A stretch of DNA of 64,000 bases, taken from the NCBI GenBank assembly GCA_947494995.1, contig CANLWY010000005.1, positions 124,001 to 188,000 of the forward strand. The letters run 5' to 3'. Below are positions 1-64,000 of this stretch, piece by piece (within the stretch, counting starts at the first letter, position 1; each line of letters opens with the position of its first letter). The notes under the pieces are model-generated. The model saw nothing but the letters and a program-made list of their open reading frames with translations. It was not told where the DNA came from and did not search any database. The DNA is from an uncultured Campylobacterales bacterium. GTDB taxonomy: Bacteria; Campylobacterota; Campylobacteria; Campylobacterales; Arcobacteraceae. The translations under genes and the position numbers were made by a program.

Positions 1-336
1 ACTCTATTTGCACATTCTCAAGTACCTATAATTTATGGAGGAGAAAAAAATAAATTTGACTCTATAAGTTTAACTCAAACAAAACTTGTACCAATAAAAA
101 TACAAAATTTAAATAACTATCCACAAAAGTATTTAATAAGTGTAAATAGTAAAAACATAGGAGAAACACCTTTCCTATCAAAAAATGAAATTAAAGAAAT
201 TAAAGTTCCAGTTAAAATTAAAAAAGCAAATAAATTAGAAGTTCATAGAGTCTGTACAACTAGTATACCCAACAATAAAAAAGAGATGTTCAATACAAAG
301 GTATGTACAAAAGCATTTTTGTATTGGAGTAAATAG
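1..336 (+). CDS. C-terminal part of an unrecognised protein (5' end outside window)
   Basis: Frame 1 is open from the first base to a TAG stop and gives 111 residues. I do not recognise the family. The segment is rich in Lys, Asn and beta-type residues and carries two cysteines near the end (VCTT and VCTK). It is followed after 2 bases by another small exported-protein gene whose ribosome site lies inside this reading frame, so the three first genes look like one transcript. A role in a surface or periplasmic structure is only a guess from the neighbours' signal peptides. Confidence 0.6.
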   Translation, partial: TLFAHSQVPIIYGGEKNKFDSISLTQTKLVPIKIQNLNNYPQKYLISVNSKNIGETPFLSKNEIKEIKVPVKIKKANKLEVHRVCTTSIPNNKKEMFNTKVCTKAFLYWSK

Positions 337-338
337 AT

Positions 339-710
339 ATGAAAAGAAATATACTATTATTAATCAGTCCATTAGTACTATTTGCAAATACAAATAGAAT
401 TACAACATCAGATGGTATCACATGTGAAAACATATCACAATCTCCATACGAACTTGAATCATATATCGAGTCATCAAAAGGGGATTTTGATGGGGATTAT
501 GAAGATGGTTTTGATAATACAAAAAATAATCAAAATATTTTTGGAGTTAGATTTACCTATAAATTTGGTGAAAAAAAAGCTCTTGATTGCAGTAAACTAT
601 ACAATCTTGAATTAAGAGAAAAAAAAGCAAAGGTTAAAGAGTTAGAACAAAAAATCAAAGCTCTTGAAATTTCAAATAAAATAGATTGGAACTATAAAGA
701 TGAAAAATAA
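339..710 (+). CDS. Small exported protein of unknown function
   Basis: 123 residues. Residues 1-16 (MKRNILLLISPLVLFA) look like a cleavable signal peptide. The middle is acidic, there is a FGVRFTYKFG strand near residue 68, cysteines at about 29 and 84, and a charged Leu/Lys/Glu helix at 92-110 that could form a coiled coil. GGAG at 326-329 supports this start. The gene overlaps the next one by 11 bases, suggesting coupled translation. No family was recognised. An envelope location is inferred from the signal peptide only. Confidence 0.65.
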   Translation: MKRNILLLISPLVLFANTNRITTSDGITCENISQSPYELESYIESSKGDFDGDYEDGFDNTKNNQNIFGVRFTYKFGEKKALDCSKLYNLELREKKAKVKELEQKIKALEISNKIDWNYKDEK

Positions 711-1146
711 ACTTCTAATTGTTTTATTTTTCCCTTTTCTAGTTTTTGCAAATGACTTTGGTTCTATGTCTTTAAAGTTTGAAGAAAAGATAAAGAAAAA
801 ATGTGGAATAGCCTTTTATAATAGTTCAGGAATAGTATTTAAAAATGAAGAAGCAAAAAATGTCACAAGGTTTTATCTTTATAGTAATAACAAAAATGAA
901 AATAATGTAGACTTAAAATTTTCAAAGGTCAGAAAATCAAACAATTTACAAAATATTCCAAACTCACAAATTTATCTAATCATTGATAGAAATGAAAAAG
1001 TCATACTTGCAGATGCTCTATCAAAAAATATCACTCTAATAAAAGGATTTCATTCAATTTATGTAAAAATTGAAAGAGAGAGAAATCACATTTTATCTGG
1101 ATATGCAAATTTAAAATTTAATATCGAAACTATCTGCAAAAATTAA
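700..1146 (+). CDS. Small exported protein of unknown function
   Basis: 148 residues with a typical signal peptide (MKNKLLIVLFFPFLVFA). The mature part is predicted to be mostly beta strands, with one cysteine near residue 35 and one at 146, so a disulfide joining the two ends of a beta sandwich is possible. That layout resembles pilin-like or spore-coat-U-like subunits, but I see no decisive motif. The start overlaps the upstream gene. Probably the last gene of an operon that begins outside the window. Confidence 0.6.
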   Translation: MKNKLLIVLFFPFLVFANDFGSMSLKFEEKIKKKCGIAFYNSSGIVFKNEEAKNVTRFYLYSNNKNENNVDLKFSKVRKSNNLQNIPNSQIYLIIDRNEKVILADALSKNITLIKGFHSIYVKIERERNHILSGYANLKFNIETICKN

Positions 1147-1206
1147 TCAACACACCAAAAAGAAACTTTTTTTAATAATAATATAATCATAAAAAAAGGA
1201 TACAAA

Positions 1207-1335
1207 ATGAAAACTATTTTAAATATAATTATAGGATTATTAGTAATTGCCAATCTATCTTTTGGTGTTGGTTTCTACAACTATTTAGTTAAAAGTGAAA
1301 ATAAAACATGGAATCAAATAAGAAACCTAAAATAA
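1207..1335 (+). CDS. 42-residue single-helix membrane protein
   Basis: ATG at 1207 preceded by AAAAAAGGA at 1193-1201, stop at 1335. The product begins MKTILNIIIGLLVIANLSFG, a single hydrophobic helix, and ends in a short charged tail. It lies between the secreted-protein genes and the efflux operon. A good ribosome site and a membrane-like composition support a real small gene, but no family was recognised. Confidence 0.5.
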   Translation: MKTILNIIIGLLVIANLSFGVGFYNYLVKSENKTWNQIRNLK

Positions 1336-1466
1336 AAAATGAGTTTCACAGAGTTTCCACATAATATTTAGGTAGTATTAATTTAATACCTAAAGATAAA
1401 AATATTAGTTATAATAATATTAATACAAACTTGTTGTAATCAATAATTAAAAACAAAGGCCACAAA

Positions 1467-2606
1467 TTGAATATGAATAAAAAAATATTAACACCAATTT
1501 TTATAGCAACTTCTTTATTCTTTCTTACAGGATGTAATGATAAAAAAGAAGAGCAAAAAGTTGAAATAAAAAAAGAAAGCCCTAAAACTGAAGTACAAGT
1601 TCATACAATTAAAAAAGAAACATACCCTATTTGGGTGAACTTCTCTGGAAAAACAGAAGCAAAAAACAACGTTTTTGTTACAGCAAAAGTTGCAGGAGAG
1701 TTAAAAGAAGTATATTTTAAAGCAGGAGAACAAGTAAAAAAGGGTCAAAAACTTTTTAAAATAGATGATAGAGCATACCAAACTGTTTTATCTCAAAAGA
1801 AAGCCTCATTACAAAAAGATAGAGCAAGTCTAAACCTTGCAATTGCTAATGTAAAAAGATATAAGCCTTTAGTTGAAAAAGGTTTAGCTCCAAGAGAGAA
1901 GTTAGATGAATTAATTGCAAGCCAAAAACAGTTACAAGCAGTTGTAAATGCAGACTCTGCAACAATTAAAGAAGCACAAATTGATGTGGATGATACAGTT
2001 ATAAAAGCCTCTATCTCAGGAAAAATTGGTAAATCCTTAATCGATATTGGAAACAATGTAAGTACTTCTGATAAACTTGTAAATATCACACAATCAAATG
2101 ACCTTTATGTAAACTTTAATCCAAGTAGCAAAGAAGTCTTTTTATTAAACCAATACAAATCAGAAAAGTACCCAAAAGTTATTGTACTTCCTGAAGATAT
2201 TGATAACCTTGATTTAGGACTAAAAGGAAAAGTTGATTTTATTGATAGTGTTACAGATGAAAAAACAGGAACAGTGGCAATGAGAGCAACAATAAACAAT
2301 GAAAAAGAGTTATTGTTTCCAGGTACTTTTGTAAATATTAAACTATTTGTAACAGATAAAATCCCAGTAATTGCTGTTCATCCAAATAATCTATCACAAA
2401 ACCAGTTAGGTTTTTTTGTTTATACAGTAGATACAAACAATAAAATCAAGAAAAAACAACTTGAGGTGGAATACAGTAACAAAGACATAGCCATCATAAA
2501 ATCAGGATTAGAAATTGGTGATAAGATCATTACAAGTGCAACAAATAGACTTAAAGAAAACCAAGAAGTGCAAACTAGCGAAGTTGCAAACCCAATCAAG
2601 AAATAG
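1467..2606 (+). CDS. RND efflux periplasmic adaptor (membrane fusion lipoprotein)
   Basis: About 379 residues, AcrA/HlyD family. It links the inner membrane pump encoded next door to the outer membrane channel. The signal peptide ends in a lipobox (FLTGC, Cys23), so it should be lipid-anchored. The lipoyl half-motif VAGELKEVYFKAGEQVKKG is at about 73-91, then an alpha-hairpin region (about 110-175), then beta-barrel and membrane-proximal domains (TVAMRATINNEKELLFPGTFVNI). AAAGG at 1455-1459 fits the TTG at 1467 slightly better than the ATG at 1473. Either start keeps the signal peptide. First gene of a three-gene operon. Confidence 0.93.
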   Translation: MNMNKKILTPIFIATSLFFLTGCNDKKEEQKVEIKKESPKTEVQVHTIKKETYPIWVNFSGKTEAKNNVFVTAKVAGELKEVYFKAGEQVKKGQKLFKIDDRAYQTVLSQKKASLQKDRASLNLAIANVKRYKPLVEKGLAPREKLDELIASQKQLQAVVNADSATIKEAQIDVDDTVIKASISGKIGKSLIDIGNNVSTSDKLVNITQSNDLYVNFNPSSKEVFLLNQYKSEKYPKVIVLPEDIDNLDLGLKGKVDFIDSVTDEKTGTVAMRATINNEKELLFPGTFVNIKLFVTDKIPVIAVHPNNLSQNQLGFFVYTVDTNNKIKKKQLEVEYSNKDIAIIKSGLEIGDKIITSATNRLKENQEVQTSEVANPIKK

Positions 2607-2614
2607 GTAATAAA

Positions 2615-5600
2615 ATGTTTTCAATATTTTTTATAAACCGTCCTATATTTGCAAAAGTGCTTTCACTTTTTATAATTATTGTTGGACTTATTTCATTAAA
2701 CTTACTTCCTGTAGCTCAATTTCCAGAAATTACACCTCCAAGTATTTCTGTTAGTGCAAACTATACAGGTGGCAGTGCAAGTGCTGTTGAGACAAGTGTT
2801 ACAAAACCAATAGAAGAGCAGTTAAATGGTATTGAAGGTATGATTTACATGGACTCAAACTCTTCTTCTGATGGAAGCTCAAATATAAATCTATATTTTA
2901 AATCAGGATATGATTTAAATACAGCTGCGATTGATGTACAAAATAGAGTTGCTTTAGCCACACCATTCTTACCAGAATCAGTTAAAACAAATGGTGTTAC
3001 GACAAAGAAAAAATCAACTTCTATGGTACAAATTCTATCACTAAAGTCAGACAATCCTGAACATGATGCCCTATTTTTATCAAACTTTGCAAGTATAAAT
3101 ATAGTCGAAGAATTAAAAAGAATAGATGGAATTGGTGATGTTCAAAATCTAGGTGAAAAAAAATACTCTATGAGAATTTGGATAAACCCAAATAAACTAT
3201 CAAATCTAGGTCTTACAGTAAATGATGTAACAACAGCAATTAGAAACCAAAACCTACAAGCAGCCTTAGGAAGCATTGGAGCATCTCCAAATGCAAGTAC
3301 AAACAAATTTCAATACACACTTACTTCAAAGACTAGACTTTCATCAACTAAAGAGTTTGAAAATATTATTGTAAAAGAGATTGAAAACAGAAGAGTACGA
3401 TTAAAAGATGTTGCTCGTGTGGAACTTGGAGCTGAAGTTTATGGTTGGGGAGCAAATGTAAATAATAAAGAAACAGCTCTTCTTGGAATCTATCAACAAC
3501 CAGGTGCAAATGCCCTTGCAGTTGCCCAAAGAATTTCAGATAAAATAGAAGAACTTAAATCAAGAATGCCTGAAGGTGTAAGTGTAGAAGCGACATACGA
3601 TACAACAAAATTCGTTGAAGTATCTATAAAAGAGGTAGTTGTAACACTATTTCAAGCTTTAGCATTAGTTCTTTTTGTAGTATACTTTTTCTTGCAATCA
3701 TTTAGAACAACTATTATTCCAGCAGTTGCAATTCCTGTATCACTTATTGGTACTTTTGCTCTATTAATGGCAATGAATTTTTCAATAAATACCTTAACTC
3801 TATTTGGTCTAATTTTAGCTATTGGTATTGTTGTTGATGATGCTATTATAGTTGTTGAAAATGTAGAAACAAATTTAGCAAAAAATCCAGAACTAACTTT
3901 GAAAGAAGCTACAACTCTAGCTATGAAAGAGGTTTTTGCACCTGTTATTTCTACAACACTTGTACTTTTAGCAGTATTTATTCCAGTAACTTTTATTCCT
4001 GGAATTTCAGGGGCTCTATATCAACAATTTGCAACAACTATTGCCTTTGCAGTTATAATCTCATCAATCAATGCCTTAACACTATCTCCAGCACTTTGTG
4101 CAACTATTTTAAAGAAAAAAAGAGTTGAAGAGAAAAAGAATTTTATCTTTGAAGGCTTTGATAGAGGCTTAGAAAAATTTAAAAACATCTATAAAATAAT
4201 CTTAGAAAAAATCATCAAGTTTTGGTATATAGTAATTATAATTTATGCTCTACTTTTAGGTGCCACATATTTTGCTTTTAAAGTTTTACCTACTGGATTT
4301 ATTCCTGATGAAGACCAAGGAACACTTGTCTCTTCTATTTCACTTGAAGCTGGAACAACACTTAATATCACAAATGAAGCCACTAGAAAGGCTACAGAAA
4401 TTATTCTAAATACAAAAGGGGTAAAAGATGTTTTAAGTGTACCTGGCTTTAGTATTATGACAGGAGCTATTGATTCTTCTTCTGCAACAGTTTTTATTGT
4501 ACTTGAAGATTGGGAACAAAGAACTACAGTTGAAACCTCAATAGAAACGATTATGAATAATATCATGTCAACAGCAAAACAAAAAATAGACAATGCTAAT
4601 GTAAGAGTCTTTAATATGCCATCTATTCCAGGACTTTCTGCTGTTGGAGGATTTGATTTAAAACTCCAAAACCTACAAGGTATGCCAATAAATGAGTTTG
4701 AAAAAATAGCCCAAGAATTTATAGGAAAAGTAAATCAAGAAAAATCAATACTATACGCATACAGTACATTTAATGCAAACTATCCTCAGTTTCATATTGA
4801 TGTAAACAGAGATAAAATTTCATCACTTGGATTAAAACTAGATGATGTATTTGGTGTACTTCAAGCAAATCTAGGATCACTTTACGTAAATGATTTTAAT
4901 AAATTTGGAAAAACATATAAAGTATTTGTTCAAGCAGACCAAAAGTTTAGAGAAGAGAAAGCAAATATTAGTAACTTTTTTGTAAAAAACAATGATGGAG
5001 AGATGATTCCACTTAGCACTGTTGTAAAAATCTCTCAAGTTACAGGAGCTAATACAATTACTCACTACAATGGGTATCAAAGTATTGCGCTAAATGGATT
5101 ACATAACTTACAAGAAGGTTATAGTTCGGGAGATGCTTTAAAGGCTTTAGAAAAGGTAGCAAAAACACTTCCAAACTCAGTTGGATATGAATTTGCAGGA
5201 ATGTCATTACAAGAAAAAGAAGCAGGAAATGCTGCTATTTATATTTTTGCACTTTCACTACTTATGGTGTTTTTATTCCTTGCAGCACAGTATGAGTCAT
5301 GGATGATGCCTTTAATGATTATGCTTCCTATTCCAGCAGTTATGTTTGGAGCATTAGGAGCAAATATGTTAGCAGGACTTTTAAATGATACTTATACCCA
5401 AATAGGACTAGTTTTATTAATAGGAATGTCCTCTAAAAATGCTATTTTAATTATAGAGTTTGCAAAAGAGCTTAGAGAAAAAGGTGAATCAATTATTGAT
5501 TCAGCAATAAAAGCTTCAACAATGAGATTAAGAGCAATTCTAATGACTATTTTCTCATTTTTACTAGGTATTCTACCTCTTGTATTTGCAAGTGGAGCAG

Positions 5601-5755
5601 GAGCTGCATCAAGACAATCTCTTGGTACTGCTGTATTTGGTGGTATGATTATGTCAACAATATTAACACTTCTTTTAACACCTGTACTTTTTGTAGTACT
5701 TCAAAGATTAAGAGAAGGGAAAAATAAAGAACAAAAGGAAATTTCAAATGCTTAA
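2615..5755 (+). CDS. RND multidrug efflux permease, HAE1 family (AcrB-like)
   Basis: 1046 residues, the full length of the HAE1 family. Proton-driven inner membrane pump exporting hydrophobic compounds. It begins with the family's typical N-terminus (FFINRPIFAKVLSLFIIIVGL). The paired aspartates of transmembrane helix 4 are present (GIVVDDAII, Asp408-Asp409), matching the proton-relay pair of AcrB. Two large periplasmic loops and two sets of about six helices are visible, and the C-terminal half has the GMSSKNAILIIEFA motif. It starts 8 bases after the adaptor and overlaps the TolC-like gene by 8 bases. Substrates cannot be read from the sequence. Confidence 0.96.
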   Translation: MFSIFFINRPIFAKVLSLFIIIVGLISLNLLPVAQFPEITPPSISVSANYTGGSASAVETSVTKPIEEQLNGIEGMIYMDSNSSSDGSSNINLYFKSGYDLNTAAIDVQNRVALATPFLPESVKTNGVTTKKKSTSMVQILSLKSDNPEHDALFLSNFASINIVEELKRIDGIGDVQNLGEKKYSMRIWINPNKLSNLGLTVNDVTTAIRNQNLQAALGSIGASPNASTNKFQYTLTSKTRLSSTKEFENIIVKEIENRRVRLKDVARVELGAEVYGWGANVNNKETALLGIYQQPGANALAVAQRISDKIEELKSRMPEGVSVEATYDTTKFVEVSIKEVVVTLFQALALVLFVVYFFLQSFRTTIIPAVAIPVSLIGTFALLMAMNFSINTLTLFGLILAIGIVVDDAIIVVENVETNLAKNPELTLKEATTLAMKEVFAPVISTTLVLLAVFIPVTFIPGISGALYQQFATTIAFAVIISSINALTLSPALCATILKKKRVEEKKNFIFEGFDRGLEKFKNIYKIILEKIIKFWYIVIIIYALLLGATYFAFKVLPTGFIPDEDQGTLVSSISLEAGTTLNITNEATRKATEIILNTKGVKDVLSVPGFSIMTGAIDSSSATVFIVLEDWEQRTTVETSIETIMNNIMSTAKQKIDNANVRVFNMPSIPGLSAVGGFDLKLQNLQGMPINEFEKIAQEFIGKVNQEKSILYAYSTFNANYPQFHIDVNRDKISSLGLKLDDVFGVLQANLGSLYVNDFNKFGKTYKVFVQADQKFREEKANISNFFVKNNDGEMIPLSTVVKISQVTGANTITHYNGYQSIALNGLHNLQEGYSSGDALKALEKVAKTLPNSVGYEFAGMSLQEKEAGNAAIYIFALSLLMVFLFLAAQYESWMMPLMIMLPIPAVMFGALGANMLAGLLNDTYTQIGLVLLIGMSSKNAILIIEFAKELREKGESIIDSAIKASTMRLRAILMTIFSFLLGILPLVFASGAGAASRQSLGTAVFGGMIMSTILTLLLTPVLFVVLQRLREGKNKEQKEISNA

Positions 5756-7037
5756 GAAAATAAAACTATTATCTACAGTTTGTATGATTCTTCTATCTAC
5801 TAATATTAATGCAAAGATAATTTCTCTAGAAGAACTAATAAATATTGCAGTGGAAAATAATAGTAATATCAAAATAAGTAAATATACTAAAGAAAAACAA
5901 GAAGCATCATATAAATTAACAAAAACTGAATATCTTCCAAAAGTAGTTTTAAATGGTGAATTTGCAAGTTACGACATAAGAAGTGGGGGAATAAAATTTG
6001 ATGATAATAGTGTTACGGGATATACACTAAGTGCAAGTCAACTTCTTTATGACTTTGGTAAAACTTCAAATCAAATTAGGACAGCAAAAAAAAATCTAGA
6101 AGCATCAAACTTTGAGACAGTACAAAATATTTCAGCAACAGTATTAAATACAAAAAAAGCCTACTACAATATTTTGAATAACTATCAACAAATAAGTCTT
6201 GCAAAAGAGTCAATTAAAATTGATGAACTCCACTTAGAACAAGCAGATAACTATTTTAAAGCAGGAGTTAGAACTTTAATAGATGTAACAGATGCAAAAC
6301 TTCAACTATCTAACTCAAGACTATCCCTTGTACAATCAAAGTATAGTTTAAAGAATGCAAAGACAAATCTAATTTCAATACTTGGGGTTCAAAATAGTAA
6401 TGAAATAGAGATAAAAGAAGATGCCAAAATAGAAACAGCACTAAAAAACTTTAAAAGAAACAACTTAAACCTAGAAAAACTACTTAAAACTGGTCTTGAA
6501 AATAGAGCTGAGATAAAAGTCTTTGAAAAACAAATCGAAGCTTCTAAACTTCAACTTGATAATACAAATAAAGAGTATTACCCTACTTTAGATTTTCAAG
6601 CGACTCATAGTGATAAAAACTCTGATGAAATTGCTAGTATTGACTCAAGACAAACTACAGCTGGAATATATCTAAAATGGAATCTATATACAGGGAATTC
6701 AACTGAACATAATAAAAAAATTGCTCTAGTAAACTTAAATAGTTTAAAACAGCAATTAGTGCAACAAAAACTTCAAATAAAAGAAGACATAACAAATGCA
6801 TACCTACAAGTTAAAGAAAATGAAGAAAATATAAATATAGGTATTTTAAATCTAAAACTATCAGCTGATAAGCTAGATTTAGCAACACAAAGATATAAAG
6901 CAGGATTAAATGATTTAGTAGAAGTAAATGATTCAAAACTTGGTTTTACAAAAGCAAAAAGCCAATTAATCAACTCATACTACAACTATCTAAACTCACA
7001 AGCAACTCTTGATTATGAAATTGGTGTTATCTACTAA
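5748..7037 (+). CDS. TolC-family outer membrane efflux protein
   Basis: 429 residues with a signal peptide (cleavage after about residue 22, NINA). Two homologous halves of long helices and short strands are visible: N-terminal LEELINIAVENNSNIKIS and a C-terminal repeat with RYKAGLNDLVEVNDSKLGF, typical TolC signatures. It would be the outer membrane duct of the RND pump encoded just upstream, which it overlaps by 8 bases. The length is normal for the family. Confidence 0.93.
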   Translation: MLKKIKLLSTVCMILLSTNINAKIISLEELINIAVENNSNIKISKYTKEKQEASYKLTKTEYLPKVVLNGEFASYDIRSGGIKFDDNSVTGYTLSASQLLYDFGKTSNQIRTAKKNLEASNFETVQNISATVLNTKKAYYNILNNYQQISLAKESIKIDELHLEQADNYFKAGVRTLIDVTDAKLQLSNSRLSLVQSKYSLKNAKTNLISILGVQNSNEIEIKEDAKIETALKNFKRNNLNLEKLLKTGLENRAEIKVFEKQIEASKLQLDNTNKEYYPTLDFQATHSDKNSDEIASIDSRQTTAGIYLKWNLYTGNSTEHNKKIALVNLNSLKQQLVQQKLQIKEDITNAYLQVKENEENINIGILNLKLSADKLDLATQRYKAGLNDLVEVNDSKLGFTKAKSQLINSYYNYLNSQATLDYEIGVIY

Positions 7038-7102
7038 AACCACACCACTTAGACACAATATTTTTTTAATATCCTTTTATACAAAACAAAAGGATATTAA
7101 AA

Positions 7103-7765
7103 ATGAGAATAAAAACTCCTCTTATCTTATTTATTTCACTACTTATTTTTACAGGTTGTGCAAATAAGATTAAACTTGAACCTAATAAGGCAATCAATGA
7201 CACCTCTAAATTGGAACCTTCTATTCATAGTGAAAATACATATTACTATTTAAAAAAAGATGCAGACTTTTCAAAATATAATAAAATTGATATTCCAAAA
7301 GTCGACACTTATGTAAAAAACAAAAATAGCTTGAAAAATGGAAATCTTTTAAATAATATATCCCTATACTTTACTACAAAACTACAAAAAGATTTAAAAA
7401 ACATAATAAAGGATGAAAGAGTAAATAAAAACTCTTTATTAATTGAATCATCAATAATATTACTAGACTTATCTTATGATAACTTAGAGATATATCAATA
7501 TTTACCATATGGTTTAGCATTTACTGCAATAAAAAGAACTACAGGGATTGAAGAAAAGAAGATTAGAACTAACTTTGTTTTAAAAATACTAGATAAAAAA
7601 ACAAATGAAACATTAGCAATAATTATTGAATATGATATAACAAATACAAAATTAAATAATTTTGATGAATTAAATATTAACAATTTAAAACCTATACTAG
7701 ATAAAAGAATAATAAAATATAAATCTAGATTTTTGGATTTAAAAAAAGGAAAATACGAAATATAG
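7103..7765 (+). CDS. Lipoprotein resembling the DUF3313 group
   Basis: 220 residues. The signal peptide ends with lipobox FTGC (Cys19). The body carries a pattern of a modified YxKYNKIDIPKVD strand, a helix (NISLYFTTKLQKDL) and long strands (LLIESSIILLDLSYDN) like small periplasmic DUF3313 lipoproteins. That match is by eye and weak. A good ribosome site (AAAAGGATATTAAAA) lies before the ATG. No function can be assigned. Confidence 0.55.
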   Translation: MRIKTPLILFISLLIFTGCANKIKLEPNKAINDTSKLEPSIHSENTYYYLKKDADFSKYNKIDIPKVDTYVKNKNSLKNGNLLNNISLYFTTKLQKDLKNIIKDERVNKNSLLIESSIILLDLSYDNLEIYQYLPYGLAFTAIKRTTGIEEKKIRTNFVLKILDKKTNETLAIIIEYDITNTKLNNFDELNINNLKPILDKRIIKYKSRFLDLKKGKYEI

Positions 7766-7842
7766 ACTATATAAGTTTAATAATATAAGAACTATTTATT
7801 AAAAATTATATATCATAGTATATTATAAAAAGGAGTATTGTT

Positions 7843-9096
7843 GTGAGGTTTTATCAATTTTTATTACTAGCATTAATTATCATATCTTTTACTTCATGTA
7901 GTTTAAACTTTAATAATTATGAATTAAAAACAGACTTAGATACAACAGGAGAAAACAAGGCCTATATCTCAGGGACAATTATTAAAAATGATAAAAGCGA
8001 TAAACCCTACCATTTAATTTTATATAAAGTTATAAAAGAAAAAGATGATAAATATTTCTATCAATTAGTAGAATTTTCTACACATTTAAAAAATGAAAAC
8101 TTTCAATTTGTTGTACAACCTGGAGCTTACTTCCTTTATGCTTGTCAAAACCCTACAAAAATAACAGAAAAAAGATTAGGCTATGAGTTTTATTCTGATT
8201 ATGTAGAACTAAATAAAAAGAAAAACCGTATAGATATAGAAGTAAAAATGAGTAATGATTTACAAGAAGTTACAGATGATAATATCTTAATTGAAACAAC
8301 AACACAAAAATCAATACTTGATAAAATTTCATTTAAAGAACAAAAAACACTTGATGATAATATTTTCAAAAGAGATAATGCATCAATTGGATTATGGAAA
8401 CCCCTTGAATTTTTTAAAAATATAGGTGGTGGAGTTTATACCTTAGAAAAGTTTGATAAAAGAAAAATTCCTGTTTTATTTGTCCATGGAATGAACGGTA
8501 CACCACTAGATTTTGTCTCAATTATAAATAAACTAGATAAAAATAAATTCCAAGCTCTAGTATACTATTATCCAACAGGAATAAATCTAAACTATAGTGT
8601 TGACATATTAAAAACTGTTTTTGATTATATAAGAAATAAATATCAAATAAAAAAGACACTTATAGTTTCTCATAGTATGGGAGGACTTGTATCTAGGGGA
8701 TTTATAAATATATATAAAGATAAACTAGAAATTCCAATACTAATTACAATTTCAACTCCTTGGAATGGTCAAAAATTTGCAAAGTTAGGAGAAGATTATA
8801 TTAAATATTTACCTCCTTCATTTTTAAATATGATTCCAGGATCAGTTTATCAAAAAAAAATACTTGAAGACTCCTTTCCAAAAAACTTAAAACATCATCT
8901 TCTTTTTGGCTATAATGGAAAATCATCTCTAGTATTAGAAAAAAGTAATGATGGTACTATTTCTTTAAGTAGTCAACTTTTTGAAAAGGCTCAAAATCAG
9001 AGTTTTGAAGTTTATGGTTTTAATGAAAATCATATTTCTATCCTAAAATCAAAAAAGGTCATTAATAAAATTAATACAATTTTAGACTCCATATAG
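7843..9096 (+). CDS. Lipoprotein with alpha/beta hydrolase (lipase/esterase-like) domain
   Basis: 417 residues, GTG start 8 bases after AAGGAG (7829-7834). Lipobox TSC at Cys19 implies a lipid anchor. Residues 20-170 form a beta-rich N-terminal region. The hydrolase domain follows: oxyanion motif VLFVHGMNGTP (about 209), nucleophile elbow SHSMGG with Ser278, and a C-terminal NENHIS that could supply the His. Similar domains occur in PGAP1-like and triacylglycerol lipases. The neighbouring phospholipase A gene suggests surface lipid or ester hydrolysis, but the substrate is unknown. Confidence 0.8.
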   Translation: MRFYQFLLLALIIISFTSCSLNFNNYELKTDLDTTGENKAYISGTIIKNDKSDKPYHLILYKVIKEKDDKYFYQLVEFSTHLKNENFQFVVQPGAYFLYACQNPTKITEKRLGYEFYSDYVELNKKKNRIDIEVKMSNDLQEVTDDNILIETTTQKSILDKISFKEQKTLDDNIFKRDNASIGLWKPLEFFKNIGGGVYTLEKFDKRKIPVLFVHGMNGTPLDFVSIINKLDKNKFQALVYYYPTGINLNYSVDILKTVFDYIRNKYQIKKTLIVSHSMGGLVSRGFINIYKDKLEIPILITISTPWNGQKFAKLGEDYIKYLPPSFLNMIPGSVYQKKILEDSFPKNLKHHLLFGYNGKSSLVLEKSNDGTISLSSQLFEKAQNQSFEVYGFNENHISILKSKKVINKINTILDSI

Positions 9097-9148
9097 GTTT
9101 ATTCTATTTTTTTTGATATTATTTCAAAAAACAAATAGGTAAATAAAA

Positions 9149-10132
9149 ATGAAACTTATTAAAATACTTTTTCTTCATATACTTTTTTTTGCAATAGTAA
9201 ATGCAAATGACTTAGATAAACTATATGAAGAAGCTCAAAGTTTAGAATCAGATGGAAACTATAAAGAAGCAATGCTTTTATATAAACGCATTGCTATAAA
9301 AGAAAGAACTTCAAATAGATCATATATTGATGAAGAACAAAAAAAAGTAAAAGTCTTTAAAGAAATTATAGATCCAATAGAAGATAAAGAAACAGCTGAA
9401 ACAATTGAGCAGATTGTTGCTTCAAAATTTAATCTATACCCTTATCATGAAAACTACTTTTTACCTTTTTCATATGATACAAAAAAAAGAGTAGATGGAA
9501 GAGGACAAACAGAAGCAAAATTCCAGTTAAGTGTAAAGAAACCTATAGTGGATAATTTATTTGGACTAAATGAAACTATTTACTTTGGATACACCCATAC
9601 TTCATGGTGGCAACTTTATGAAGATTCTGCACCATTTAGAGAGACTAACTATAAGCCAGAAGTTTTTGTAACAATACCATATGGAAAAAGTAATAAAACT
9701 TCATTAAAAGGTTTTAAACTTGGATTTCTTCATGAATCAAATGGTCAAAATAAACCTGAATCAAGGTCATGGAATAGATTATACTTAGAGAGTTATTTCC
9801 AAGCAGGAAACCTATTTATTGTTCCAAAAATTTGGTATAGAATTCCTGAAAAAGAAAAAGAAGATGATAATCCAGATATAGAAGATTATATGGGATATGG
9901 AGATTTAACTTTATTATATCCATATAAAAAACATACTTTTAAACTTCTACTTAGAAATAATTTAAACTTTAGTGATAATAAAGGTTTTGCAGAATTTGAT
10001 TGGTCATTCCCTTTCTTTGGTTCAAAAAATACCTTTGGGTATCTTCAATTATCTACTGGATATGGAGACTCGTTAATTGACTATGACAAAGAAATAAATC
10101 GAATGAGTTTTGGAATATCTCTCTCTAGATAA
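9149..10132 (+). CDS. pldA: Outer membrane phospholipase A1 (OMPLA)
   Basis: 327 residues. Signal peptide 1-19, then a short helical extension (about 20-90) before the 12-strand barrel. The catalytic motif HESNG gives His195 and Ser197, and the downstream SRSWNRLYLE segment matches the family's second conserved block. Barrel strands end with an aromatic/Arg-type terminus (MSFGISLSR). It hydrolyses phospholipids in the outer leaflet when asymmetry is disturbed. The gene stands alone, ahead of the carnitine promoter. Confidence 0.9.
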   Translation: MKLIKILFLHILFFAIVNANDLDKLYEEAQSLESDGNYKEAMLLYKRIAIKERTSNRSYIDEEQKKVKVFKEIIDPIEDKETAETIEQIVASKFNLYPYHENYFLPFSYDTKKRVDGRGQTEAKFQLSVKKPIVDNLFGLNETIYFGYTHTSWWQLYEDSAPFRETNYKPEVFVTIPYGKSNKTSLKGFKLGFLHESNGQNKPESRSWNRLYLESYFQAGNLFIVPKIWYRIPEKEKEDDNPDIEDYMGYGDLTLLYPYKKHTFKLLLRNNLNFSDNKGFAEFDWSFPFFGSKNTFGYLQLSTGYGDSLIDYDKEINRMSFGISLSR

Positions 10133-10144
10133 CAACTAAACCAC

Positions 10145-10194
10145 TTTAAGAGTTTTTATATTTATATAAAATATATTGTATAAAAACTCTTAAA
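10145..10194. repeat. 16-bp perfect inverted repeat after pldA
   Basis: Arms 10145-10160 and 10179-10194 are exact complements (TTTAAGAGTTTTTATA) around an 18-base loop. No T-run follows on the + strand, so it is not a classic terminator, although it could still stabilise or end the pldA transcript. The rest of the 370-base gap to caiT holds the caiT promoter and operator and nothing else recognisable. Confidence 0.6.
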
Positions 10195-10369
10195 AAAGAC
10201 CTCCCTTAGAACTTGAACATTTTTATAAATTTAAAACAAGCATAAAATAAATTCATAAGTGAATAAATATTCATTTTTTATTTCATTTTTCAAACTCCTA
10301 AAATAGGGGCTTACACCTTATTTATTAATTAATTCTTAAAATTTTAATCAATATTTTCATATTAAGCTA

Positions 10370-10453
10370 TTGACAAATAATAAAAAAATATTGTATGATT
10401 TCAAACATAAATCGCGATTATTTTTTAATTTAGATTATTTATTAATCTTGATT
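10370..10453 (+). promoter_or_regulatory. caiT promoter with ATCRYGAT operator
   Basis: TTGACA at 10370-10375 and TATGAT at 10394-10399 are 18 bases apart. The palindrome TAATCGCGATTA (10409-10420) covers the expected transcription start, a position expected to repress. A weaker copy AATCTTGATT lies at 10444-10453. The same palindrome occurs at six further promoters in this window. Confidence 0.8.
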
Positions 10454-10502
10454 GTAAAAATATATTCTTTGGTTTTAAAAATATTTCAACGGAGGTTTCA
10501 AA

Positions 10503-12011
10503 ATGGAACAGAAAAAGGTAGGTATTGAACCTAAAATATTTTTCCCCTCGCTAATTATTGTAGGTATTCTTGCATATTTAGTAGTAAGAGATTTAGATGC
10601 AGCAAATAAAGTTATTAATGCAACATTTAAATATATTACAAATCAATGGGGCTGGGCGTTTATTTGGTATATGATTGGTTTTGGTGGTATCTGGGCTTGG
10701 ATGCTTTTTGGTCCTATGAAAGACAAAAAGTTAGGTGAAGAAGAACCTGAATTTAGTAATACAAGCTGGATTTTCTTAATGTTCGCATCTTGTACTTCAG
10801 CAGCCGTACTTTACTGGGGAACAGCAGAAGCATATTATTATATAGCTTATCCGCCATTTGCATATGAAGCATTCTCTCCTGAAGCAAAAGAGCTTGGTCT
10901 TGCATATAGTTTATTCCACTGGGGTCCATTAGCTTGGGCTGGATATGCAGTATTAACAGTTGCCTTTGGTTACTTCATTTGGGTTAAAAAAATCAATGTA
11001 ATGAGACCAAGTGGTTGTATTGAAGGTGCAGTTGGTGAAAAACTTGCAAAAGGTTGGTTAGGAACAGTTATTGATAACTTCTATATCGTAGCACTTATTT
11101 TAGCAATGGGTACTAGTTTAGGTCTAGCAACTCCATTAGTTACTGAGTGTATGGAGTGGTTATTTGGTATTGAAAGAACTCTTCAATTAGATGCAATGAT
11201 TATTACTTGTTGGATTGTTTTCAATGCAGTTTGTGTTGCATTTGGTTTAACAAAAGGTATTAAACTTGCTAGTGATATTAGAAGTTACTTAACTATTATA
11301 ATGCTTGCTTGGGTTCTTATTATTGGATCTTCTGCATTTACAGTTAATTACTTTACTGATTCTGTTGGAGTTATGTTTGATAACCTAGGAAGAATGTTAT
11401 TTTATACTGATGCAATTAGACAAGGTGGATTCCCTCAAGGTTGGACAGTATTCTACTGGGCTTGGTGGGTAGTATTTGGTATTCAAATGTGTATCTTCTT
11501 AGCAAGAATTTCAAGAGGTAGAACAGTTAGAGAAATATGTTTAAATATGGTTGTTGGACTTACTCTTACAACTTGGGCTATGTGGACTATTCTGGGAAGT
11601 AACACGGTAAGTGTTATAAATAACAGTTTAATAAATCTTCCTGAAATTGTAAAAAATGAAGGTTTAGCTAGAGCTATTATTGAAACTTGGGCAAGTTTAC
11701 CATTATCTACTATTACAATGTGGGGATTCTTCATTTTATGTTTCCTTGCGACAGTAACACTTATTAATGCTTGCTCATATACATTAGCAATGTCTACTTG
11801 TAAAGAGGCTTCTGGATATAGCGAACCTCCATTATGGGTTAGAATTGGATGGTCAGTTCTTGTAGGTATTATTGGTATTACACTACTTGCTCTTGGAGGG
11901 TTAAAACCATTACAAACAGCTATTATTGCCGGTGGTTGTCCACTATTCTTTGTAAATATCATGATTATGGTTTCATTCTTCAAAGATGCAAAAAAGAACA
12001 AATGGTATTAA
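10503..12011 (+). CDS. caiT: L-carnitine/gamma-butyrobetaine antiporter CaiT (BCCT family)
   Basis: 502 residues against 504 in E. coli. It exchanges external carnitine or crotonobetaine for internal gamma-butyrobetaine, without an ion gradient. From memory of the E. coli protein, the sites for Glu111, Arg262 (which replaces sodium), Trp323 and Met331 are all kept ([29 protein letters not shown]). These separate CaiT from sodium-coupled betaine carriers such as BetP. Twelve membrane helices are visible. The start follows a strong CGGAGG site at 10490-10495. First gene of caiT-caiA-caiB-caiC-hydratase. Confidence 0.95.
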
Positions 12012-12049
12012 TAAAAATATATTGAAAATTATAAAAAGGTTATAAAGAG

Positions 12050-13186
12050 ATGATTAATTTTAAACTTACAGATGAACAAGAACTATTTGTTGATGGTGTA
12101 AAAGATTTAATGGAAAGAGAAAACTGGGAAGCTTACTTCGCAGAATGTGATGAAAAACATGAATATCCAATTAAATGGGTAAAAGAGTTAGCTGAATTAG
12201 GTATTGACACTATGCTTCTTCCTGAGGAGCATGGTGGTATGGATGAATCTATGGTTACACTAACTGCTATTTGGGCTGAGTTAGGAAGACATGGTGCACC
12301 AACTTATGTACTATACCAATTACCTGGATTTAGTACTATCTTAAGACATGGTTCTCAAGAACAAATCGACAAAATATTTAAATTCAGAGGAACAGGAGAG
12401 CAGATGTTTAACTCTGCTATTACTGAACCTGGTGCTGGTTCTGATGTAGGAAGTTTACAAACTACTTATAAAAGAAAAGACGGAAAAGTATATTTAAATG
12501 GTCAAAAATGTTTTATTACAAGTAGTTTAGGAACTCCTTATTTAATTGTAATGGCAAAAGATGCAGACTCTGAATCACCAATCTTTACAGAATGGTTTGT
12601 TGATATGGAAAAAGCAGGTATCAAACTTACTCCTTTAGATAAATTAGGATTAAGAATGGATAGTTGTTGTGAGGTTGTATTTGACAATGTTGAACTTGAA
12701 GAAAAAGATATGTTCGGAACTGAAGGTGAAGGTTTTAACAGAGTTAAAGCTGAATTTGATGACGAAAGATTCTTAGTAGCTTGCACAAACTATGGTGTAG
12801 CTTTATGTGCCTTTGAAGATGCTGCAACATATGCAAATCAAAGAGTACAGTTTGGAGAAACTATTGGAAGAACTCAATTAATTCAAGAAAAATTTGCACA
12901 TATGGAAATGAAATTAAATGCAATGAAAAATATGCTATTTGAAACAGCTTGGAAAATTGATAATGAAACAGTTACTTCAGGAGCAACTGCAATGTGCAAA
13001 TATTATTGTGCAAACGAAGCGTTCTCTGTAATTGATACTTCAATGCAAGTACTTGGTGGTATTGGTGTTACAGGTCATAGAGTTGGAAGATTCTGGAGAG
13101 ATTTAAGAATTGATAGATTATCTGGTGGTTCTGATGAAATGCAGATCTTAACTTTAGGAAGAGAAGTTCTTAAAAAATATAGATAA
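12050..13186 (+). CDS. caiA: Crotonobetainyl-CoA reductase CaiA (acyl-CoA dehydrogenase family)
   Basis: 378 residues (E. coli 380). FAD enzyme that reduces crotonobetainyl-CoA to gamma-butyrobetainyl-CoA using electrons from FixABCX. Recognisable stretches are the N-terminal [16 protein letters not shown], the FAD/substrate segment [32 protein letters not shown], and the C-terminal [20 protein letters not shown]. Overall similarity to enterobacterial CaiA is far above that to generic acyl-CoA dehydrogenases. Second gene of the operon. Confidence 0.95.
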
Positions 13187-13203
13187 TCTATAAAGGAAAA
13201 ATT

Positions 13204-14418
13204 ATGTCAAGTAAAGTACAAACACCAAAATTTGGACCACTTTCAGGGATGAAAGTCGTTTTTTCAGCAATTGAAATTGCTGGACCTTTCTCAGCGCAAA
13301 TGTTCGCTGAGTGGGGAGCTGAAGTTATTTGGATTGAGCACTCTGCTTATGCAGATACAATTAGAGTACAACCAAATTACCCAGAATTATCAAGAAGAAA
13401 TTTACATGCCTTATCTTTAAATGTTTTTTCAGAAGAAGGTAGAGAAGTTTTCCTAAAACTAATTGAAGATGCAGATGTTTTCATTGAGGCTAGTAAAGGA
13501 CCTGCTTTTGCAAAAAGAGGTATTACAGATGAATTATTATGGGAAAAAAATCCTAAATTAGTTGTTGGTCACCTTTCAGGTTTTGGTCAATATGGTACTG
13601 AAGAGTATACTCATTTAGCAGCATATAATACTATTGCTCAAGCATTTAGTGGATACTTAATGCAAAATGGAGATGTGGATCAACCAATGCCAGCATTCCC
13701 ATATACTGCTGATTATATGGCAGGATTTGCAGTAACTAGTTCAGTTTTAGCGGCTGTTTATAATGCACAAAAAACTGGTCAAGGTGAAAGTATTGATATT
13801 GCTATGTATGAAGTAATGTTAAGAGTTGGTCAATACTACATGATGGACTACTTAAATGGTGGTGAAATGTGTCCTAGAATGACAAAAGGAAAAGATCCTT
13901 TATATTGTGGATGTGGACTTTATAAATGTAGCGACGGATACATCGTATTTGAAATTGTAGGTGGCGCACAGGTAAAAGCAATGTTTACAGAGTTAGGAAT
14001 TGAACACTTACTTGGAACAGAAGAAGTGCCTGAAGGAACTCAACTTATTGCAAGAAGTATGCCTGTTGCGGAACCATTAGAAGATAAATTAGATTCATTC
14101 TTCCTTAAAAAAACAGTTGAAGAAGCATTAGCTCTTCTTGCAAGTCATAAAGTTGCAGGAGCAAAAGTTCTTGATGTTCATGAACTACAATCAAATCCTC
14201 AATATCTTGCAAGAGAATCTTTTACAGAATGGACATCTCAAAATGGTAAGAAAGTAAAAGGTCCAAATGTAATGCCTAAGTTTAAAAACAACCCAGGAAA
14301 GATTTGGAGAGCAAAACCTTCATATGGAAAAGATACAAAAGTGATTTTAGAAGATTTAGGTTATAGCCAAGAAGAGATTGATGGTTTAAAAGAAAATAAG
14401 ATAGTAAATATCGGTTAA
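13204..14418 (+). CDS. caiB: L-carnitine CoA-transferase CaiB, copy 1 (class III)
   Basis: 404 residues (E. coli 405). Transfers CoA from gamma-butyrobetainyl-CoA to carnitine or crotonobetaine. The catalytic aspartate is Asp170 in [10 protein letters not shown] (Asp169 in E. coli). The start [20 protein letters not shown] and the end [12 protein letters not shown] match CaiB closely. Of the two CaiB copies in the window, this one keeps the substrate-side residues nearest to E. coli ([15 protein letters not shown]), so it is the likely true CaiB. Ribosome site AAAGGA just before the ATG. Confidence 0.94.
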
Positions 14419-14450
14419 TTTAATAAAATAGTTGTAAAAAAGGAATTTTT

Positions 14451-16031
14451 GTGGATATTATTGAACAAGAAAATTTACGTCAAATGTGGGACGAACTTGC
14501 TAAAATAAACGGCAATAAAAAAGCACTCATCTTTGAAGATATTTTAGGATTTACAAGAGAATATTCATATAGAGAATTAAATGAAATGATAAATAAGGCA
14601 GCAAACTTATTTCTTTCATTGGATATAAAAAAAGGCTCTAAAGTAATACTTCAATTAAGAAATAGCCCTGAATTCCTTTTTAGTTGGTTTGGATTAGCAA
14701 AAATAGGAGCAATAGCTGTACCTGTTAATGCTCATTATTTATATGATGAATGTAGTTTTATTATAAAAAAATGCCAACCTAAACTAGCTATTATTGAAGA
14801 GGATTTTTTACATATTTATGAAAAAGTTAAAGAAAACAATAATTCAACTATTGAACATATATTAATATCTAGAGCAAAAAAAGAAGTTAAAAATGAGTTT
14901 ATTGATTTTAATAAATCTTTAAATAACTACAATAATATTTTAGATGAGATAATCCCCATATCGAATCAAGATACAGCAGAGATATTATTTACTTCAGGAA
15001 CAACATCCTTTCCAAAAGGTGTAGTTATAACTCATTATAATTTAATGTTTGCAGGAAAGTTTACTTCTTGGCAAGCTTCATTACAACAAGATGATAGGTT
15101 TTTAACCGTTATGCCTGCTTGGCATATTGATTTTCAATGTACTGTTGCCATGCCCACTTTTGTCTCTGGCGCAACTTTTGTTCTTCTAGAAAAATATAGC
15201 GCGAGAAAATTTTGGAACCAAGTATGTGTTTATAAAGCTACAATCACTGAATGTATACCAAAAATTATGTGTACTTTATTAATGCAACCAGCAAAGGCTT
15301 GGGAAAAAGATCATTGTTTAAGAGAAGTATTTTATTACTTAAATATGTGTGATAAGGATAAAGATGCTTTTATTGAACGTTTTAACATAAAGTTGTTAAC
15401 CTCTTATGGTATGTCAGAGACAATTGTAGGGCTTATTGGTGATAGGCCTGGAGATGAAAGAAAATGGCCATCTATTGGAAAAGTAGGTTTTGGTTATGAA
15501 GCAAAAGTTATAGCTTGTGATGGAAAAGAAGTAAATCCAAATGTAATAGGTGATCTATATATTAAAGGAATCCCCGGAAAAACTATTTTTAAAGAATATT
15601 ATAAAGAACCAGAAATCACAAAAGAAGTTTTAAGTGATGATGGGTGGTTCAATACTCAAGATAGCGTTTATGTAGATGAATCTGGATATTTTTATTTTGT
15701 TGATAGAAAATCAAACTTAATAAAAAACTCTGGAGAAAATGTTTCTAGTATTGAAGTAGAAAACTTTTTATGTTCACATCCAAAAATTGCAGAAGCAGCT
15801 GTAATTGGAGTCGAAGATAAAATCTGCAATGAACTTATAAAAGCATTTGTAGTATTAAAAGACAAAGAACAGTTGAGTGAAGATGAAATAATAGATTATT
15901 GCTTTAATAATCTTGCAAAATTTAAAGTTCCTAATGAAATTGAAATTTTAAATTCTCTTCCTAAAACAGTTACAGGAAAAATAAAAAAGAATAAATTAAG
16001 AGAAAAAGAAAGGATAGATAATGGCAATTAA
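14451..16031 (+). CDS. caiC: Carnitine/crotonobetaine CoA ligase CaiC
   Basis: 526 residues (E. coli 517), GTG start after AAGGA. ATP-dependent acyl-CoA synthetase that primes the cycle by making carnitinyl- or crotonobetainyl-CoA. The AMP-binding signature is FTSGTTSFPKGVV (about 180). Later motifs are SYGMSETIVG, GWFNTQDSVY, DRKSNLIKNSGENVS and the C-terminal lysine motif PKTVTGKIKKNKL. It overlaps the next gene by 11 bases. Similarity to E. coli CaiC is clear but lower than for CaiA and CaiB. Confidence 0.9.
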   Translation: MDIIEQENLRQMWDELAKINGNKKALIFEDILGFTREYSYRELNEMINKAANLFLSLDIKKGSKVILQLRNSPEFLFSWFGLAKIGAIAVPVNAHYLYDECSFIIKKCQPKLAIIEEDFLHIYEKVKENNNSTIEHILISRAKKEVKNEFIDFNKSLNNYNNILDEIIPISNQDTAEILFTSGTTSFPKGVVITHYNLMFAGKFTSWQASLQQDDRFLTVMPAWHIDFQCTVAMPTFVSGATFVLLEKYSARKFWNQVCVYKATITECIPKIMCTLLMQPAKAWEKDHCLREVFYYLNMCDKDKDAFIERFNIKLLTSYGMSETIVGLIGDRPGDERKWPSIGKVGFGYEAKVIACDGKEVNPNVIGDLYIKGIPGKTIFKEYYKEPEITKEVLSDDGWFNTQDSVYVDESGYFYFVDRKSNLIKNSGENVSSIEVENFLCSHPKIAEAAVIGVEDKICNELIKAFVVLKDKEQLSEDEIIDYCFNNLAKFKVPNEIEILNSLPKTVTGKIKKNKLREKERIDNGN

Positions 16032-16875
16032 AACAGAAATGGTAGGTCAAACTTATGGACCTTTTATTAGAGATTATGACTGGAAAGCATTAAGTCTATT
16101 TGCATTAGGTAGTGGTGCAGCATTTGATGGAAAAACTGGTTTAAAATATGTTTATGAAGAAAAAGGTATGAAAATGCTTCCTACATTTGGAGCAATGCCA
16201 ATTGTAGATGCTGAAGTTACAAAAACAATTGACTGGGGATATGACTACACTGGTTCTTTACACTGGAGCTTTGATGTTAAGTTTCATAACCCATTAAAAA
16301 AACTTGAAGGTAAATTAAGTACTAAAGTATTATTAAAAGGTTTATTTGACAGAGGTGAAGGTAGAGGTACTTTAGCACAACATATTGGTGAAACTTATGA
16401 TGATGATGGTACGCACCTTTTTACTTGTGAGAGTTGGGATTGTTGTATCTTTGATGGTGGTTGGGATGGACCAAAAGCACCTAAAGATATCGTAGAAATT
16501 CCAGAAAGAGAGCCTGATTTTGAAGTTACTGAAGTAATTGCAGAAAATAGAGCATTAATCTATAGACTTTCAGGAGATACTCACCCTCAACATGTTGATT
16601 GGGATTATGCACAAGAAGTTGGATATCCAAAACCAAACTGTCATGCAGTAAGTACTGCTGGTGTTGCTTGTAGACATATTATTGATACTGTTTTAGATGG
16701 AGACCCTGATAGATTAACTAGATTTAAAACAAGAATTACTAAACCACTATTCCCAGGGTGTACAGTAAAAACTCAAATCTGGAAATGGGATGATAACTCT
16801 GTAAGATTTAGAGTTATTGATGCAAATGATCCAGAAATGATCTATTTTAATTTTGCATTAGCAGAATTTAAATAA
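16021..16875 (+). CDS. MaoC-type (hydratase 2) enoyl-CoA hydratase, catalytic copy
   Basis: 284 residues with a double-hotdog layout: a degenerate N-terminal half and a C-terminal half with the hydratase 2 signature RLSGDTHPQHVDW, Asp186 and His191 in the catalytic spacing (Asn of the usual GDxNP is His here). It sits in the operon where a hydratase is needed to interconvert carnitinyl-CoA and crotonobetainyl-CoA. Enterobacteria use the crotonase CaiD, which is missing from this window. I infer it does the CaiD job. It overlaps caiC by 11 bases and is followed by a terminator. Confidence 0.85.
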   Translation: MAIKTEMVGQTYGPFIRDYDWKALSLFALGSGAAFDGKTGLKYVYEEKGMKMLPTFGAMPIVDAEVTKTIDWGYDYTGSLHWSFDVKFHNPLKKLEGKLSTKVLLKGLFDRGEGRGTLAQHIGETYDDDGTHLFTCESWDCCIFDGGWDGPKAPKDIVEIPEREPDFEVTEVIAENRALIYRLSGDTHPQHVDWDYAQEVGYPKPNCHAVSTAGVACRHIIDTVLDGDPDRLTRFKTRITKPLFPGCTVKTQIWKWDDNSVRFRVIDANDPEMIYFNFALAEFK

Positions 16876-16884
16876 GTCAAATTT

Positions 16885-16909
16885 AAAAAGGTGGGTAATC
16901 CACCTTTTT
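16885..16909 (+). terminator. Terminator after the first cai operon
   Basis: Stem AAAAAGGTGG / CCACCTTTTT around GTAAT, ending in T-residues. It separates caiT-caiA-caiB-caiC-hydratase from the second caiB-hydratase pair, which must use its own promoter or readthrough. Confidence 0.8.
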
Positions 16910-16981
16910 AACATAAAAGTAGTGTTTTTTATATGTACTTTTTAAGTATTTATAGAAAATTTTATTTATAAAGGAGTTAAT

Positions 16982-18205
16982 ATGGCAAAAAAAATTAACA
17001 CACCTGAATTTGGACCACTTTCTGGCGTTAGAGTAGTATTTTCTGCAATGGAAATTGCAGGGCCTTTCTCAGCACAAATGATGGCAGAATGGGGTGCAGA
17101 AGTTATCTGGTTAGAAGGTACTTCTTATGGAGATACAATTAGAGTACAAAAAAATTACTCTCAATATTTTAGAAGAAACCTTCATAGTTTATCAATTAAT
17201 ATTTTCTCAGATGAAGGGAAGGAAGCTTTCTTAAAACTTATTGAAACTGCTGATATCTTCATTGAATCAAGTAAAGGGCCATCATTTGCAAGAAAAGGTT
17301 TAACTGATGAACTACTATGGGAACATAATCCTGCTTTAGTTATAGGACACCTTTCTGGATATGGACAATATGGAGTTGAAAAATATATGAAACTTCCAGC
17401 ATATGATCATATTGCAGAAGCATTCAGTGGATACTTAATCCAAAATGGAGATGTGGATCAACCAATTCCTCCATATCCTTATGCAGGAGATTACTTCACT
17501 GGATTTACAATGTTAAGTGCTACTTTAGCAGCACTTTATAAAGCTAAAGAAACTGGTATTGGTGAAAGTATTGATGTTGCTATGTATGAATCACTACTAT
17601 GTGTTGGACAATACTATATGAGTGACTATTTCAATGAGGGTAAATTATACCCTAGACAGACAAATGGTAAAGATCCAATGTGTGCAGGAGTTGGAGTTTA
17701 TAAATGTAGTGATGGATACATTGTTATGGATTTAGTTGGATGGAAACAAGTTCAAGGAATGTTAACGCAAATGGGTGAAGATCATTTATTAGGAAAGGGA
17801 GATTATCCTGAAGGAACTCAAATGATACTAGGAGACACTTCTCATGCTAAATATTTAGAAGAAAAATTTGATATTTTCTTTGCACAAAAAACAGTAGCAG
17901 AAACTGAAGAACTATTTACAAAGCTAGCAGTTGCAGGGACAAAAGTACTTACTATTCCTGAACTTCAAGAAAAAGATCAGTATATTGCTAGAGAAAACTT
18001 TATTGAGTGGGACTCTATGGATGGAAACAAAGTAACAGGAATTAATACTATTCCAAAATTTAAAAAGAATCCAGGAAAAGTTTGGAGAGCTATGCCAAAT
18101 AGAGGTATGGATTCAGAAGCAATTTTAAGTGAACTAGGTTATTCAGAAGATGAAATTAAATTATTAGCAGATAGTGGAATTGTAAAACTAACTGCAGAAA
18201 AATAA
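16982..18205 (+). CDS. Class III CoA-transferase, CaiB paralogue 2
   Basis: 407 residues, same family and length as CaiB copy 1. It keeps the catalytic aspartate (Asp170 in [10 protein letters not shown]). It differs around the acyl-binding part ([19 protein letters not shown] versus [19 protein letters not shown] in copy 1) and in the C-terminal third. It is followed after 12 bases by the second MaoC-like gene, so copy 2 is a caiB-hydratase cassette. A different substrate (another betaine, or D-carnitine) or a regulatory role is possible. Ribosome site AAAGGAG at about 16970. No ATCRYGAT operator lies in front of it. Confidence 0.88.
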
Positions 18206-18217
18206 AAGGATTATAAA

Positions 18218-19069
18218 ATGGCAATTGACTTAAATTGCGTTGGAAAAACTTATGGGCCATATGAAGTTAACTATGATATTACTCAATTAAGTATTTTTGG
18301 TCTAGGAAGTGGTGCTGCAAGAGATAGTAAATCAGATTTAGATTGGGCCTATGAAAAAGATTTAAAAATTAATCCAGTTTACCTATCAACCTTTGTTGCA
18401 TCAGATGAAGTAACACAAGATATAGATTTTGGCTTTGATTGGGCAGGGATACTTCATTGGGGTATTGATATGAATATTCATAAACCTTTAACAAAATTAT
18501 CAGGGAAATTAACAACCCATGTAAAATTAAATGCTTTATATGATAGAGGTGAAGGTAAAGGTTGTTTAGCTCAAAAAATTGCTGAAACTTTTGATGAAGA
18601 TGGCGATAAACTTGTCACAATTGATAACTGGGATTGCTGTATCTATGATGGTGGTTTTGGAGGTGAAAAAGCTCCTAAAGATATTGTCGAGATGCCAGAA
18701 AGAGAACCAGACTTTGAAATTGAAGAAAAATTAGAATTAAATCAACCTAATATTTTTAGACTTCTAGGATGTTATCATCCTTTACACGTTGACTGGGAAT
18801 ATGCTCAAAAGTATGATTATCCAAGACCTATTCATATGGCTCTTGCTTTATCAGGAATGGCTAGTAGACATATTTGTAATACATTATTAGATAGAGACCC
18901 AACAAGATTAACAAGATTTAAGCTAAGATTCGCAGGAATTATTTATCCCGGAACAACAGTTAAAACACAAATTTGGAAATGGGATGATAACTCTGTAAGA
19001 TTTAGAGTTATTGATGCTATAGATTCAAATAAAGTATTATTAAATTTTGCATTAGCAGAATTTAAATAA
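18218..19069 (+). CDS. MaoC-like hotdog protein lacking the catalytic aspartate
   Basis: 283 residues, clear paralogue of the 16021-16875 product. At the hydratase 2 motif it reads RLLGCYHPLHVDW: the catalytic Asp is Cys185 while His190 is kept. The next conserved stretch is also changed (RPIHMALALSGMASRHI against KPNCHAVSTAGVACRHI). The coding frame is intact and the 3' end is strikingly conserved between the two genes, so this is not a decayed gene. It may be a non-catalytic partner of the first hydratase, or an enzyme with new chemistry. A terminator follows. Confidence 0.85.
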   Translation: MAIDLNCVGKTYGPYEVNYDITQLSIFGLGSGAARDSKSDLDWAYEKDLKINPVYLSTFVASDEVTQDIDFGFDWAGILHWGIDMNIHKPLTKLSGKLTTHVKLNALYDRGEGKGCLAQKIAETFDEDGDKLVTIDNWDCCIYDGGFGGEKAPKDIVEMPEREPDFEIEEKLELNQPNIFRLLGCYHPLHVDWEYAQKYDYPRPIHMALALSGMASRHICNTLLDRDPTRLTRFKLRFAGIIYPGTTVKTQIWKWDDNSVRFRVIDAIDSNKVLLNFALAEFK

Positions 19070-19076
19070 AATACAA

Positions 19077-19103
19077 AAAAAGAGTGGACAAGCCACTCTT
19101 TTT
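19077..19103 (+). terminator. Terminator after the caiB2-hydratase cassette
   Basis: Stem AAAAAGAGTGG (19077-19087) and CCACTCTTTTT (19093-19103) with a 5-base loop and further T-residues. Confidence 0.85.
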
Positions 19104-19166
19104 TTAACTTAAAAGTTTTCAAACTTTTAAACAATTAGTATAATTGCCTCATAAAGGAGTTTTATT

Positions 19167-19289
19167 ATGGGAGAAATACTATTTTCTATTTTTATTGGTT
19201 CATGTTTAATATTTACAGGAGTACTACTAAATTTTTATATGTATAAAGAACAAAAAAAATTTGCTCCAAAAGAAAAAATTAAAAAGTAA
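19167..19289 (+). CDS. 40-residue symporter accessory membrane protein
   Basis: ATG at 19167 follows AAAGGAG (19153-19159). It encodes 40 residues: one hydrophobic helix (ILFSIFIGSCLIFTGVLL) and a basic Lys-rich tail. It ends 5 bases before a sodium/solute symporter gene. Tiny single-helix proteins in exactly this position are known as small accessory subunits of SSS-family symporters, and the layout fits. Exact function is unproven. Confidence 0.75.
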   Translation: MGEILFSIFIGSCLIFTGVLLNFYMYKEQKKFAPKEKIKK

Positions 19290-19294
19290 AAGTC

Positions 19295-20902
19295 ATGAAT
19301 GTTTATATAATTGGAGTTCTAATTAGTGTATTGATATATATATTAATAGGTTTACTTGTTGGACGTAAAATAAAAAATGTAGAAGACTATTATGTGTCAG
19401 GTAGAAATGCTACGACTCTTTTTATCACTGGTACAATATTTGCATCAATGTTAAGTTCAAATGGTTTTATGGGTGATACTGCTTATGCTTATGATGGAAA
19501 TATAACAACCCTAGTATTACTTAATACTCTTTGTGGAATGGGATATATAATTGGAGGTCTGTTTTTTGGTCGTTATATTCGTAGATCAAAAGTAAATACA
19601 ATGCCCTCATACTTTGCTAAAAGATTTAACAGTAAAAGAATTCGTAGATTTGCAGGAATCATTACTATATTTTCTCTAAGTGCTTATCTTTTAAGTGTTA
19701 TTCAAGGGACAAGCCAATTAATGGAAATGATGATGGGACTTGATAGAGTCTACTGTCTTCTTATATCTTGGTTCTGTATTATGGCATTTACTTTATATTC
19801 CGGTTCAAAGGGAGTTATCATAACAGACACTGTTATGTTTATGTTCTTTTTAACTGCTACTATAGTTGCAGGACTATATATTTTTGATGCTGCTGGTGGA
19901 GTAACTAATTTAGTTGAAAACTTAATGAAAAATCCAAACACACCAGAAGGATTATTAGCTTATCATGGAAATACAAATGGATCATCTATCTTTGATACTG
20001 TATTTTATGGATTTACCATAGGAATTATTTGGATGATAACTGTTGCAGTTAGCCCTTGGCAAGCAGGAAGAAACCTAATGGTTAAAAATGAGCACATCAT
20101 ATTTAGATCTGGTGCTATGGCTTTTTTAATAATTGTATTTTTCCTTACATATCTTTATATTATGGCAATTTCAGTAATTCAATTAAACCCAAATATGGAA
20201 AATGCAGAAACTGTTATTATATGGACTGCTTTTGAGGTTATGCCTGAGTTTGTAGGAGTACTACTTCTAACAGGAATTATGTCAGCAGGATTATCATCTG
20301 CTTCAACATTTTTATCTGTTGTAAGTTTTTGTATGACAAGTGATGTCTTAGAAAAAAAGTTTAAAAGCGAAAAAGAGAATATCAATTTTACAAGAATAGT
20401 TATTTTTATAATAAGTACAATAGCTCTTATTTTAGCGTACCTTGATTTATCTTCAATGCGTATTATTGCTTGGTTTGCAAGTACAATAATTGCAGCTTCG
20501 TGGGGTTATTTAGCATTTGCTAGTGTTTGGTGTAAAAGAATCACAGAAAGAGGTGCATATCTTGCAATGTTAGGTGGTTTTTATGGATATTTAATAACAA
20601 AATGTTTAAAAGAGTTTGGAGACTTTCCTTTCACAAACCTTTTTGATCCTTTTTTCATGGGAGTTTATATAAGTATTGCGCTAGGAATGTTAGGCTCTTT
20701 AGGACAAAAAAGAACAGAGTATGAAATTAACTTTTTAAAGAATTTACATATACTTCCTCCAAGTGAGATAGTTGTAAAAGAGTATAAAAGAGATCGAATT
20801 TTTGGGTGGTTATTAATTGGTGCAGGGATATTTGTTATGTTCTTTCTAATCAAATATTGGGCTTTACCTTATAATGAAATCCTTGGAAATCAAATTTGGT
20901 AA
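19295..20902 (+). CDS. Sodium/solute symporter, SSS family
   Basis: 535 residues, about 13 membrane helices. Family features: GRKIKNVEDYYVSGR at the start, SSNGFMGDTAYAYDG in helix 1, RYIRRSKVNTMPSYFAKRF, and the sodium-site region GIMSAGLSSASTFLSV. It lies between the cai cassettes and panD, so the substrate could be a quaternary amine, a short organic acid or pantothenate. Sequence alone does not decide. Co-transcribed with the 40-residue accessory gene. Confidence 0.88.
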   Translation: MNVYIIGVLISVLIYILIGLLVGRKIKNVEDYYVSGRNATTLFITGTIFASMLSSNGFMGDTAYAYDGNITTLVLLNTLCGMGYIIGGLFFGRYIRRSKVNTMPSYFAKRFNSKRIRRFAGIITIFSLSAYLLSVIQGTSQLMEMMMGLDRVYCLLISWFCIMAFTLYSGSKGVIITDTVMFMFFLTATIVAGLYIFDAAGGVTNLVENLMKNPNTPEGLLAYHGNTNGSSIFDTVFYGFTIGIIWMITVAVSPWQAGRNLMVKNEHIIFRSGAMAFLIIVFFLTYLYIMAISVIQLNPNMENAETVIIWTAFEVMPEFVGVLLLTGIMSAGLSSASTFLSVVSFCMTSDVLEKKFKSEKENINFTRIVIFIISTIALILAYLDLSSMRIIAWFASTIIAASWGYLAFASVWCKRITERGAYLAMLGGFYGYLITKCLKEFGDFPFTNLFDPFFMGVYISIALGMLGSLGQKRTEYEINFLKNLHILPPSEIVVKEYKRDRIFGWLLIGAGIFVMFFLIKYWALPYNEILGNQIW

Positions 20903-20943
20903 AGACTTCTAAAAAATTAATAAAAGAATAAAAAGGACAAAAA

Positions 20944-21327
20944 ATGGTATTTGAAATGTTATATAGTAAAATCCATAGAGCAACTGTAACAGATGCAAAT
21001 TTAAATTATGTTGGCTCTATTACTATTGATGAAGAGTTGATGAATGCAGCAAAACTAAGAGTTGGACAAAAAGTTGATATTGTAAATATTAATAATGGAG
21101 AAAGATTCTCTACATATGTAATAAAAGGGAAAGCTGGGAATAGAGATATCTGCTTAAATGGTGCAGCTGCAAGAAAAGTACAAAAAGATGATAAAATTAT
21201 TATTATTGCATATACTAGTATTGATAGTAAAGAAATAGAGCAACATAAACCCTTAGTTGTATTATTAAACAATGAAAATAATATTGAATTAATTGATGAT
21301 AAATTAATTGCAGAAGAGTACAATTAA
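20944..21327 (+). CDS. panD: Aspartate 1-decarboxylase (pyruvoyl enzyme)
   Basis: 127 residues. Makes beta-alanine for pantothenate and CoA. Self-processing site at Gly-Ser in NYVGSITID. Other family blocks are [37 protein letters not shown] and [11 protein letters not shown]. The ATG at 20944 follows AAAAGGA at 7 bases and adds four residues to the usual MLYSK start. Its place inside a CoA-dependent carnitine island is notable, because panB lies at 34384. Confidence 0.93.
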
Positions 21328-21398
21328 AAACACATATTCATCTACAATGTAATACCTATTTTAATTAAATAGAAGTTTAAAAAAGAAAAATTAAATAA

Positions 21399-21415
21399 TG
21401 ATTAATATATAATCA
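21399..21415. promoter_or_regulatory. Inverted repeat before the first TetR gene
   Basis: TGATTA (21399-21404) and TAATCA (21410-21415) face each other across 5 bases, 40 bases before the TetR start. The half-sites are those of the island's palindrome (TAATCRYGATTA) but in inverted order. Autoregulation is possible but the geometry differs. Confidence 0.35.
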
Positions 21416-21454
21416 GTTATCTAAAAAAACTTTGATTTTATAAAAAGGTATTAC

Positions 21455-22165
21455 ATGTCAGAAAAAGAAGAAAGAGAACAATTAAAACAGTATAGAATTA
21501 TGCGTTACTTCATAGATGCGACAATTGAAATAATTGAAGAAACAGGAATCGAAGGAGTAACAATTAGAAAAGTTGCAAATCAAGCAGGTTATACAAGTGC
21601 TACTTTATATAACTATTTTGATAATTTGACTCATCTAATTTTTCTTGCGAATATGTGCCATTTAGAAAAATATAATGAAAGCTTACCTAAATGTATTGAA
21701 AACTGCAAAAATCCAATTGATGTATATATGTCAATATGTAAATGTTACACAAAACACTCATTTGAAAAACCTGAAATATTTGAGCTTCTTTTCTTTTCTC
21801 AAAGAAGTGATAAATTTGAAGAGTACACAAATCAATACTATGAACTATACCCTAAAAGAGAGAAGAAAATTAAATCAAAGATGTTAAAAAAACTATTTCA
21901 TTTAAATAATCTTCATAATAGAAGTTTTAACTTATTATTACCTTGTATTGAAGAAGGAATGATAGAAAAAGAAGAGGCTATAGATTTTACAGATATTTGT
22001 CTTCGATTTAATAAAACAATTTTACAAGATGTAAAAAATAAAATTTTAGATAAAGAAGAAGCAACTGCCCTACTTCTGAAATATTATTCTCAACTATTAA
22101 AATTCTATTTAAAACCTGATTTTAGACACTTAGTTGATGAGGCTATGGTAAATATAACAAAATAG
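21455..22165 (+). CDS. TetR-family transcriptional regulator (copy 1)
   Basis: 236 residues. N-terminal helix-turn-helix (GVTIRKVANQAGYTSATLYNYFDNLTHL, shown here in part: VANQAGYTSATLYNYF). The C-terminal ligand domain is rich in acidic and aromatic residues. Strongly related to the TetR at 23849 along the full length, including the unusual N-terminal KQxRIMxYFI. It stands alone between panD and the esterase operon. It is a candidate repressor for the ATCRYGAT palindromes, with a CoA thioester or a betaine as ligand (inference). Confidence 0.9.
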   Translation: MSEKEEREQLKQYRIMRYFIDATIEIIEETGIEGVTIRKVANQAGYTSATLYNYFDNLTHLIFLANMCHLEKYNESLPKCIENCKNPIDVYMSICKCYTKHSFEKPEIFELLFFSQRSDKFEEYTNQYYELYPKREKKIKSKMLKKLFHLNNLHNRSFNLLLPCIEEGMIEKEEAIDFTDICLRFNKTILQDVKNKILDKEEATALLLKYYSQLLKFYLKPDFRHLVDEAMVNITK

Positions 22166-22212
22166 TAAAACTTCTTTAATTTTTGTAAAAACAACAAATC
22201 ACCTCTTTTTAC

Positions 22213-22242
22213 TTGACAAACTAATCATGATTATTTTATAAT
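22213..22242 (+). promoter_or_regulatory. Esterase-ribA-tetR2 promoter with operator
   Basis: TTGACA at 22213-22218, TATAAT at 22237-22242, 18 bases apart. The perfect palindrome TAATCATGATTA (22222-22233) fills the spacer, so binding would block RNA polymerase. Confidence 0.82.
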
Positions 22243-22272
22243 GTTGATTATAAAATATATTAGGATAATAAA

Positions 22273-23238
22273 ATGTTACATAATAAGATTGATATCTATT
22301 CACATATGACAGATGAAATGAAAAAAGTTTTACAAATACAAGAAACAAATAGTAAGAAAGAGTCAAGTTCAGATTTACTTGATATAAGAGAAGAGTACGA
22401 AGAAGAAAGAAAGTTTTGGAATGAAGATGCACCAGAACTTTTTAAGGTTTTTGATAAAACAATTTCTGGTCCTTATGGTGATATATCACTTAGATTTTAT
22501 TATCCAAATAATCAAGATATTAACAATTGTGTAGTCTTTATTCATGGTGGAGGTTTTATATTAGGTAGCTCTAACACCCATGATAAAACAATTAGAAACT
22601 TTGCTAAACACTCAAGCAGTGTTACAGTATCTATTGATTATAAGCTTTCACCTGAACATAAATTCCCTGTAGCTATTAAAGAGAGTGCTACTTTAGTAAA
22701 ATATTTACGACAAAATGCTACAAAATATAAAATTAACAAAAACTCAATCTCTTTTGTTGGAGATTCCGCTGGCGCAAATCTTTGCTTAGGAACAACTCTT
22801 TTTCTAAGAGATGAATTAGAAGATATCTCTTTTATAAAATCTTTAATTTTATACTATGGACTATTTGGATTGAAAGACTCACCTTCAAGAAGAGTATTAG
22901 GAGGACCTTGGGATGGATTATCTAAAGAAGATCTAAAGTATTATGAAACTTCATACTTAAATAATGAAGAAGAATCAAATCATCCTTATTATGATTGTTT
23001 AAATGCTGACCTTTCATATGGAATTCCTCCTGTTTACTTAGCAGTTGCAGAACTTGATCCTTTAAAAGATGACTCTTTTGCATTAGAAAAAATTTTAAAA
23101 AAACATAATATAACTTGTGAACTAGAAGAATTTAAAGGAATGCTTCACTCCTTCTTACACTACTCTAGAATTGTTCCTCAAGCAGAACAAGCAATTATTG
23201 CAGGTAGTGATTTTTTTAAAAAACATACAAATAAATAA
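22273..23238 (+). CDS. Alpha/beta hydrolase of the hormone-sensitive lipase family
   Basis: 321 residues. Oxyanion motif FIHGGGFILG, nucleophile GDSAGAN with Ser165, acid AELDPLKD and base MLHSF are all present, the full set of the HSL (IV) esterase family. It has no signal peptide, so it is cytoplasmic. It is first in an operon with ribA and a TetR gene under the island's operator. Hydrolysis of acylcarnitine or another ester that releases carnitine or gamma-butyrobetaine is a reasonable hypothesis but is not shown by the sequence. Confidence 0.87.
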   Translation: MLHNKIDIYSHMTDEMKKVLQIQETNSKKESSSDLLDIREEYEEERKFWNEDAPELFKVFDKTISGPYGDISLRFYYPNNQDINNCVVFIHGGGFILGSSNTHDKTIRNFAKHSSSVTVSIDYKLSPEHKFPVAIKESATLVKYLRQNATKYKINKNSISFVGDSAGANLCLGTTLFLRDELEDISFIKSLILYYGLFGLKDSPSRRVLGGPWDGLSKEDLKYYETSYLNNEEESNHPYYDCLNADLSYGIPPVYLAVAELDPLKDDSFALEKILKKHNITCELEEFKGMLHSFLHYSRIVPQAEQAIIAGSDFFKKHTNK

Positions 23239-23250
23239 AAAGTAAAAATT

Positions 23251-23817
23251 ATGGAAAATATTAAAATATCAGAAAAAGCAGATCTTCCTAGTATTTTTGG
23301 AAAATTTAAAATCCAGACTTTTAAAGAAGATATAAAAGAACACTTAGTGATTTTTTCAGAACAGATTGATGAAAATCCAATTGTTAGAATACATAGTGAA
23401 TGTCTTACTGGTGATGCACTTGGATCCTTGAAATGTGACTGTAGAGAACAACTTGAACATTCATTAAAAACTATTAATAAAAAAGGTGGCATAGTAATTT
23501 ATTTAAGACAGGAAGGAAGAAATATTGGTTTATACAATAAAGTAAATGCCTATGCTCTACAAGATAAAGGCTTTGATACCATTGAAGCAAATGAAAAGTT
23601 AGGTTTTAAAAAAGATGAAAGAACATACGAAATGGTAGATTTTATTTTAAAATATTTAAAAATAAAAAAAATTCAATTACTAACAAATAATCCAAAAAAA
23701 GTTGAATCACTAAAAGAGATTGAAGTTATAAAAAGATGTCCTATAGTAATGAATTCAAATGAATATAATGAGCAATATTTGAAAACTAAAAAAGAGTTAA
23801 TGGGACATCTTTTTTAG
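23251..23817 (+). CDS. ribA: GTP cyclohydrolase II
   Basis: 188 residues, stand-alone RibA. First step of riboflavin synthesis. The three zinc cysteines are Cys51, Cys62 and Cys64 (ECLTGDALGSLKCDC). Other motifs are IVIYLRQEGRNIGLYNK and LLTNNPKKVE. It starts 12 bases after the esterase. The other rib gene in the window (ribBX) has lost this activity's metal site, so this copy probably supplies it, here under control of the carnitine regulon. Confidence 0.93.
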   Translation: MENIKISEKADLPSIFGKFKIQTFKEDIKEHLVIFSEQIDENPIVRIHSECLTGDALGSLKCDCREQLEHSLKTINKKGGIVIYLRQEGRNIGLYNKVNAYALQDKGFDTIEANEKLGFKKDERTYEMVDFILKYLKIKKIQLLTNNPKKVESLKEIEVIKRCPIVMNSNEYNEQYLKTKKELMGHLF

Positions 23818-23848
23818 GATAAATACTAAAAGGAAAAAAGGAAAAAAA

Positions 23849-24586
23849 ATGCCAGAAAAAGATGAAAGAGAGAAGATAAAACAACATAGGATAATGAAAT
23901 ACTTCATTCAATCTACAATAAAAATCATTCAAGAAGAAAATATTGGTTCAGTTACAATTAGAAAAGTTGCAAATCATGCTGGATATACAAGTGCAACACT
24001 ATATAACTACTTTGATAACTTAAGCCACCTAGTATTTTTAGCTAATATGACTCATTTAGAAGATTACAATAAAAAAATATTTAGATGTGTAAGCGATTGT
24101 AAAAACCCAATAGAAGTTTATATGTCTGTATGTAAATGTTTTTCAGTACACGCATATGAAAATCCTGAAATCTTCACACATCTATTTTTCTCACAAGAAA
24201 GAGAAAAATATGATGAATATACAGATCAATACTATGAACTGTTTCCTGAAAAGAAGGATACTGTAATACCTGAGGTTTTAGAAAAGATGTTTCATATAAA
24301 CAATCTTTATAATAGAAGTTTTATTATGTTGAAAAAGTGTATTGATGAAGATTATATTGAAGAAGAAAATGCAAAAGATTTTAATGACATTTGTCTTAGG
24401 TTTAATAAAACAATCTTAGATGATGTTTCTAATAATTTATTAGCTAAAGATGAAGCCTTAAAATTGACATTAAAATATTATTATCAACTTTTTACTTTTT
24501 TTATAAAACCTGAATATAAATATATTTTAGAAGAGTACTACCCTAAACTAATCTCAAATAATAAAAAAATAGCACATTTTAATTAA
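23849..24586 (+). CDS. TetR-family transcriptional regulator (copy 2)
   Basis: 245 residues. The helix-turn-helix VANHAGYTSATLYNYFDN is almost identical to that of the 21455 gene, so both probably read the same DNA site. The ligand domains are similar but diverged, including the shared DYIEEENAKDFNDICLRFNKT block. Third gene of the esterase-ribA operon, which carries the palindrome in its promoter, so feedback control is likely. Confidence 0.9.
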   Translation: MPEKDEREKIKQHRIMKYFIQSTIKIIQEENIGSVTIRKVANHAGYTSATLYNYFDNLSHLVFLANMTHLEDYNKKIFRCVSDCKNPIEVYMSVCKCFSVHAYENPEIFTHLFFSQEREKYDEYTDQYYELFPEKKDTVIPEVLEKMFHINNLYNRSFIMLKKCIDEDYIEEENAKDFNDICLRFNKTILDDVSNNLLAKDEALKLTLKYYYQLFTFFIKPEYKYILEEYYPKLISNNKKIAHFN

Positions 24587-24633
24587 ACTTAATAATTCTT
24601 TATAAAAAAAACTAAATTTTAATTTTAATTCTC

Positions 24634-24686
24634 TTGACAAATAATCGTGATTATTGTAAGATTCTGATTATAAAAAGATCACGATT
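24634..24686 (+). promoter_or_regulatory. fixA promoter with two operator copies
   Basis: TTGACA at 24634-24639 and TAAGAT at 24657-24662, 17 bases apart. The palindrome TAATCGTGATTA (24642-24653) lies between them and a second copy GATCACGATT at 24677-24686 lies downstream of the start. Confidence 0.8.
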
Positions 24687-24714
24687 TTTTTAATAACTTA
24701 AAAGGAGAAATAAA

Positions 24715-25473
24715 ATGAAAATTTTAGTTGGTTGTAAACTTGTACCAGAAGATCAAGATATCATTGTTAAACCTGATGGAACTCTTGATATGAATAAGGC
24801 TGCTCCAAAAATTAGTCAATTTGATTTAAATGCGGTTGAAACAGCAGTTGAAATAAAAAAAATGAATGAAGATGTGACTATCACAGCAATGAGTGTTGGA
24901 GGAAAATATCTTCAAAATGTAAAAGTTAAAAAAGACATGTTGTCTAGAGGTCCAGATGAATTAATTGCTATTAGTGATGAGAGCTATGAAAACATTCTAC
25001 CACACCAAACAGCGCAAATTCTAGCAAATGCAGTTAAAGAAAACGAATGGGATCTTTTTATTTGTGGAGATGGATCAGGAGATCTTTATGCACAACAAAC
25101 AGGTATTAGACTGGGTGCACTATTAGATGTACCTACAGTTAATGGTGTAAGCAAACTAATTTCAGTAGAAAATGAAAAAATTACTGTTGAAAGAGCTTTA
25201 GAAAATGAAGTTGAAACATTAGAGATTCCTCTTCCTGCAGTAATTTGTGTATCAGCAGATATTAATGAACCATCAATTCCAGGAATGAAAGCTATTTTAG
25301 CAGCTGGTAAAAAACCAGTAACAACTCCTGTTATAGACATTGAAGATTCAAAAGTTGTTGAATTAGTTGAAGTAAAAGCTCCTAAGAAAAAAGAGAGAGC
25401 TCATGTTGTTATTGAAGGCGATGGAGAAGATCAAATCGCTGAATTTGTAACTCACTTAAAAAAATTTATTTAA
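24715..25473 (+). CDS. fixA: Electron transfer flavoprotein beta-type subunit FixA
   Basis: 252 residues (E. coli FixA about 256). With FixB it forms the flavoprotein that feeds electrons to CaiA. Recognisable parts are the N-terminal MKILVGCKLVPEDQDI, the internal LFICGDGSGDLYAQQTG and the end PAVICVSADINEPSIPG. First gene of fixABCX, with ribosome site AAGGAG at 24701-24706. Confidence 0.94.
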   Translation: MKILVGCKLVPEDQDIIVKPDGTLDMNKAAPKISQFDLNAVETAVEIKKMNEDVTITAMSVGGKYLQNVKVKKDMLSRGPDELIAISDESYENILPHQTAQILANAVKENEWDLFICGDGSGDLYAQQTGIRLGALLDVPTVNGVSKLISVENEKITVERALENEVETLEIPLPAVICVSADINEPSIPGMKAILAAGKKPVTTPVIDIEDSKVVELVEVKAPKKKERAHVVIEGDGEDQIAEFVTHLKKFI

Positions 25474-25488
25474 TTATTGGAGAATAAA

Positions 25489-26430
25489 ATGAGTAAAGTA
25501 TCAAATGTATGGGTTTTTAGTGATGTTTCTGCACGTTTATCAGAAGTGATGACAGGAGCACTTGAGTTTGGTGAGAAAGTATCTGCTTTAGTTATTGGAT
25601 CAGAGGAAGATGTTGCAAAAGCATATGCATATGGAGCAACTGAGGTTTTCCACTTAGGAGAAAATGATTCTTCAAAAATTATTGAAAGTTACGCAAAAAC
25701 AGTTGCTTCAGTTATTAAAAATGAAGAAACATCTCTTGTTTTAATGCCAGGAATTAAAAGATGTAAATCATTAGCTTCTCTTTTAGCTGTTGAATTAAAT
25801 GCAGGACTTGTAACTGAAGTATCAGCTATAGAAGTTGAAGATGATTCAATTAAATGTAAACACATGGTTTATGGTGGTCTTGCAATTGGTGAAGAAGCGA
25901 TTACTACAAATGTAGCAATTGCTGTAATTTCAAGTGGTATTTTTGAAGAAGCTTCAGCTGATTCTTCTAAAACAGGTGAGGCAAAAACTGTTGAGTTTAT
26001 TTCACCTGCTAAAGAGATTAAGTGTGTAGATAGAAAAGCAAAAGAAGGAAGTAGCGTAGATTTAAATAAAGCAAAAAATATTATTGCTATTGGTAGAGGT
26101 ATTGCCAAACAAGAAGATATTCAGCTTGCAGAAAATTTATGTTCAATTATGGATGCAGAACTTGGTTGTTCAAGACCTATTGCAGAAGGTGAAAAATGGA
26201 TGGAACACGAAAGATATATTGGTATCTCTAGTGTTATGGCAAAACCTGAAATCTACTTCGCAGTTGGAATCTCTGGACAAATTCAACATATGGTAGGTGC
26301 AAAAGATTCTCAAACGATTATTGCAATCAATAAAGATAAAAATGCACCAATTTTTGATTATGCTGACTATGGAATTGTAGGGGATTTATATACAATACTT
26401 CCTGCAATTACAGAAGCACTTAAAAAATAA
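25489..26430 (+). CDS. fixB: Electron transfer flavoprotein alpha-type subunit FixB
   Basis: 313 residues, the same length as E. coli FixB, when started at ATG 25489 (GGAGA at 25479-25483). An in-frame TTG at 25477 precedes it but overlaps the ribosome site. The C-terminal FAD-binding part reads IAIGRGIAKQEDIQLAENL, GCSRPIAEGEKW, YIGISSVMAKPEIYFAVGISGQIQH. Partner of FixA in electron delivery to crotonobetainyl-CoA reductase. Confidence 0.94.
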   Translation: MSKVSNVWVFSDVSARLSEVMTGALEFGEKVSALVIGSEEDVAKAYAYGATEVFHLGENDSSKIIESYAKTVASVIKNEETSLVLMPGIKRCKSLASLLAVELNAGLVTEVSAIEVEDDSIKCKHMVYGGLAIGEEAITTNVAIAVISSGIFEEASADSSKTGEAKTVEFISPAKEIKCVDRKAKEGSSVDLNKAKNIIAIGRGIAKQEDIQLAENLCSIMDAELGCSRPIAEGEKWMEHERYIGISSVMAKPEIYFAVGISGQIQHMVGAKDSQTIIAINKDKNAPIFDYADYGIVGDLYTILPAITEALKK

Positions 26431-26455
26431 TACCAAATTTTATTTGAGGTGATTT

Positions 26456-27742
26456 ATGTCTGAAGATAAATTTGACGCAATAATTGTTGGTGGTGGAATT
26501 GCAGGTTGCATCACTGGATATTTACTAGCCCAAGCAGGACTAGAGGCTCTTATTATTGAAAAAGGTAATTTTTCTGGAGCTAAAAATATGACTGGGGGCA
26601 GACTTTATGCCCACAGTATAGAGAAAATCTTTCCAGATTTTGCTAATGAAGCACCAATTGAAAGATCTATAGTACATGAAAAAATCTCTTTTATGACAGA
26701 AGAGAGTTGTGTAACAATGGATTATAATGCTCCTGAAGCAGAAAAAAATGAAGATCGTTCATATACTATATTAAGAACAAAATTTGATCAATGGTTAACA
26801 CAAAAAGCTGAAGAATCAGGGGTTGGAGTTGTTCCTGGAATTAGAGTTGATGATCTAATTGTAAGAGATGGAAAGGTATGTGGAGTTATTGCAGCTGGTG
26901 AAGAGATGGAAGCTGATGTAGTAGTTCTTGCTGATGGAGTAAACTCTATTTTAGGTGAAAAACTTGGAATGGTATCAAAAGTTACACCTCATAACTGTGC
27001 TGTAGGTGCAAAAGAAGTAATCCAACTATCTAAAGAGCAAATAAATGATAGATTTAATTGTAGTGATGAAGAAGGTGCAGCTTGGTTATTTGCAGGAACT
27101 CCTTCTGATGGATATATGGGTGGTGGATTCTTATATACAAATGAAGACACAATTTCTTTAGGTGTAGTATTTGGTCTACATAATATTGAAAAAGCAGGAA
27201 AATCTATTCCTCAGATGTTAGAAGATTTCAAACAACACCCAACTATCAAACCTTTGATTGAAGGTGGTGAAATGGTTGAATACTCTGCTCATGTTGTGCC
27301 CGAAGGTGGATATAATATGCTTCCTAAAATGGTTGATGATGGAGTACTTATTGTAGGAGATGCAGCAGGACTTTGTCTTAATGTAGGATATACAGTAAGA
27401 GGAATGGACTTAGCAATTGCTTCAGGAGAAGCTGCAGCAAATGCAATCATTGCAGCAAAAGTTAAAAATGATTTTAGTAAAAATAGCCTTTCTTCATACA
27501 CAAAAGAGTTAGATGATAGTTTTGTTATGAAAGATCTAAAACTTTATAAAGATTTACCAGAATTTTTAGATAATGAACGAATGTTCAATGATTATCCAGA
27601 AATGACTACTGGTATTATGAAAGATATGTTTACGATTAATGGACCAAGTACTCCTATTATGAAAATGGTAATGCCTCATCTTAAAAAAGTAGGATTTATG
27701 AACCTTCTTAAAGATGGATATAAAGGAGTCAAATCGCTATGA
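26456..27742 (+). CDS. fixC: FAD-dependent electron-transfer oxidoreductase FixC
   Basis: 428 residues, identical in length to E. coli FixC. The N-terminal dinucleotide motif is DAIIVGGGIAGCITGYLLAQ. The ETF-QO-type region includes GDAAGLCLNVGYTVRGMD near residue 300. With FixX it passes electrons between the flavoprotein FixAB and other carriers. It overlaps fixX by 4 bases (ATGA). Confidence 0.95.
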   Translation: MSEDKFDAIIVGGGIAGCITGYLLAQAGLEALIIEKGNFSGAKNMTGGRLYAHSIEKIFPDFANEAPIERSIVHEKISFMTEESCVTMDYNAPEAEKNEDRSYTILRTKFDQWLTQKAEESGVGVVPGIRVDDLIVRDGKVCGVIAAGEEMEADVVVLADGVNSILGEKLGMVSKVTPHNCAVGAKEVIQLSKEQINDRFNCSDEEGAAWLFAGTPSDGYMGGGFLYTNEDTISLGVVFGLHNIEKAGKSIPQMLEDFKQHPTIKPLIEGGEMVEYSAHVVPEGGYNMLPKMVDDGVLIVGDAAGLCLNVGYTVRGMDLAIASGEAAANAIIAAKVKNDFSKNSLSSYTKELDDSFVMKDLKLYKDLPEFLDNERMFNDYPEMTTGIMKDMFTINGPSTPIMKMVMPHLKKVGFMNLLKDGYKGVKSL

Positions 27743-28026
27743 AAAATGAAGTAAATGTAGATGTAAAACTTGGAATAAACAAATTTTTTGTTGATGAAGG
27801 TGAAGCACATATTGAATTAGTTGATAATCCTGATCCAAAAGAGTTTAGAAAACTTGAAATTGCTTGTCCTGCAGGACTTTACAAAAAAGATGAAAATGGA
27901 AATATTCATTTTGACTATGCAGGATGTTTAGAGTGTGGAACATGTAGAGTTTTATGTGGAAAAACTATTATTAAAAAATGGGAATATCCAAATGGAACTT
28001 TCGGAGTAGAATTTAGATATGGATAA
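27739..28026 (+). CDS. fixX: Ferredoxin-like protein FixX
   Basis: 95 residues, as in E. coli. Cysteine pattern CPAGLYKKDENGN then CLECGTCRVLC, enough for a 4Fe-4S cluster. Last gene of fixABCX. Starts inside the stop region of fixC and is followed by a terminator. Confidence 0.94.
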   Translation: MKNEVNVDVKLGINKFFVDEGEAHIELVDNPDPKEFRKLEIACPAGLYKKDENGNIHFDYAGCLECGTCRVLCGKTIIKKWEYPNGTFGVEFRYG

Positions 28027-28034
28027 ATAAAAAC

Positions 28035-28058
28035 GAGGATATTTTTATCCTCCTTTTT
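28035..28058 (+). terminator. Terminator between fixX and caiE
   Basis: GAGGATA (28035-28041) pairs with TATCCTC (28046-28052) across TTTT, followed by CTTTTT. caiE starts only 15 bases later, so this hairpin may reduce caiE expression relative to fixABCX. Confidence 0.7.
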
Positions 28059-28072
28059 ATTAAAGGAATAAA

Positions 28073-28663
28073 ATGACATATGAAATTGAAGGAATTAAAC
28101 CTGTTATTAGTCAAAAAGCTTTTATTCACGAGACTGCTGTAATAATTGGTGACGTAATTGTTGAAGAAGGGGTCTATATTGGACCAAATGCTTCAATTAG
28201 AGGAGATTTTGGAAGAGTTATAATTAAAAAAAACTCTAATATTCAAGACAGTTGTACTTTACATGGATATACTGGTATTGATACTATTATTGAAGAGAAT
28301 GGACATATTGGCCATGGAGTAATATTACATAGTTGTCATATTAAAAAAAATGCATTAATTGGAATGAGTGCTGTAATAATGGATGAAGCAGTCATTGGTG
28401 AAAATTCAATTATTGGTGCCCTATCTTTAGTTCCAGCTAAAATGAATATACCAGATAATCATTTGGCTATTGGAATTCCAGCTAAAGTAAAACGTAAATT
28501 AAGAGATCAAGAAATTGATTGGAAAAAAGAGAGTACACAATCTTATATTGATCTAACATTAAGATGTTTAAAAGATTTTAAAGCTTGTGAAGCATTAGAT
28601 GAACTAACTGAAAATAGAGAAAATCAAAGATTTGAAATGGATTTTAAACCAAAAAACAACTAA
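28073..28663 (+). CDS. caiE: Carnitine operon protein CaiE (gamma-carbonic-anhydrase-like hexapeptide protein)
   Basis: 196 residues, as in E. coli CaiE. Left-handed beta-helix repeats are visible (VYIGPNASIRGDFG, NSNIQDSCTLHG, NGHIGHGVILHSCHI, the last holding the metal-type histidines). The tail (DWKKESTQSYIDLTLRCL) matches the CaiE branch rather than PaaY or carbonic anhydrase. It is thought to aid the CoA-ligase/hydratase steps or cofactor use. The exact role is unsettled. Ribosome site AAAGGA. Confidence 0.9.
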   Translation: MTYEIEGIKPVISQKAFIHETAVIIGDVIVEEGVYIGPNASIRGDFGRVIIKKNSNIQDSCTLHGYTGIDTIIEENGHIGHGVILHSCHIKKNALIGMSAVIMDEAVIGENSIIGALSLVPAKMNIPDNHLAIGIPAKVKRKLRDQEIDWKKESTQSYIDLTLRCLKDFKACEALDELTENRENQRFEMDFKPKNN

Positions 28664-28677
28664 AGTTTTTTGGTTTT
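28646..28677 (+). terminator. Terminator overlapping the end of caiE
   Basis: AAACCAAAAAAC (28646-28657) pairs with GTTTTTTGGTTT (28665-28676). The left arm lies in the last caiE codons. Confidence 0.65.
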
Positions 28678-28773
28678 CTCACCCTTCTTAAAATAAAACC
28701 CTTTTTTAATCTTTCTTTAAAATAACTAAAAATCAAAAATATTAAAAAAAAATTAAATTCTTCAACTAATTTC

Positions 28774-28859
28774 TTGACAAAATATTAAAAAAATGTGTAT
28801 AATCAAAACATTAAAAATCACGATTAATTAATTTTATAGATTTTATATTAATCACGATT
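28774..28859 (+). promoter_or_regulatory. Porin promoter with two operator copies
   Basis: TTGACA at 28774-28779 and TATAAT at 28798-28803, 18 bases apart. AATCACGATT occurs at 28816-28825 and again at 28850-28859 (as TAATCACGATTA), 34 bases apart, both downstream of the -10 box. Two full sites on one leader would allow cooperative binding. Confidence 0.82.
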
Positions 28860-28876
28860 AAATACAAGGAGAAAAA

Positions 28877-30019
28877 ATGAAATTTGTTAAGCTAAGTTTA
28901 GCTGCAATTATTGGTTTAGGTTCATCTGCTTTTGCAGCGGATTCTTTAGTAGATGCTTTTAAAGAAGCAAAAGTAAGTGGTCAAGTACAGACATATTTTT
29001 GGAATAGAGACAATGGAACAAATGATGAAAGTATTCTAAATTTTGGTTTAGATTTAAGTTACGAAACTGCAAGATTAAACGGTTTTGGATTAAAAGCAAC
29101 ATTTCAATCATCATCATCTCCATTTATAGATGATGATTCAAAAGCAATGTTTGCAGGAGATATGCATGGTTCAGGAGCAAGATTATCTGAACTTTATCTT
29201 TCGTATGCATATGACAAAACAACAGCTCAAGTAGGTAGAATGTATTTTGCTACTCCTCTTATCTATGGTAGTGGATCTAGAATGAATAAAGAAGCATTTG
29301 AAGGTGCTTTAATTACTAACACTAATATTCCAAATACAAAACTTACTCTTGGATATGTTCAAAAAATGCAAACAAGAACAGATGGAGATGGAAATTTTGG
29401 TAAATTTTCTAAACAGTTCACTTGGCAAGGACATGTAGAAGATGGTGCTTATACTTTTGTAATTGAAAACTCTTCAATTGAAAATTTAAATTTAACTTTT
29501 GCATATTTAGATGCAGAAGATCTAATGAAAGTTTCTTATTCAGAAGCTGCATACAAAAATGGTATGTTTGGTTTAGCAGCACAGTACTATTATAGTGATG
29601 TTGATGCAAATGATGATTCATCTGATTTATTTGGTATTAAAGCAACAGTTAACTTTGATAAATTAGGTCTACTTGCAGCATATTCAACAACTGGTGACCA
29701 CTATGTAAATGCTGGATTAGGAAATGGAGCAGATTATGCCTTTACTGGGTCTCCAATCTTATCTGATTCTTATAAAGCAGATACAGATACAATTAAAGTT
29801 GGTGCAAGTTATGCTGTAACAGATGCATTATCAGTAGGTGCAAACTATGTATTAGAAGATCTTAAAGAAGCGGACAAAGAATATTCATATACAAGTTTTA
29901 CTGCAAATTATGCATTCTCTGGTTCATTAAAAGGACTAAATGCAGCTTTATTATATGATCATGCAGGAAAAGATAAAGAGGGTGATGAATTAAGACTTAA
30001 TTTAGTTTATTCATTCTAA
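28877..30019 (+). CDS. Major outer membrane porin (campylobacter/OprD type)
   Basis: 380 residues. Signal peptide ending SSAFA (about residue 20), then an OprD-like N-terminus (DSLVDAFKEAKVSGQVQTYF), alternating barrel strands and a terminal aromatic (LRLNLVYSF). It follows the cai-fix genes under the same palindromic operator, so it is probably the entry pore for carnitine or related amines rather than a housekeeping porin. Ribosome site AAGGAG at 28866-28871. Confidence 0.88.
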   Translation: MKFVKLSLAAIIGLGSSAFAADSLVDAFKEAKVSGQVQTYFWNRDNGTNDESILNFGLDLSYETARLNGFGLKATFQSSSSPFIDDDSKAMFAGDMHGSGARLSELYLSYAYDKTTAQVGRMYFATPLIYGSGSRMNKEAFEGALITNTNIPNTKLTLGYVQKMQTRTDGDGNFGKFSKQFTWQGHVEDGAYTFVIENSSIENLNLTFAYLDAEDLMKVSYSEAAYKNGMFGLAAQYYYSDVDANDDSSDLFGIKATVNFDKLGLLAAYSTTGDHYVNAGLGNGADYAFTGSPILSDSYKADTDTIKVGASYAVTDALSVGANYVLEDLKEADKEYSYTSFTANYAFSGSLKGLNAALLYDHAGKDKEGDELRLNLVYSF

Positions 30020-30059
30020 TTTTATATTACTAAAGCTACTAAGAAATTAAATCAGTTAG

Positions 30060-30092
30060 AAGGGTCAAGTTTTAAACTTGACCCTTTTTTTA
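30060..30092. terminator. Terminator between the porin and ribBX (convergent)
   Basis: AAGGGTCAAG and CTTGACCCTT form a strong stem closed by an AT-rich turn, followed by a run of T on the + strand. It ends the porin transcript and may also serve ribBX from the other side. Confidence 0.8.
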
Positions 30093-31145
30093 TACCTTTA
30101 TTGTTTTTACAATTTTCAAACCAAATCCACTTATTCCTACAAGTTCAATTGATTCACTGTTACTTAAAAGTTTTATCTCTTCAATATTAAAGTTTTTAAG
30201 AATTTGTGCTCCTATTCCATACTCTTTAATTTGATTCATATTTTTAGAGCTTCCTTTCATAAAAACTAAAACACCACCCTCTTTTTGTAAAAACTTTACA
30301 CTATTTATTAAAGTATCATATTTTTTTGATGACTCTAATAATTCATTATCCACAGAACTAGAATGAAACTTAACATATGAAGATTTACCTATTTTACCAA
30401 AGGTATAAACAATATGTTCATTACCTAAATGATCTTTGAAATCATATCTATTTGATTGTTCACCTAAAAATAATGGTGTTGATTTATCAACAATATTTAT
30501 TAAAGATTCATTCATCATTCTATATTCAACAATATCAGAAATTGCAACTATATTTAAATTATGTTTTTCACAAAAAATGTCTAAATCAGGTCTTCTTGCC
30601 ATTGTCCCATCTTCCTTCATGATTTCACAAATAACAGCAGAATCACTTAGTCCTGCAAGCTTACACAAATCAACAGAACCTTCTGTATGGCCTGTTCTAA
30701 CTAATGAACCACCCTCTTTTGCAATTAAAGGAAATATATGTCCAGGTCTTACAAGTTCACAAGCTTCTGATTTTTCATCTGCAAGTATTTTAATTGTCAT
30801 ATCTCTTTCTGGTGCAGATATTCCTGTACTTGCATCTTTTGCATCAACTGAAATTGTAAAAGCTGTTTCATATGAAGAGTTATTGTTATTAACCATAGGT
30901 ACCAACTCTAATCTTTTAGCCGTCTCTTTTGAGATAGAAACACAAATAAGTCCTTTTGCTTGACTAGCCATAAAGTTTACTTTTTCTGGCGTTGAAAACG
31001 AAGCAGCATAAACTAAGTCTCCTTCATTTTCTCTATCTTCATCATCTACCATTACAACCATTTTACCAGCTTTGATATCTTCAATTGCTTGTATTACTCT
31101 AATAATTGCTTGATGTGATTTTTTCTCATTTTTTATTGCATTCAT
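30090..31145 (-). CDS. RibBX: 3,4-dihydroxy-2-butanone-4-phosphate synthase with degenerate RibA-like domain
   Basis: 351 residues. Residues about 10-210 are a full RibB (VVMVDDEDRENEGDLVYAA, the RTGHTEGSVDLC motif, and ICEIMKEDGTMARRPDL). The remaining part aligns with GTP cyclohydrolase II but holds no cysteine at all, so the zinc site and activity are lost. This matches the RibBX form described in some proteobacteria, where X is a relic or accessory domain. Three operator-like palindromes lie upstream. Together with the ribA gene at 23251 it supports flavin supply. Confidence 0.9.
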   Translation of the reverse strand: MNAIKNEKKSHQAIIRVIQAIEDIKAGKMVVMVDDEDRENEGDLVYAASFSTPEKVNFMASQAKGLICVSISKETAKRLELVPMVNNNNSSYETAFTISVDAKDASTGISAPERDMTIKILADEKSEACELVRPGHIFPLIAKEGGSLVRTGHTEGSVDLCKLAGLSDSAVICEIMKEDGTMARRPDLDIFCEKHNLNIVAISDIVEYRMMNESLINIVDKSTPLFLGEQSNRYDFKDHLGNEHIVYTFGKIGKSSYVKFHSSSVDNELLESSKKYDTLINSVKFLQKEGGVLVFMKGSSKNMNQIKEYGIGAQILKNFNIEEIKLLSNSESIELVGISGFGLKIVKTIKV

Positions 31146-31183
31146 TTCTTCATCCTTTTAAAATATAGAGTATTTTAACATGT

Positions 31184-31230
31184 TTATCTTGATAAATAAA
31201 TTATCACGATAAGTTTTTATATCATGATTT
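31184..31230 (-). promoter_or_regulatory. Operator cluster before ribBX
   Basis: Three close relatives of the island's palindrome: TTATCTTGATAA (31184-31195), TTATCACGATAA (31201-31212) and TATCATGATT (31220-31229). The core ATCNYGAT is kept while the flanks change from AATC to TATC. No clear -35 box was found on the minus strand. Confidence 0.65.
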
Positions 31231-31244
31231 TAAAAAAGATTGTT

Positions 31245-31278
31245 TTTCTAAAAGGAGTTATTATTCTCCTTTTAGAAA
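31245..31278. repeat. 13-bp perfect inverted repeat after the chemoreceptor gene
   Basis: Arms 31245-31257 (TTTCTAAAAGGAG) and 31266-31278 with an 8-base loop. Neither strand has a T-run after it. It lies between the chemoreceptor stop and the ribBX operators, so it could end or protect the chemoreceptor mRNA. Confidence 0.55.
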
Positions 31279-31306
31279 TCTTGAAGATTTTGGTAGTTAA
31301 AAAAGT

Positions 31307-33574
31307 CTATTTACCTAAAAACTCTTTTTTATTAGCATCAGTAACTATTTCTTTTGCCAAGACATCAGTCTCTAAAGCTATCGTTTGAGTTTCATTTGCA
31401 ATAGTAGCATTTTGTTGAGTTTGTTGATCTAAGTTAGTAATCGCATCATTAATCTGTGTTATACCAGATTCTTGTTCCTTACTTGCAAGCGTAATCTCAT
31501 CAATTCTATTTGTAGCATTATGTATATCTTCTAATAACTCATTATACCCTGCAATCATTTTTGCAGAGATTTCTTTCCCTTCAGAAGCTTTTGAAGTTGC
31601 ATTCTCAACTAAGTCTTTTATCTCTTTTGCAGCTTCAGCACTTCTTGCGGCAAGATTTCTTACCTCTTGAGCAACAACTGCAAATCCTTTTCCTGCTTCA
31701 CCTGCAGTTGCAGCTTCTACTGCAGCATTTAAAGACAATATATTTGTTTGAAAAGCTATTTGGTCAATAACTGAAATAGCTTCATTAATTAAAGCTACTT
31801 GCTCTGTAATATTATCCATTGCACTTGTGGTATTTTGAGCTAAAGATTGTCCTTGTTTAGCAGAACTTGTTAAACTCTTAGCATTTACACTTAATTCAGA
31901 TATATTCTCTGAATTACTAACAATAGTACTTGTAATCTCCTCAAGTGCAGCAGCAGTCTCTTCTAATGAAGCAGCAGTTTTATTTGATAAATCATTTAAA
32001 ATATCAACATTGTCTGTAAGTTTTGAAGAAGAAGAGTCTAAAGTAAGTCCAACTTTTAAAGATTGAGATAAAAGTTCTGAAATTTCAATACCAAGATTAT
32101 TTACAGAGTTTTCAATTTCTCCATTTGCATTTAAAATAGTAGATTTAAAATTGTAATTTGAAAAATCATTTAAAACTTGAGTAATCTTATTTAAATCTTT
32201 TCCAATTTTTTCTTGTAGAACTTGCAACATTTCATTAAAATTCGAACTTAATTGTACTAATTCAGGGTTTGATGCTTTTTCTAGTATTTTTATATCTAAA
32301 TTACCTTTTTTTACCTCTTCAACAACATTTAGTACTTCATTTACACAAGAGATATCTTGATTTAAGTTTTTTTGAATTTTTTCAATATTTGAATTTATCT
32401 CTTTACTCATCATTCCAAATTCATCTTCGCTATTTAAAGGAATTTTCTCAACATTTTTCACCTCTTTATTTAAATATTTAAAAAAACTACTAAGTCCTAA
32501 AGTAATATGTTCTAAGTTTTTATTTAATATTCTTGTATTGTAAAAAATAACTAATGCAATAAATAAAAACCCAATAAGTCCAGCAATAATTGAAAATGAT
32601 TTTATTTCAATTGCAGATGCTAAATACTCTTCTTTAGGTACAGTTGTAACAAATGCCCAATTGGAATCACTATTAGCTATTTTAAAAGGAGATAAATAAT
32701 AGTATGAAAAAAGATCAACTTTTTGTAATTTTTGTTCATAAGAATATTCTTTATTTTCTTTAATACTTTTAATAATAGCTGAACTACTTTTTTTATATTT
32801 TGGTAAATCAATAAGAGTTTTTCCTAAAAGTTTTTTATCTTTATGCCCAACAATCATGGTTTTATCTGTAATTAAAAAGCCAAATCCATCTTCTAGAATT
32901 TTTATTTTTGAAATTCGCTCTTGCATTGAATCTAAAGAGATATCTGCGCCAACAGAACCTACAAATTTTCCTTCCCAAAAAATAGGAACACACATTGAAA
33001 CTACAAGTTTTTGTTCACCATTTACATCAGTCCAGTAAGGAGTTGTTACATACTCTTTTTTAGCATCTTCTGGACCATTAACCCATGACTTATAAGAGTC
33101 AGACTGTTCACTTCCAGCATTTACAACAATCTTTCCATTTGATCTTAACACCCAAGGAGTAAACCGTCCTGTTTTATCATGAGCTTTTGTATTTGCTAAC
33201 GAACTATCTCTTTGAAATAGTGTACCTGCATAAATATGAGACCACACACCAATAATATCAGGATTCTGCTCCACAACTCTTTGCAAATAATCAATAATGG
33301 ATTCTTTAGAATATTGCTTTGTTGCAATCATATTTTTTACTACATTTGCATAAGAATATGCAATATCAACAGTTTTATCAAGATCTTTTTTTACTTCTAA
33401 AGCATTTACTTCTGATATTTGCTTAATAATCTTTTTAGACATTATCTCTGTACTTGAATAAGACTTATCCATCACAAAATACGTATTTATCGATGAGGAA
33501 ATAAAAACTACAAGCAAAATGCCAAGTAACAATTTTTTAGAAAAACTTAAATTTCTGAACATATTATTCTCCAA
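31307..33574 (-). CDS. Methyl-accepting chemotaxis protein with dCache sensor
   Basis: 755 residues. Transmembrane helix near 13-30, a large periplasmic dCache domain (about 35-325; motifs [21 protein letters not shown], here read as [15 protein letters not shown], and [10 protein letters not shown]), second helix near 330-348, HAMP-like linkers, then the signalling hairpin ([20 protein letters not shown]). The C-terminus lacks an obvious pentapeptide tether. The promoter carries the carnitine island's operator, so the ligand is plausibly carnitine or another quaternary amine. dCache domains are known to bind amines and amino acids. Confidence 0.92.
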
Positions 33575-33584
33575 AATAATTTTA

Positions 33585-33653
33585 TTATCGTGTTTATTTT
33601 TTAATCATGATTTGCAAAATAGAATCATATAACAATTGTAATCTTTTGTCAAA
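33585..33653 (-). promoter_or_regulatory. Chemoreceptor promoter with operator
   Basis: On the minus strand TTGACA (33653-33648) and TATGAT (33629-33624) are 18 bases apart. AATCATGATT (33603-33612) covers the start region, the same layout as at caiT. An imperfect copy TTATCGTGTT lies at 33585-33594. Confidence 0.78.
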
Positions 33654-33677
33654 TTTTTTTGTTAATTTTCAAAACTC

Positions 33678-33749
33678 TTGACAAATTTAAATAAAAGCAG
33701 TAATATTTTACAAGAAATACTAATCATGATTTTTTATTTGTCATGATAA
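33678..33749 (+). promoter_or_regulatory. Hydrolase-panB promoter with operator
   Basis: TTGACA at 33678-33683 and TAATAT at 33701-33706, 17 bases apart. AATCATGATT at 33722-33731 and an imperfect GTCATGATAA at 33740-33749 lie downstream of the start. Divergent from the chemoreceptor promoter. Confidence 0.75.
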
Positions 33750-33770
33750 TCAAATATTGAAAGTATAATT

Positions 33771-34364
33771 ATGAAAGTTTTATATAAACCCGTAGGTCCT
33801 TATGAAGAAAACACTTATATTGTTTCAAAAGAAGGAAAAGATTTTATAATAGACCCTGGTCAGGGCTCTATAAACTGGATAACAAAAAATGCAAAAAATC
33901 CTGTCGCAATTTTAAATACCCATGGACACTCAGATCACATTTGGTCAAATAAAATTGTTCAAGACAAATTTAAAGTTCCTATCTACTGCCCAAAAGATGA
34001 CTGTTTTATGCTAATGAACGACTATGATAAAGAAGGATATGATTTAACTATTCCTGATTTTAAGGTTAAAGAAAATGAAACTCTTTTTATATCAGAAATT
34101 AAAATAGAATTCTTACATTTCCCTGGTCATACTCCTGGTAGTAGTGTTATAAAAATAGAAGATGCTTTATTTAGTGGAGACTTTATTTTTAATGGATCAA
34201 TAGGAAGGACTGATTTTGCTTTTAGCTCTCCCAAAGATATGAAAAAAAGTATTAATAACTTTTTGAAAATCAAAGAAGATCTAATTATTTTTCCAGGTCA
34301 TGGACCCCATACATCAGTTAAAGCAGAACAAAAAAACTTAAAAAGATTTTTAAAATTTTATTAG
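33771..34364 (+). CDS. Metallo-beta-lactamase-fold hydrolase (glyoxalase II-like)
   Basis: 197 residues. The metal motif THGHSDH is at about 50-56, FPGHTPGSSVI at about 120, FSGDFIFNGSIGRTDF near 138 and IIFPGHGPHT near 175, the usual ligands of the glyoxalase II/YcbL group. It hydrolyses a thioester, such as a hydroxyacyl-glutathione or another thiol ester. It is transcribed with panB under the carnitine operator, so a CoA- or thiol-ester clean-up role is possible, but this is inference. Confidence 0.88.
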   Translation: MKVLYKPVGPYEENTYIVSKEGKDFIIDPGQGSINWITKNAKNPVAILNTHGHSDHIWSNKIVQDKFKVPIYCPKDDCFMLMNDYDKEGYDLTIPDFKVKENETLFISEIKIEFLHFPGHTPGSSVIKIEDALFSGDFIFNGSIGRTDFAFSSPKDMKKSINNFLKIKEDLIIFPGHGPHTSVKAEQKNLKRFLKFY

Positions 34365-34383
34365 AAAACAAAAGGAACTATTT

Positions 34384-35193
34384 ATGAGTATAGTAGTAAA
34401 ACAAAACAAAAAAACAATAACATCAATTAAAAAACAAAAAAATAAAGAACTAATTACAATGATAACTGCATATGATGCCTTATTTGCTAAATTATTTGAT
34501 TCTCAAGTAGATATTATATTAGTAGGAGATAGTCTTCATATGAGTTTCAATGGAGACTCAGATACTATTAGTGCAAGTTTAGAAGAGATGATTTATCATA
34601 CAAAAGCCGTATGCAGTGGGGCAAAAAATGCTTTAGTTGTATTTGATATGCCTTTTGGAACATATCTAGACAAAAAAAGTGCATTAAAAAATGCAGTAAA
34701 AGTTTATAAACAAACAAAAGCTAGTGCAGTAAAAATAGAAGGTGGAGAGAATAAAGCTCACATTGTTAAAAATTTAACAAATAATGGAATTGCTGTAATG
34801 GGTCATATAGGATTATTACCACAAAGTGTAAGAGCTGAAGGTGGATATAAAATTAAAGGAAGAAATAAAAAAGAGATAAAACAACTTTTAAAAGATGCAA
34901 AAGCTATTGAAAAAGCTGGTGCATTTGCAATTGTTGTAGAGGGTGTTATTTCAGATGTAGCAAAAGAAATTGCAAATAGTCTTACTATTCCAGTAATTGG
35001 TATTGGAGCAGGAAGTGAAGTTGATGGTCAAGTTTTAGTATGGAGTGATGCTTTTGGTTTTTTTGAAGAGTTTACTCCAAAATTTGTAAAAAAATATATG
35101 AATGGGGCAGAATTAATTAAAGAATCTTTATCTAATTATATTGATGATGTAAAACAAAAAAAATTCCCAAGTGAAGAACATACTTATAATTAA
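34384..35193 (+). CDS. panB: 3-methyl-2-oxobutanoate hydroxymethyltransferase
   Basis: 269 residues, normal length. Makes ketopantoate, the committed step to pantothenate and CoA. Motifs: MITAYDALFAKLFD, ILVGDSLHM, EGGENKAHIV, MGHIGLLPQS and PVIGIGAGSEVDGQVLV. It starts 19 bases after the hydrolase gene and shares its promoter. panD is in the same island, but panC was not found in the window. Confidence 0.95.
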   Translation: MSIVVKQNKKTITSIKKQKNKELITMITAYDALFAKLFDSQVDIILVGDSLHMSFNGDSDTISASLEEMIYHTKAVCSGAKNALVVFDMPFGTYLDKKSALKNAVKVYKQTKASAVKIEGGENKAHIVKNLTNNGIAVMGHIGLLPQSVRAEGGYKIKGRNKKEIKQLLKDAKAIEKAGAFAIVVEGVISDVAKEIANSLTIPVIGIGAGSEVDGQVLVWSDAFGFFEEFTPKFVKKYMNGAELIKESLSNYIDDVKQKKFPSEEHTYN

Positions 35194-35260
35194 TTAGTTT
35201 TAGAAAGAAAAGATTTATTATTAAAGTTTTTAATAAAATTAAATCTTTTCTATCTTAGTT

Positions 35261-35541
35261 TTATTTTTTATACTTATTCTGCATAAACCACATAAAAGAA
35301 AACATCAAGCCAGGTGTTTTTGCTTTACTCTCATCAAAAATAAACTCTTTAAACTCTTCTATTGGTAAAAGCATTGTCTCTATCTCTTCATCATGGATTC
35401 CTCCCCCATCATGTATTTTCATAGACTCATTTATTGAAGCATAGTATAAAGTTTGACAACCTCCACTAACACCTACATTTGTATAAAAAGATTGATTTTA
35501 TCAATTGAGTCTAAAGGCACATCATAACCACATTCTTCATC
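35261..35541 (-). pseudogene. Truncated, frameshifted copy of the NUDIX hydrolase gene at 55503-56078
   Basis: This stretch is nearly identical to the 3' half of the intact NUDIX gene (55503 to about 55790), including the stop context and the GCATAAACCACATAAAAGAA stretch. It contains a few substitutions and a one-base loss (AGATTGATTTTATC against AGATGTGATTTTTTC) that breaks the frame. Similarity stops at about 35541, so roughly the first half of the gene is missing. No other gene was seen in the 545-base gap 35194-35738. Confidence 0.88.
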
Positions 35542-35738
35542 TTACATATGAGAATCAAATATGCACATATAAAAAACTTCACGGAATAAGCATGTTTAAT
35601 TTTTGAATATTTCTATATTTGTTTAAATAAATTAGATATTTTATGAAAAGTATTTTCATTTTATTACTTTATAAATTTTAAAAGAAAGGATTTGAGTTTA
35701 TAAATAAATCAAATCCTAAAAAGCTTTGATATAAGTAT

Positions 35739-36446
35739 CTATTTGGTGGTAGTATAGTTGTCTTCTTGCCAATCCTGAAGACCTTGTTCTTTTTCTTTAT
35801 ATCTTTTTGATAAAGATATTCTATATGCATCTGCTAATTTATCACACTCTAAAATTTCTTTAATATTTCCTTGATTATCTTTTGCATTAAATGCACATTT
35901 ATTTATATGTTCAATTGTAATTTTTGGATACTCTCTTGATAATAAAGTTAATTTATCACCATTTCTAATATATCCACCCTCTATAACTCTAAAATAAAAC
36001 CCTGTTTTAAACTCTTTTACAACAACAGAAGTTAAACTTTTAATTCCTAATACTGATGATATTTTCCAACATGGTTGTCTAGGTTGAGAAACTTCAAAAA
36101 TCACTTGACCACATTTAAATCTATCTCCTAAACAAACTTCTGAATCATCTAAATCTTTAATAGCAAGATTTTCTCCAAATGCACAATCAGGTAAATCAAA
36201 ATCATACTTTTCTTTAAAAAAAGTATAATATTTTTGACTATATACACAAACAGCTTTATCAACACCCCCATGATGTGCTTTGTCACTTTGATTATCTGTT
36301 GAAAAACCTAATTCATTTACAATTAATATTTCATTGTTAGCAACAAGCTTTTTTTTATATGATGTTTTATATGGCTTTCTTTTTCCATCTTCTACTTCTT
36401 GTTCTCTTCCACAAAAAATATATTTTATATTTGATTCAACCTTCAT
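35739..36446 (-). CDS. MOSC-domain protein, YiiM-like
   Basis: 235 residues. MOSC domains carry sulfur or handle molybdenum cofactor. The conserved region is HGGVDKAVCVYSQKYY, FGENLAIKDLDDSEVCLGD and the cysteine motif SQPRQPCWKISS. The YiiM/YcbX branch reduces N-hydroxylated bases in E. coli. The start overlaps the end of the aminotransferase gene by 11 bases, so it is the last gene of a MOSC-aminotransferase-MOSC operon. Confidence 0.88.
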   Translation of the reverse strand: MKVESNIKYIFCGREQEVEDGKRKPYKTSYKKKLVANNEILIVNELGFSTDNQSDKAHHGGVDKAVCVYSQKYYTFFKEKYDFDLPDCAFGENLAIKDLDDSEVCLGDRFKCGQVIFEVSQPRQPCWKISSVLGIKSLTSVVVKEFKTGFYFRVIEGGYIRNGDKLTLLSREYPKITIEHINKCAFNAKDNQGNIKEILECDKLADAYRISLSKRYKEKEQGLQDWQEDNYTTTK

Positions 36447-37632
36447 TTTTAATCCTTTTAAGGGCTTTATCTAATCTTTTAAATCCTTCACTTATTTCTT
36501 CTCTTGAAATAGTTAAAGGTGGCAAAAATCTTAAAATATTTCTACCAGACCTAAGAACTATTACACCCTCTTCTAATGCAACATTTATTATTTTAGGCAA
36601 TAAAAACTTATCTTTTAAAGGTAAACCTTTCATAAGACCGAGTCCAACCATCTGATTAAAAATATCATCATGATCCATAGATATTTTTAGCAGAGAGTAA
36701 GAGAAATAGTCTCTAATTTGATTTAGTGAACCACTTTTTTTATGTTCCTCTAAAAGTTCACAAACTTTTAAGCCTACTGTACAACTTAGATAATTTCCAC
36801 CAAAAGTACTTCCGTGATCCCCTGGCTGAAATATATCCTTATGTTTTGTCATAACAACACCAATGGAGATACCTCCACCTAAGCCTTTTGCAATAGTTAT
36901 AATATCTGGCTCAATTTCATAATAATTTGAGGCAAGAAAATCTCCTGTCCGATACACTCCTGTTTGAACCTCGTCAATAATTAAAAGAATATTTCTTTGT
37001 TTTAAATATTTAGCTAGTTTTTGTACTTCTTCTATTTCAAAAGGATAAATGCCTCCTTCACCTTGGACTAGTTCCATCATAACTGCTACTGTTTCTTCAT
37101 CAATACTACTATATATTTTATCAATATTACTATCAAAAGAGAAGCCATCTGGATAAGGCGCAAAATCCTTTTTATGAACTTTTTTTTGACCAGTTGCTTT
37201 TGCTGTTGCAATAGTTCTTCCATGAAAAGAATTTTCTAAAGTTAATACCTTAAATCTTCTTCCATTATAGTTCTTCTGTCCATATTTTCTTGCAATTTTT
37301 ATTGCACCTTCATTTGCTTCAGCCCCACTATTTGCAAAAAAACAAGACATGTTATATCCACTTAACTCAACTATTTTCTCAGCTAATTTAACTTGTGGTT
37401 CTATTGAAAAGAGATTTGAAATATGAGTAATATTTTCAACTTGTTTATGAATTATTTCAGTAATATCTTTATTTCCATGTCCTAAAGAAACAACTCCTAT
37501 ACCACTACCAAAGTCTATATATTCTTTCATAGTCTCATCATAAAGAGTTGAATTCTTTCCTTTAATGAAATTTACATATTTCTTATCATAAGTATTTAGA
37601 ATATATTTTCTATCTAATTTCTCTAAAGACAT
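36436..37632 (-). CDS. Class III aminotransferase, acetylornithine/ornithine type
   Basis: 398 residues. PLP enzyme. Motifs: FFANSGAEANEGAIKIARK, the ENSFHGRT block, LLIIDEVQTGVYRTG, and the PLP lysine in ITIAKGLGGG. Closest by eye to ArgD and related omega-aminotransferases. Both ends overlap MOSC genes (10 and 11 bases), which is unusual for argD and hints at a substrate other than acetylornithine. The annotation as argD is therefore left open. Confidence 0.88.
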   Translation of the reverse strand: MSLEKLDRKYILNTYDKKYVNFIKGKNSTLYDETMKEYIDFGSGIGVVSLGHGNKDITEIIHKQVENITHISNLFSIEPQVKLAEKIVELSGYNMSCFFANSGAEANEGAIKIARKYGQKNYNGRRFKVLTLENSFHGRTIATAKATGQKKVHKKDFAPYPDGFSFDSNIDKIYSSIDEETVAVMMELVQGEGGIYPFEIEEVQKLAKYLKQRNILLIIDEVQTGVYRTGDFLASNYYEIEPDIITIAKGLGGGISIGVVMTKHKDIFQPGDHGSTFGGNYLSCTVGLKVCELLEEHKKSGSLNQIRDYFSYSLLKISMDHDDIFNQMVGLGLMKGLPLKDKFLLPKIINVALEEGVIVLRSGRNILRFLPPLTISREEISEGFKRLDKALKRIKNEG

Positions 37633-38087
37633 TTGATTTCATCTCCAATATTAATAATTCCACTAGATATTACTTTTGCCCGCAATCCAGACTTATGAAT
37701 CATTTTTGTTAAGAATTCTTCTCCTAAGTCATCTGCTAACATTTTGCAAGGTTCACAAAGCCTCATTCCAAATAGTTTTACTCCATTTACTTCAAATTCT
37801 CTTCCAATTAAATTATTCAATTTTATACCAGTAGTTACTATATTTCTACGAAATAATCTATTTTCATAATTTAATCCAGTTAATTTATTAAAAGAGTCTA
37901 TTTCTTCTTTTTCAATTAAAGTCACATGAAAATCATTCTTGTCTTTTAACTTTTTAGAATAGCTTCCTATATTATTAAAGTACCTGTCACCAATAATACC
38001 TCTATTTTTAATAACTTTACATTTCTCTAAATTATATAATGGTTTTTTCGCATATTGTGCTACTAAAATTTCAATAACTTTTGCCAT
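37623..38087 (-). CDS. Small MOSC-domain protein
   Basis: 154 residues, short stand-alone MOSC domain. Motifs: KNRGIIGDRYF, VTLIEKEEIDSFN, NIVTTGIKLNNLIGREFEVN and MRLCEPCKML with a CxxC pair where the sulfur-carrying cysteine usually lies. The start is 1 base after the stop of a 45-residue ORF. Partner of the other MOSC protein in the same operon. Confidence 0.85.
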   Translation of the reverse strand: MAKVIEILVAQYAKKPLYNLEKCKVIKNRGIIGDRYFNNIGSYSKKLKDKNDFHVTLIEKEEIDSFNKLTGLNYENRLFRRNIVTTGIKLNNLIGREFEVNGVKLFGMRLCEPCKMLADDLGEEFLTKMIHKSGLRAKVISSGIINIGDEIKCL

Positions 38088-38088
38088 A

Positions 38089-38226
38089 TTATTTGCTTCT
38101 TTTATTTATATTTGTTACTTGTATATTAATTAATTTCATATATAACTTTTCTAAAAAATTAGTATGAGTATTACTCAATTTATATGCTTGTTCTACAATA
38201 AAAGTTACTAATTTTAATAATTTCAT
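38089..38226 (-). CDS. 45-residue ORF heading the MOSC operon
   Basis: Reads MKLLKLVTFIVEQAYKLSNT and ends in a basic NINKRSK tail. A perfect AAAGGAG lies 7 bases before the ATG (site at about 38234-38240). The stop is separated by 1 base from the MOSC ATG, so translation is probably coupled. There is no membrane helix, and the N-terminal part could form an amphipathic helix. Too short for family recognition. It may be a functional small protein or a translational leader. Confidence 0.55.
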   Translation of the reverse strand: MKLLKLVTFIVEQAYKLSNTHTNFLEKLYMKLINIQVTNINKRSK

Positions 38227-38248
38227 AATTTCTCCTTTCTTACAAAAA

Positions 38249-38551
38249 TCATTTTAATGCAGCAATAAACTTTGCTAATACCTTTATATTATCCTCAGAT
38301 AAAGAAGATACTTGTCCTTGCATAAGACCTTTCATTTCTTTACCGTAAGTACCTTCCTTATAACCTTTAAGAACAGTTTCAGTTTTATTAACATCCCAGC
38401 CTTTTATAACTTGAGATCTACCTAAAGCAACTTTTTCACCATTTGCACCATGGCATCCTGCACATTTTTTATATAATTCTGCGCCTTCATTTGCAAAAAG
38501 TGATATGGCACTTGTTACTAATACCCCTAATAGACTTTTTAACATTTTCAT
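38249..38551 (-). CDS. Monoheme cytochrome c (c553-like)
   Basis: 100 residues. Signal peptide to ANEG (about residue 21), heme motif CAGCH at about 31-35 and an axial Met candidate in MKGLMQGQV. Small periplasmic electron carrier. It lies next to the nitrite reductase region and could donate electrons to NirS or an oxidase. Ribosome site AAGGAG. Confidence 0.9.
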   Translation of the reverse strand: MKMLKSLLGVLVTSAISLFANEGAELYKKCAGCHGANGEKVALGRSQVIKGWDVNKTETVLKGYKEGTYGKEMKGLMQGQVSSLSEDNIKVLAKFIAALK

Positions 38552-38643
38552 ATTTACTCCTTATATATTTACAGAAGAATTATATTTATATATAAAAGTT
38601 ATACCAATAGATAATAAATACAATTTCTTATACTATTTATACA

Positions 38644-39219
38644 TTATTCTTTTATTTTCCAAGTTTGAATATAATTTTTTGCATGTTCATCTAAAAATTT
38701 CATTCTCTCTTTTCCTTTTGACATGGTTTTTCTATATTTTTTCATCTTTTCTAAAAAAATGTTTATATTATTTGGAATGATCTTTTCTAAAAATTTTCTA
38801 ATATACTTTGCTAATGCAGGAGATGCACCACTTGTAGAAACAGCAACTATCAAATCATCTTTTTTTACATATGAAGGAAAAATAAAATCACAATAATCAA
38901 TACTATCAACACTATTAACTAAACAATTTGGTAAAACCTTAGCTTCATTAAAAATTTTTTCTTGTACTATTAAATCATCTACTGCAACGATTACTATATT
39001 AAACTCTTTTATATCCATATCAATATATGGACGTTTTTCAAACTCCAAATTATTTATATTAATAAGAGCCATTATCTCATCGCTAAATTCGCAAGCAATA
39101 AGCTTGATAGATTTTGTAAAATCCAGTAAATGTAATAACTTCTCTTGAGCAATGTTTCCTCCACCTACAATTAATATTTTTTTATCTTTTAACTGAATAA
39201 ATACTGGGAAATAAGCCAT
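38644..39219 (-). CDS. Precorrin-2 dehydrogenase/siroheme synthase N-terminal type
   Basis: 191 residues, Met8/CysG N-terminal family. NAD-dependent oxidation of precorrin-2, possibly with iron insertion, giving siroheme. Begins MAYFPVFIQLKDKKILIVGG with the dinucleotide motif GGGNIAQEKLLHLL, then AVSTSGASPALAKYIRKFLE. Siroheme is the precursor of heme d1, and the gene is divergent from nirS, so it fits the heme d1 route with NirE and the fused decarboxylase. Confidence 0.9.
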   Translation of the reverse strand: MAYFPVFIQLKDKKILIVGGGNIAQEKLLHLLDFTKSIKLIACEFSDEIMALININNLEFEKRPYIDMDIKEFNIVIVAVDDLIVQEKIFNEAKVLPNCLVNSVDSIDYCDFIFPSYVKKDDLIVAVSTSGASPALAKYIRKFLEKIIPNNINIFLEKMKKYRKTMSKGKERMKFLDEHAKNYIQTWKIKE

Positions 39220-39295
39220 AAAAAATATCCTTTTTATTTAGTTTTTTCAAAAATATAGCATAAAAAATAGCTCAAAAATACATAAAAATAGGAAA

Positions 39296-39355
39296 TGTAC
39301 ATATATGACAACAGATTGTACAAACTAGTCATTGTTTAATATTTAATTCTAATAT
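39296..39355 (+). promoter_or_regulatory. nirS promoter with TGTACA / CATTG element
   Basis: TGTACA at 39296 and 39317, CATTG at 39330: offsets to CATTG of 34 and 13 bases. The same two offsets occur before the chemoreceptor at 42760, and the 34-base offset also before the MFS gene and thiD. A -10-like TATAAA/TAATAT follows at 39350-39358. This is not an FNR box (TTGAT-N4-ATCAA was not found). Confidence 0.65.
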
Positions 39356-39414
39356 AAAATTTTAATATTATTTAAAGAAATACCAAAATAAATTTGGTTT
39401 TAAAGGAGAAAATA

Positions 39415-40992
39415 ATGAAAACTAATAAATTAATTAGTAACGTAAAACATAGTTTGGTTGCCCTTTCTACACTTGGTGTATTACTAGGTACTATAACAAA
39501 TGCATTAGCTGAAGATTTTGATAAATCAGCTGCAGATGCATTATATATTGAGAACTGTGCATCTTGTCATGGTGCTGATAGAGGTGGATTTATCGGACCT
39601 GCACTAACAATTGAAAAATATGATATGATGCCAATATCTGGTCTTGAGGCAATGATTGCTGAGGGAACAGCAAATACATTAATGCCTCCATGGAAACATA
39701 GATTAAATAAGCAACAAATTAATACTCTTGCAAAACTAATCAAAGATTACCCACAAGAAGATTTAAAATGGGATAAAAGAGATATTCAACATTCTTTAAT
39801 TATTGATGTAGCAGATGAATCTAAATTACCTAAAAAACCATCTAAAGAAATTGGTAAAATCAATGATCTAATGGCTGTTATTAGTAGAGGTACTTACTCG
39901 AATGGAAAAGACGCAAAAGTTGTATTCTTCAATAAGAAAAATGAAATTGTAGGTGAAATTATCACGAGAGATGCTCCACATGTAATTAATTTTGATCCTA
40001 AAAATAGAAGATGGGCATACATTAAAACTGATGGAGGTAGAGTATTCAAAGTTGATTTATATTCTATGCAAATTGTAAGAAGTATAAAGGTAGGTTATAC
40101 AGGACCATCATTAGCAGTCTCATATGATGGTAAATATGTTGCTACAGGTTCATTTGTTCCAAATAGTGCAGTGATTTTAGATGCAAAAACACTTATGCCT
40201 GTAAAAGTTATGAAACTTGAAGGGCTAGATTCTGATGGTAAATATGTTGAATCTAACTCAGGAAGTATTACTGCTTCCCCATATAATAATATGATTGCAT
40301 TTACCCTAGAAGATTCAGGGCAAGTTTGGTTGGTTGATACAATGAAAGAAGATTTACCAATTACAAAAATTAGAAATGTAGGTCGTCATTTACATGATTC
40401 ATTTTTAACACCTGATGGTAAAAATTTTATTGTTGCGGCATACGATGATAATAAACTTGCTGTAATTGACTTAGAAAAAAAAGAAAAAATAAAAGATATT
40501 GAAGCAGGTTGTACACCTCATACTGGTTCAGGAGCAATTACAAAAATTGGCTCTAAATTAATAGGATTTGGAACTAACTTTGGAAGCGGATCATCATGCA
40601 AAAAAACAGTTGTAACTGCATTTGATGCAAAAACATTTGATGTTATTAAACAAATAGAAGTTTCAGGGGGTACAGAATCACCTGCTGCACATCCTAAAGC
40701 TCCTTATGTAGCAGTAGATATTATTAGTGATAAAGGGAAGAAAGATGGAAGAATTGAATTCATCGATAAAAAAACTTTAGAAGTTGTAAAAACTGTTGAT
40801 ATTGGTGGACATTCTCACTTCCCTGAATATACAGCAAATGGTAAATACCTATATGTAAGTTCTGGATATCAAGGTAATAAGTTAGTAATCTTAGATTCTA
40901 AAACACTTAAAACTGTTAAAACTGTAGATATGGAAGTTCCAGCAGGAATTTTCTCTGCAGCTAGACCTGATAATGTAGTTGTTGGTAACTAA
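39415..40992 (+). CDS. nirS: Cytochrome cd1 nitrite reductase
   Basis: 525 residues from ATG 39415 (AAAGGAG at 39402-39408). An in-frame TTG at 39394 lies before the ribosome site and is not used. Signal peptide to about residue 32 (NALA). Heme c motif CASCHG, then the eight-bladed d1 propeller (RHLHDSFLTPDGKNF, PHTGSGAITKIGSKL, HPKAPYVAVD, GHSHFPEY). Periplasmic enzyme reducing nitrite to nitric oxide. It is monocistronic with a terminator. No nor genes were seen in the window. Confidence 0.96.
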   Translation: MKTNKLISNVKHSLVALSTLGVLLGTITNALAEDFDKSAADALYIENCASCHGADRGGFIGPALTIEKYDMMPISGLEAMIAEGTANTLMPPWKHRLNKQQINTLAKLIKDYPQEDLKWDKRDIQHSLIIDVADESKLPKKPSKEIGKINDLMAVISRGTYSNGKDAKVVFFNKKNEIVGEIITRDAPHVINFDPKNRRWAYIKTDGGRVFKVDLYSMQIVRSIKVGYTGPSLAVSYDGKYVATGSFVPNSAVILDAKTLMPVKVMKLEGLDSDGKYVESNSGSITASPYNNMIAFTLEDSGQVWLVDTMKEDLPITKIRNVGRHLHDSFLTPDGKNFIVAAYDDNKLAVIDLEKKEKIKDIEAGCTPHTGSGAITKIGSKLIGFGTNFGSGSSCKKTVVTAFDAKTFDVIKQIEVSGGTESPAAHPKAPYVAVDIISDKGKKDGRIEFIDKKTLEVVKTVDIGGHSHFPEYTANGKYLYVSSGYQGNKLVILDSKTLKTVKTVDMEVPAGIFSAARPDNVVVGN

Positions 40993-41012
40993 AAGTAATA
41001 GACTCATTCAAA

Positions 41013-41048
41013 AAAACAATACTACCCCCTTTAGTAGTATTGTTTTTT
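41013..41048 (+). terminator. Terminator after nirS
   Basis: AAAACAATACTA (41013-41024) pairs with TAGTATTGTTTT (41035-41046), followed by more T-residues. Confidence 0.85.
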
Positions 41049-41061
41049 ATTAAACCTTATT

Positions 41062-42411
41062 ATGACAAAAACTAACAAACTTATCACAGAAAATATAGAT
41101 GTTTTATTAAAAAAAATTGCCTTTCCTGCAGCTACTGGGCTAATATTTAATACTTTATATCATCTCATTGATACTATCTATGTAAGTAAAATATCTACGC
41201 AATCTCTTTCATCTTTATCTTTTTGTTCTATGCTTTTATTTTTTATTTTAGCTATAAACTTTGGTTTGACAATTGCAACAAGAATTCAAATTGGCTATTA
41301 CATAGGGAAAAAGAAAGATAAACTTATAAAAATAATTATTGGAAACAGCTTATTTTTAGCGCTTTTCATAGCTTTTTTTCTAAGTATTATCTTAAATGTC
41401 TTTCTAGAAGAGATATTTCTACTAATGGGTGCTAAAGATGATATTCTTTACTTTGCAATTGATTATATGCAGATTATAATATTTAGTATAGTTCCAATGT
41501 TTTTAAGTCTAAACATAAATGCAATTTTATCTGCACATGGAGATACAAGAACATATAGAAACATTCAATTTATTGGACTATTTTTAAATATAATACTAAA
41601 TCCTCTTTTCATATATGGTTTCTCCTTTATTCCAAATTTTGGCTTTTCTGGAGTTGCAATCTCAACATTATTAATACACTGCATAATTTTTATCTATATG
41701 TTAATATATTTATATTTTAAACAATTAATAAATATCTCTAAAATACTCAAGTATATACCTTCTAAAAAAATATTAAAAAGCCTATTCCAACAGGCATATC
41801 CTTCAAGTTTAAATATGATTATTATGTCTATAGGAAATATTCTTTTAATCTCTTTCATTTCATTTTATGATTATAAAGCAGTTGCAGGTTTTGGTATTGG
41901 ATATAGAATTGAGCAACTAATACTTTTACCGATGCTAGGAATAAATGTTGCTATTACGGTTCTTGTTTCAACTAACTATGGAGCAAAAAAAATTGATAGA
42001 ATAGAAGAGATATTTAATAAATCTTTTAAATATGGAGCTTTTATAAGTATATTTGGAATAATTATATTAACAACTTTTGGACATTCTATTCTCTTACTAT
42101 TTGATAAAGATGTAACTGTTATTGATACAGCGTATAAATATATAGTTTATAAATCTTTTGCGTTTATGGGAACTTCATTAATATTTATTTGTACAGCAAT
42201 GATTCAAGCAATAAGAAAGCCTAAAATAATTCCTCTTATAAACTTTATAAGACAAATTATCGTACCCTCTATTGTTTTTTACATCATTATTTTTATGCTA
42301 AATTTTGACATCTCAAAAATTTGGTTTAGCATAATTGTAATTACTTATTCAACAGCACTTTACCTACTTATTTACTTAAAAAAAGAACTTAAAGAATTAA
42401 AAAAATACTAA
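41062..42411 (+). CDS. MATE-family efflux transporter
   Basis: 449 residues, about 12 membrane helices in two similar halves. N-terminal IAFPAATGLIFNTLYHLIDTIYVSK is the typical MATE opening (here FPAATGLIFNTLYHLIDTIY). Exports drugs or metabolites using sodium or protons. It lies directly after the nirS terminator with no clear ribosome site (the ATG is in an AT-rich stretch), so expression may be weak. No functional link to denitrification is visible. Confidence 0.88.
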   Translation: MTKTNKLITENIDVLLKKIAFPAATGLIFNTLYHLIDTIYVSKISTQSLSSLSFCSMLLFFILAINFGLTIATRIQIGYYIGKKKDKLIKIIIGNSLFLALFIAFFLSIILNVFLEEIFLLMGAKDDILYFAIDYMQIIIFSIVPMFLSLNINAILSAHGDTRTYRNIQFIGLFLNIILNPLFIYGFSFIPNFGFSGVAISTLLIHCIIFIYMLIYLYFKQLINISKILKYIPSKKILKSLFQQAYPSSLNMIIMSIGNILLISFISFYDYKAVAGFGIGYRIEQLILLPMLGINVAITVLVSTNYGAKKIDRIEEIFNKSFKYGAFISIFGIIILTTFGHSILLLFDKDVTVIDTAYKYIVYKSFAFMGTSLIFICTAMIQAIRKPKIIPLINFIRQIIVPSIVFYIIIFMLNFDISKIWFSIIVITYSTALYLLIYLKKELKELKKY

Positions 42412-42447
42412 ATTAAATGACTATATTTATATATGATAAAAAAATAA

Positions 42448-42510
42448 TGTACAAACTATATAAAGAAATGTACAAATTGTTCATTGTAAACAATTACAAA
42501 AAATTGTAAT
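42448..42510 (+). promoter_or_regulatory. Chemoreceptor upstream region with TGTACA / CATTG element
   Basis: TGTACA at 42448 and 42469 and CATTG at 42482 repeat the nirS arrangement exactly (offsets 34 and 13). A -10-like TGTAAT lies at 42505-42510. The remaining part of the 347-base gap to the gene holds no recognisable feature, so the leader would be about 240 bases long unless another promoter (for example CATAAT near 42676) is used. Confidence 0.55.
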
Positions 42511-42759
42511 CTGCAGTAGCTTAAGTAATAAAGTAATTTTTGTTTCAAGTAATAATCGACTACTCATGAATAATATAATTTATTTATATTATTTGATCAT
42601 AGAGATAAGATTTTAAGTATAGTCTAATTACTTCAATCCTTCCTCTGTAAAAAATTATATTTTATTTTGCTATTGCATAATAAAACTAGACAAAACTTAA
42701 TCATTTAAATACTTTTGCTTATAGTAAATTAATATATTTAGTAATTAAAGGAGAATTAA

Positions 42760-44628
42760 ATGTTACATAATATTAAAATTTCAAGGAAATTATATTTTGG
42801 TTTTAGTTTAATTATTCTAATTATACTATCCATTACTTTTATTGGGATAAATGAAGTAAATTCAATAAACAAACTGAATAGCGTAATTGAAAATAATTTA
42901 CTTAAGCAGAGATATTCAATTAATTTTAGGGGTAGTGTTCACGATAGAGCTATTGCAATTAGAGATATAGTATTAGCAAAAAACAAAACAGATAAACTTT
43001 TTCAAGACTCATTATCTGATATAAAAAAACTTGAAATTTTTTATATTAACTCTGCAAAAGCATTAGATAAAATATTTGCTCAAAATACGAATGTAGATAT
43101 AAAAGAAAGAAAAATATTGAGAAAAATAAAAGATATAGAAGTTAAAACATTACCTTTGATTAAAGATATAATTAACTCAAAAATAAAAAATGATCATAGA
43201 GAAGGAAGAGAAATTTTAATAAAACAAGCAAGAGATAATTTTACAATATGGTTAAAAGTAATTAATGAATTTATTGATTATGAAGAAGAAAAAAATCGTA
43301 AATTATCTATTAAAGCAAAAAATATTGCTAGTGAATTTTCTTCCTTAATGATTACTTCGTTAATTATAGCTCTTATTATTGGTATATTCGTAGCTTACTT
43401 CATTTCTAATAATTTGATTAAGTCTGTAAATAAAGTACAATTAGGGCTTCAAGGTTTTTTTGACTTTCTAAATAAAAAAACAAAAGACTCTGCATTTGTT
43501 GAATTAAATAGTAAAGATGAATTTGGGGAAATGGCCTTAACTATCAACGAAAATATTAAGCATATTAGAAGATCTATTGTTGACAATGACAATTTTGTAA
43601 AAGATGTGACTAGTTTTGCAAAAGAGTTAGGGAAAGGGAATTTTTTAGCAAAAATTGAAAAAACTCCAGATACAGATTCTTTATTAGAACTAAAAGAAAT
43701 TTTTACAAATATGCAAAAAGAGCTAGAGTCATCTATTTCCAATTCTATTCCTTTATTATTAAATGTTTTAGAAAAATACAATAAAAAAGATTTCACAGCA
43801 AAGTCTTCTGATACAAAAGCAAAAGTTTCTATTGCTATAAATAAACTAGGAGAGGTAATTTCAGAACTTCTAAAAAACTCTTATAATATAGGAAAAACAT
43901 TAGAAGATGCATCATCAATACTAATTACAAATGTTGAAGAATTAGATGAAAGTTCAAAAGAAGCATCAACTTCACTAAAGCAAACATCAAATGCATTAGA
44001 AAAAATCACACAAACTATAAAAAGTAATTCTTCAAATGTTAACAAAATGTCTAAGTTTTCAAAAGAGCTTGATAGTTCTGCAAAAGAAGGACAAACTCTT
44101 GCAAAAAACACTAGTCAATCAATGCTAGAAATAGAAGAACAAGTAAAAACAATAAATGATGCTATTAGTGTTATTGACCAAATTGCATTTCAAACAAATA
44201 TTTTATCGCTTAATGCTGCTGTAGAGGCTGCAACAGCAGGTGAAGCAGGGAAAGGTTTTGCAGTTGTTGCACAAGAGGTTAGAAATTTAGCAAATAGAAG
44301 TGCTGAAGCAGCAAAAGAAATAAAAAATATAGTAGAACAGGCAACACAAAAAGCAAGTTATGGTAAATCAATTAGTGATAAAATGATTGCTGGATATGAT
44401 GAATTACTAGAGAATATCAAAAGAACTGTAGGAATTATTTGTGAAATTGAAGAGACATCAAATGAACAAGAAAAAGAGATTTTTCAAATTAATGATGAAA
44501 TGTCATTACTAAATAACCAAATATTAAAAAATACTAAAATTTCAAGTAAAACAAAAGAAATTGCTTTTAAAACAGATTCAATTGCTAAAGAAATTGTATT
44601 AAATTTAAGAGACAAAAAGTTTATATAG
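42760..44628 (+). CDS. Methyl-accepting chemotaxis protein with four-helix-bundle sensor
   Basis: 622 residues. First membrane helix at 12-28, a periplasmic all-helical 4HB_MCP-type domain (about 30-185, with [18 protein letters not shown]), second helix 193-213, HAMP region, then the signalling core [20 protein letters not shown], which is nearly identical to that of the 31307 receptor. Its promoter shares the nirS element, so it may sense nitrite, nitrogen oxides or energy state (inference). Confidence 0.9.
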
Positions 44629-44683
44629 TAATATTATTATAAAAAAAGAAACATAAAAAAGAATTCTTTCTATGATTTATTAA

Positions 44684-44715
44684 GTGACAAAGAGAAGTAT
44701 TCTTCTTTTTATCAC
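44684..44715. terminator. Hairpin between convergent chemoreceptor and nirDLGH genes
   Basis: GTGACAAAGAGAAG and CTTCTTTTTATCAC pair with one mismatch and one G-T around TATT. It may end transcription from both sides. Confidence 0.6.
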
Positions 44716-45719
44716 TAGTTCAAACGACAGTAGAAATTCTCCCACTCTTTCTCACTATTAGTAAAATATTCTAATCTTACCTTTTTAAATTCCCTTGATG
44801 AATATAGAGGCATATAAGACTTAGCATTTATTTCTTTATTTATTTCATCAATTACAGATTGTGTATCCTCACTTGTTTTTCCATGAATCATTGTAAATAA
44901 ACTATATGGCCAGTTTCTATATCTAGGTCTTAAATAACAATGACTAACAGCAGTAAATGCTGCTGCTAATTCTCCAGCTTCCATCGGATCTTTATCTTTT
45001 AATTCCCATACTACCATAGCATTTGCATTAAAACCTGCATTTCTATGATATAAAATTGCAGAGAATCTTCTCATTATTCCACTTTTTTTCAAATCATTAA
45101 TTACTTCAAAGAATTTTTCATAAGTAATATTATGCTTTTCTATAATCTCTTTAAAAGGCTCAGATACAATTGATATATCATATTGTAAATCTTTTATTAA
45201 TGTAAAATGTAAAGGAGTCAGCTCTATATCAACTTTTTCATGCTTTTTTACAACTTCTTTTTTCTTTTCTTTTCCTGTTGTATCAAGTTTTACAGCAATT
45301 TTAAACATCTTTAATGTTGGTAATAATATGTAATCTTCTGCATTTGTTAGCTTTGCTAATCTTTTTACGGTATCTTCAAGTCTCATATTACTACTAGGTG
45401 ATACTGCAATTGTAAACCATATATTAAAAGAGTGATTTCTTTCATAATTGTGAGAAACACCTGGGTGAGCATTTATTATTGATGTTGCTTCTTCAATATT
45501 TGCTTCATCTATTTTAAAAGCGACTAAAGATGATTTATATCCTAAACTTTTTGTATCAAAAATTGCTGATATTTGTCGTATCATCTTATTTTCTTTTTGC
45601 TCTCTTATTATAGAGATCACTTTATCTTCACTAACTCCAAGATTTTTTCCTATAGATTCAAATGGTTTCTTAACCATGGGAAAATCTTTTTGAATCATAT
45701 ATAAAATTTCATCTATCAT
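44715..45719 (-). CDS. Fused siroheme decarboxylase (NirDL-NirGH type)
   Basis: 334 residues made of two Lrp/AsnC-like units: residues 1-150 (winged helix, EQKENKMIRQISAIFD, HPGVSHNYERNHSFNIWFT) and about 165-334 (LKKSGIMRRFSAILYHRNAG, VSHCYLRPRYRNWPYSLFTM). These histidine- and arginine-rich signatures mark siroheme decarboxylases rather than regulators. It removes two acetate carboxyls from siroheme in heme d1 synthesis. Many bacteria use separate subunits. Here both halves are one chain. Last gene of the nirCJFE-araC operon. Confidence 0.9.
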   Translation of the reverse strand: MIDEILYMIQKDFPMVKKPFESIGKNLGVSEDKVISIIREQKENKMIRQISAIFDTKSLGYKSSLVAFKIDEANIEEATSIINAHPGVSHNYERNHSFNIWFTIAVSPSSNMRLEDTVKRLAKLTNAEDYILLPTLKMFKIAVKLDTTGKEKKKEVVKKHEKVDIELTPLHFTLIKDLQYDISIVSEPFKEIIEKHNITYEKFFEVINDLKKSGIMRRFSAILYHRNAGFNANAMVVWELKDKDPMEAGELAAAFTAVSHCYLRPRYRNWPYSLFTMIHGKTSEDTQSVIDEINKEINAKSYMPLYSSREFKKVRLEYFTNSEKEWENFYCRLN

Positions 45720-45723
45720 TATT

Positions 45724-46536
45724 CTATCCTATTAGGGTATTTTTATTTCTAAAAGCTTGAGGACAAGAACCATTATATTTTTTAAAATATCTTGAAAAAT
45801 GTCCTACTTCTTGAAAACCAAGTTTTTCAGAAACTTCTTTTATTGTCAAATCCCGACTATATACGAGCTCTCTTTTAGCTTCAACTATTACTCGTTCAAT
45901 AATTAAAGAAGACAAAGTTTTATCTAAATCTTTTTTTGTAAGCTCATTTAATCTTTTTGTAGTAAGCTCTAGTTTATCAGCATAAAACTTTGCAGATTTC
46001 TCTTCTACAAAATTGGCTTCAATAAGAGAATTCAATTTATAAATTCTTGGATCTCTTGATATTGACTTGTTATTATTAACCTTATTTCTATTTATGTAAA
46101 ACAAAAAAAGATTAAATATTCTAGATGTTAATTCTTTTCTATTACTTAATTCATGTTTTATCATATGAGTTAAACAACTTAAATGTTTTGTTGTATCTTC
46201 ATCAATTTCAATTAAACAAGTATGAATATCAAACAATTTAGTTAATATTTTTTTATGAAAAAGGAAGTCTTCTGAAAACCAAATTATATATCCATCATAT
46301 TCACCATTAAAATCATCCAATATCCATTCATGGATTTGATGCGGTCTTATTAGATATACAGAATTTTCTTTAAACTCATGGGTTTCAAAATCTACCTTAT
46401 GCTTTCCTCTTCCTTTTGTAATATAGATAATCTCGTAAAACTCATGACGATGAGCCTTAAAATACTCTTTTTTATGCTCTTCACCAATGACTATTAATCT
46501 AAATGAGTCAAAAGAGTCAAATGATAAGCGTTCCAT
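45724..46536 (-). CDS. AraC-family regulator inside the heme d1 operon
   Basis: 270 residues. N-terminal cupin-like ligand domain (HRHEFYEIIYITKGRGKHKVD, read here as HEFYEIIYITKGRG; then RPHQIHEWI). C-terminal double helix-turn-helix (AKFYADKLELTTKRLNEL, LTIKEVSEKLGFQEVGHFSR). It is placed between nirE and the decarboxylase with 1- and 4-base gaps. It is a paralogue of the regulator at 53791, with the same ligand-domain layout. Likely activates the TGTACA/CATTG promoters of the region (inference). Confidence 0.9.
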   Translation of the reverse strand: MERLSFDSFDSFRLIVIGEEHKKEYFKAHRHEFYEIIYITKGRGKHKVDFETHEFKENSVYLIRPHQIHEWILDDFNGEYDGYIIWFSEDFLFHKKILTKLFDIHTCLIEIDEDTTKHLSCLTHMIKHELSNRKELTSRIFNLFLFYINRNKVNNNKSISRDPRIYKLNSLIEANFVEEKSAKFYADKLELTTKRLNELTKKDLDKTLSSLIIERVIVEAKRELVYSRDLTIKEVSEKLGFQEVGHFSRYFKKYNGSCPQAFRNKNTLIG

Positions 46537-46537
46537 T

Positions 46538-47266
46538 TTACTTGAACCAATTCAATTTTTCTCTCAAATTCACTACATTACCAACAACTATTAAAGCTGG
46601 TGTTGGTAAACCTTTTGATTTTTTCACAATGTTTTCTAAAGTTCCGACTACAACCTCTTGAGAAGACGTAGTTCCTTTACTAATTACTGCAATTGGTAAA
46701 GTTATTTCTTTCCCTATATTTATAAGATTTTTTACTATTTTTCTAATATTATGTAATCCCATTAAAAAAATTAAAGTCTCATCTGATTTAAAAGACTCCC
46801 AGTCTATTTGTGATTTACACTTCTTACATTCATGTCCAGTAATAACTCTAAAAGAACTTGTAACACCTCTTTGAGTAATTGGGATTCCTGCATATGCTGG
46901 AACTGCAACAGAAGAACTAATTCCAGGAACAATATCAAATTTTATTCCTCTTTCTTTTAGATATAAAGCTTCTTCTCCTCCTCTTCCAAAAACAAAAGGA
47001 TCTCCACCTTTTAACCTTACTATATTGTCATATTGTTCAGTAAGAGTATAAAGAATTTCATTTATCTCATCCTGTTTTACTGGATGATGACCATCTGTTT
47101 TACCTACATCAATAAACTTACAACATGCAGGTGCTTCTTCAAGTATCTCAGGGTTTGCAAGTCTGTCAAAAACAATGACTTCAGCCTCTTTTATCAATTT
47201 GTGAGCCTTTAAAGTTAATAAATCAATGTCTCCTGGCCCTGCTCCAATTAAATGTACCTTTTTCAT
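46538..47266 (-). CDS. nirE: Uroporphyrinogen-III C-methyltransferase (heme d1 branch)
   Basis: 242 residues, SUMT family. Methylates uroporphyrinogen III to precorrin-2. Motifs: VHLIGAGPGDIDLLTLKAHK, VIVFDRL, RLKGGDPFVFGRGGEEA, VPGISS and GIPITQRG. The length matches stand-alone CobA/NirE. Its place between nirF and araC in the heme d1 operon supports the NirE name. Confidence 0.93.
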   Translation of the reverse strand: MKKVHLIGAGPGDIDLLTLKAHKLIKEAEVIVFDRLANPEILEEAPACCKFIDVGKTDGHHPVKQDEINEILYTLTEQYDNIVRLKGGDPFVFGRGGEEALYLKERGIKFDIVPGISSSVAVPAYAGIPITQRGVTSSFRVITGHECKKCKSQIDWESFKSDETLIFLMGLHNIRKIVKNLINIGKEITLPIAVISKGTTSSQEVVVGTLENIVKKSKGLPTPALIVVGNVVNLREKLNWFK

Positions 47267-47267
47267 A

Positions 47268-48359
47268 CTATCTGTCCTTCTTTTTATAAAGAAAAATCCC
47301 TGATGGCTTTTCTATATTTTCTATTTGATTAACTATTTTCCAATTTTTTGAACTAATAACAGCTACTGAATTTGTATCATTTACTGATATATATAGATTT
47401 GGTGTTTGTTTAGACCATCTTAGATGTAATACTTTTCCTTTAAACTCAAATCTCTTTATAATTTTTAATTTTTGTGTATCAATTATTTGAACTACGGGAA
47501 ACTTATCTCCACTATGAGTTACTGCTAAGTATCTTTGATCTGGATTTAAACTTGTGAAAACTGGTAATCCTTCAATTTCAATATTTTTTAGAAAATTAAA
47601 ATCTAAGTCATATACTAAGACTTTGTTATCACCAACAGCTGGCACAAAAACTTTATTGTTTGAAATAGACCATAGTCCAAAATGTGGAACTTTTAATACA
47701 AGTTTTCTATCTGATAAATATATCTGCACTTTTTTGTAAGTCATTGTGTCTAAATCTATTGTTCCAAAATAGCTTGATTTAAAAAAACCAGCAATATATT
47801 TGTTGTCTTTAATCATTGCATCAAAAGGCATTGTTCCTACATTCTTAAAATCTTTTACGAGTCTAAAATCAGGTAATTTTTCTCCTTTTGTAATATCTTC
47901 ATACACAGATAATATATCACTATCCATTTGTGCAAAAACAAGATAGTTTTTATATATTTTAATACCCACATTTCTAGAACCAGTTTGTATTTTTTTAATT
48001 AAGTTTAAATCTTTATCCAAAATATCAACACTTGTATCATCATAATTTGCGACAGCTACATATTTCTTACCAATTGTAAAACCAATTGCACTATTACTTG
48101 TTTTATATCTTGCTTCTATTCTTTCTGTATTGTTATCAAACTTAATGATATATCCATCACGGCTTATAATAAAACCTTTATCACCATCAAATTTAATTAA
48201 ACTATGGTTTGTATTTCCCATATCATGCATAGTTGAGATTTTTTGTTCATCCTCTACAATAGCAACAGAATTTGTTTCTCTTTCTATAATAAAAAGCTTC
48301 TCATTTGCAAGAAGATTTGTCATTACTAAAAAAGAAAATAATATAAATATCTTTTTCAT
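47268..48359 (-). CDS. nirF: Heme d1 biosynthesis protein NirF
   Basis: 363 residues. Signal peptide to NLLA (about 18). The rest is a beta-propeller related to the d1 domain of NirS (IIERETNSVAIVEDEQ, GDNKVLVYDLDF, LPVFTSLNPDQRYLAVTHSG), without a heme c motif, which separates it from NirN. It acts late in heme d1 formation in the periplasm. 2-base gaps to both neighbours. Confidence 0.9.
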   Translation of the reverse strand: MKKIFILFSFLVMTNLLANEKLFIIERETNSVAIVEDEQKISTMHDMGNTNHSLIKFDGDKGFIISRDGYIIKFDNNTERIEARYKTSNSAIGFTIGKKYVAVANYDDTSVDILDKDLNLIKKIQTGSRNVGIKIYKNYLVFAQMDSDILSVYEDITKGEKLPDFRLVKDFKNVGTMPFDAMIKDNKYIAGFFKSSYFGTIDLDTMTYKKVQIYLSDRKLVLKVPHFGLWSISNNKVFVPAVGDNKVLVYDLDFNFLKNIEIEGLPVFTSLNPDQRYLAVTHSGDKFPVVQIIDTQKLKIIKRFEFKGKVLHLRWSKQTPNLYISVNDTNSVAVISSKNWKIVNQIENIEKPSGIFLYKKKDR

Positions 48360-48361
48360 CT

Positions 48362-49483
48362 TTATGCCTTTATTTCTTCATTTGTTAAATAACATGAGGG
48401 ATCTTCTGCCCATAGATCATTATGTATTACATAGGCCCTACTTCGACTTCCTCCATTACATATTGATATATATTTACAAGTTTCACACTTACCTGATATT
48501 TTTCTTGGTCTTTGTCTTAATTTATTTACTATTTCATTATCAGTATCAGTCCAAATATCTTTAAATGATTTTTCCAAATAATTACCAATCACTTTTGGAA
48601 AAAATGGATCAGGTTTAACATCACCTTTCCAATCCATATTTCCCATTCTAATACCTGAATTATTACCACCCCAAAGTTTAAGTCTTTTAGTTAAATCATC
48701 AACCTTTTTTGGGTAATTTTTTTCAAATCTTTTTAGTAATAATATGGAATCCATTTCCATATTTCCAGTTACAAGATCTATACCTTTTTTTGAGTTATAG
48801 TATTCAAAGGCTTTATCAATTATGTACTCAACACACTCACGTCTTTCCTCTTTTGATAAGTCAATTTTTAAATTGTCCTCTCCCCGTCCTGAATAAACAA
48901 GATGAGAAATATAAAACTTATTTACATTTAAACTCTCCACAAGCTCAAACATTGAGTAGAAATCATCTTTTGTCTCTTTTGTAAGGGTAAATCTAACTCC
49001 TGCATTTCCACCATGTTTATGGATTAATTTAATTGCATTTATTGCCTTTGTATAAGAACCTTTTTGGCCTCTAAAATAATCATGTACTTTTTCTTTACCA
49101 TCAATACTTATTCCTATGTAATTAAATGTACTGATGATTTTTTCTACATTCTTCTCATTTATATACATTCCATTTGTAGAAAGATATGTCATAATCTTAT
49201 GTTTCTTCATCTCTTGGGCAATATCATAAATATCATTTCTAATTAAGGGCTCTCCACCACTAAAAATGACAAATCTTATACCTGATTCTATAAGTAGTGG
49301 TATTGTTTTTTTTATTTCATCAAAACTTAATGAATCTTTATTATTTGGATCAGCTTTGCTATAACAATGATGACAAAATAAATTACACCTATTTGTAAAA
49401 TTCCATATCATAATAGAACCACTATGTTCTCTACTTGGCGCATCTTCTAAGGTAGATTTTATTAGTCCAGATAATCTAAACAT
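48362..49483 (-). CDS. nirJ: Radical SAM heme d1 synthase NirJ
   Basis: 373 residues. Radical SAM cluster motif CNLFCHHC at about 32-39, SAM-binding FSGGEPLIR near 70, and a C-terminal SPASM-type cysteine set CETCKYISICNGGSRSRAY. It replaces propionate side chains by oxo groups during heme d1 synthesis. The start overlaps the stop of nirC by 1 base. Confidence 0.94.
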   Translation of the reverse strand: MFRLSGLIKSTLEDAPSREHSGSIMIWNFTNRCNLFCHHCYSKADPNNKDSLSFDEIKKTIPLLIESGIRFVIFSGGEPLIRNDIYDIAQEMKKHKIMTYLSTNGMYINEKNVEKIISTFNYIGISIDGKEKVHDYFRGQKGSYTKAINAIKLIHKHGGNAGVRFTLTKETKDDFYSMFELVESLNVNKFYISHLVYSGRGEDNLKIDLSKEERRECVEYIIDKAFEYYNSKKGIDLVTGNMEMDSILLLKRFEKNYPKKVDDLTKRLKLWGGNNSGIRMGNMDWKGDVKPDPFFPKVIGNYLEKSFKDIWTDTDNEIVNKLRQRPRKISGKCETCKYISICNGGSRSRAYVIHNDLWAEDPSCYLTNEEIKA

Positions 49484-49839
49484 TAGTTTTCCTCCTTAAA
49501 AGAGATAATATACTCTGCTATCACATTTAATTCTTCTGCAGAAAGATACTCTGCAAATGATGGCATTACACTTCTTTTATAGCCTTGTTCTTTATATAGT
49601 GAAATGGGACTTACTATATATCCCATAATTTCCCCTTTCTCTCTTTTTTTTGCTATTTCTCTAAAAGAAGGTCCAAATGCCATTGAGGTTTGATGATGAC
49701 AACCCCAACAGTATGTCTTGAAAAGCATTTGAGCAGACTCTCTTATCTGCAAATCCAAATTAGTTTGTGCAAATAAGCTACTTGTACTTAGTAGTGCAAA
49801 AACAATTTGTTTAACTGTTTTATTATTTATCAAATTCAT
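49483..49839 (-). CDS. nirC: Small cytochrome c, NirC-like
   Basis: 118 residues. Signal peptide to LFAQ (about 25), heme motif CWGCH, GPSFREIAKKR, and an axial Met candidate in VMPSFAEYLSAEE. NirC proteins donate electrons to NirS or take part in heme d1 maturation. First gene of the nirC-J-F-E-araC-nirDLGH operon. Confidence 0.85.
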   Translation of the reverse strand: MNLINNKTVKQIVFALLSTSSLFAQTNLDLQIRESAQMLFKTYCWGCHHQTSMAFGPSFREIAKKREKGEIMGYIVSPISLYKEQGYKRSVMPSFAEYLSAEELNVIAEYIISFKEEN

Positions 49840-49863
49840 ACATATATCCTACAAGAGGTGTAG

Positions 49864-49910
49864 AATATTTTCAATAGCAAATTTATACAATGAGTTGTAC
49901 AATTTGTACA
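49864..49910 (-). promoter_or_regulatory. nirC operon promoter with TGTACA pair
   Basis: On the minus strand TGTACA starts at 49910 and 49901 and CATTG at 49892, followed by a -10-like TATTCT 25 bases later (49867-49862). The sequence elements are those of the nirS promoter but the TGTACA spacing is different (18 and 9 instead of 34 and 13). Confidence 0.5.
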
Positions 49911-49962
49911 TTTTGGTCTTTTTAGTAATAAAAAATTACTAATTTAATATTTTAAGCTAATT

Positions 49963-51066
49963 TTAATAGTATTGAAAAAGTTTTTCTAATTGGTCTAATA
50001 CTATGGTATTTTCTTTATTAGTTCCTATAGTAATTCTAATTGAATTTACTCCATAACTGGATAAGTCTCTTATAATAATTCCTTTTAAAAGAAGTTCATC
50101 AACAATCTTTGACGAGTCATACTTATTATCTAAATTTAAAGTGATAAAATTTGTATATGAATTTATATAATTAATACCTCTTTTTTCTGCAAACTCTTCA
50201 TATCTTTTCATTTCCAAAAAATTCTTTTGAATTGATTCAGTAACAAATTCTTCATCCTTTAATGCTTCATTAGCAGCAATTAAAGATAAGCTAGAAACGT
50301 TAAATGGTATTCTCAATTTATATAACTTTTTAATAATTGATTTTTTTGCAATGGCAAATCCAACTCTCATACCTCCAAGACCATAGGCTTTTGAGAAACT
50401 GCCTAAGTATATACAATTAGAAAACTTATTTATTAAATGTTTTGGAATAATTTGTTTTCTTTTATCTTTAAAGCTTGCAAATTCTTGATAAACTCCATCA
50501 ATGACAACAAGTGTATTCTTATCTATTTTTCTCAAAAAAGTATATACCTCTTTCTTATCAAGTGCTTCACCTAAAGGATTATTTGGAAGACAAAGAAAAA
50601 TCAAATCAGCTCCATATTTTTTATATAATGAATATAATTGTTCTAAATTATGAGTATGGTCCTTAGTTTTTAATACTTTTGCATTAGTTTGTTTAGCACA
50701 AATTTCATACATTGAAAATGTAGTTTTTGCCATTAATATTTTTGATGATTCATTACATTTTGCACGTACACATAAGTCAATAAGTTGATCAGAACCTGCA
50801 CCTACAAGAATATTAGAATTATGAACATAAAATTTCCTTGCTAAGGCTTCTTTTAATTCATACATTGAATCATCTGGATATCTAAACATATTTTTTGCAA
50901 ATGCATAAATTTTAAAAATAACCTTAGGAGAAGTACCATATGGATTTTCATTTGAAGCAAGTTTTATTATATCTTTTTCTTTAATTCCATATTTTCTTAT
51001 TAAAAGCTCTATTGGCTTCCCTGCTTCGTATGTATGTATATCATTTAAATATTTATTGAATTGCAT
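49963..51066 (-). CDS. hisC: Histidinol-phosphate aminotransferase
   Basis: 367 residues. PLP enzyme of histidine synthesis. Motifs: IKLASNENPYGTSPK, FRYPDDSMYELKEALA, GSDQLIDLC, and the PLP lysine in GSFSKAYGLGGMRVG. Stands alone in minus orientation next to the heme d1 operon. No other his gene is in the window. A nearby imperfect hairpin (49922-49942) has no proper T-run. Confidence 0.92.
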   Translation of the reverse strand: MQFNKYLNDIHTYEAGKPIELLIRKYGIKEKDIIKLASNENPYGTSPKVIFKIYAFAKNMFRYPDDSMYELKEALARKFYVHNSNILVGAGSDQLIDLCVRAKCNESSKILMAKTTFSMYEICAKQTNAKVLKTKDHTHNLEQLYSLYKKYGADLIFLCLPNNPLGEALDKKEVYTFLRKIDKNTLVVIDGVYQEFASFKDKRKQIIPKHLINKFSNCIYLGSFSKAYGLGGMRVGFAIAKKSIIKKLYKLRIPFNVSSLSLIAANEALKDEEFVTESIQKNFLEMKRYEEFAEKRGINYINSYTNFITLNLDNKYDSSKIVDELLLKGIIIRDLSSYGVNSIRITIGTNKENTIVLDQLEKLFQYY

Positions 51067-51189
51067 TATTATTCTTTTACTATTTTTTAATAATTATAAT
51101 ACAAGTTAAAAAGTTGAAATGAAATAGATAAAAAGTACAATATCTTTCACGATTGATACATTTAGAAATGAGTTAAAGAAGTAATTTTT

Positions 51190-51807
51190 TTAGATTAGTT
51201 TCTTTTCAGTATGTTCAGGGCAGTCAACTCTTAGTTCATTTTTTTCTAAAAAGTTTTCTAACAGCCTACAATAAGGCCTTTTCTTCTCTTCCACATAATA
51301 TTTACATGTTTGGCACATACGAATTGTTGGGATTAACCCTTTTTTATTTAAATTGTTGAGAACTTTTGTTAAATTATTCAAAAAATTGCTCTTTTCAGTA
51401 TTTGAAAGAGTTGCAACTGATTCTTCTAATACTTGTGCATAGCTTTCAATTTTATGTGCTACTTCTATTCCAGTAGAAGTTAATTTAATATACTGTTTTC
51501 TTTTATCTATCGAATCTTTCTCTTTTTTGATTAGTTTTTTTTCAACTAAAGTATTCACTGCATCACTAATAGTTGATTTTTTTACAGAAAACTCTAAAGC
51601 AAATTGGGAAATTGAGATTCTACTTTCGTCATGAAAAAAGATAAATAATATAATTTGAGATTGCATTGGACTTAAGCCAATTTCAACTTGAGTTTTTAGT
51701 AATAGAGTTTTATATACTTGCGAAATTCTTTCTAATGAATAAATTAGTTTGAAATCTATATTATTGATTTGATCATTTGGATTAAAACTTGATGCCATAA
51801 AGTTCAC
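51190..51807 (-). CDS. MarR-family regulator with cysteine-rich C-terminal tail
   Basis: 205 residues from GTG 51807, or 202 from ATG 51798, which leaves a slightly less cramped leader. Winged helix ESRISISQFALEFSVKKSTISDAVN, with the wing KDSIDKRKQYIKLT. The tail has four cysteines (CQTCKYYVEEKKRPYC then DCPEH), in a spacing that could bind zinc or an iron-sulfur cluster. MarR proteins with a similar tail exist in other proteobacteria. A large palindrome overlaps its own promoter, suggesting autorepression. Confidence 0.88.
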   Translation of the reverse strand: MNFMASSFNPNDQINNIDFKLIYSLERISQVYKTLLLKTQVEIGLSPMQSQIILFIFFHDESRISISQFALEFSVKKSTISDAVNTLVEKKLIKKEKDSIDKRKQYIKLTSTGIEVAHKIESYAQVLEESVATLSNTEKSNFLNNLTKVLNNLNKKGLIPTIRMCQTCKYYVEEKKRPYCRLLENFLEKNELRVDCPEHTEKKLI

Positions 51808-51817
51808 TTTTTTGGCA

Positions 51818-51863
51818 ATTATATCTTATTTAAAGTAAATAAATCATATTTATTTACTTTAAA
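51818..51863 (-). promoter_or_regulatory. marR promoter with 15-bp perfect palindrome
   Basis: TTTAAAGTAAATAAA (51829-51843) and its complement (51849-51863) are separated by 5 bases. On the minus strand a TATAAT box (51823-51818) follows immediately, so the palindrome covers the -35 region. The outer arm reaches into the stop codon of the DUF2024 gene. Confidence 0.7.
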
Positions 51864-52113
51864 AGCCTTCCATTTTCAATATATAATAGTTACACTTTTT
51901 AATCTCTTTTTGAACTTCTAAAGGAGCTGATTCCACATGGCAAAACTCACAGATTTTCTGTTTGATATTTGCATTTTGTATTCCAATTGAATCTAAAAAC
52001 TCTTTTACATAAACAATAACTTCATCTTTTGATGCATTTTCTACAAGAACATCAAAATGGTAATACTTATTTTCTTTAGTTCTTACATGAGTATCGAATA
52101 CCTGTACTTTCAT
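51859..52113 (-). CDS. DUF2024-family protein
   Basis: 84 residues. Begins MKVQVFDTHVRTKENKYYHF, as in the DUF2024 family, whose function is unknown. Contains CEFCHVE, with a CxxC pair. Followed by a MarR gene and preceded by a thioredoxin-fold gene, both also with cysteine motifs, so a thiol or metal theme is possible. Confidence 0.8.
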   Translation of the reverse strand: MKVQVFDTHVRTKENKYYHFDVLVENASKDEVIVYVKEFLDSIGIQNANIKQKICEFCHVESAPLEVQKEIKKCNYYILKMEGF

Positions 52114-52178
52114 ATTTTTCCTTTTTTAATCTATTAAGAAGAAGTTAATCCCTTAATAAGAATTAACTTCTACATGAT

Positions 52179-52409
52179 TTACCCTATATCTTCTAAACTT
52201 GCACCAAAGTTTATATGAAATACAGAACCATCCATCACTAATGCAGGTACTGATTTCACACCTTCTTCTCTTGCTTTATTTAATGCTTCTTTATCTTCAC
52301 CTAAATTAACAATCTTTACTGGATAAGTATGTAATATAGTAGATACAACTGCTCTTTCTGCTTCAACACATACAGGACACCCTGCATGATAATATGTGAT
52401 TTTTGACAT
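52179..52409 (-). CDS. Small thioredoxin/glutaredoxin-fold protein
   Basis: 76 residues. Begins SKITYYHAGCPVCVEAERAV with a CPVC redox motif, then KSVPALVMDGSVFHINFGAS with the cis-proline. Probably a thiol-disulfide carrier in the cytoplasm. It is 65 bases upstream of the DUF2024 gene on the same strand, and a ribosome site AAGGAG precedes it. Confidence 0.87.
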   Translation of the reverse strand: MSKITYYHAGCPVCVEAERAVVSTILHTYPVKIVNLGEDKEALNKAREEGVKSVPALVMDGSVFHINFGASLEDIG

Positions 52410-52512
52410 AATGTCTCCTTTTTTATTTAATTAGGACTCCTAATTAAAATTCTAATGCTTTTTTCTTTTTTTGTCAAGCATTTATATTTGATTTTTATAA
52501 AAAATTCTAAAT

Positions 52513-52578
52513 TGTACAAATTGTGAAAGAGTATGTTCGAATTTTACATTGTTTCAAATTTATTTACTAAAGTATACT
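52513..52578 (+). promoter_or_regulatory. MFS gene promoter with TGTACA / CATTG element
   Basis: TGTACA at 52513, CATTG at 52547 (offset 34) and a -10-like TATACT at 52573-52578 (26 bases after CATTG). Confidence 0.65.
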
Positions 52579-52608
52579 TCCAAATCTTTATATTATTGGA
52601 TTTATAAA

Positions 52609-53772
52609 ATGAATATCAGGTTTATATTTATCGGTTTTTTGATAATCATTGCATCACTTGGTTTAGGGAGGTTTTCATTTGGTATGATACTTCCAGTGAT
52701 GCAAGAAGATTTAAATATTACAACCACTCAAATAGGCTTTATAAGTACTTCTAACTTTATAGGTTACTTTCTAGGAATTATTGTATCAAATTACTTATAC
52801 TTAAAAATCAACACAAGGAATCTTTTATTTTACATGTTGTCATTACAAGCATTTTTTATGTATTTAATGATATTTCTTAATGATCATTTGTCTCTTGCAT
52901 TTTCCTACGCTTTAGTAGGCTTATTTATTGCTGTCTCAAATATCTCAATTATCGCTTTTCTTGTTAATAGTATTCCTAAAAAAACTAAAGGAAAAGTCTT
53001 AGGCTTTGTAGTAAGTGGAAATGGTGTTGCTATAATACTTTCTGGTTTTCTTATTCCTTACTCCATAAATACCTCTTGGCAATACTCATGGACAGTAATG
53101 TCTTTTATAGTTTTTCTTATTGCTATAATAACTCTTATTTTTCTAAAAGATAAAAAAAATACAATAAAAAACTCTAAAAATATAAGAATAAAAAGTTTTT
53201 TTAAAAGCAAAACTTTTTGGAAAATAGGTTCATTATATATCGTTTTTGGTATTTCATATATTATGTTCTTGAGTTATTTTGTAAGTGCCTTAGCAGAAAA
53301 ATATCAATTTTCTAAAGAAACTATTGGCTTTTTATGGGCATTACTTGGGCTAAGTTCTTTATTTTCAGGACTTATATTTGGACATATTGCCGATAAGATT
53401 GGTCCATATAAGACTCTGTCTTATATTTTTTTACTTCAATTTATTTCTCATATGCTTTTAACATTAGATATATCATCAAAATTTCTTTTTTTAAGTGCCA
53501 TAGGTTTTGGTATTACGGTATGGTCTGTCCCTGTATTAATAGCATTACTTTGTAATCAAAGTTTTGGAGATACTAAAACAACTCAGGCATATGCTTTAGT
53601 AACAGTCATTTTTTCTGTTGCACAAATTGTTGCACCATTACTAGGCGGATTTATTTTTGATAATACAAATGACTTTTCATATGTATTTGCAATAAGTAGT
53701 ATAATCTTATTTATAGGTACTATACTAAGTTTCATATATCAAAAAAGCCATAAAATTAAAACTTTAATTTAA
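52609..53772 (+). CDS. MFS transporter, YbfB/YjiJ type
   Basis: 387 residues from ATG 52609. An earlier in-frame start at 52549 would lie inside the promoter element. Twelve membrane helices. Opening SLGLGRFSFGMILPVMQEDL is typical of the YbfB/YjiJ branch. The substrate is unknown. It is followed after 18 bases by an AraC gene and carries the same promoter element as nirS, so it may move a compound linked to nitrogen oxide respiration (inference). Confidence 0.87.
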   Translation: MNIRFIFIGFLIIIASLGLGRFSFGMILPVMQEDLNITTTQIGFISTSNFIGYFLGIIVSNYLYLKINTRNLLFYMLSLQAFFMYLMIFLNDHLSLAFSYALVGLFIAVSNISIIAFLVNSIPKKTKGKVLGFVVSGNGVAIILSGFLIPYSINTSWQYSWTVMSFIVFLIAIITLIFLKDKKNTIKNSKNIRIKSFFKSKTFWKIGSLYIVFGISYIMFLSYFVSALAEKYQFSKETIGFLWALLGLSSLFSGLIFGHIADKIGPYKTLSYIFLLQFISHMLLTLDISSKFLFLSAIGFGITVWSVPVLIALLCNQSFGDTKTTQAYALVTVIFSVAQIVAPLLGGFIFDNTNDFSYVFAISSIILFIGTILSFIYQKSHKIKTLI

Positions 53773-53790
53773 AGAAATTTATAAGCTAAG

Positions 53791-54600
53791 ATGTTAAAAT
53801 ATTGTATGGAAAAAGAAGCAAAGAACACAGTACTCACTAACTCTTTTAATATAAAAATGATTAACGATCTTGATTTTGATTTACACCAACACTCTTTATA
53901 TGAACTTGTTTGCATATCAAAAGGAGAATTAAAACTAATCATTGATTTTCAAATATACAACTTAAAACCAAATACAATATATATAATAAAACCTGGGCAA
54001 GTTCATCAATGGATTGAGGATAGCTTTCCAGATGATTGTAAAGGAATAATTTTCCATTTTTCTAAAGATTTTCTACCTTCATATAATATGGTAAACCAAC
54101 TCTATGAAGAAAGTTCTTTTCCAATTGTTGAACTACCAAAAGATATCTTTGAAAATATTAATTTACTAATATCAATGTTAGAAAAAGAAGAACAAAATAA
54201 TACTTTAAGAGCGTATTTATTTGGTTCAATTTTAGAATATGTCTTAAAATTTAAAAAATCCTCTACAAACCTTTATTATAAAGACGAACGAATATATCTA
54301 TTGTTAGAGTTAATTGAAAAAAACTTTATAAATGAAAAATCAGCAGCTTTTTATGCAACAAAGTTAGATTTAACTACAAAAAGGTTAAATGAACTGACAA
54401 AGAAATACTTAAATCAAACTGTTTCTTCATTGATTTTTGAGAGAAATATTATTGAAATAAAAAGAGAACTAACTTATAGTAATTTAACAATTACAGAGAT
54501 TTCAGATAAATTAGGCTTTAACACAAGTTCACATTTTTCAAAATTTTTCAAACAAAATACTTCTTATTCTCCACTAGAATTTAGAGAACTAAAAAGCTAA
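53791..54600 (+). CDS. AraC-family regulator (copy 2)
   Basis: 269 residues. An alternative ATG at 53806 is also possible. Ligand domain with DLHQHSLYELVCISKGELKL and KPGQVHQWIED. DNA-binding domain with AAFYATKLDLTTKRLNELTK and LTITEISDKLGFNTSSHFSK. Clearly paralogous to the regulator at 45724, especially in the recognition helices, so the two probably bind related sites. It sits between two copies of the TGTACA/CATTG element (before the MFS gene and after its own stop). Confidence 0.9.
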   Translation: MLKYCMEKEAKNTVLTNSFNIKMINDLDFDLHQHSLYELVCISKGELKLIIDFQIYNLKPNTIYIIKPGQVHQWIEDSFPDDCKGIIFHFSKDFLPSYNMVNQLYEESSFPIVELPKDIFENINLLISMLEKEEQNNTLRAYLFGSILEYVLKFKKSSTNLYYKDERIYLLLELIEKNFINEKSAAFYATKLDLTTKRLNELTKKYLNQTVSSLIFERNIIEIKRELTYSNLTITEISDKLGFNTSSHFSKFFKQNTSYSPLEFRELKS

Positions 54601-54665
54601 TGTACAAATAATATATATCTATGTCCGTTTTATACATTGCATTTACTTATTAACTACAATATACT
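54601..54665 (+). promoter_or_regulatory. thiD promoter with TGTACA / CATTG element
   Basis: TGTACA at 54601 directly abuts the AraC stop codon. CATTG follows at 54635 (offset 34) and a TATACT -10-like box at 54660-54665 (25 bases after CATTG). Confidence 0.65.
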
Positions 54666-54694
54666 TATTATATAAAATTACATAAAGGTTCTAA

Positions 54695-55462
54695 ATGAAA
54701 GTTGTATTAAGTATAGCAGGTAGTGATTGTAGTGGAGGAGCAGGACTTCAAGCTGATTTAAAAACCTTTGAAGCATTTGATGTTTTTGGATGCACTGTAA
54801 TAACAGTTTTAACTGCAGGAAATACAACTGGAGTAAAAAATATAAGTGAAATAACGCCCTCATTTGTAAAAGAACAACTTGAAATGATAGTAGAAGACTT
54901 TGACATAAGTGCCATAAAAATAGGAATGCTTTATTCAAATGAAATAATCAATGTAATTAGAGAATTCATAAAGGGTTTACAGATTCCTATAGTCTTAGAT
55001 CCAGTATGTATATCAAAAACAGGTTCAATGCTATTAAGTAAAAATGCCATGGAAAACCTAAAAACACTTTTTAATTATACGACAGTAATAACACCGAATC
55101 AATTTGAAGCAAAAGTACTTTTAAACTATCAAATAAACTGTGCGAAAGCAAGAAAAGAAATAGAAAATCTAAAGTGTTCTACATTAATAAAAAACTATAT
55201 TGAAAAAGAAAAAAGTGTTGACATACTGTATTCTCAAAAAAAAATCAAAAAATATAAAACACTACATATTCAATCAAGAAATACTCATGGTACAGGATGT
55301 AGTTTTTCAAGTGCTATTGCAGCAAACTTGGCACTTGGGAAAAGTTTAGAAGAAGCAATTATTATATCAAATAAATTTATATATAAAGCAATCAAAAGTG
55401 CACCAAATCTTGGTCAGGGCATAGGCCCTATTTCACATAAAAAAGGAGTTACTACTTCATAA
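54695..55462 (+). CDS. thiD: Hydroxymethylpyrimidine/phosphomethylpyrimidine kinase
   Basis: 255 residues. Two-step kinase of thiamine synthesis. Motifs: SIAGSDCSGGAGLQADLKT, IKIGMLYSNEII, LDPVCISKTGS and the ribokinase-type end NTHGTGCSFSSAIAANLA. Other thi genes are absent from the window. Its promoter carries the denitrification element, which is unexpected for thiamine synthesis. Confidence 0.93.
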   Translation: MKVVLSIAGSDCSGGAGLQADLKTFEAFDVFGCTVITVLTAGNTTGVKNISEITPSFVKEQLEMIVEDFDISAIKIGMLYSNEIINVIREFIKGLQIPIVLDPVCISKTGSMLLSKNAMENLKTLFNYTTVITPNQFEAKVLLNYQINCAKARKEIENLKCSTLIKNYIEKEKSVDILYSQKKIKKYKTLHIQSRNTHGTGCSFSSAIAANLALGKSLEEAIIISNKFIYKAIKSAPNLGQGIGPISHKKGVTTS

Positions 55463-55502
55463 AAGTCTTTTTTATTTAATTAACTACAATAAATCATTAA
55501 GT

Positions 55503-56078
55503 TCATTTCTTATACTTATTCTGCATAAACCACATAAAAGAAAACATCAAGCCAGGTGTTTTTGCTTTACTCTCATCAAAAATAAACTCTTTAAATTCAT
55601 TAACTGGTAAAAGCATTGTCTCTATCTCTTCATCATGGATTCCTCCCCCATCATGTATTTTCATAGACTCATTTATTGAACCATAGTATAAAGTTTGACA
55701 ACCTCCACTAACACCTACATTTGTATAAAAAGATGTGATTTTTTCAATTGAGTCTAAAGGCACATCATAACCACATTCTTCATCTATTTCTTCTTTTACA
55801 ATTACATCTAAAGGCTTGTTCTTATCCACTATTCCAGCACAAAGCTCATAAGTACATAGTTTAGTCTTGTCATTTAAATATACTGGTGGTCTAAACTGCT
55901 TTACTAATAAAAAGGCATTTTTCTCTTCATGATAAAGTAATACTGCTACTGAATCAAAGCTTTTTACTGCTTCCCACACTTTATTCTTTCCATTTTGTTT
56001 ATAAGTTATTTTTACAGGGTGAACAAACCTTGTATCTGTTAATTCATCTGTTTTAAACTCTTCAATTTTATTATTCAT
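55503..56078 (-). CDS. NUDIX hydrolase (ADP-/UDP-sugar diphosphatase type)
   Basis: 191 residues. The Nudix box lies around AGIVDKNKPLDVIVKEEIDE with EECGYD. N-terminal KVWEAVKSFDSVAVLLYHE and C-terminal PGLMFSFMWFM resemble the NUDT14/TrgB-like nucleotide-sugar pyrophosphatases. A broken copy of its 3' half lies at 35261-35541. Convergent with thiD. Confidence 0.9.
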   Translation of the reverse strand: MNNKIEEFKTDELTDTRFVHPVKITYKQNGKNKVWEAVKSFDSVAVLLYHEEKNAFLLVKQFRPPVYLNDKTKLCTYELCAGIVDKNKPLDVIVKEEIDEECGYDVPLDSIEKITSFYTNVGVSGGCQTLYYGSINESMKIHDGGGIHDEEIETMLLPVNEFKEFIFDESKAKTPGLMFSFMWFMQNKYKK

Positions 56079-56168
56079 TATTAAACCTTTTGTATATTTT
56101 ATTAATTTTTAAATAAAATAAGATTAAATTTTTCTCAAAATAGATATTTAAAATAAAAGGATTTATCT

Positions 56169-56777
56169 ATGAAACTAAAATATACTGGTCCAAAGGAAAT
56201 AATCTCCGCACAAGGAATAAGCTTCAAAAGAGGCAAAGACGACAAATATGTATATATATACCCAGCTTTTCAAATCTATAATGCAATTCATCATGATTAT
56301 GAAAAAAATGTTATTTATACACATAACATAGAAGGGAAAAGATTAAATGACGAAGAGTTATTAAATAAAATTATATCCCTAAATGACAAAATAGAAATAT
56401 TTTTAAAAAATAAAACAAAAGAAGTAGAAAACTACCTAGATAATGAATTTAAAAATATAGAAACAGAACATAAGAACTATAATAAAGAAGAGTTAGATGT
56501 TTACAAAAAAAATTTACAAATAATGAGAAATTATAGAACTCAAAGACAGATAAATAAAATAGTCTATAACCTTCTTATTCAAACCATTGTAGATGATATT
56601 TTTGAAAATAAAATAAAAGAGATAAATACTCCATTTAATGAAAGATTCTGGCATACATTACAAACAATTCAAGGTGAATTGTCAAACCATAAAGGAAGGT
56701 CAATTGGTTCACACCTTGATATTGTTCATCAAGAAGAATCTATAACTATATCGTTAAAAATAAACTCTATTGGATAG
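56169..56777 (+). CDS. Conserved-looking protein of unknown function
   Basis: 202 residues, soluble, no signal peptide. N-terminal beta-rich part (MKLKYTGPKEIISAQGISF), then helices with much Lys/Asn/Glu (about 70-160) and a short end (GSHLDIVHQEESITIS). No family was recognised. It ends inside the last codons of the convergent sensor kinase gene (11-base overlap). Ribosome site AAAAGGA. Confidence 0.65.
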   Translation: MKLKYTGPKEIISAQGISFKRGKDDKYVYIYPAFQIYNAIHHDYEKNVIYTHNIEGKRLNDEELLNKIISLNDKIEIFLKNKTKEVENYLDNEFKNIETEHKNYNKEELDVYKKNLQIMRNYRTQRQINKIVYNLLIQTIVDDIFENKIKEINTPFNERFWHTLQTIQGELSNHKGRSIGSHLDIVHQEESITISLKINSIG

Positions 56778-57939
56778 TATTACTAAAGTCGATTGAAAAA
56801 GTTGAACCTTCATCGACTTTAGATACAAGATCTAACTTTAGATTATACTCTAGACATATTTTTTTTACTATATCTAATCCTAGGCCAAAACCACCCTCAT
56901 TGTTTATAGACATACCTCTTTTATATCTTTTAAAAATCTCTTTTTGATCTTTTTGAGATATTCCAATTCCAAAATCTTGAACTTCAAAGATATTATCTTT
57001 TAAAGATACAATAACCTTTGAATTAGGCTTACTATATTTAATAGAGTTTGAGATTAAATTATTTACAATTTTTTGAGTTTTGGTTTTATCCATTAAAATA
57101 TTACACTCTTCAAGCTGTGATTCAATAACAATTTTCTTTGTAATAGAGATATCATTAAAATACTCTACGCTATCAGCTATTAATTCATTTAAACTAAACT
57201 CTTCTTCAACACTTTCGTGATGATCATTAAAAGCAGAAAAATGGATATCATTATATACTTGTGAAATCTGTTTTGAACTACTTAAAATATACCTCATCAT
57301 CTTTTCAGAATTTTTTCCTTTTTTTAACATTGAAACAGAAGTCATTAAAACAGATACAGGTGTATTTAACTCATGAGCTGAATCTTTTATAAAATCATCC
57401 ATATGCTTAACTTTTTCACGAACTGGTTTTAATAAAATCCTTGCTAAGAAATATCCGACAAAGCCTACGAATACTGCACTTAAGATAAGTGCTATAACTG
57501 TATAAATTTTAAGGCTATCTCTATCCTGTATTCCTTGACAGGTCTCCATTACAATATATTTTATTGGAATATTTTTTTCATGTAATTCTTCCACATAAAA
57601 GTGAAAATGAGAACTTTCATAAAATTTCTTTTCAAAATCTACAAACTCTTTTCCATCTAAATATGAATAAATCAATTTTTTATCTTTATCAAATAGAGCA
57701 TATCTTATAGTATCTTTTTTAAGTTTTTGAGGAACAAACTTTTTATGATGCATAAAAGAGTTCATAATATCTGTTTTTATTTCCATTGAAGCATGACTAA
57801 GTTCCATACTACATGTATTTTCTAAGCTCTCTATTTCATCTTGATAATAAACATAAAGTAAAATTCCTATCAAAAGTAAAGCAGACCCTACATATATTGA
57901 AAGAAAACTTACTAAAGCTTTTTTTTCATTAAAGTTCAA
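56767..57939 (-). CDS. Two-component sensor histidine kinase
   Basis: 390 residues. Two membrane helices (about 10-29 and 152-172) around a periplasmic sensor with two cysteines (ENTCSMEL and METCQGIQ). Histidine box DSAHELNTPVSVLMTS, N box NNLISNSIKYS, G boxes DFGIGISQ and GGFGLGLDIV. It overlaps the response regulator gene by 11 bases. The signal is unknown. Confidence 0.93.
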   Translation of the reverse strand: MNFNEKKALVSFLSIYVGSALLLIGILLYVYYQDEIESLENTCSMELSHASMEIKTDIMNSFMHHKKFVPQKLKKDTIRYALFDKDKKLIYSYLDGKEFVDFEKKFYESSHFHFYVEELHEKNIPIKYIVMETCQGIQDRDSLKIYTVIALILSAVFVGFVGYFLARILLKPVREKVKHMDDFIKDSAHELNTPVSVLMTSVSMLKKGKNSEKMMRYILSSSKQISQVYNDIHFSAFNDHHESVEEEFSLNELIADSVEYFNDISITKKIVIESQLEECNILMDKTKTQKIVNNLISNSIKYSKPNSKVIVSLKDNIFEVQDFGIGISQKDQKEIFKRYKRGMSINNEGGFGLGLDIVKKICLEYNLKLDLVSKVDEGSTFSIDFSNTIQ

Positions 57940-58591
57940 ATTTATACCCTATTCCTCTTATTGTTTGAATTCTATCTTTTCCAAGAAGCTCTCTTAAGTT
58001 TTTTATATATACCCTTATAGTAGCATCAGTTGGCATCTCTTCATATGCCCAAATATTTTGTAATAACTCTTCACTAGAAATAACTCTATTTTTATGTTTA
58101 CAAAAATATTTTAAAATATCTCTCTCTTTTTGTGCAATATTTTTTGTTTTTTCTCCAATTTTAATCTGACAAGATTCTGGAAAGAACTTTACGGTGGAAG
58201 AAATAATTACATCTTCTGTTTGTTCTATTAAAAAGTGTTTACAAAGCTTCATTACTCTTTGGTCTAATTCTTCAAGGTCAAAAGGTTTTTTAATATAATC
58301 ATCAACCCCACTTTCAAAAGAGTCTTTTAAATGTTTAGTATCTTGATAAGCAGTAAGAATTATTGCAGGAGTTTGATTCTTATACTCTTCTCTAATAGTT
58401 TTTAAAACTTCTATTCCTGTCATGCTAGGAGTATTTATATCTAATAATGCTAAATCAAATACTTCATCAATTAGATATTCTAAAGCAACTTGTCCATCTG
58501 TACAAAGAGTTACATCATATCCTTTGTCCATCAGATGGTCATTTAATAAATCATTTAATGCTGGGTCATCTTCTAATAATAGAACTCTCAA
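57929..58591 (-). CDS. OmpR-family response regulator
   Basis: 220 residues. Receiver domain with acidic pocket EDD at 7-9 and phosphate-accepting Asp in LLDINTPSMTG (about 52), conserved Lys in YIKKPF. C-terminal winged helix ending RTIRGIGYKFEL. First gene of the pair with the sensor kinase. Confidence 0.95.
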   Translation of the reverse strand: MRVLLLEDDPALNDLLNDHLMDKGYDVTLCTDGQVALEYLIDEVFDLALLDINTPSMTGIEVLKTIREEYKNQTPAIILTAYQDTKHLKDSFESGVDDYIKKPFDLEELDQRVMKLCKHFLIEQTEDVIISSTVKFFPESCQIKIGEKTKNIAQKERDILKYFCKHKNRVISSEELLQNIWAYEEMPTDATIRVYIKNLRELLGKDRIQTIRGIGYKFEL

Positions 58592-58654
58592 AGTAATATT
58601 CCTTTTTCAAAAGTTTATTATTATACAAAAAATTTGTTTATTCTCTGTGTACAC

Positions 58655-59263
58655 TTATTTTAATACATTTTTTAAAACTTCATATAAACTTTTTTCTGCC
58701 ATTTTAAGTGTTTTTCCAAAAGAAATAACACCTTCAAAATGACCTTTCATTACAAACACATTATTTAAAAGAGGATCAATATCTTTATAAATATTTTTTA
58801 TATCCTCTACCATTTCAGGAGTACCATAGGGAGTATCATTTGTACTTAAACAATCATTTTCAAGCATATAGTTCCATATTTTTTCATTATGAATATGAAT
58901 TACTGCTTTTATACTAGGATCTAAATCATAAATAGCTGCATGTGAAATTGCTTCAGAACTTGGCTTACTTGCTCCTATAGCATAAGTTGTAAACTTTTCA
59001 AAATCTACTTTTTTTACTAGAGAATAATAGTTTGGTGTTAACTTTGGATACTCTCCTGTTTGGGTTGCTGTTATTACAAAAGAGTTTTTCTTTTTATATC
59101 TAAGTGAAATATTTCCATATCCTATACCATTTGAGTATGCACCAATAAGTCCTAAAGAAAAGAGTCTTTGTCTTACTCTTTCTATTTTTTTGCACTCTTT
59201 TATTGCAAGTTCATCTGTTTGTGTATATTCAAGACTATACTTTACAACACCATCATCAATCAT
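58655..59263 (-). CDS. Class II aldolase family protein of the mtnK-mtnA operon
   Basis: 202 residues, class II aldolase/adducin family, with zinc-ligand histidines in AVIHIHNEKIW and in VMKGHFEGV, and the SEAISHAAIY block. It follows mtnA after 2 bases. In E. coli and some other bacteria the same trio (mtnK, mtnA, class II aldolase) forms the DHAP shunt, splitting 5-methylthio- or 5-deoxyribulose-1-phosphate. It could instead be MtnB (dehydratase), but mtnC, mtnD and mtnE are absent here. Confidence 0.8.
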   Translation of the reverse strand: MIDDGVVKYSLEYTQTDELAIKECKKIERVRQRLFSLGLIGAYSNGIGYGNISLRYKKKNSFVITATQTGEYPKLTPNYYSLVKKVDFEKFTTYAIGASKPSSEAISHAAIYDLDPSIKAVIHIHNEKIWNYMLENDCLSTNDTPYGTPEMVEDIKNIYKDIDPLLNNVFVMKGHFEGVISFGKTLKMAEKSLYEVLKNVLK

Positions 59264-59265
59264 TT

Positions 59266-60336
59266 TTAAGCTCTAAACATTTTATAAATATCTTCTTCAT
59301 TAGTTTTACAAACACCTTTTTCGGTAATAAGACCTGTAACTAATCTAGCAGGAGTGATATCAAAACCATAGTTTACTGCTTTTGCACCTTTTGGTGTAAT
59401 TAGAAGCTCATCAACTTTTCCCTCTTTATTTAAACCTCTTATATATTTAACCTCATCTTCACTTCTTGTTTCTATAGGAATATCTTTTACTCCATCTTTT
59501 ATCTCAAAATCTAAAGTTCCTTCAGGAATGGCTACATAAAAAGGTATATTATTATCATTTGCAGCCAGTGCTTTTAAATATGTTCCAATTTTATTTGCCA
59601 CATCTCCATTTGCACTAACTCTATCAGCACCTACTATACAAACATCTACTAAGCCTTGTTGCATAAGATATCCACCTGTATTATCTGGAATAATTGTATG
59701 ATTAATTTCATCTTGTCCTAATTCCCAAGAAGTTAAATTTGCACCTTGGTTTCTTGGCCTTGTTTCATCAACATAAACATGAATATCAACTCCTCTTCTT
59801 TTTGCTTCATAAATAGGAGCTAGTGCTGAACCATCATCAACAATTGCCAACCACCCAGCATTACAATGAGTCAATACATTTATAGATTTTTTACCTTTTT
59901 CTTTCATAATCTGCTCAAAAATATCACAACCATATTTTGCAATCTGAGAACTTCGTTCACTATCTTCATCACAAATTTTTATTGCCTCTTTTTTTGCAGT
60001 CTCTAATAAATCACCTTCACAATTTAAAAGTGTTTCAAGCATAATATCAACTGCCCACATAAGATTAACAGCTGTTGGTCTTGATTCTCTTATTTCTTTA
60101 GATTTTTTGATTATATATTTTAAATCACTATTCTCTTTTACGGCAAGATAAACTCCTAGTGCACCAATATTCCCGATTACGCCAGCGCCTCTTACAATCA
60201 TATCTTTAATTGCAACTATTGCATCATCTGCACTTTTTAAAATAACTGTTTCTTCTTCAAAAGGTAGTTTTGTTTGGTCTATAACCTCAACATATCCATC
60301 TTCATTTAACCATAAGGCTCTATATTTACCATTCAT
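59266..60336 (-). CDS. mtnA: S-methyl-5-thioribose-1-phosphate isomerase
   Basis: 356 residues. Converts 5-methylthioribose-1-phosphate (or 5-deoxyribose-1-phosphate) to the ribulose form. Motifs: VIVRGAGVIGNIGALGVYLA (seen as MIVRGAGVIGNIGALG), NVLTHCNAGWLA, ETRPRNQGANLTSWEL, and the catalytic region VGADRVSANGDVANKIGTY. It overlaps mtnK by 4 bases. Confidence 0.94.
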   Translation of the reverse strand: MNGKYRALWLNEDGYVEVIDQTKLPFEEETVILKSADDAIVAIKDMIVRGAGVIGNIGALGVYLAVKENSDLKYIIKKSKEIRESRPTAVNLMWAVDIMLETLLNCEGDLLETAKKEAIKICDEDSERSSQIAKYGCDIFEQIMKEKGKKSINVLTHCNAGWLAIVDDGSALAPIYEAKRRGVDIHVYVDETRPRNQGANLTSWELGQDEINHTIIPDNTGGYLMQQGLVDVCIVGADRVSANGDVANKIGTYLKALAANDNNIPFYVAIPEGTLDFEIKDGVKDIPIETRSEDEVKYIRGLNKEGKVDELLITPKGAKAVNYGFDITPARLVTGLITEKGVCKTNEEDIYKMFRA

Positions 60337-61559
60337 TTACAATTTTCCTTAATAACATGTATAAGAGTACTTATTTTTGTCATCTCTGTTCTTTTCTTAA
60401 CTAAAATTTTAGCAATAACTAGTGTCATTTTGATTGCTTTATCTCTTACTTTTAAATCTTCAATATCTCTAATATCTGCAACACCTGCAATTCCAAACAT
60501 TCTTCTTGCCATCTTACAACCAGCAAAACCAAGTGAATCTTGGAATAGTTTTAACATAAACTCTTTTTTGTATTCTTTTAGTTCATACTCATCAATAAAC
60601 CCGTCAATAATTAAACTTGACTCTTCTTTTTCATTCCAAAGTATTAAAAACTTTTGCTCAAACTTCTCTAAAACCTCTTCAATAGTTTTTAATATCCATT
60701 CTTTATACTCTTCTTTAGTTTCAAGTGCGACATGTGAAGTATAAGACATTATAAGATTTCCAATTAAAGCACCTATATCAAACCCAAAAGGACCTACAAA
60801 AGCAAACTCTGGATCTATTACAAAAGTTTCTTCTTCATTTAGCATAATTGAACCAGTATGTAGATCTCCATGAAGTAAGGCATCAGTTTGATTCATAAAC
60901 TTATATTTTAAACTCAATACCTCTTTTTTAAACTCCATATCTTTAAAAAATTCCTGCGCAATTTCATTATTATTTGCATAATTATCATTTGTAGAATGCT
61001 TCATAAAAGCAAATGTAAATACAAAATCTTCTGTTAACTTACAAAGTTCTGTATTTGAATTAAATTTATTAATTAGCTCTCTTTTCTCTTTTGAACTTAA
61101 ATTTAAAGATGATGTTTTAAATAGATTCTTAGCTAAAAATGTAGACATGTGTTCTGCAAAATTGGGATATATGATTTTATCAATCATCCCTTGTCTCATA
61201 ATAATATGTTTAGATAAGAACTGCATTATTACACAAGACATCTCTTCATTTGCATCATATATTTTAGGGATATTCTCTGGTGTATTATTGTAGAACTCTT
61301 TTAATGCTCTTATTTCATAAGTCATTCTCTCTCTACTTAAAGGATATTCTTTCCCTACACATCTTAAATAAGGAACAGCCTGTTTTAAAATAAGTGCCCT
61401 TTTACTATCTTTCATAGATTTTATAATAAATACATAGTTTAAATTTCCATCACCTATTTCATCAATATATAAATCATCTGCATTAAAATATTTTTTTATA
61501 TCTTCTATTGAATTTAAATAAGATATAATATTCTCTTTATCTAAAATTTTATATTTCAC
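60333..61559 (-). CDS. mtnK: S-methyl-5-thioribose kinase
   Basis: 408 residues. ATP-dependent kinase acting on 5-methylthioribose and possibly 5-deoxyribose. Motifs: DGNLNYVFII near the N-terminus, the catalytic loop LLHGDLHTGSIM and the metal motif FVIDPEFAFVGP. First gene of the mtnK-mtnA-aldolase operon, divergent from the cache kinase gene. Confidence 0.92.
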   Translation of the reverse strand: MKYKILDKENIISYLNSIEDIKKYFNADDLYIDEIGDGNLNYVFIIKSMKDSKRALILKQAVPYLRCVGKEYPLSRERMTYEIRALKEFYNNTPENIPKIYDANEEMSCVIMQFLSKHIIMRQGMIDKIIYPNFAEHMSTFLAKNLFKTSSLNLSSKEKRELINKFNSNTELCKLTEDFVFTFAFMKHSTNDNYANNNEIAQEFFKDMEFKKEVLSLKYKFMNQTDALLHGDLHTGSIMLNEEETFVIDPEFAFVGPFGFDIGALIGNLIMSYTSHVALETKEEYKEWILKTIEEVLEKFEQKFLILWNEKEESSLIIDGFIDEYELKEYKKEFMLKLFQDSLGFAGCKMARRMFGIAGVADIRDIEDLKVRDKAIKMTLVIAKILVKKRTEMTKISTLIHVIKENCK

Positions 61560-61674
61560 GCACTCTCCCTTTTTTTATTTATACTTTATTAATTTACTAA
61601 AAAAATGCTTAATTTTTTTGATTATTTTATATATTAACAACACTATTAACATTATTTTAGAGTACAATATTATT

Positions 61675-63594
61675 ATGATTTATAAAAATGAGCAACAAAT
61701 ACTTTTAGTTATTAGATATGCTTTACCATTGTTAATATTAATTCTTTCAATAATTATTACGGCCTTTTTATTTTATGAAAATAAATCAGATTATGAAGAG
61801 TTAAAAAATAGAGTTGAAGAAGCCTATATTAAAAATACAAAACAAGTTATAAAAGAACAAGTAGAAAATGTTTATGACTATGTAATATCAGAACAAAGCT
61901 CTACAGAAGAAAAATTAAAAAACTCTCTTATTTCAAGAGTTCATGAAGCTCATGAAATGATTTTAAATATCAATAAACACAATAAAAATATTAATGGAAA
62001 CGATATAAATAAACTGATTCCTTTAATTAAAGCTTCTATCGTTGACACAAGATTTAACAATGGAAGAGGATACTTCTTTGTATACGATAAAAAAGCTACT
62101 AATATTATTCATCCATTAATTCCAAAACTTGAAGGTAAGAATCTAATTAATCATCAAGACACTAAAGGCACTTACGTATTAAGAGAATCATTAGAACTTT
62201 TAAAAGATAAGGATGAATCCTATCAAGAGTGGTATTGGCGAAAAGCAAAAAATGATATGAATGAATACAAAAAAATTGGTTTTGTAAAAAATATTTATGA
62301 ATTAGATTGGTTTATAGGAACAGGTGAATATGTAGAAGATTTTTCAAAAGATATCCAAAGAAAAGTTTTAGAACAAATTGAAAAATTGAAATTTGGAAAG
62401 AACAGTTACTTTATAGTTGTAGATAAAAATAATAACTATATTAGTCATATCAACAAAAATCTTATTGGAAAAAATGCTTTAAAAAAATTAAGAGAAATGA
62501 ATGATACTAAATCAATTGAAAAAATTGAAAAAGTATTAAAAGCAGGTGAAGGCTTTATTCATTTAGATTTTTTTAAACCAAACTCAAAAGAAATCTCTTC
62601 AAAAATCATATATTCAAAAAATGTTCCTGAATGGAACTGGGCTATTAGTACAGGCTTTTATACAGATGATGTTTCCCAACTAATTATAGAAGAAGAAAAA
62701 AGACTCAAAGATAAACACAAAGAAAATATCCAAAACCTTTTAGTAATATCTATTTTATCAACTATTCTTTTATTGCTAATATCATTTTATATATCAATAA
62801 TAATTGAAAAAAAATTCAAACAATATCAACTTGATATACAACACCATATAGATGAAAACCAAAGACAATATAAACTATTAGCACAAAAAAGTAAACTAGC
62901 AGCAATGGGTGAAATGATGGGAAATATTGCACATCAATGGAGACAACCATTATCTCTTATCTCTTCTGCTTCATCAGGGATTAGGCTGCATAAAGAGATG
63001 AATACCTTAACAGATGAAACACTCTTAAACTTATCTGATACAATAACCAATTCTGCTCAACATCTATCAGATACTATTGAAGACTTTAGAGAATTTTATA
63101 AACCAAATAAAGAAAAAACAATTTTTACTATGAATAGTACATTTGACAAAACCTTTAGTTTTTTAAGCTCACAATTTAGAAGTCATAATATTGAAGTTAT
63201 AAAAAATATTGATGATATTAAAATGGAAGGATATGAAAGAGAACTTTTACAAGTTTTACTAAATATTCTAAATAATGCAAGAGATGCATTAAAAGATAGA
63301 GATGATAAAAAACTTATATTTATTGATGTTTATAAAGAAAAAGAGAATGTAATTATTAATATAAAAGATAATGCGGGAGGAATAAGCGAAAAAATAATTG
63401 ATCGTATATTTGAACCATATTTTACAACAAAACATCAAAGTCAAGGAACAGGTATTGGTCTATATATGTCTCAAGAAATAGTGACAAAACATATGAGTGG
63501 AAAAATCAATGCAAATAACTCTATTTATGATTATAAGAATAAAAAATATAAAGGTGCGATATTTAGAGTAGAATTACCTATTAGAGAAGAATAA
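61675..63594 (+). CDS. Cache-domain sensor histidine kinase
   Basis: 639 residues from ATG 61675. An earlier TTG at 61618 adds 19 unlikely residues. Membrane helix at about 10-32, a double Cache sensor (first unit NGRGYFFVYDKKATNIIHP, second FGKNSYFIVVDKNNNYISH), second helix about 360-380, a coiled linker, H-box MGNIAHQWRQPLSLIS, N-box LLNILNNARDAL, G-boxes DNAGGIS and GTGIGLYMSQ. Orphan kinase: no response regulator is adjacent in the window. Confidence 0.92.
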   Translation: MIYKNEQQILLVIRYALPLLILILSIIITAFLFYENKSDYEELKNRVEEAYIKNTKQVIKEQVENVYDYVISEQSSTEEKLKNSLISRVHEAHEMILNINKHNKNINGNDINKLIPLIKASIVDTRFNNGRGYFFVYDKKATNIIHPLIPKLEGKNLINHQDTKGTYVLRESLELLKDKDESYQEWYWRKAKNDMNEYKKIGFVKNIYELDWFIGTGEYVEDFSKDIQRKVLEQIEKLKFGKNSYFIVVDKNNNYISHINKNLIGKNALKKLREMNDTKSIEKIEKVLKAGEGFIHLDFFKPNSKEISSKIIYSKNVPEWNWAISTGFYTDDVSQLIIEEEKRLKDKHKENIQNLLVISILSTILLLLISFYISIIIEKKFKQYQLDIQHHIDENQRQYKLLAQKSKLAAMGEMMGNIAHQWRQPLSLISSASSGIRLHKEMNTLTDETLLNLSDTITNSAQHLSDTIEDFREFYKPNKEKTIFTMNSTFDKTFSFLSSQFRSHNIEVIKNIDDIKMEGYERELLQVLLNILNNARDALKDRDDKKLIFIDVYKEKENVIINIKDNAGGISEKIIDRIFEPYFTTKHQSQGTGIGLYMSQEIVTKHMSGKINANNSIYDYKNKKYKGAIFRVELPIREE

Positions 63595-63606
63595 CTTCTC
63601 TAATAT

Positions 63607-64000
63607 CTATTTAAAATTATCAAAAACTAAAGGAGATTTAAAATCAAGAGATTTTAAATGGCTCATAATTGCTTGTAAATCATCAATATTTTTCCCTGTA
63701 ACTCTTATTTCATCACCTTGATTTACTGCTTTTACTTTTAGTTTTAGTTTTTTAATTTCTAATTGAATAGTCTTTGCTTCATCTTGTTTAATTGAATCAA
63801 TAATTGCATAAACAAATTTTCTATTACCACCTGAGCTATCCTCTTTTTTAGCCTCATCAAGTGAGTTTATTGATAATCCTCTTTTATTCATTTTTGAAAT
63901 TAAAATATCATAAATTGCTTCAACTTTATTATCACTCGAAGAGTTAATCGTAATAGTTTTAGCCCCTTGGTTAAAATCTACTTCTTTTGCAATACCTTTA
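63607..64000 (-). CDS. YajQ-family nucleotide-binding protein (5' end outside window)
   Basis: The frame is open to the window edge, so the internal ATG at 63891 is not the start. The visible part covers about 130 residues, with KEVDFNQGAKTITINSSSDN, ILISKMNKRGLSINSL and the well-conserved QGDEIRVTGKNIDDLQAIM, ending FDNFK. YajQ (UPF0234) proteins bind nucleotides, including cyclic di-GMP in Xanthomonas. About 30 residues at the N-terminus lie beyond the window. Confidence 0.9.
   Translation of the reverse strand, partial: KGIAKEVDFNQGAKTITINSSSDNKVEAIYDILISKMNKRGLSINSLDEAKKEDSSGGNRKFVYAIIDSIKQDEAKTIQLEIKKLKLKVKAVNQGDEIRVTGKNIDDLQAIMSHLKSLDFKSPLVFDNFK

Follow-up and report, generated by a model that had tools for sequence, protein, structure and literature searches.

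The gene that follows caiC in the carnitine cluster analysed here encodes a MaoC-type hydratase, designated MaoC1, in the slot that the crotonase CaiD occupies behind caiC in Escherichia coli. It is very probably a crotonobetainyl-CoA hydratase, whichever enantiomer of carnitinyl-CoA is handled. A narrower role, as the hydratase/dehydratase of anaerobic carnitine reduction working on L-carnitinyl-CoA, is favoured with fair confidence. Judged from sequence comparisons, MaoC-type and crotonase-type hydratases would, in the best explanation, be alternative parts of one pathway.

The cai-fix cluster

The following features were assigned in the whole stretch of DNA analysed (the window, 64 kb).

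10410–10453, no strand: two candidate operator boxes AATCNNGATT in the caiT promoter (motif search)
10503–12011, plus strand: caiT, L-carnitine/gamma-butyrobetaine antiporter (NCBIfam 844 bits, cut-off 541)
12050–13186, plus strand: caiA, crotonobetainyl-CoA dehydrogenase (reductase) (NCBIfam 705 bits, cut-off 540)
13204–14418, plus strand: caiB1, L-carnitine CoA-transferase (NCBIfam 671 bits, cut-off 413)
14451–16031, plus strand: caiC, crotonobetaine/carnitine-CoA ligase, overlapping MaoC1 by 11 nt (NCBIfam 799 bits, cut-off 651)
16021–16875, plus strand: MaoC1, a hot-dog protein of the hydratase-2 type and putative crotonobetainyl-CoA hydratase (Pfam, structural model, neighbourhood)
16576–16593, plus strand: D-T-H-P-Q-H, codons 186–191 of MaoC1, with catalytic Asp186/His191 and with His188 and Gln190 replacing the canonical Asn and Leu (alignments)
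16982–18205, plus strand: caiB2, second CaiB-type CoA-transferase (616 bits, cut-off 413), retaining by alignment the Asp of the active-site region
18218–19069, plus strand: MaoC2, paralogue of MaoC1 (57% identical), with Cys in place of the catalytic Asp186 and Leu in place of Gln190 (alignments)
19295–20902, plus strand: SSS-family sodium/solute symporter, common to crotonase-type clusters of the same order (TIGR00813 113.8 bits, below the cut-off of 184)
21455–22165, plus strand: TetR-family regulator (PF00440)
22223–22232, no strand: candidate operator box within the promoter of the esterase gene (motif search)
22273–23238, plus strand: HSL-type esterase (Aes-like), candidate acylcarnitine hydrolase (PRK10162 389.5 bits, cut-off 389)
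23849–24586, plus strand: second TetR-family regulator (PF00440)
24643–24652, no strand: candidate operator box flanked by -35-like and -10-like elements of the fixA promoter (motif search)
24715–25473, plus strand: fixA, electron-transfer flavoprotein subunit (357.8 bits, cut-off 219, subfamily model)
25477–26430, plus strand: fixB, electron-transfer flavoprotein subunit (380.6 bits, below the equivalog cut-off of 549)
26456–27742, plus strand: fixC, FAD-dependent oxidoreductase (642 bits, cut-off 466, subfamily model)
27739–28026, plus strand: fixX, ferredoxin-like (135 bits, below the equivalog cut-off of 166)
28073–28663, plus strand: CaiE/PaaY-like hexapeptide protein (CaiE 244 bits, cut-off 305; PaaY 261 bits, cut-off 319.6)

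CaiT, CaiA, CaiB and CaiC scored above the cut-offs of their models and FixABCX is present, while caiD is missing from the cluster. In the earlier note, caiT, caiA, caiB, caiC, fixABCX and caiE had all been described as E. coli-like. This holds for the four Cai proteins just named, but FixB and FixX stay below their equivalog cut-offs, and the presumed CaiE falls short of the CaiE cut-off and scores higher with the PaaY model. Both caiB2 and the MaoC2 gene had been overlooked. MaoC2 may be an inert partner or a changed enzyme, as its substitutions suggest, and it was not found beside further CaiA copies in the two genomes checked (G844 and G734). The HadAB/HadBC dehydratases, in which inert and active MaoC subunits are combined (PMC11321319), offer a possible model for MaoC2 as a putative inert partner, with the difference that MaoC1 itself is already a double hot-dog protein.

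The candidate operator is shared by the cai genes and fixABCX. The HSL-type esterase recurs in cai clusters, and an acylcarnitine link of such a hydrolase is described for Propionibacterium freudenreichii (PMC11007987). A metallo-beta-lactamase-fold hydrolase is encoded near the cluster of the window and in the clusters of two further loci (L047 and L049).

MaoC1 and the missing CaiD

The MaoC1 reading frame (284 amino acids) gave matches above cut-off to both Pfam domains of the MaoC/2-enoyl-CoA hydratase 2 group, MaoC_dehydratas (59.1 bits, cut-off 27) and the N domain of MFE-2 hydratase 2 (36.8 bits, cut-off 27). Together with the overlap with caiC and the intact Asp186/His191 pair, this bears out the earlier identification of the gene. 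From NCBIfam a single model matched (HadA/HadB, 19 bits); the CaiD model NF002936 (criterion >500 bits), with which E. coli CaiD reaches 563 bits, gave no match. A double hot-dog fold is predicted by the structural model (pLDDT 80.7, pTM 0.84), whose top structural match is the human MFE-2 hydratase-2 domain (PDB 1s9c; Z 30.7, rmsd 2.3, 273 aligned residues, 25% identity). MaoC1 therefore resembles CaiD of E. coli, a crotonase-fold enzyme, in its position behind caiC and in the reaction proposed for it, whereas its predicted fold and its catalytic residues are unrelated.

The published hydratase-2 motif is Y-R-L-S-G-D-X-N-X-L-H-I-D-P (PMC3823801). MaoC1 carries a variant of it, in which the Asp and His are retained and Asn, Leu and Pro are exchanged for His188, Gln190 and Trp194, respectively. 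Asp186 and His191 are conserved in all 71 aligned members of the family, as are Trp82, His188 and Trp194, while Gln190 and Trp139 are found in 70 of the 71; these five further residues are absent from the outgroup hydratases (3/3). With the 2-enoyl-CoA hydratase 2 domains of human and yeast MFE-2 (PDB 1s9c, 1pn2 and 1pn4), MaoC1 shares the Asp/His pair and, as modelled, the double hot-dog fold. It differs from them by the family signature D-x-H-P-Q-H in place of the classical D-x-N-P-L-H, by the extra Trp82 and Trp194 and by its location in a carnitine operon.

The absence of caiD from the window, claimed from the letters alone, was confirmed, as no CaiD-like stretch was found in the 64 kb at E ≤ 1e-8. 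It extends to the 3.17-Mb genome, in which no close CaiD was detected and the best of five crotonase-like matches is 35% identical. A co-regulated caiD elsewhere, named as a possible objection in the earlier note, was not found either: no candidate operator box lies within 1.5 kb of any of the five crotonase-like loci, and a promoter further away is conceivable. A hidden CaiD was rejected on the searches of the genome, of the models and of the host genomes. A chance reading frame was likewise rejected, because members of the MaoC1 family are found behind caiC across numerous lineages.

Distribution of the family and order of events

The MaoC1 family is widespread, with 69 loci distributed over Actinomycetota, Bacillota, Shewanella, Ferrimonas, Endozoicomonas and further groups. 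Among 76 loci examined, the gene lies directly behind caiC in 60 and directly behind caiD in 13; in the remaining three, MaoC2 intervenes (one locus) or the gene is located at a contig edge (two loci). The coupling to caiC spans phyla. A close CaiD (84–89%) occurs in 11 of 40 host genomes tested, in all 11 adjoining MaoC1, and 29 are devoid of one; crotonases of 36–41%, which could act in trans, are encoded in five of the 40. Clusters without caiD are also present in oral Actinomycetaceae, e.g. Actinobaculum sp. oral taxon 183. Viral spread of MaoC1 was considered and rejected, since a scan of viral contigs yielded 16 pattern matches and no relative. All six other CaiA-containing genomes of the same order have a crotonase in a similar cluster, with no MaoC in the stretch retrieved. 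These crotonase-type clusters encode an SSS symporter (6/6) and an esterase (5/6) and have the AATCNNGATT box near fixA in five of six cases.

The earlier note had MaoC1 take the place of CaiD. A role of MaoC1 in the CaiD step has good contextual support in the lack of a close CaiD and of a crotonase with the candidate operator, in the coupling to caiC across phyla and in the crotonases of the similar clusters of the same order, but the wording implies that CaiD came first, and this part is not supported. A CaiA tree rooted with an outgroup shows MaoC-only clusters in every deep lineage sampled, in a biased sampling whose Gram-positive entries came mostly from a MaoC-based search. Because the base of this tree holds only MaoC-type clusters, the replacement probably ran in the opposite direction, and MaoC1 may be the older of the two enzymes. 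A tree of the Campylobacterota cai crotonases and E. coli CaiD has long branches and does not settle a single origin. MaoC1 is also not always a substitute, since its gene adjoins caiD in 13 of the 76 loci; as the Shewanella and Ferrimonas loci keep both, MaoC1 may do something that CaiD does not.

A gap-filling hydratase has been suggested in one sentence for P. freudenreichii, with no family name given (PMC11007987). The caiABC-fixABCX cluster described there has neither caiD nor caiT; between caiABC and fixABCX it encodes an enoyl-CoA hydratase together with an MFS transporter, and an MFS transporter and an alpha/beta hydrolase are located near cai. Locus L047 (Brooklawnia), which contains MaoC1, has a similar layout. 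The P. freudenreichii hydratase may thus be a MaoC1, although the passages describing it give neither its family nor its distribution or stereochemistry. In the titles and opening abstract lines of the open-access papers surveyed, no hydratase of the MaoC type is mentioned in connection with carnitine; a paper on thiodipropionate (PMC6370202) contains carnitine, MaoC and CaiD as words.

Reaction, stereochemistry and significance

In the proposed pathway, CaiT would import carnitine and CaiC or CaiB would form carnitinyl-CoA, which MaoC1 would dehydrate to crotonobetainyl-CoA with Asp186/His191 of its double hot-dog as acid-base pair. The conserved Trp82, Trp139 and Trp194 are likely binders of the trimethylammonium group (ammonium box). 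CaiA, supplied with electrons via FixABCX, would reduce crotonobetainyl-CoA to gamma-butyrobetainyl-CoA, and CaiB would recycle the CoA.

MaoC hydratases known so far make R products (PMC11321319), a geometry that by CIP reasoning corresponds to D-carnitine; that of L-carnitinyl-CoA is the opposite, which counts against the L assignment. MaoC1 might accordingly make or consume D-carnitinyl-CoA and form, with CaiD where present, a two-enzyme carnitine racemase. Adjacency of both enzymes in 13 of 76 loci fits this reading, which is nevertheless unlikely. Carnitine racemase activity is indeed described in enterobacteria, but it was attributed to CaiD, with no MaoC involved in the account available (PMC2131755). 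The adjoining esterase points to natural acylcarnitines as substrates. Furthermore, natural carnitine is the L form and 29 of 40 host genomes are without a close CaiD, so use of D-carnitine alone would need to be common. P. freudenreichii isolates with the complete cluster also alter the carnitines of milk, acylcarnitines being depleted and carnitine and putative gamma-butyrobetaine raised (PMC11007987).

That a chromosomal crotonase performs the CaiD step in trans, leaving another CoA ester to MaoC1, is improbable. The genome does encode three short crotonases with 32–35% identity to CaiD, but in a tree with long branches these fall outside the group of CaiD and the Campylobacterota cai crotonases (support 98/97). 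Among phenylacetate-type models they match PaaG (above cut-off) and PaaF-like ones, and they also match models for general enoyl-CoA hydratases, with the CaiD model absent among the best 25 for each, and the lack of operator boxes within 1.5 kb (0/5 loci) speaks against their participation as well. Still more remote is a function of MaoC1 as thioesterase or other non-hydratase hot-dog enzyme on CoA esters of the pathway: thioesterases share the hot-dog fold and appear low in the structural match list, but the hydratase-2 architecture with its Asp/His motif argues for a hydratase, and the metallo-beta-lactamase-fold hydrolase is a separate protein at L047, L049 and near the cluster of the window.

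With crotonobetainyl-CoA hydration as the preferred reaction, a wider scheme can be put forward tentatively, as a proposal that may well fail in one of its parts. MaoC1 would represent a hot-dog hydratase subfamily that acts on L-carnitinyl-CoA, which matches (3S)-hydroxyacyl-CoA in spatial arrangement, and departs from the R specificity reported for MaoC enzymes by means of a remodelled D-x-H-P-Q-H-x-D-W active site. Within the CaiA-type pathway it would predate the CaiD-type crotonases, which would have displaced it in Enterobacterales and some Campylobacterota.

If the hot-dog enzyme fills the CaiD slot, the recognition of carnitine-using bacteria would change. The gammaBMGC database defines the capacity to convert carnitine to gamma-butyrobetaine by an intact caiTABCDE cluster (PMC11857547), and surveys of this kind would probably miss clusters without caiD, among them those of the oral Actinomycetaceae. 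Should D-carnitinyl-CoA be the substrate, Shewanella operons would encode a two-enzyme carnitine racemase; should it be L-carnitinyl-CoA, two unrelated folds would have converged on one reaction, and the reportedly consistent stereochemistry of MaoC hydratases would have an exception.

Carnitine cluster, candidate regulon and search for CaiD

The earlier note had described an E. coli-like carnitine cluster, in which a MaoC-type hydratase takes the place of the crotonase CaiD. This hydratase (MaoC1), a protein of 284 amino acids of the MaoC/hydratase-2 type (Pfam), was recovered, its gene overlapping caiC by 11 nt. The gene products of caiT, caiA, caiB and caiC all exceed the NCBIfam cut-offs, and no CaiD-like stretch was found in the window at E<=1e-8. 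The genes fixABCX are present, but FixB and FixX score below the equivalog cut-offs, while the presumed caiE encodes a CaiE/PaaY-like protein scoring below both the CaiE and the PaaY cut-off. A second CaiB and a second MaoC (MaoC2) had been overlooked.

Features of the window
10503-16031: caiT, caiA, caiB, caiC
16021-16875, + strand: MaoC1
16982-18205: caiB2, second CaiB
18218-19069: MaoC2, second MaoC
20944-21327: panD (another copy elsewhere in the genome)
22273-23238: HSL-type esterase
23251-23817: GTP cyclohydrolase II, ribA (another copy elsewhere in the genome)
24715-28026: fixABCX
28073: CaiE/PaaY-like protein
28877-30019: OprD-type porin
30090-31145, - strand: ribBA-like gene
34384-35193: panB
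10410, 10444, 22223, 24643, 28816, 28850, 33603, 33722: AATCNNGATT palindromes in the promoters of caiT, the esterase gene, fixA, the porin gene and a metallo-hydrolase-panB pair

HSL-type esterases recur in cai clusters of Campylobacterota, Actinomycetota and Shewanella and are likely acylcarnitine hydrolases, consistent with PMC11007987. The cofactor genes panD, ribA, ribBA-like and panB lie within or next to the carnitine regulon, and their products may provide the pathway with CoA and flavin.

The pattern AATCNNGATT, chosen after inspection of four promoters, occurs ten times in the window compared to 2.9 +/- 1.6 in shuffles (0 of 100 reach ten); eight boxes lie 27-168 bases before the listed genes and two elsewhere. 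In the congener locus L010, five boxes were found (0 of 200 shuffles reach five), one each before caiT, ribBA and a TetR gene and two at the start of the porin gene (17419-18585). Among six crotonase-type clusters of the order, the pattern is located near fixA in five and is absent from the sixth, L103; taken alone, the two boxes of cluster L099 are within chance expectation (36 of 200 shuffles). This distribution places MaoC1 in a candidate regulon with fixABCX, and AATCNNGATT is the putative operator of the TetR regulators encoded at 21455 and 23849. The OprD-type porin of the same candidate regulon may let carnitine or acylcarnitines through the outer membrane. Matches of 12 of 12 to the sigma-70 consensus (spacer 18) are located at 22213-22242 (esterase) and 28774-28803 (porin), and one of 11 of 12 before caiT; overall, promoter-like sequences are about as frequent as chance predicts.

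A co-regulated caiD elsewhere was searched for in the window's own genome (3,167,823 bases, 31 contigs, 99.99% complete) and not found. E. coli CaiD as query gave five crotonase-like matches (35, 35, 32, 30 and 22% identity), none with a candidate cai operator within 1.5 kb. The model scan covered the three short ones and returned PaaG (355 bits against a cut-off of 345) together with PaaF-like and general enoyl-CoA hydratase models; the CaiD model was not among the 25 models listed for any of them. In a tree, CaiD and the cai-cluster crotonases form a group that excludes these short crotonases (98/97; long branches).

Distribution of MaoC1 and order of events

Among 84,980 species' genomes, 91 pattern matches were obtained, of which 71 encode a relative, in 69 distinct loci. 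The hosts are Actinomycetota, Bacillota, a Dormiibacterota MAG, Shewanella, Ferrimonas, Endozoicomonas and Enterobacillus. Within the own genome and 40 near relatives, MaoC1 is restricted to the former and one congener (80% identity). A Curtobacterium plasmid (L006) encodes a 56% identical MaoC1 behind an AMP-binding ligase (36% identity to E. coli CaiC), with no CaiA match on the fetched stretch; next to both lies a CaiB-like gene (11070-12364) whose reading requires two frames. In 76 loci (the window, L010, L006, 68 from the scan and five from the CaiA-anchored sample in the order of Winkia; about 74 distinct places, as two lie on contigs equal in length to those of L071 and L072), the nearest upstream gene of the query set is caiC in 60, caiD in 13 and MaoC2 in one; in two, the contig ends before any such gene. 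The gap between the aligned parts of caiC and MaoC1 ranges from -7 to 323 nt (median 34.5, 60 loci).

Samples anchored on CaiA are independent of the MaoC search, except for the centre genomes, which were picked for carrying MaoC1 and are to be excluded from any rate. In the window's class, CaiA was found in 7 of 397 genomes: the own genome with MaoC, the other six with a crotonase (40-43% identity to E. coli CaiD) and without MaoC in the fetched stretch. These six share an SSS transporter (6/6) and the esterase (5/6) with the window. In the order of the Shewanella locus L013, CaiA exceeded the cut-off in 6 of 394 genomes, one with both enzymes, four with CaiD and without MaoC in the fetched stretches, and one with a lone CaiA near a contig end and neither hydratase. 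All seven CaiA genomes in the order of Winkia (248 genomes) carry MaoC1, and their stretches lack a crotonase. CaiA was confined to the centre genome in the class of Schinkia (398), the order of Endozoicomonas (234) and the phylum of locus L019 (235). A whole-genome search for CaiD covered 42 genomes from 43 handles (40 of the 69 scan loci plus G013, L006 and L080). Eleven of these, all from Shewanella or Ferrimonas, have a close CaiD (84-89%) adjoining MaoC1; five had only 36-41% matches, and 26 had no match at E<=1e-40.

In a tree of 39 CaiA rows, hand-picked from 85 and rooted on four outgroup rows of YdiO-type dehydrogenases, all crotonase-bearing clusters fall within one proteobacterial-Campylobacterota clade of 17 rows (93/96, short of starred). 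The 22 rows outside (18 Actinomycetota/Dormiibacterota, four Bacillota) are all MaoC-only; this label is biased, since the search that yielded most of the Gram-positive rows used MaoC. Crotonase-type relatives surround the CaiA of the window (97/92), and the sister of the E. coli-type CaiD clusters is Enterobacillus, which has MaoC (96/91). At least three changes of the crotonase label are required, in agreement with an unrooted 59-row tree. Of the proposed replacement of CaiD, the recurrence of an alternative hydratase behind caiC stands, but on the simplest reading MaoC is the older state.

Active site, stereochemistry and the second hydratase

An AlphaFold model of MaoC1 (24 sequences; pLDDT 80.7, pTM 0.84) matched best the hydratase-2 domain of human MFE-2 (Foldseek 2.4e-25; Z 30.7, rmsd 2.3, 273 aligned). 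The Asp186/His191 motif is intact, as claimed, and both residues are found in 71/71 MaoC1 proteins, as are His188, Trp194 and Trp82, while Gln190 and Trp139 occur in 70/71 each; one member has Asn for Asp193. MaoC1 has GDxHPQHxDW, compared to the published hydratase-2 motif YRLSGDXNXLHIDP (PMC3823801) and DxNPLH in aligned PDB relatives. Three outgroup hydratases instead have Asn188, Pro194, Leu190, Gly82 and Ala or Ser139. The tryptophans might together bind the trimethylammonium group in an aromatic box.

L-carnitine is the R enantiomer. By our reasoning from the established CIP rules, CH2-N of carnitine ranks above CH2-CO, so that L-carnitine spatially corresponds to the crotonase product, a (3S)-hydroxyacyl-CoA, and D-carnitine to the (3R) product of MaoC. 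The MaoC1 subfamily is therefore either an exception to the R stereospecificity reported for MaoC hydratases (PMC11321319) or a D-carnitine enzyme. The latter would follow the precedent of the family and suit Shewanella with both enzymes, but is the less probable of the two, given that carnitine in nature is the L form and that 29 of 40 scan hosts are without a close CaiD. Furthermore, according to PMC11007987, P. freudenreichii isolates in which the caiD-less cluster is complete alter milk carnitines and a putative gamma-butyrobetaine, although that study linked the effect to a transporter, a hydrolase and cluster completeness. L-carnitine is thus moderately favoured as the predicted substrate of MaoC1.

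MaoC2 was found in three genomes, all of which also encode MaoC1 (the window's, Endozoicomonas elysicola and Ferrimonas kyonanensis), and forms one clade (98/95). Asp186 is changed to Cys, Ile or Asn and Gln190 to Leu, while Trp82, Trp139, Trp194 and His188 are kept. CaiB2 retains, in the alignment, the Asp of the CaiB active-site region. The second CaiB with the Asp-less MaoC2 maps to 16982-19069 in the window, with counterpart stretches at 9108-9959 in locus L011 and 8664-10852 in L074. By analogy to HadA and HadC, inert partner subunits of HadB (PMC11321319), MaoC2 might be an inert partner, or might catalyze a changed reaction. In F. kyonanensis, the second CaiB and MaoC2 are accompanied by a dedicated BCCT transporter, fixABCX and a copy of CaiA, pointing to a sister pathway that would act on a different betaine.

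Relation to the known caiD-less cluster

A substitute hydratase is not a new idea, since the Scoary2 study (PMC11007987) reports a P. freudenreichii cluster without caiD but with an enoyl-CoA hydratase, whose family is not named in the available part. A similar layout is found in Brooklawnia (L047): MFS, esterase, caiA, caiB, caiC, MaoC1, MFS, metallo-hydrolase, an ORF without Pfam match and fix genes. Based on this likeness, we think the P. freudenreichii hydratase is a candidate MaoC1. As far as our literature searches reach, the present analysis adds the family and its spread, the likely direction of change, the occurrence alongside CaiD, the altered motif and the conflict in stereochemistry. 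MaoC1 is real and recurrent, and a probable alternative hydratase of carnitine reduction with a predicted substrate and stereochemistry.
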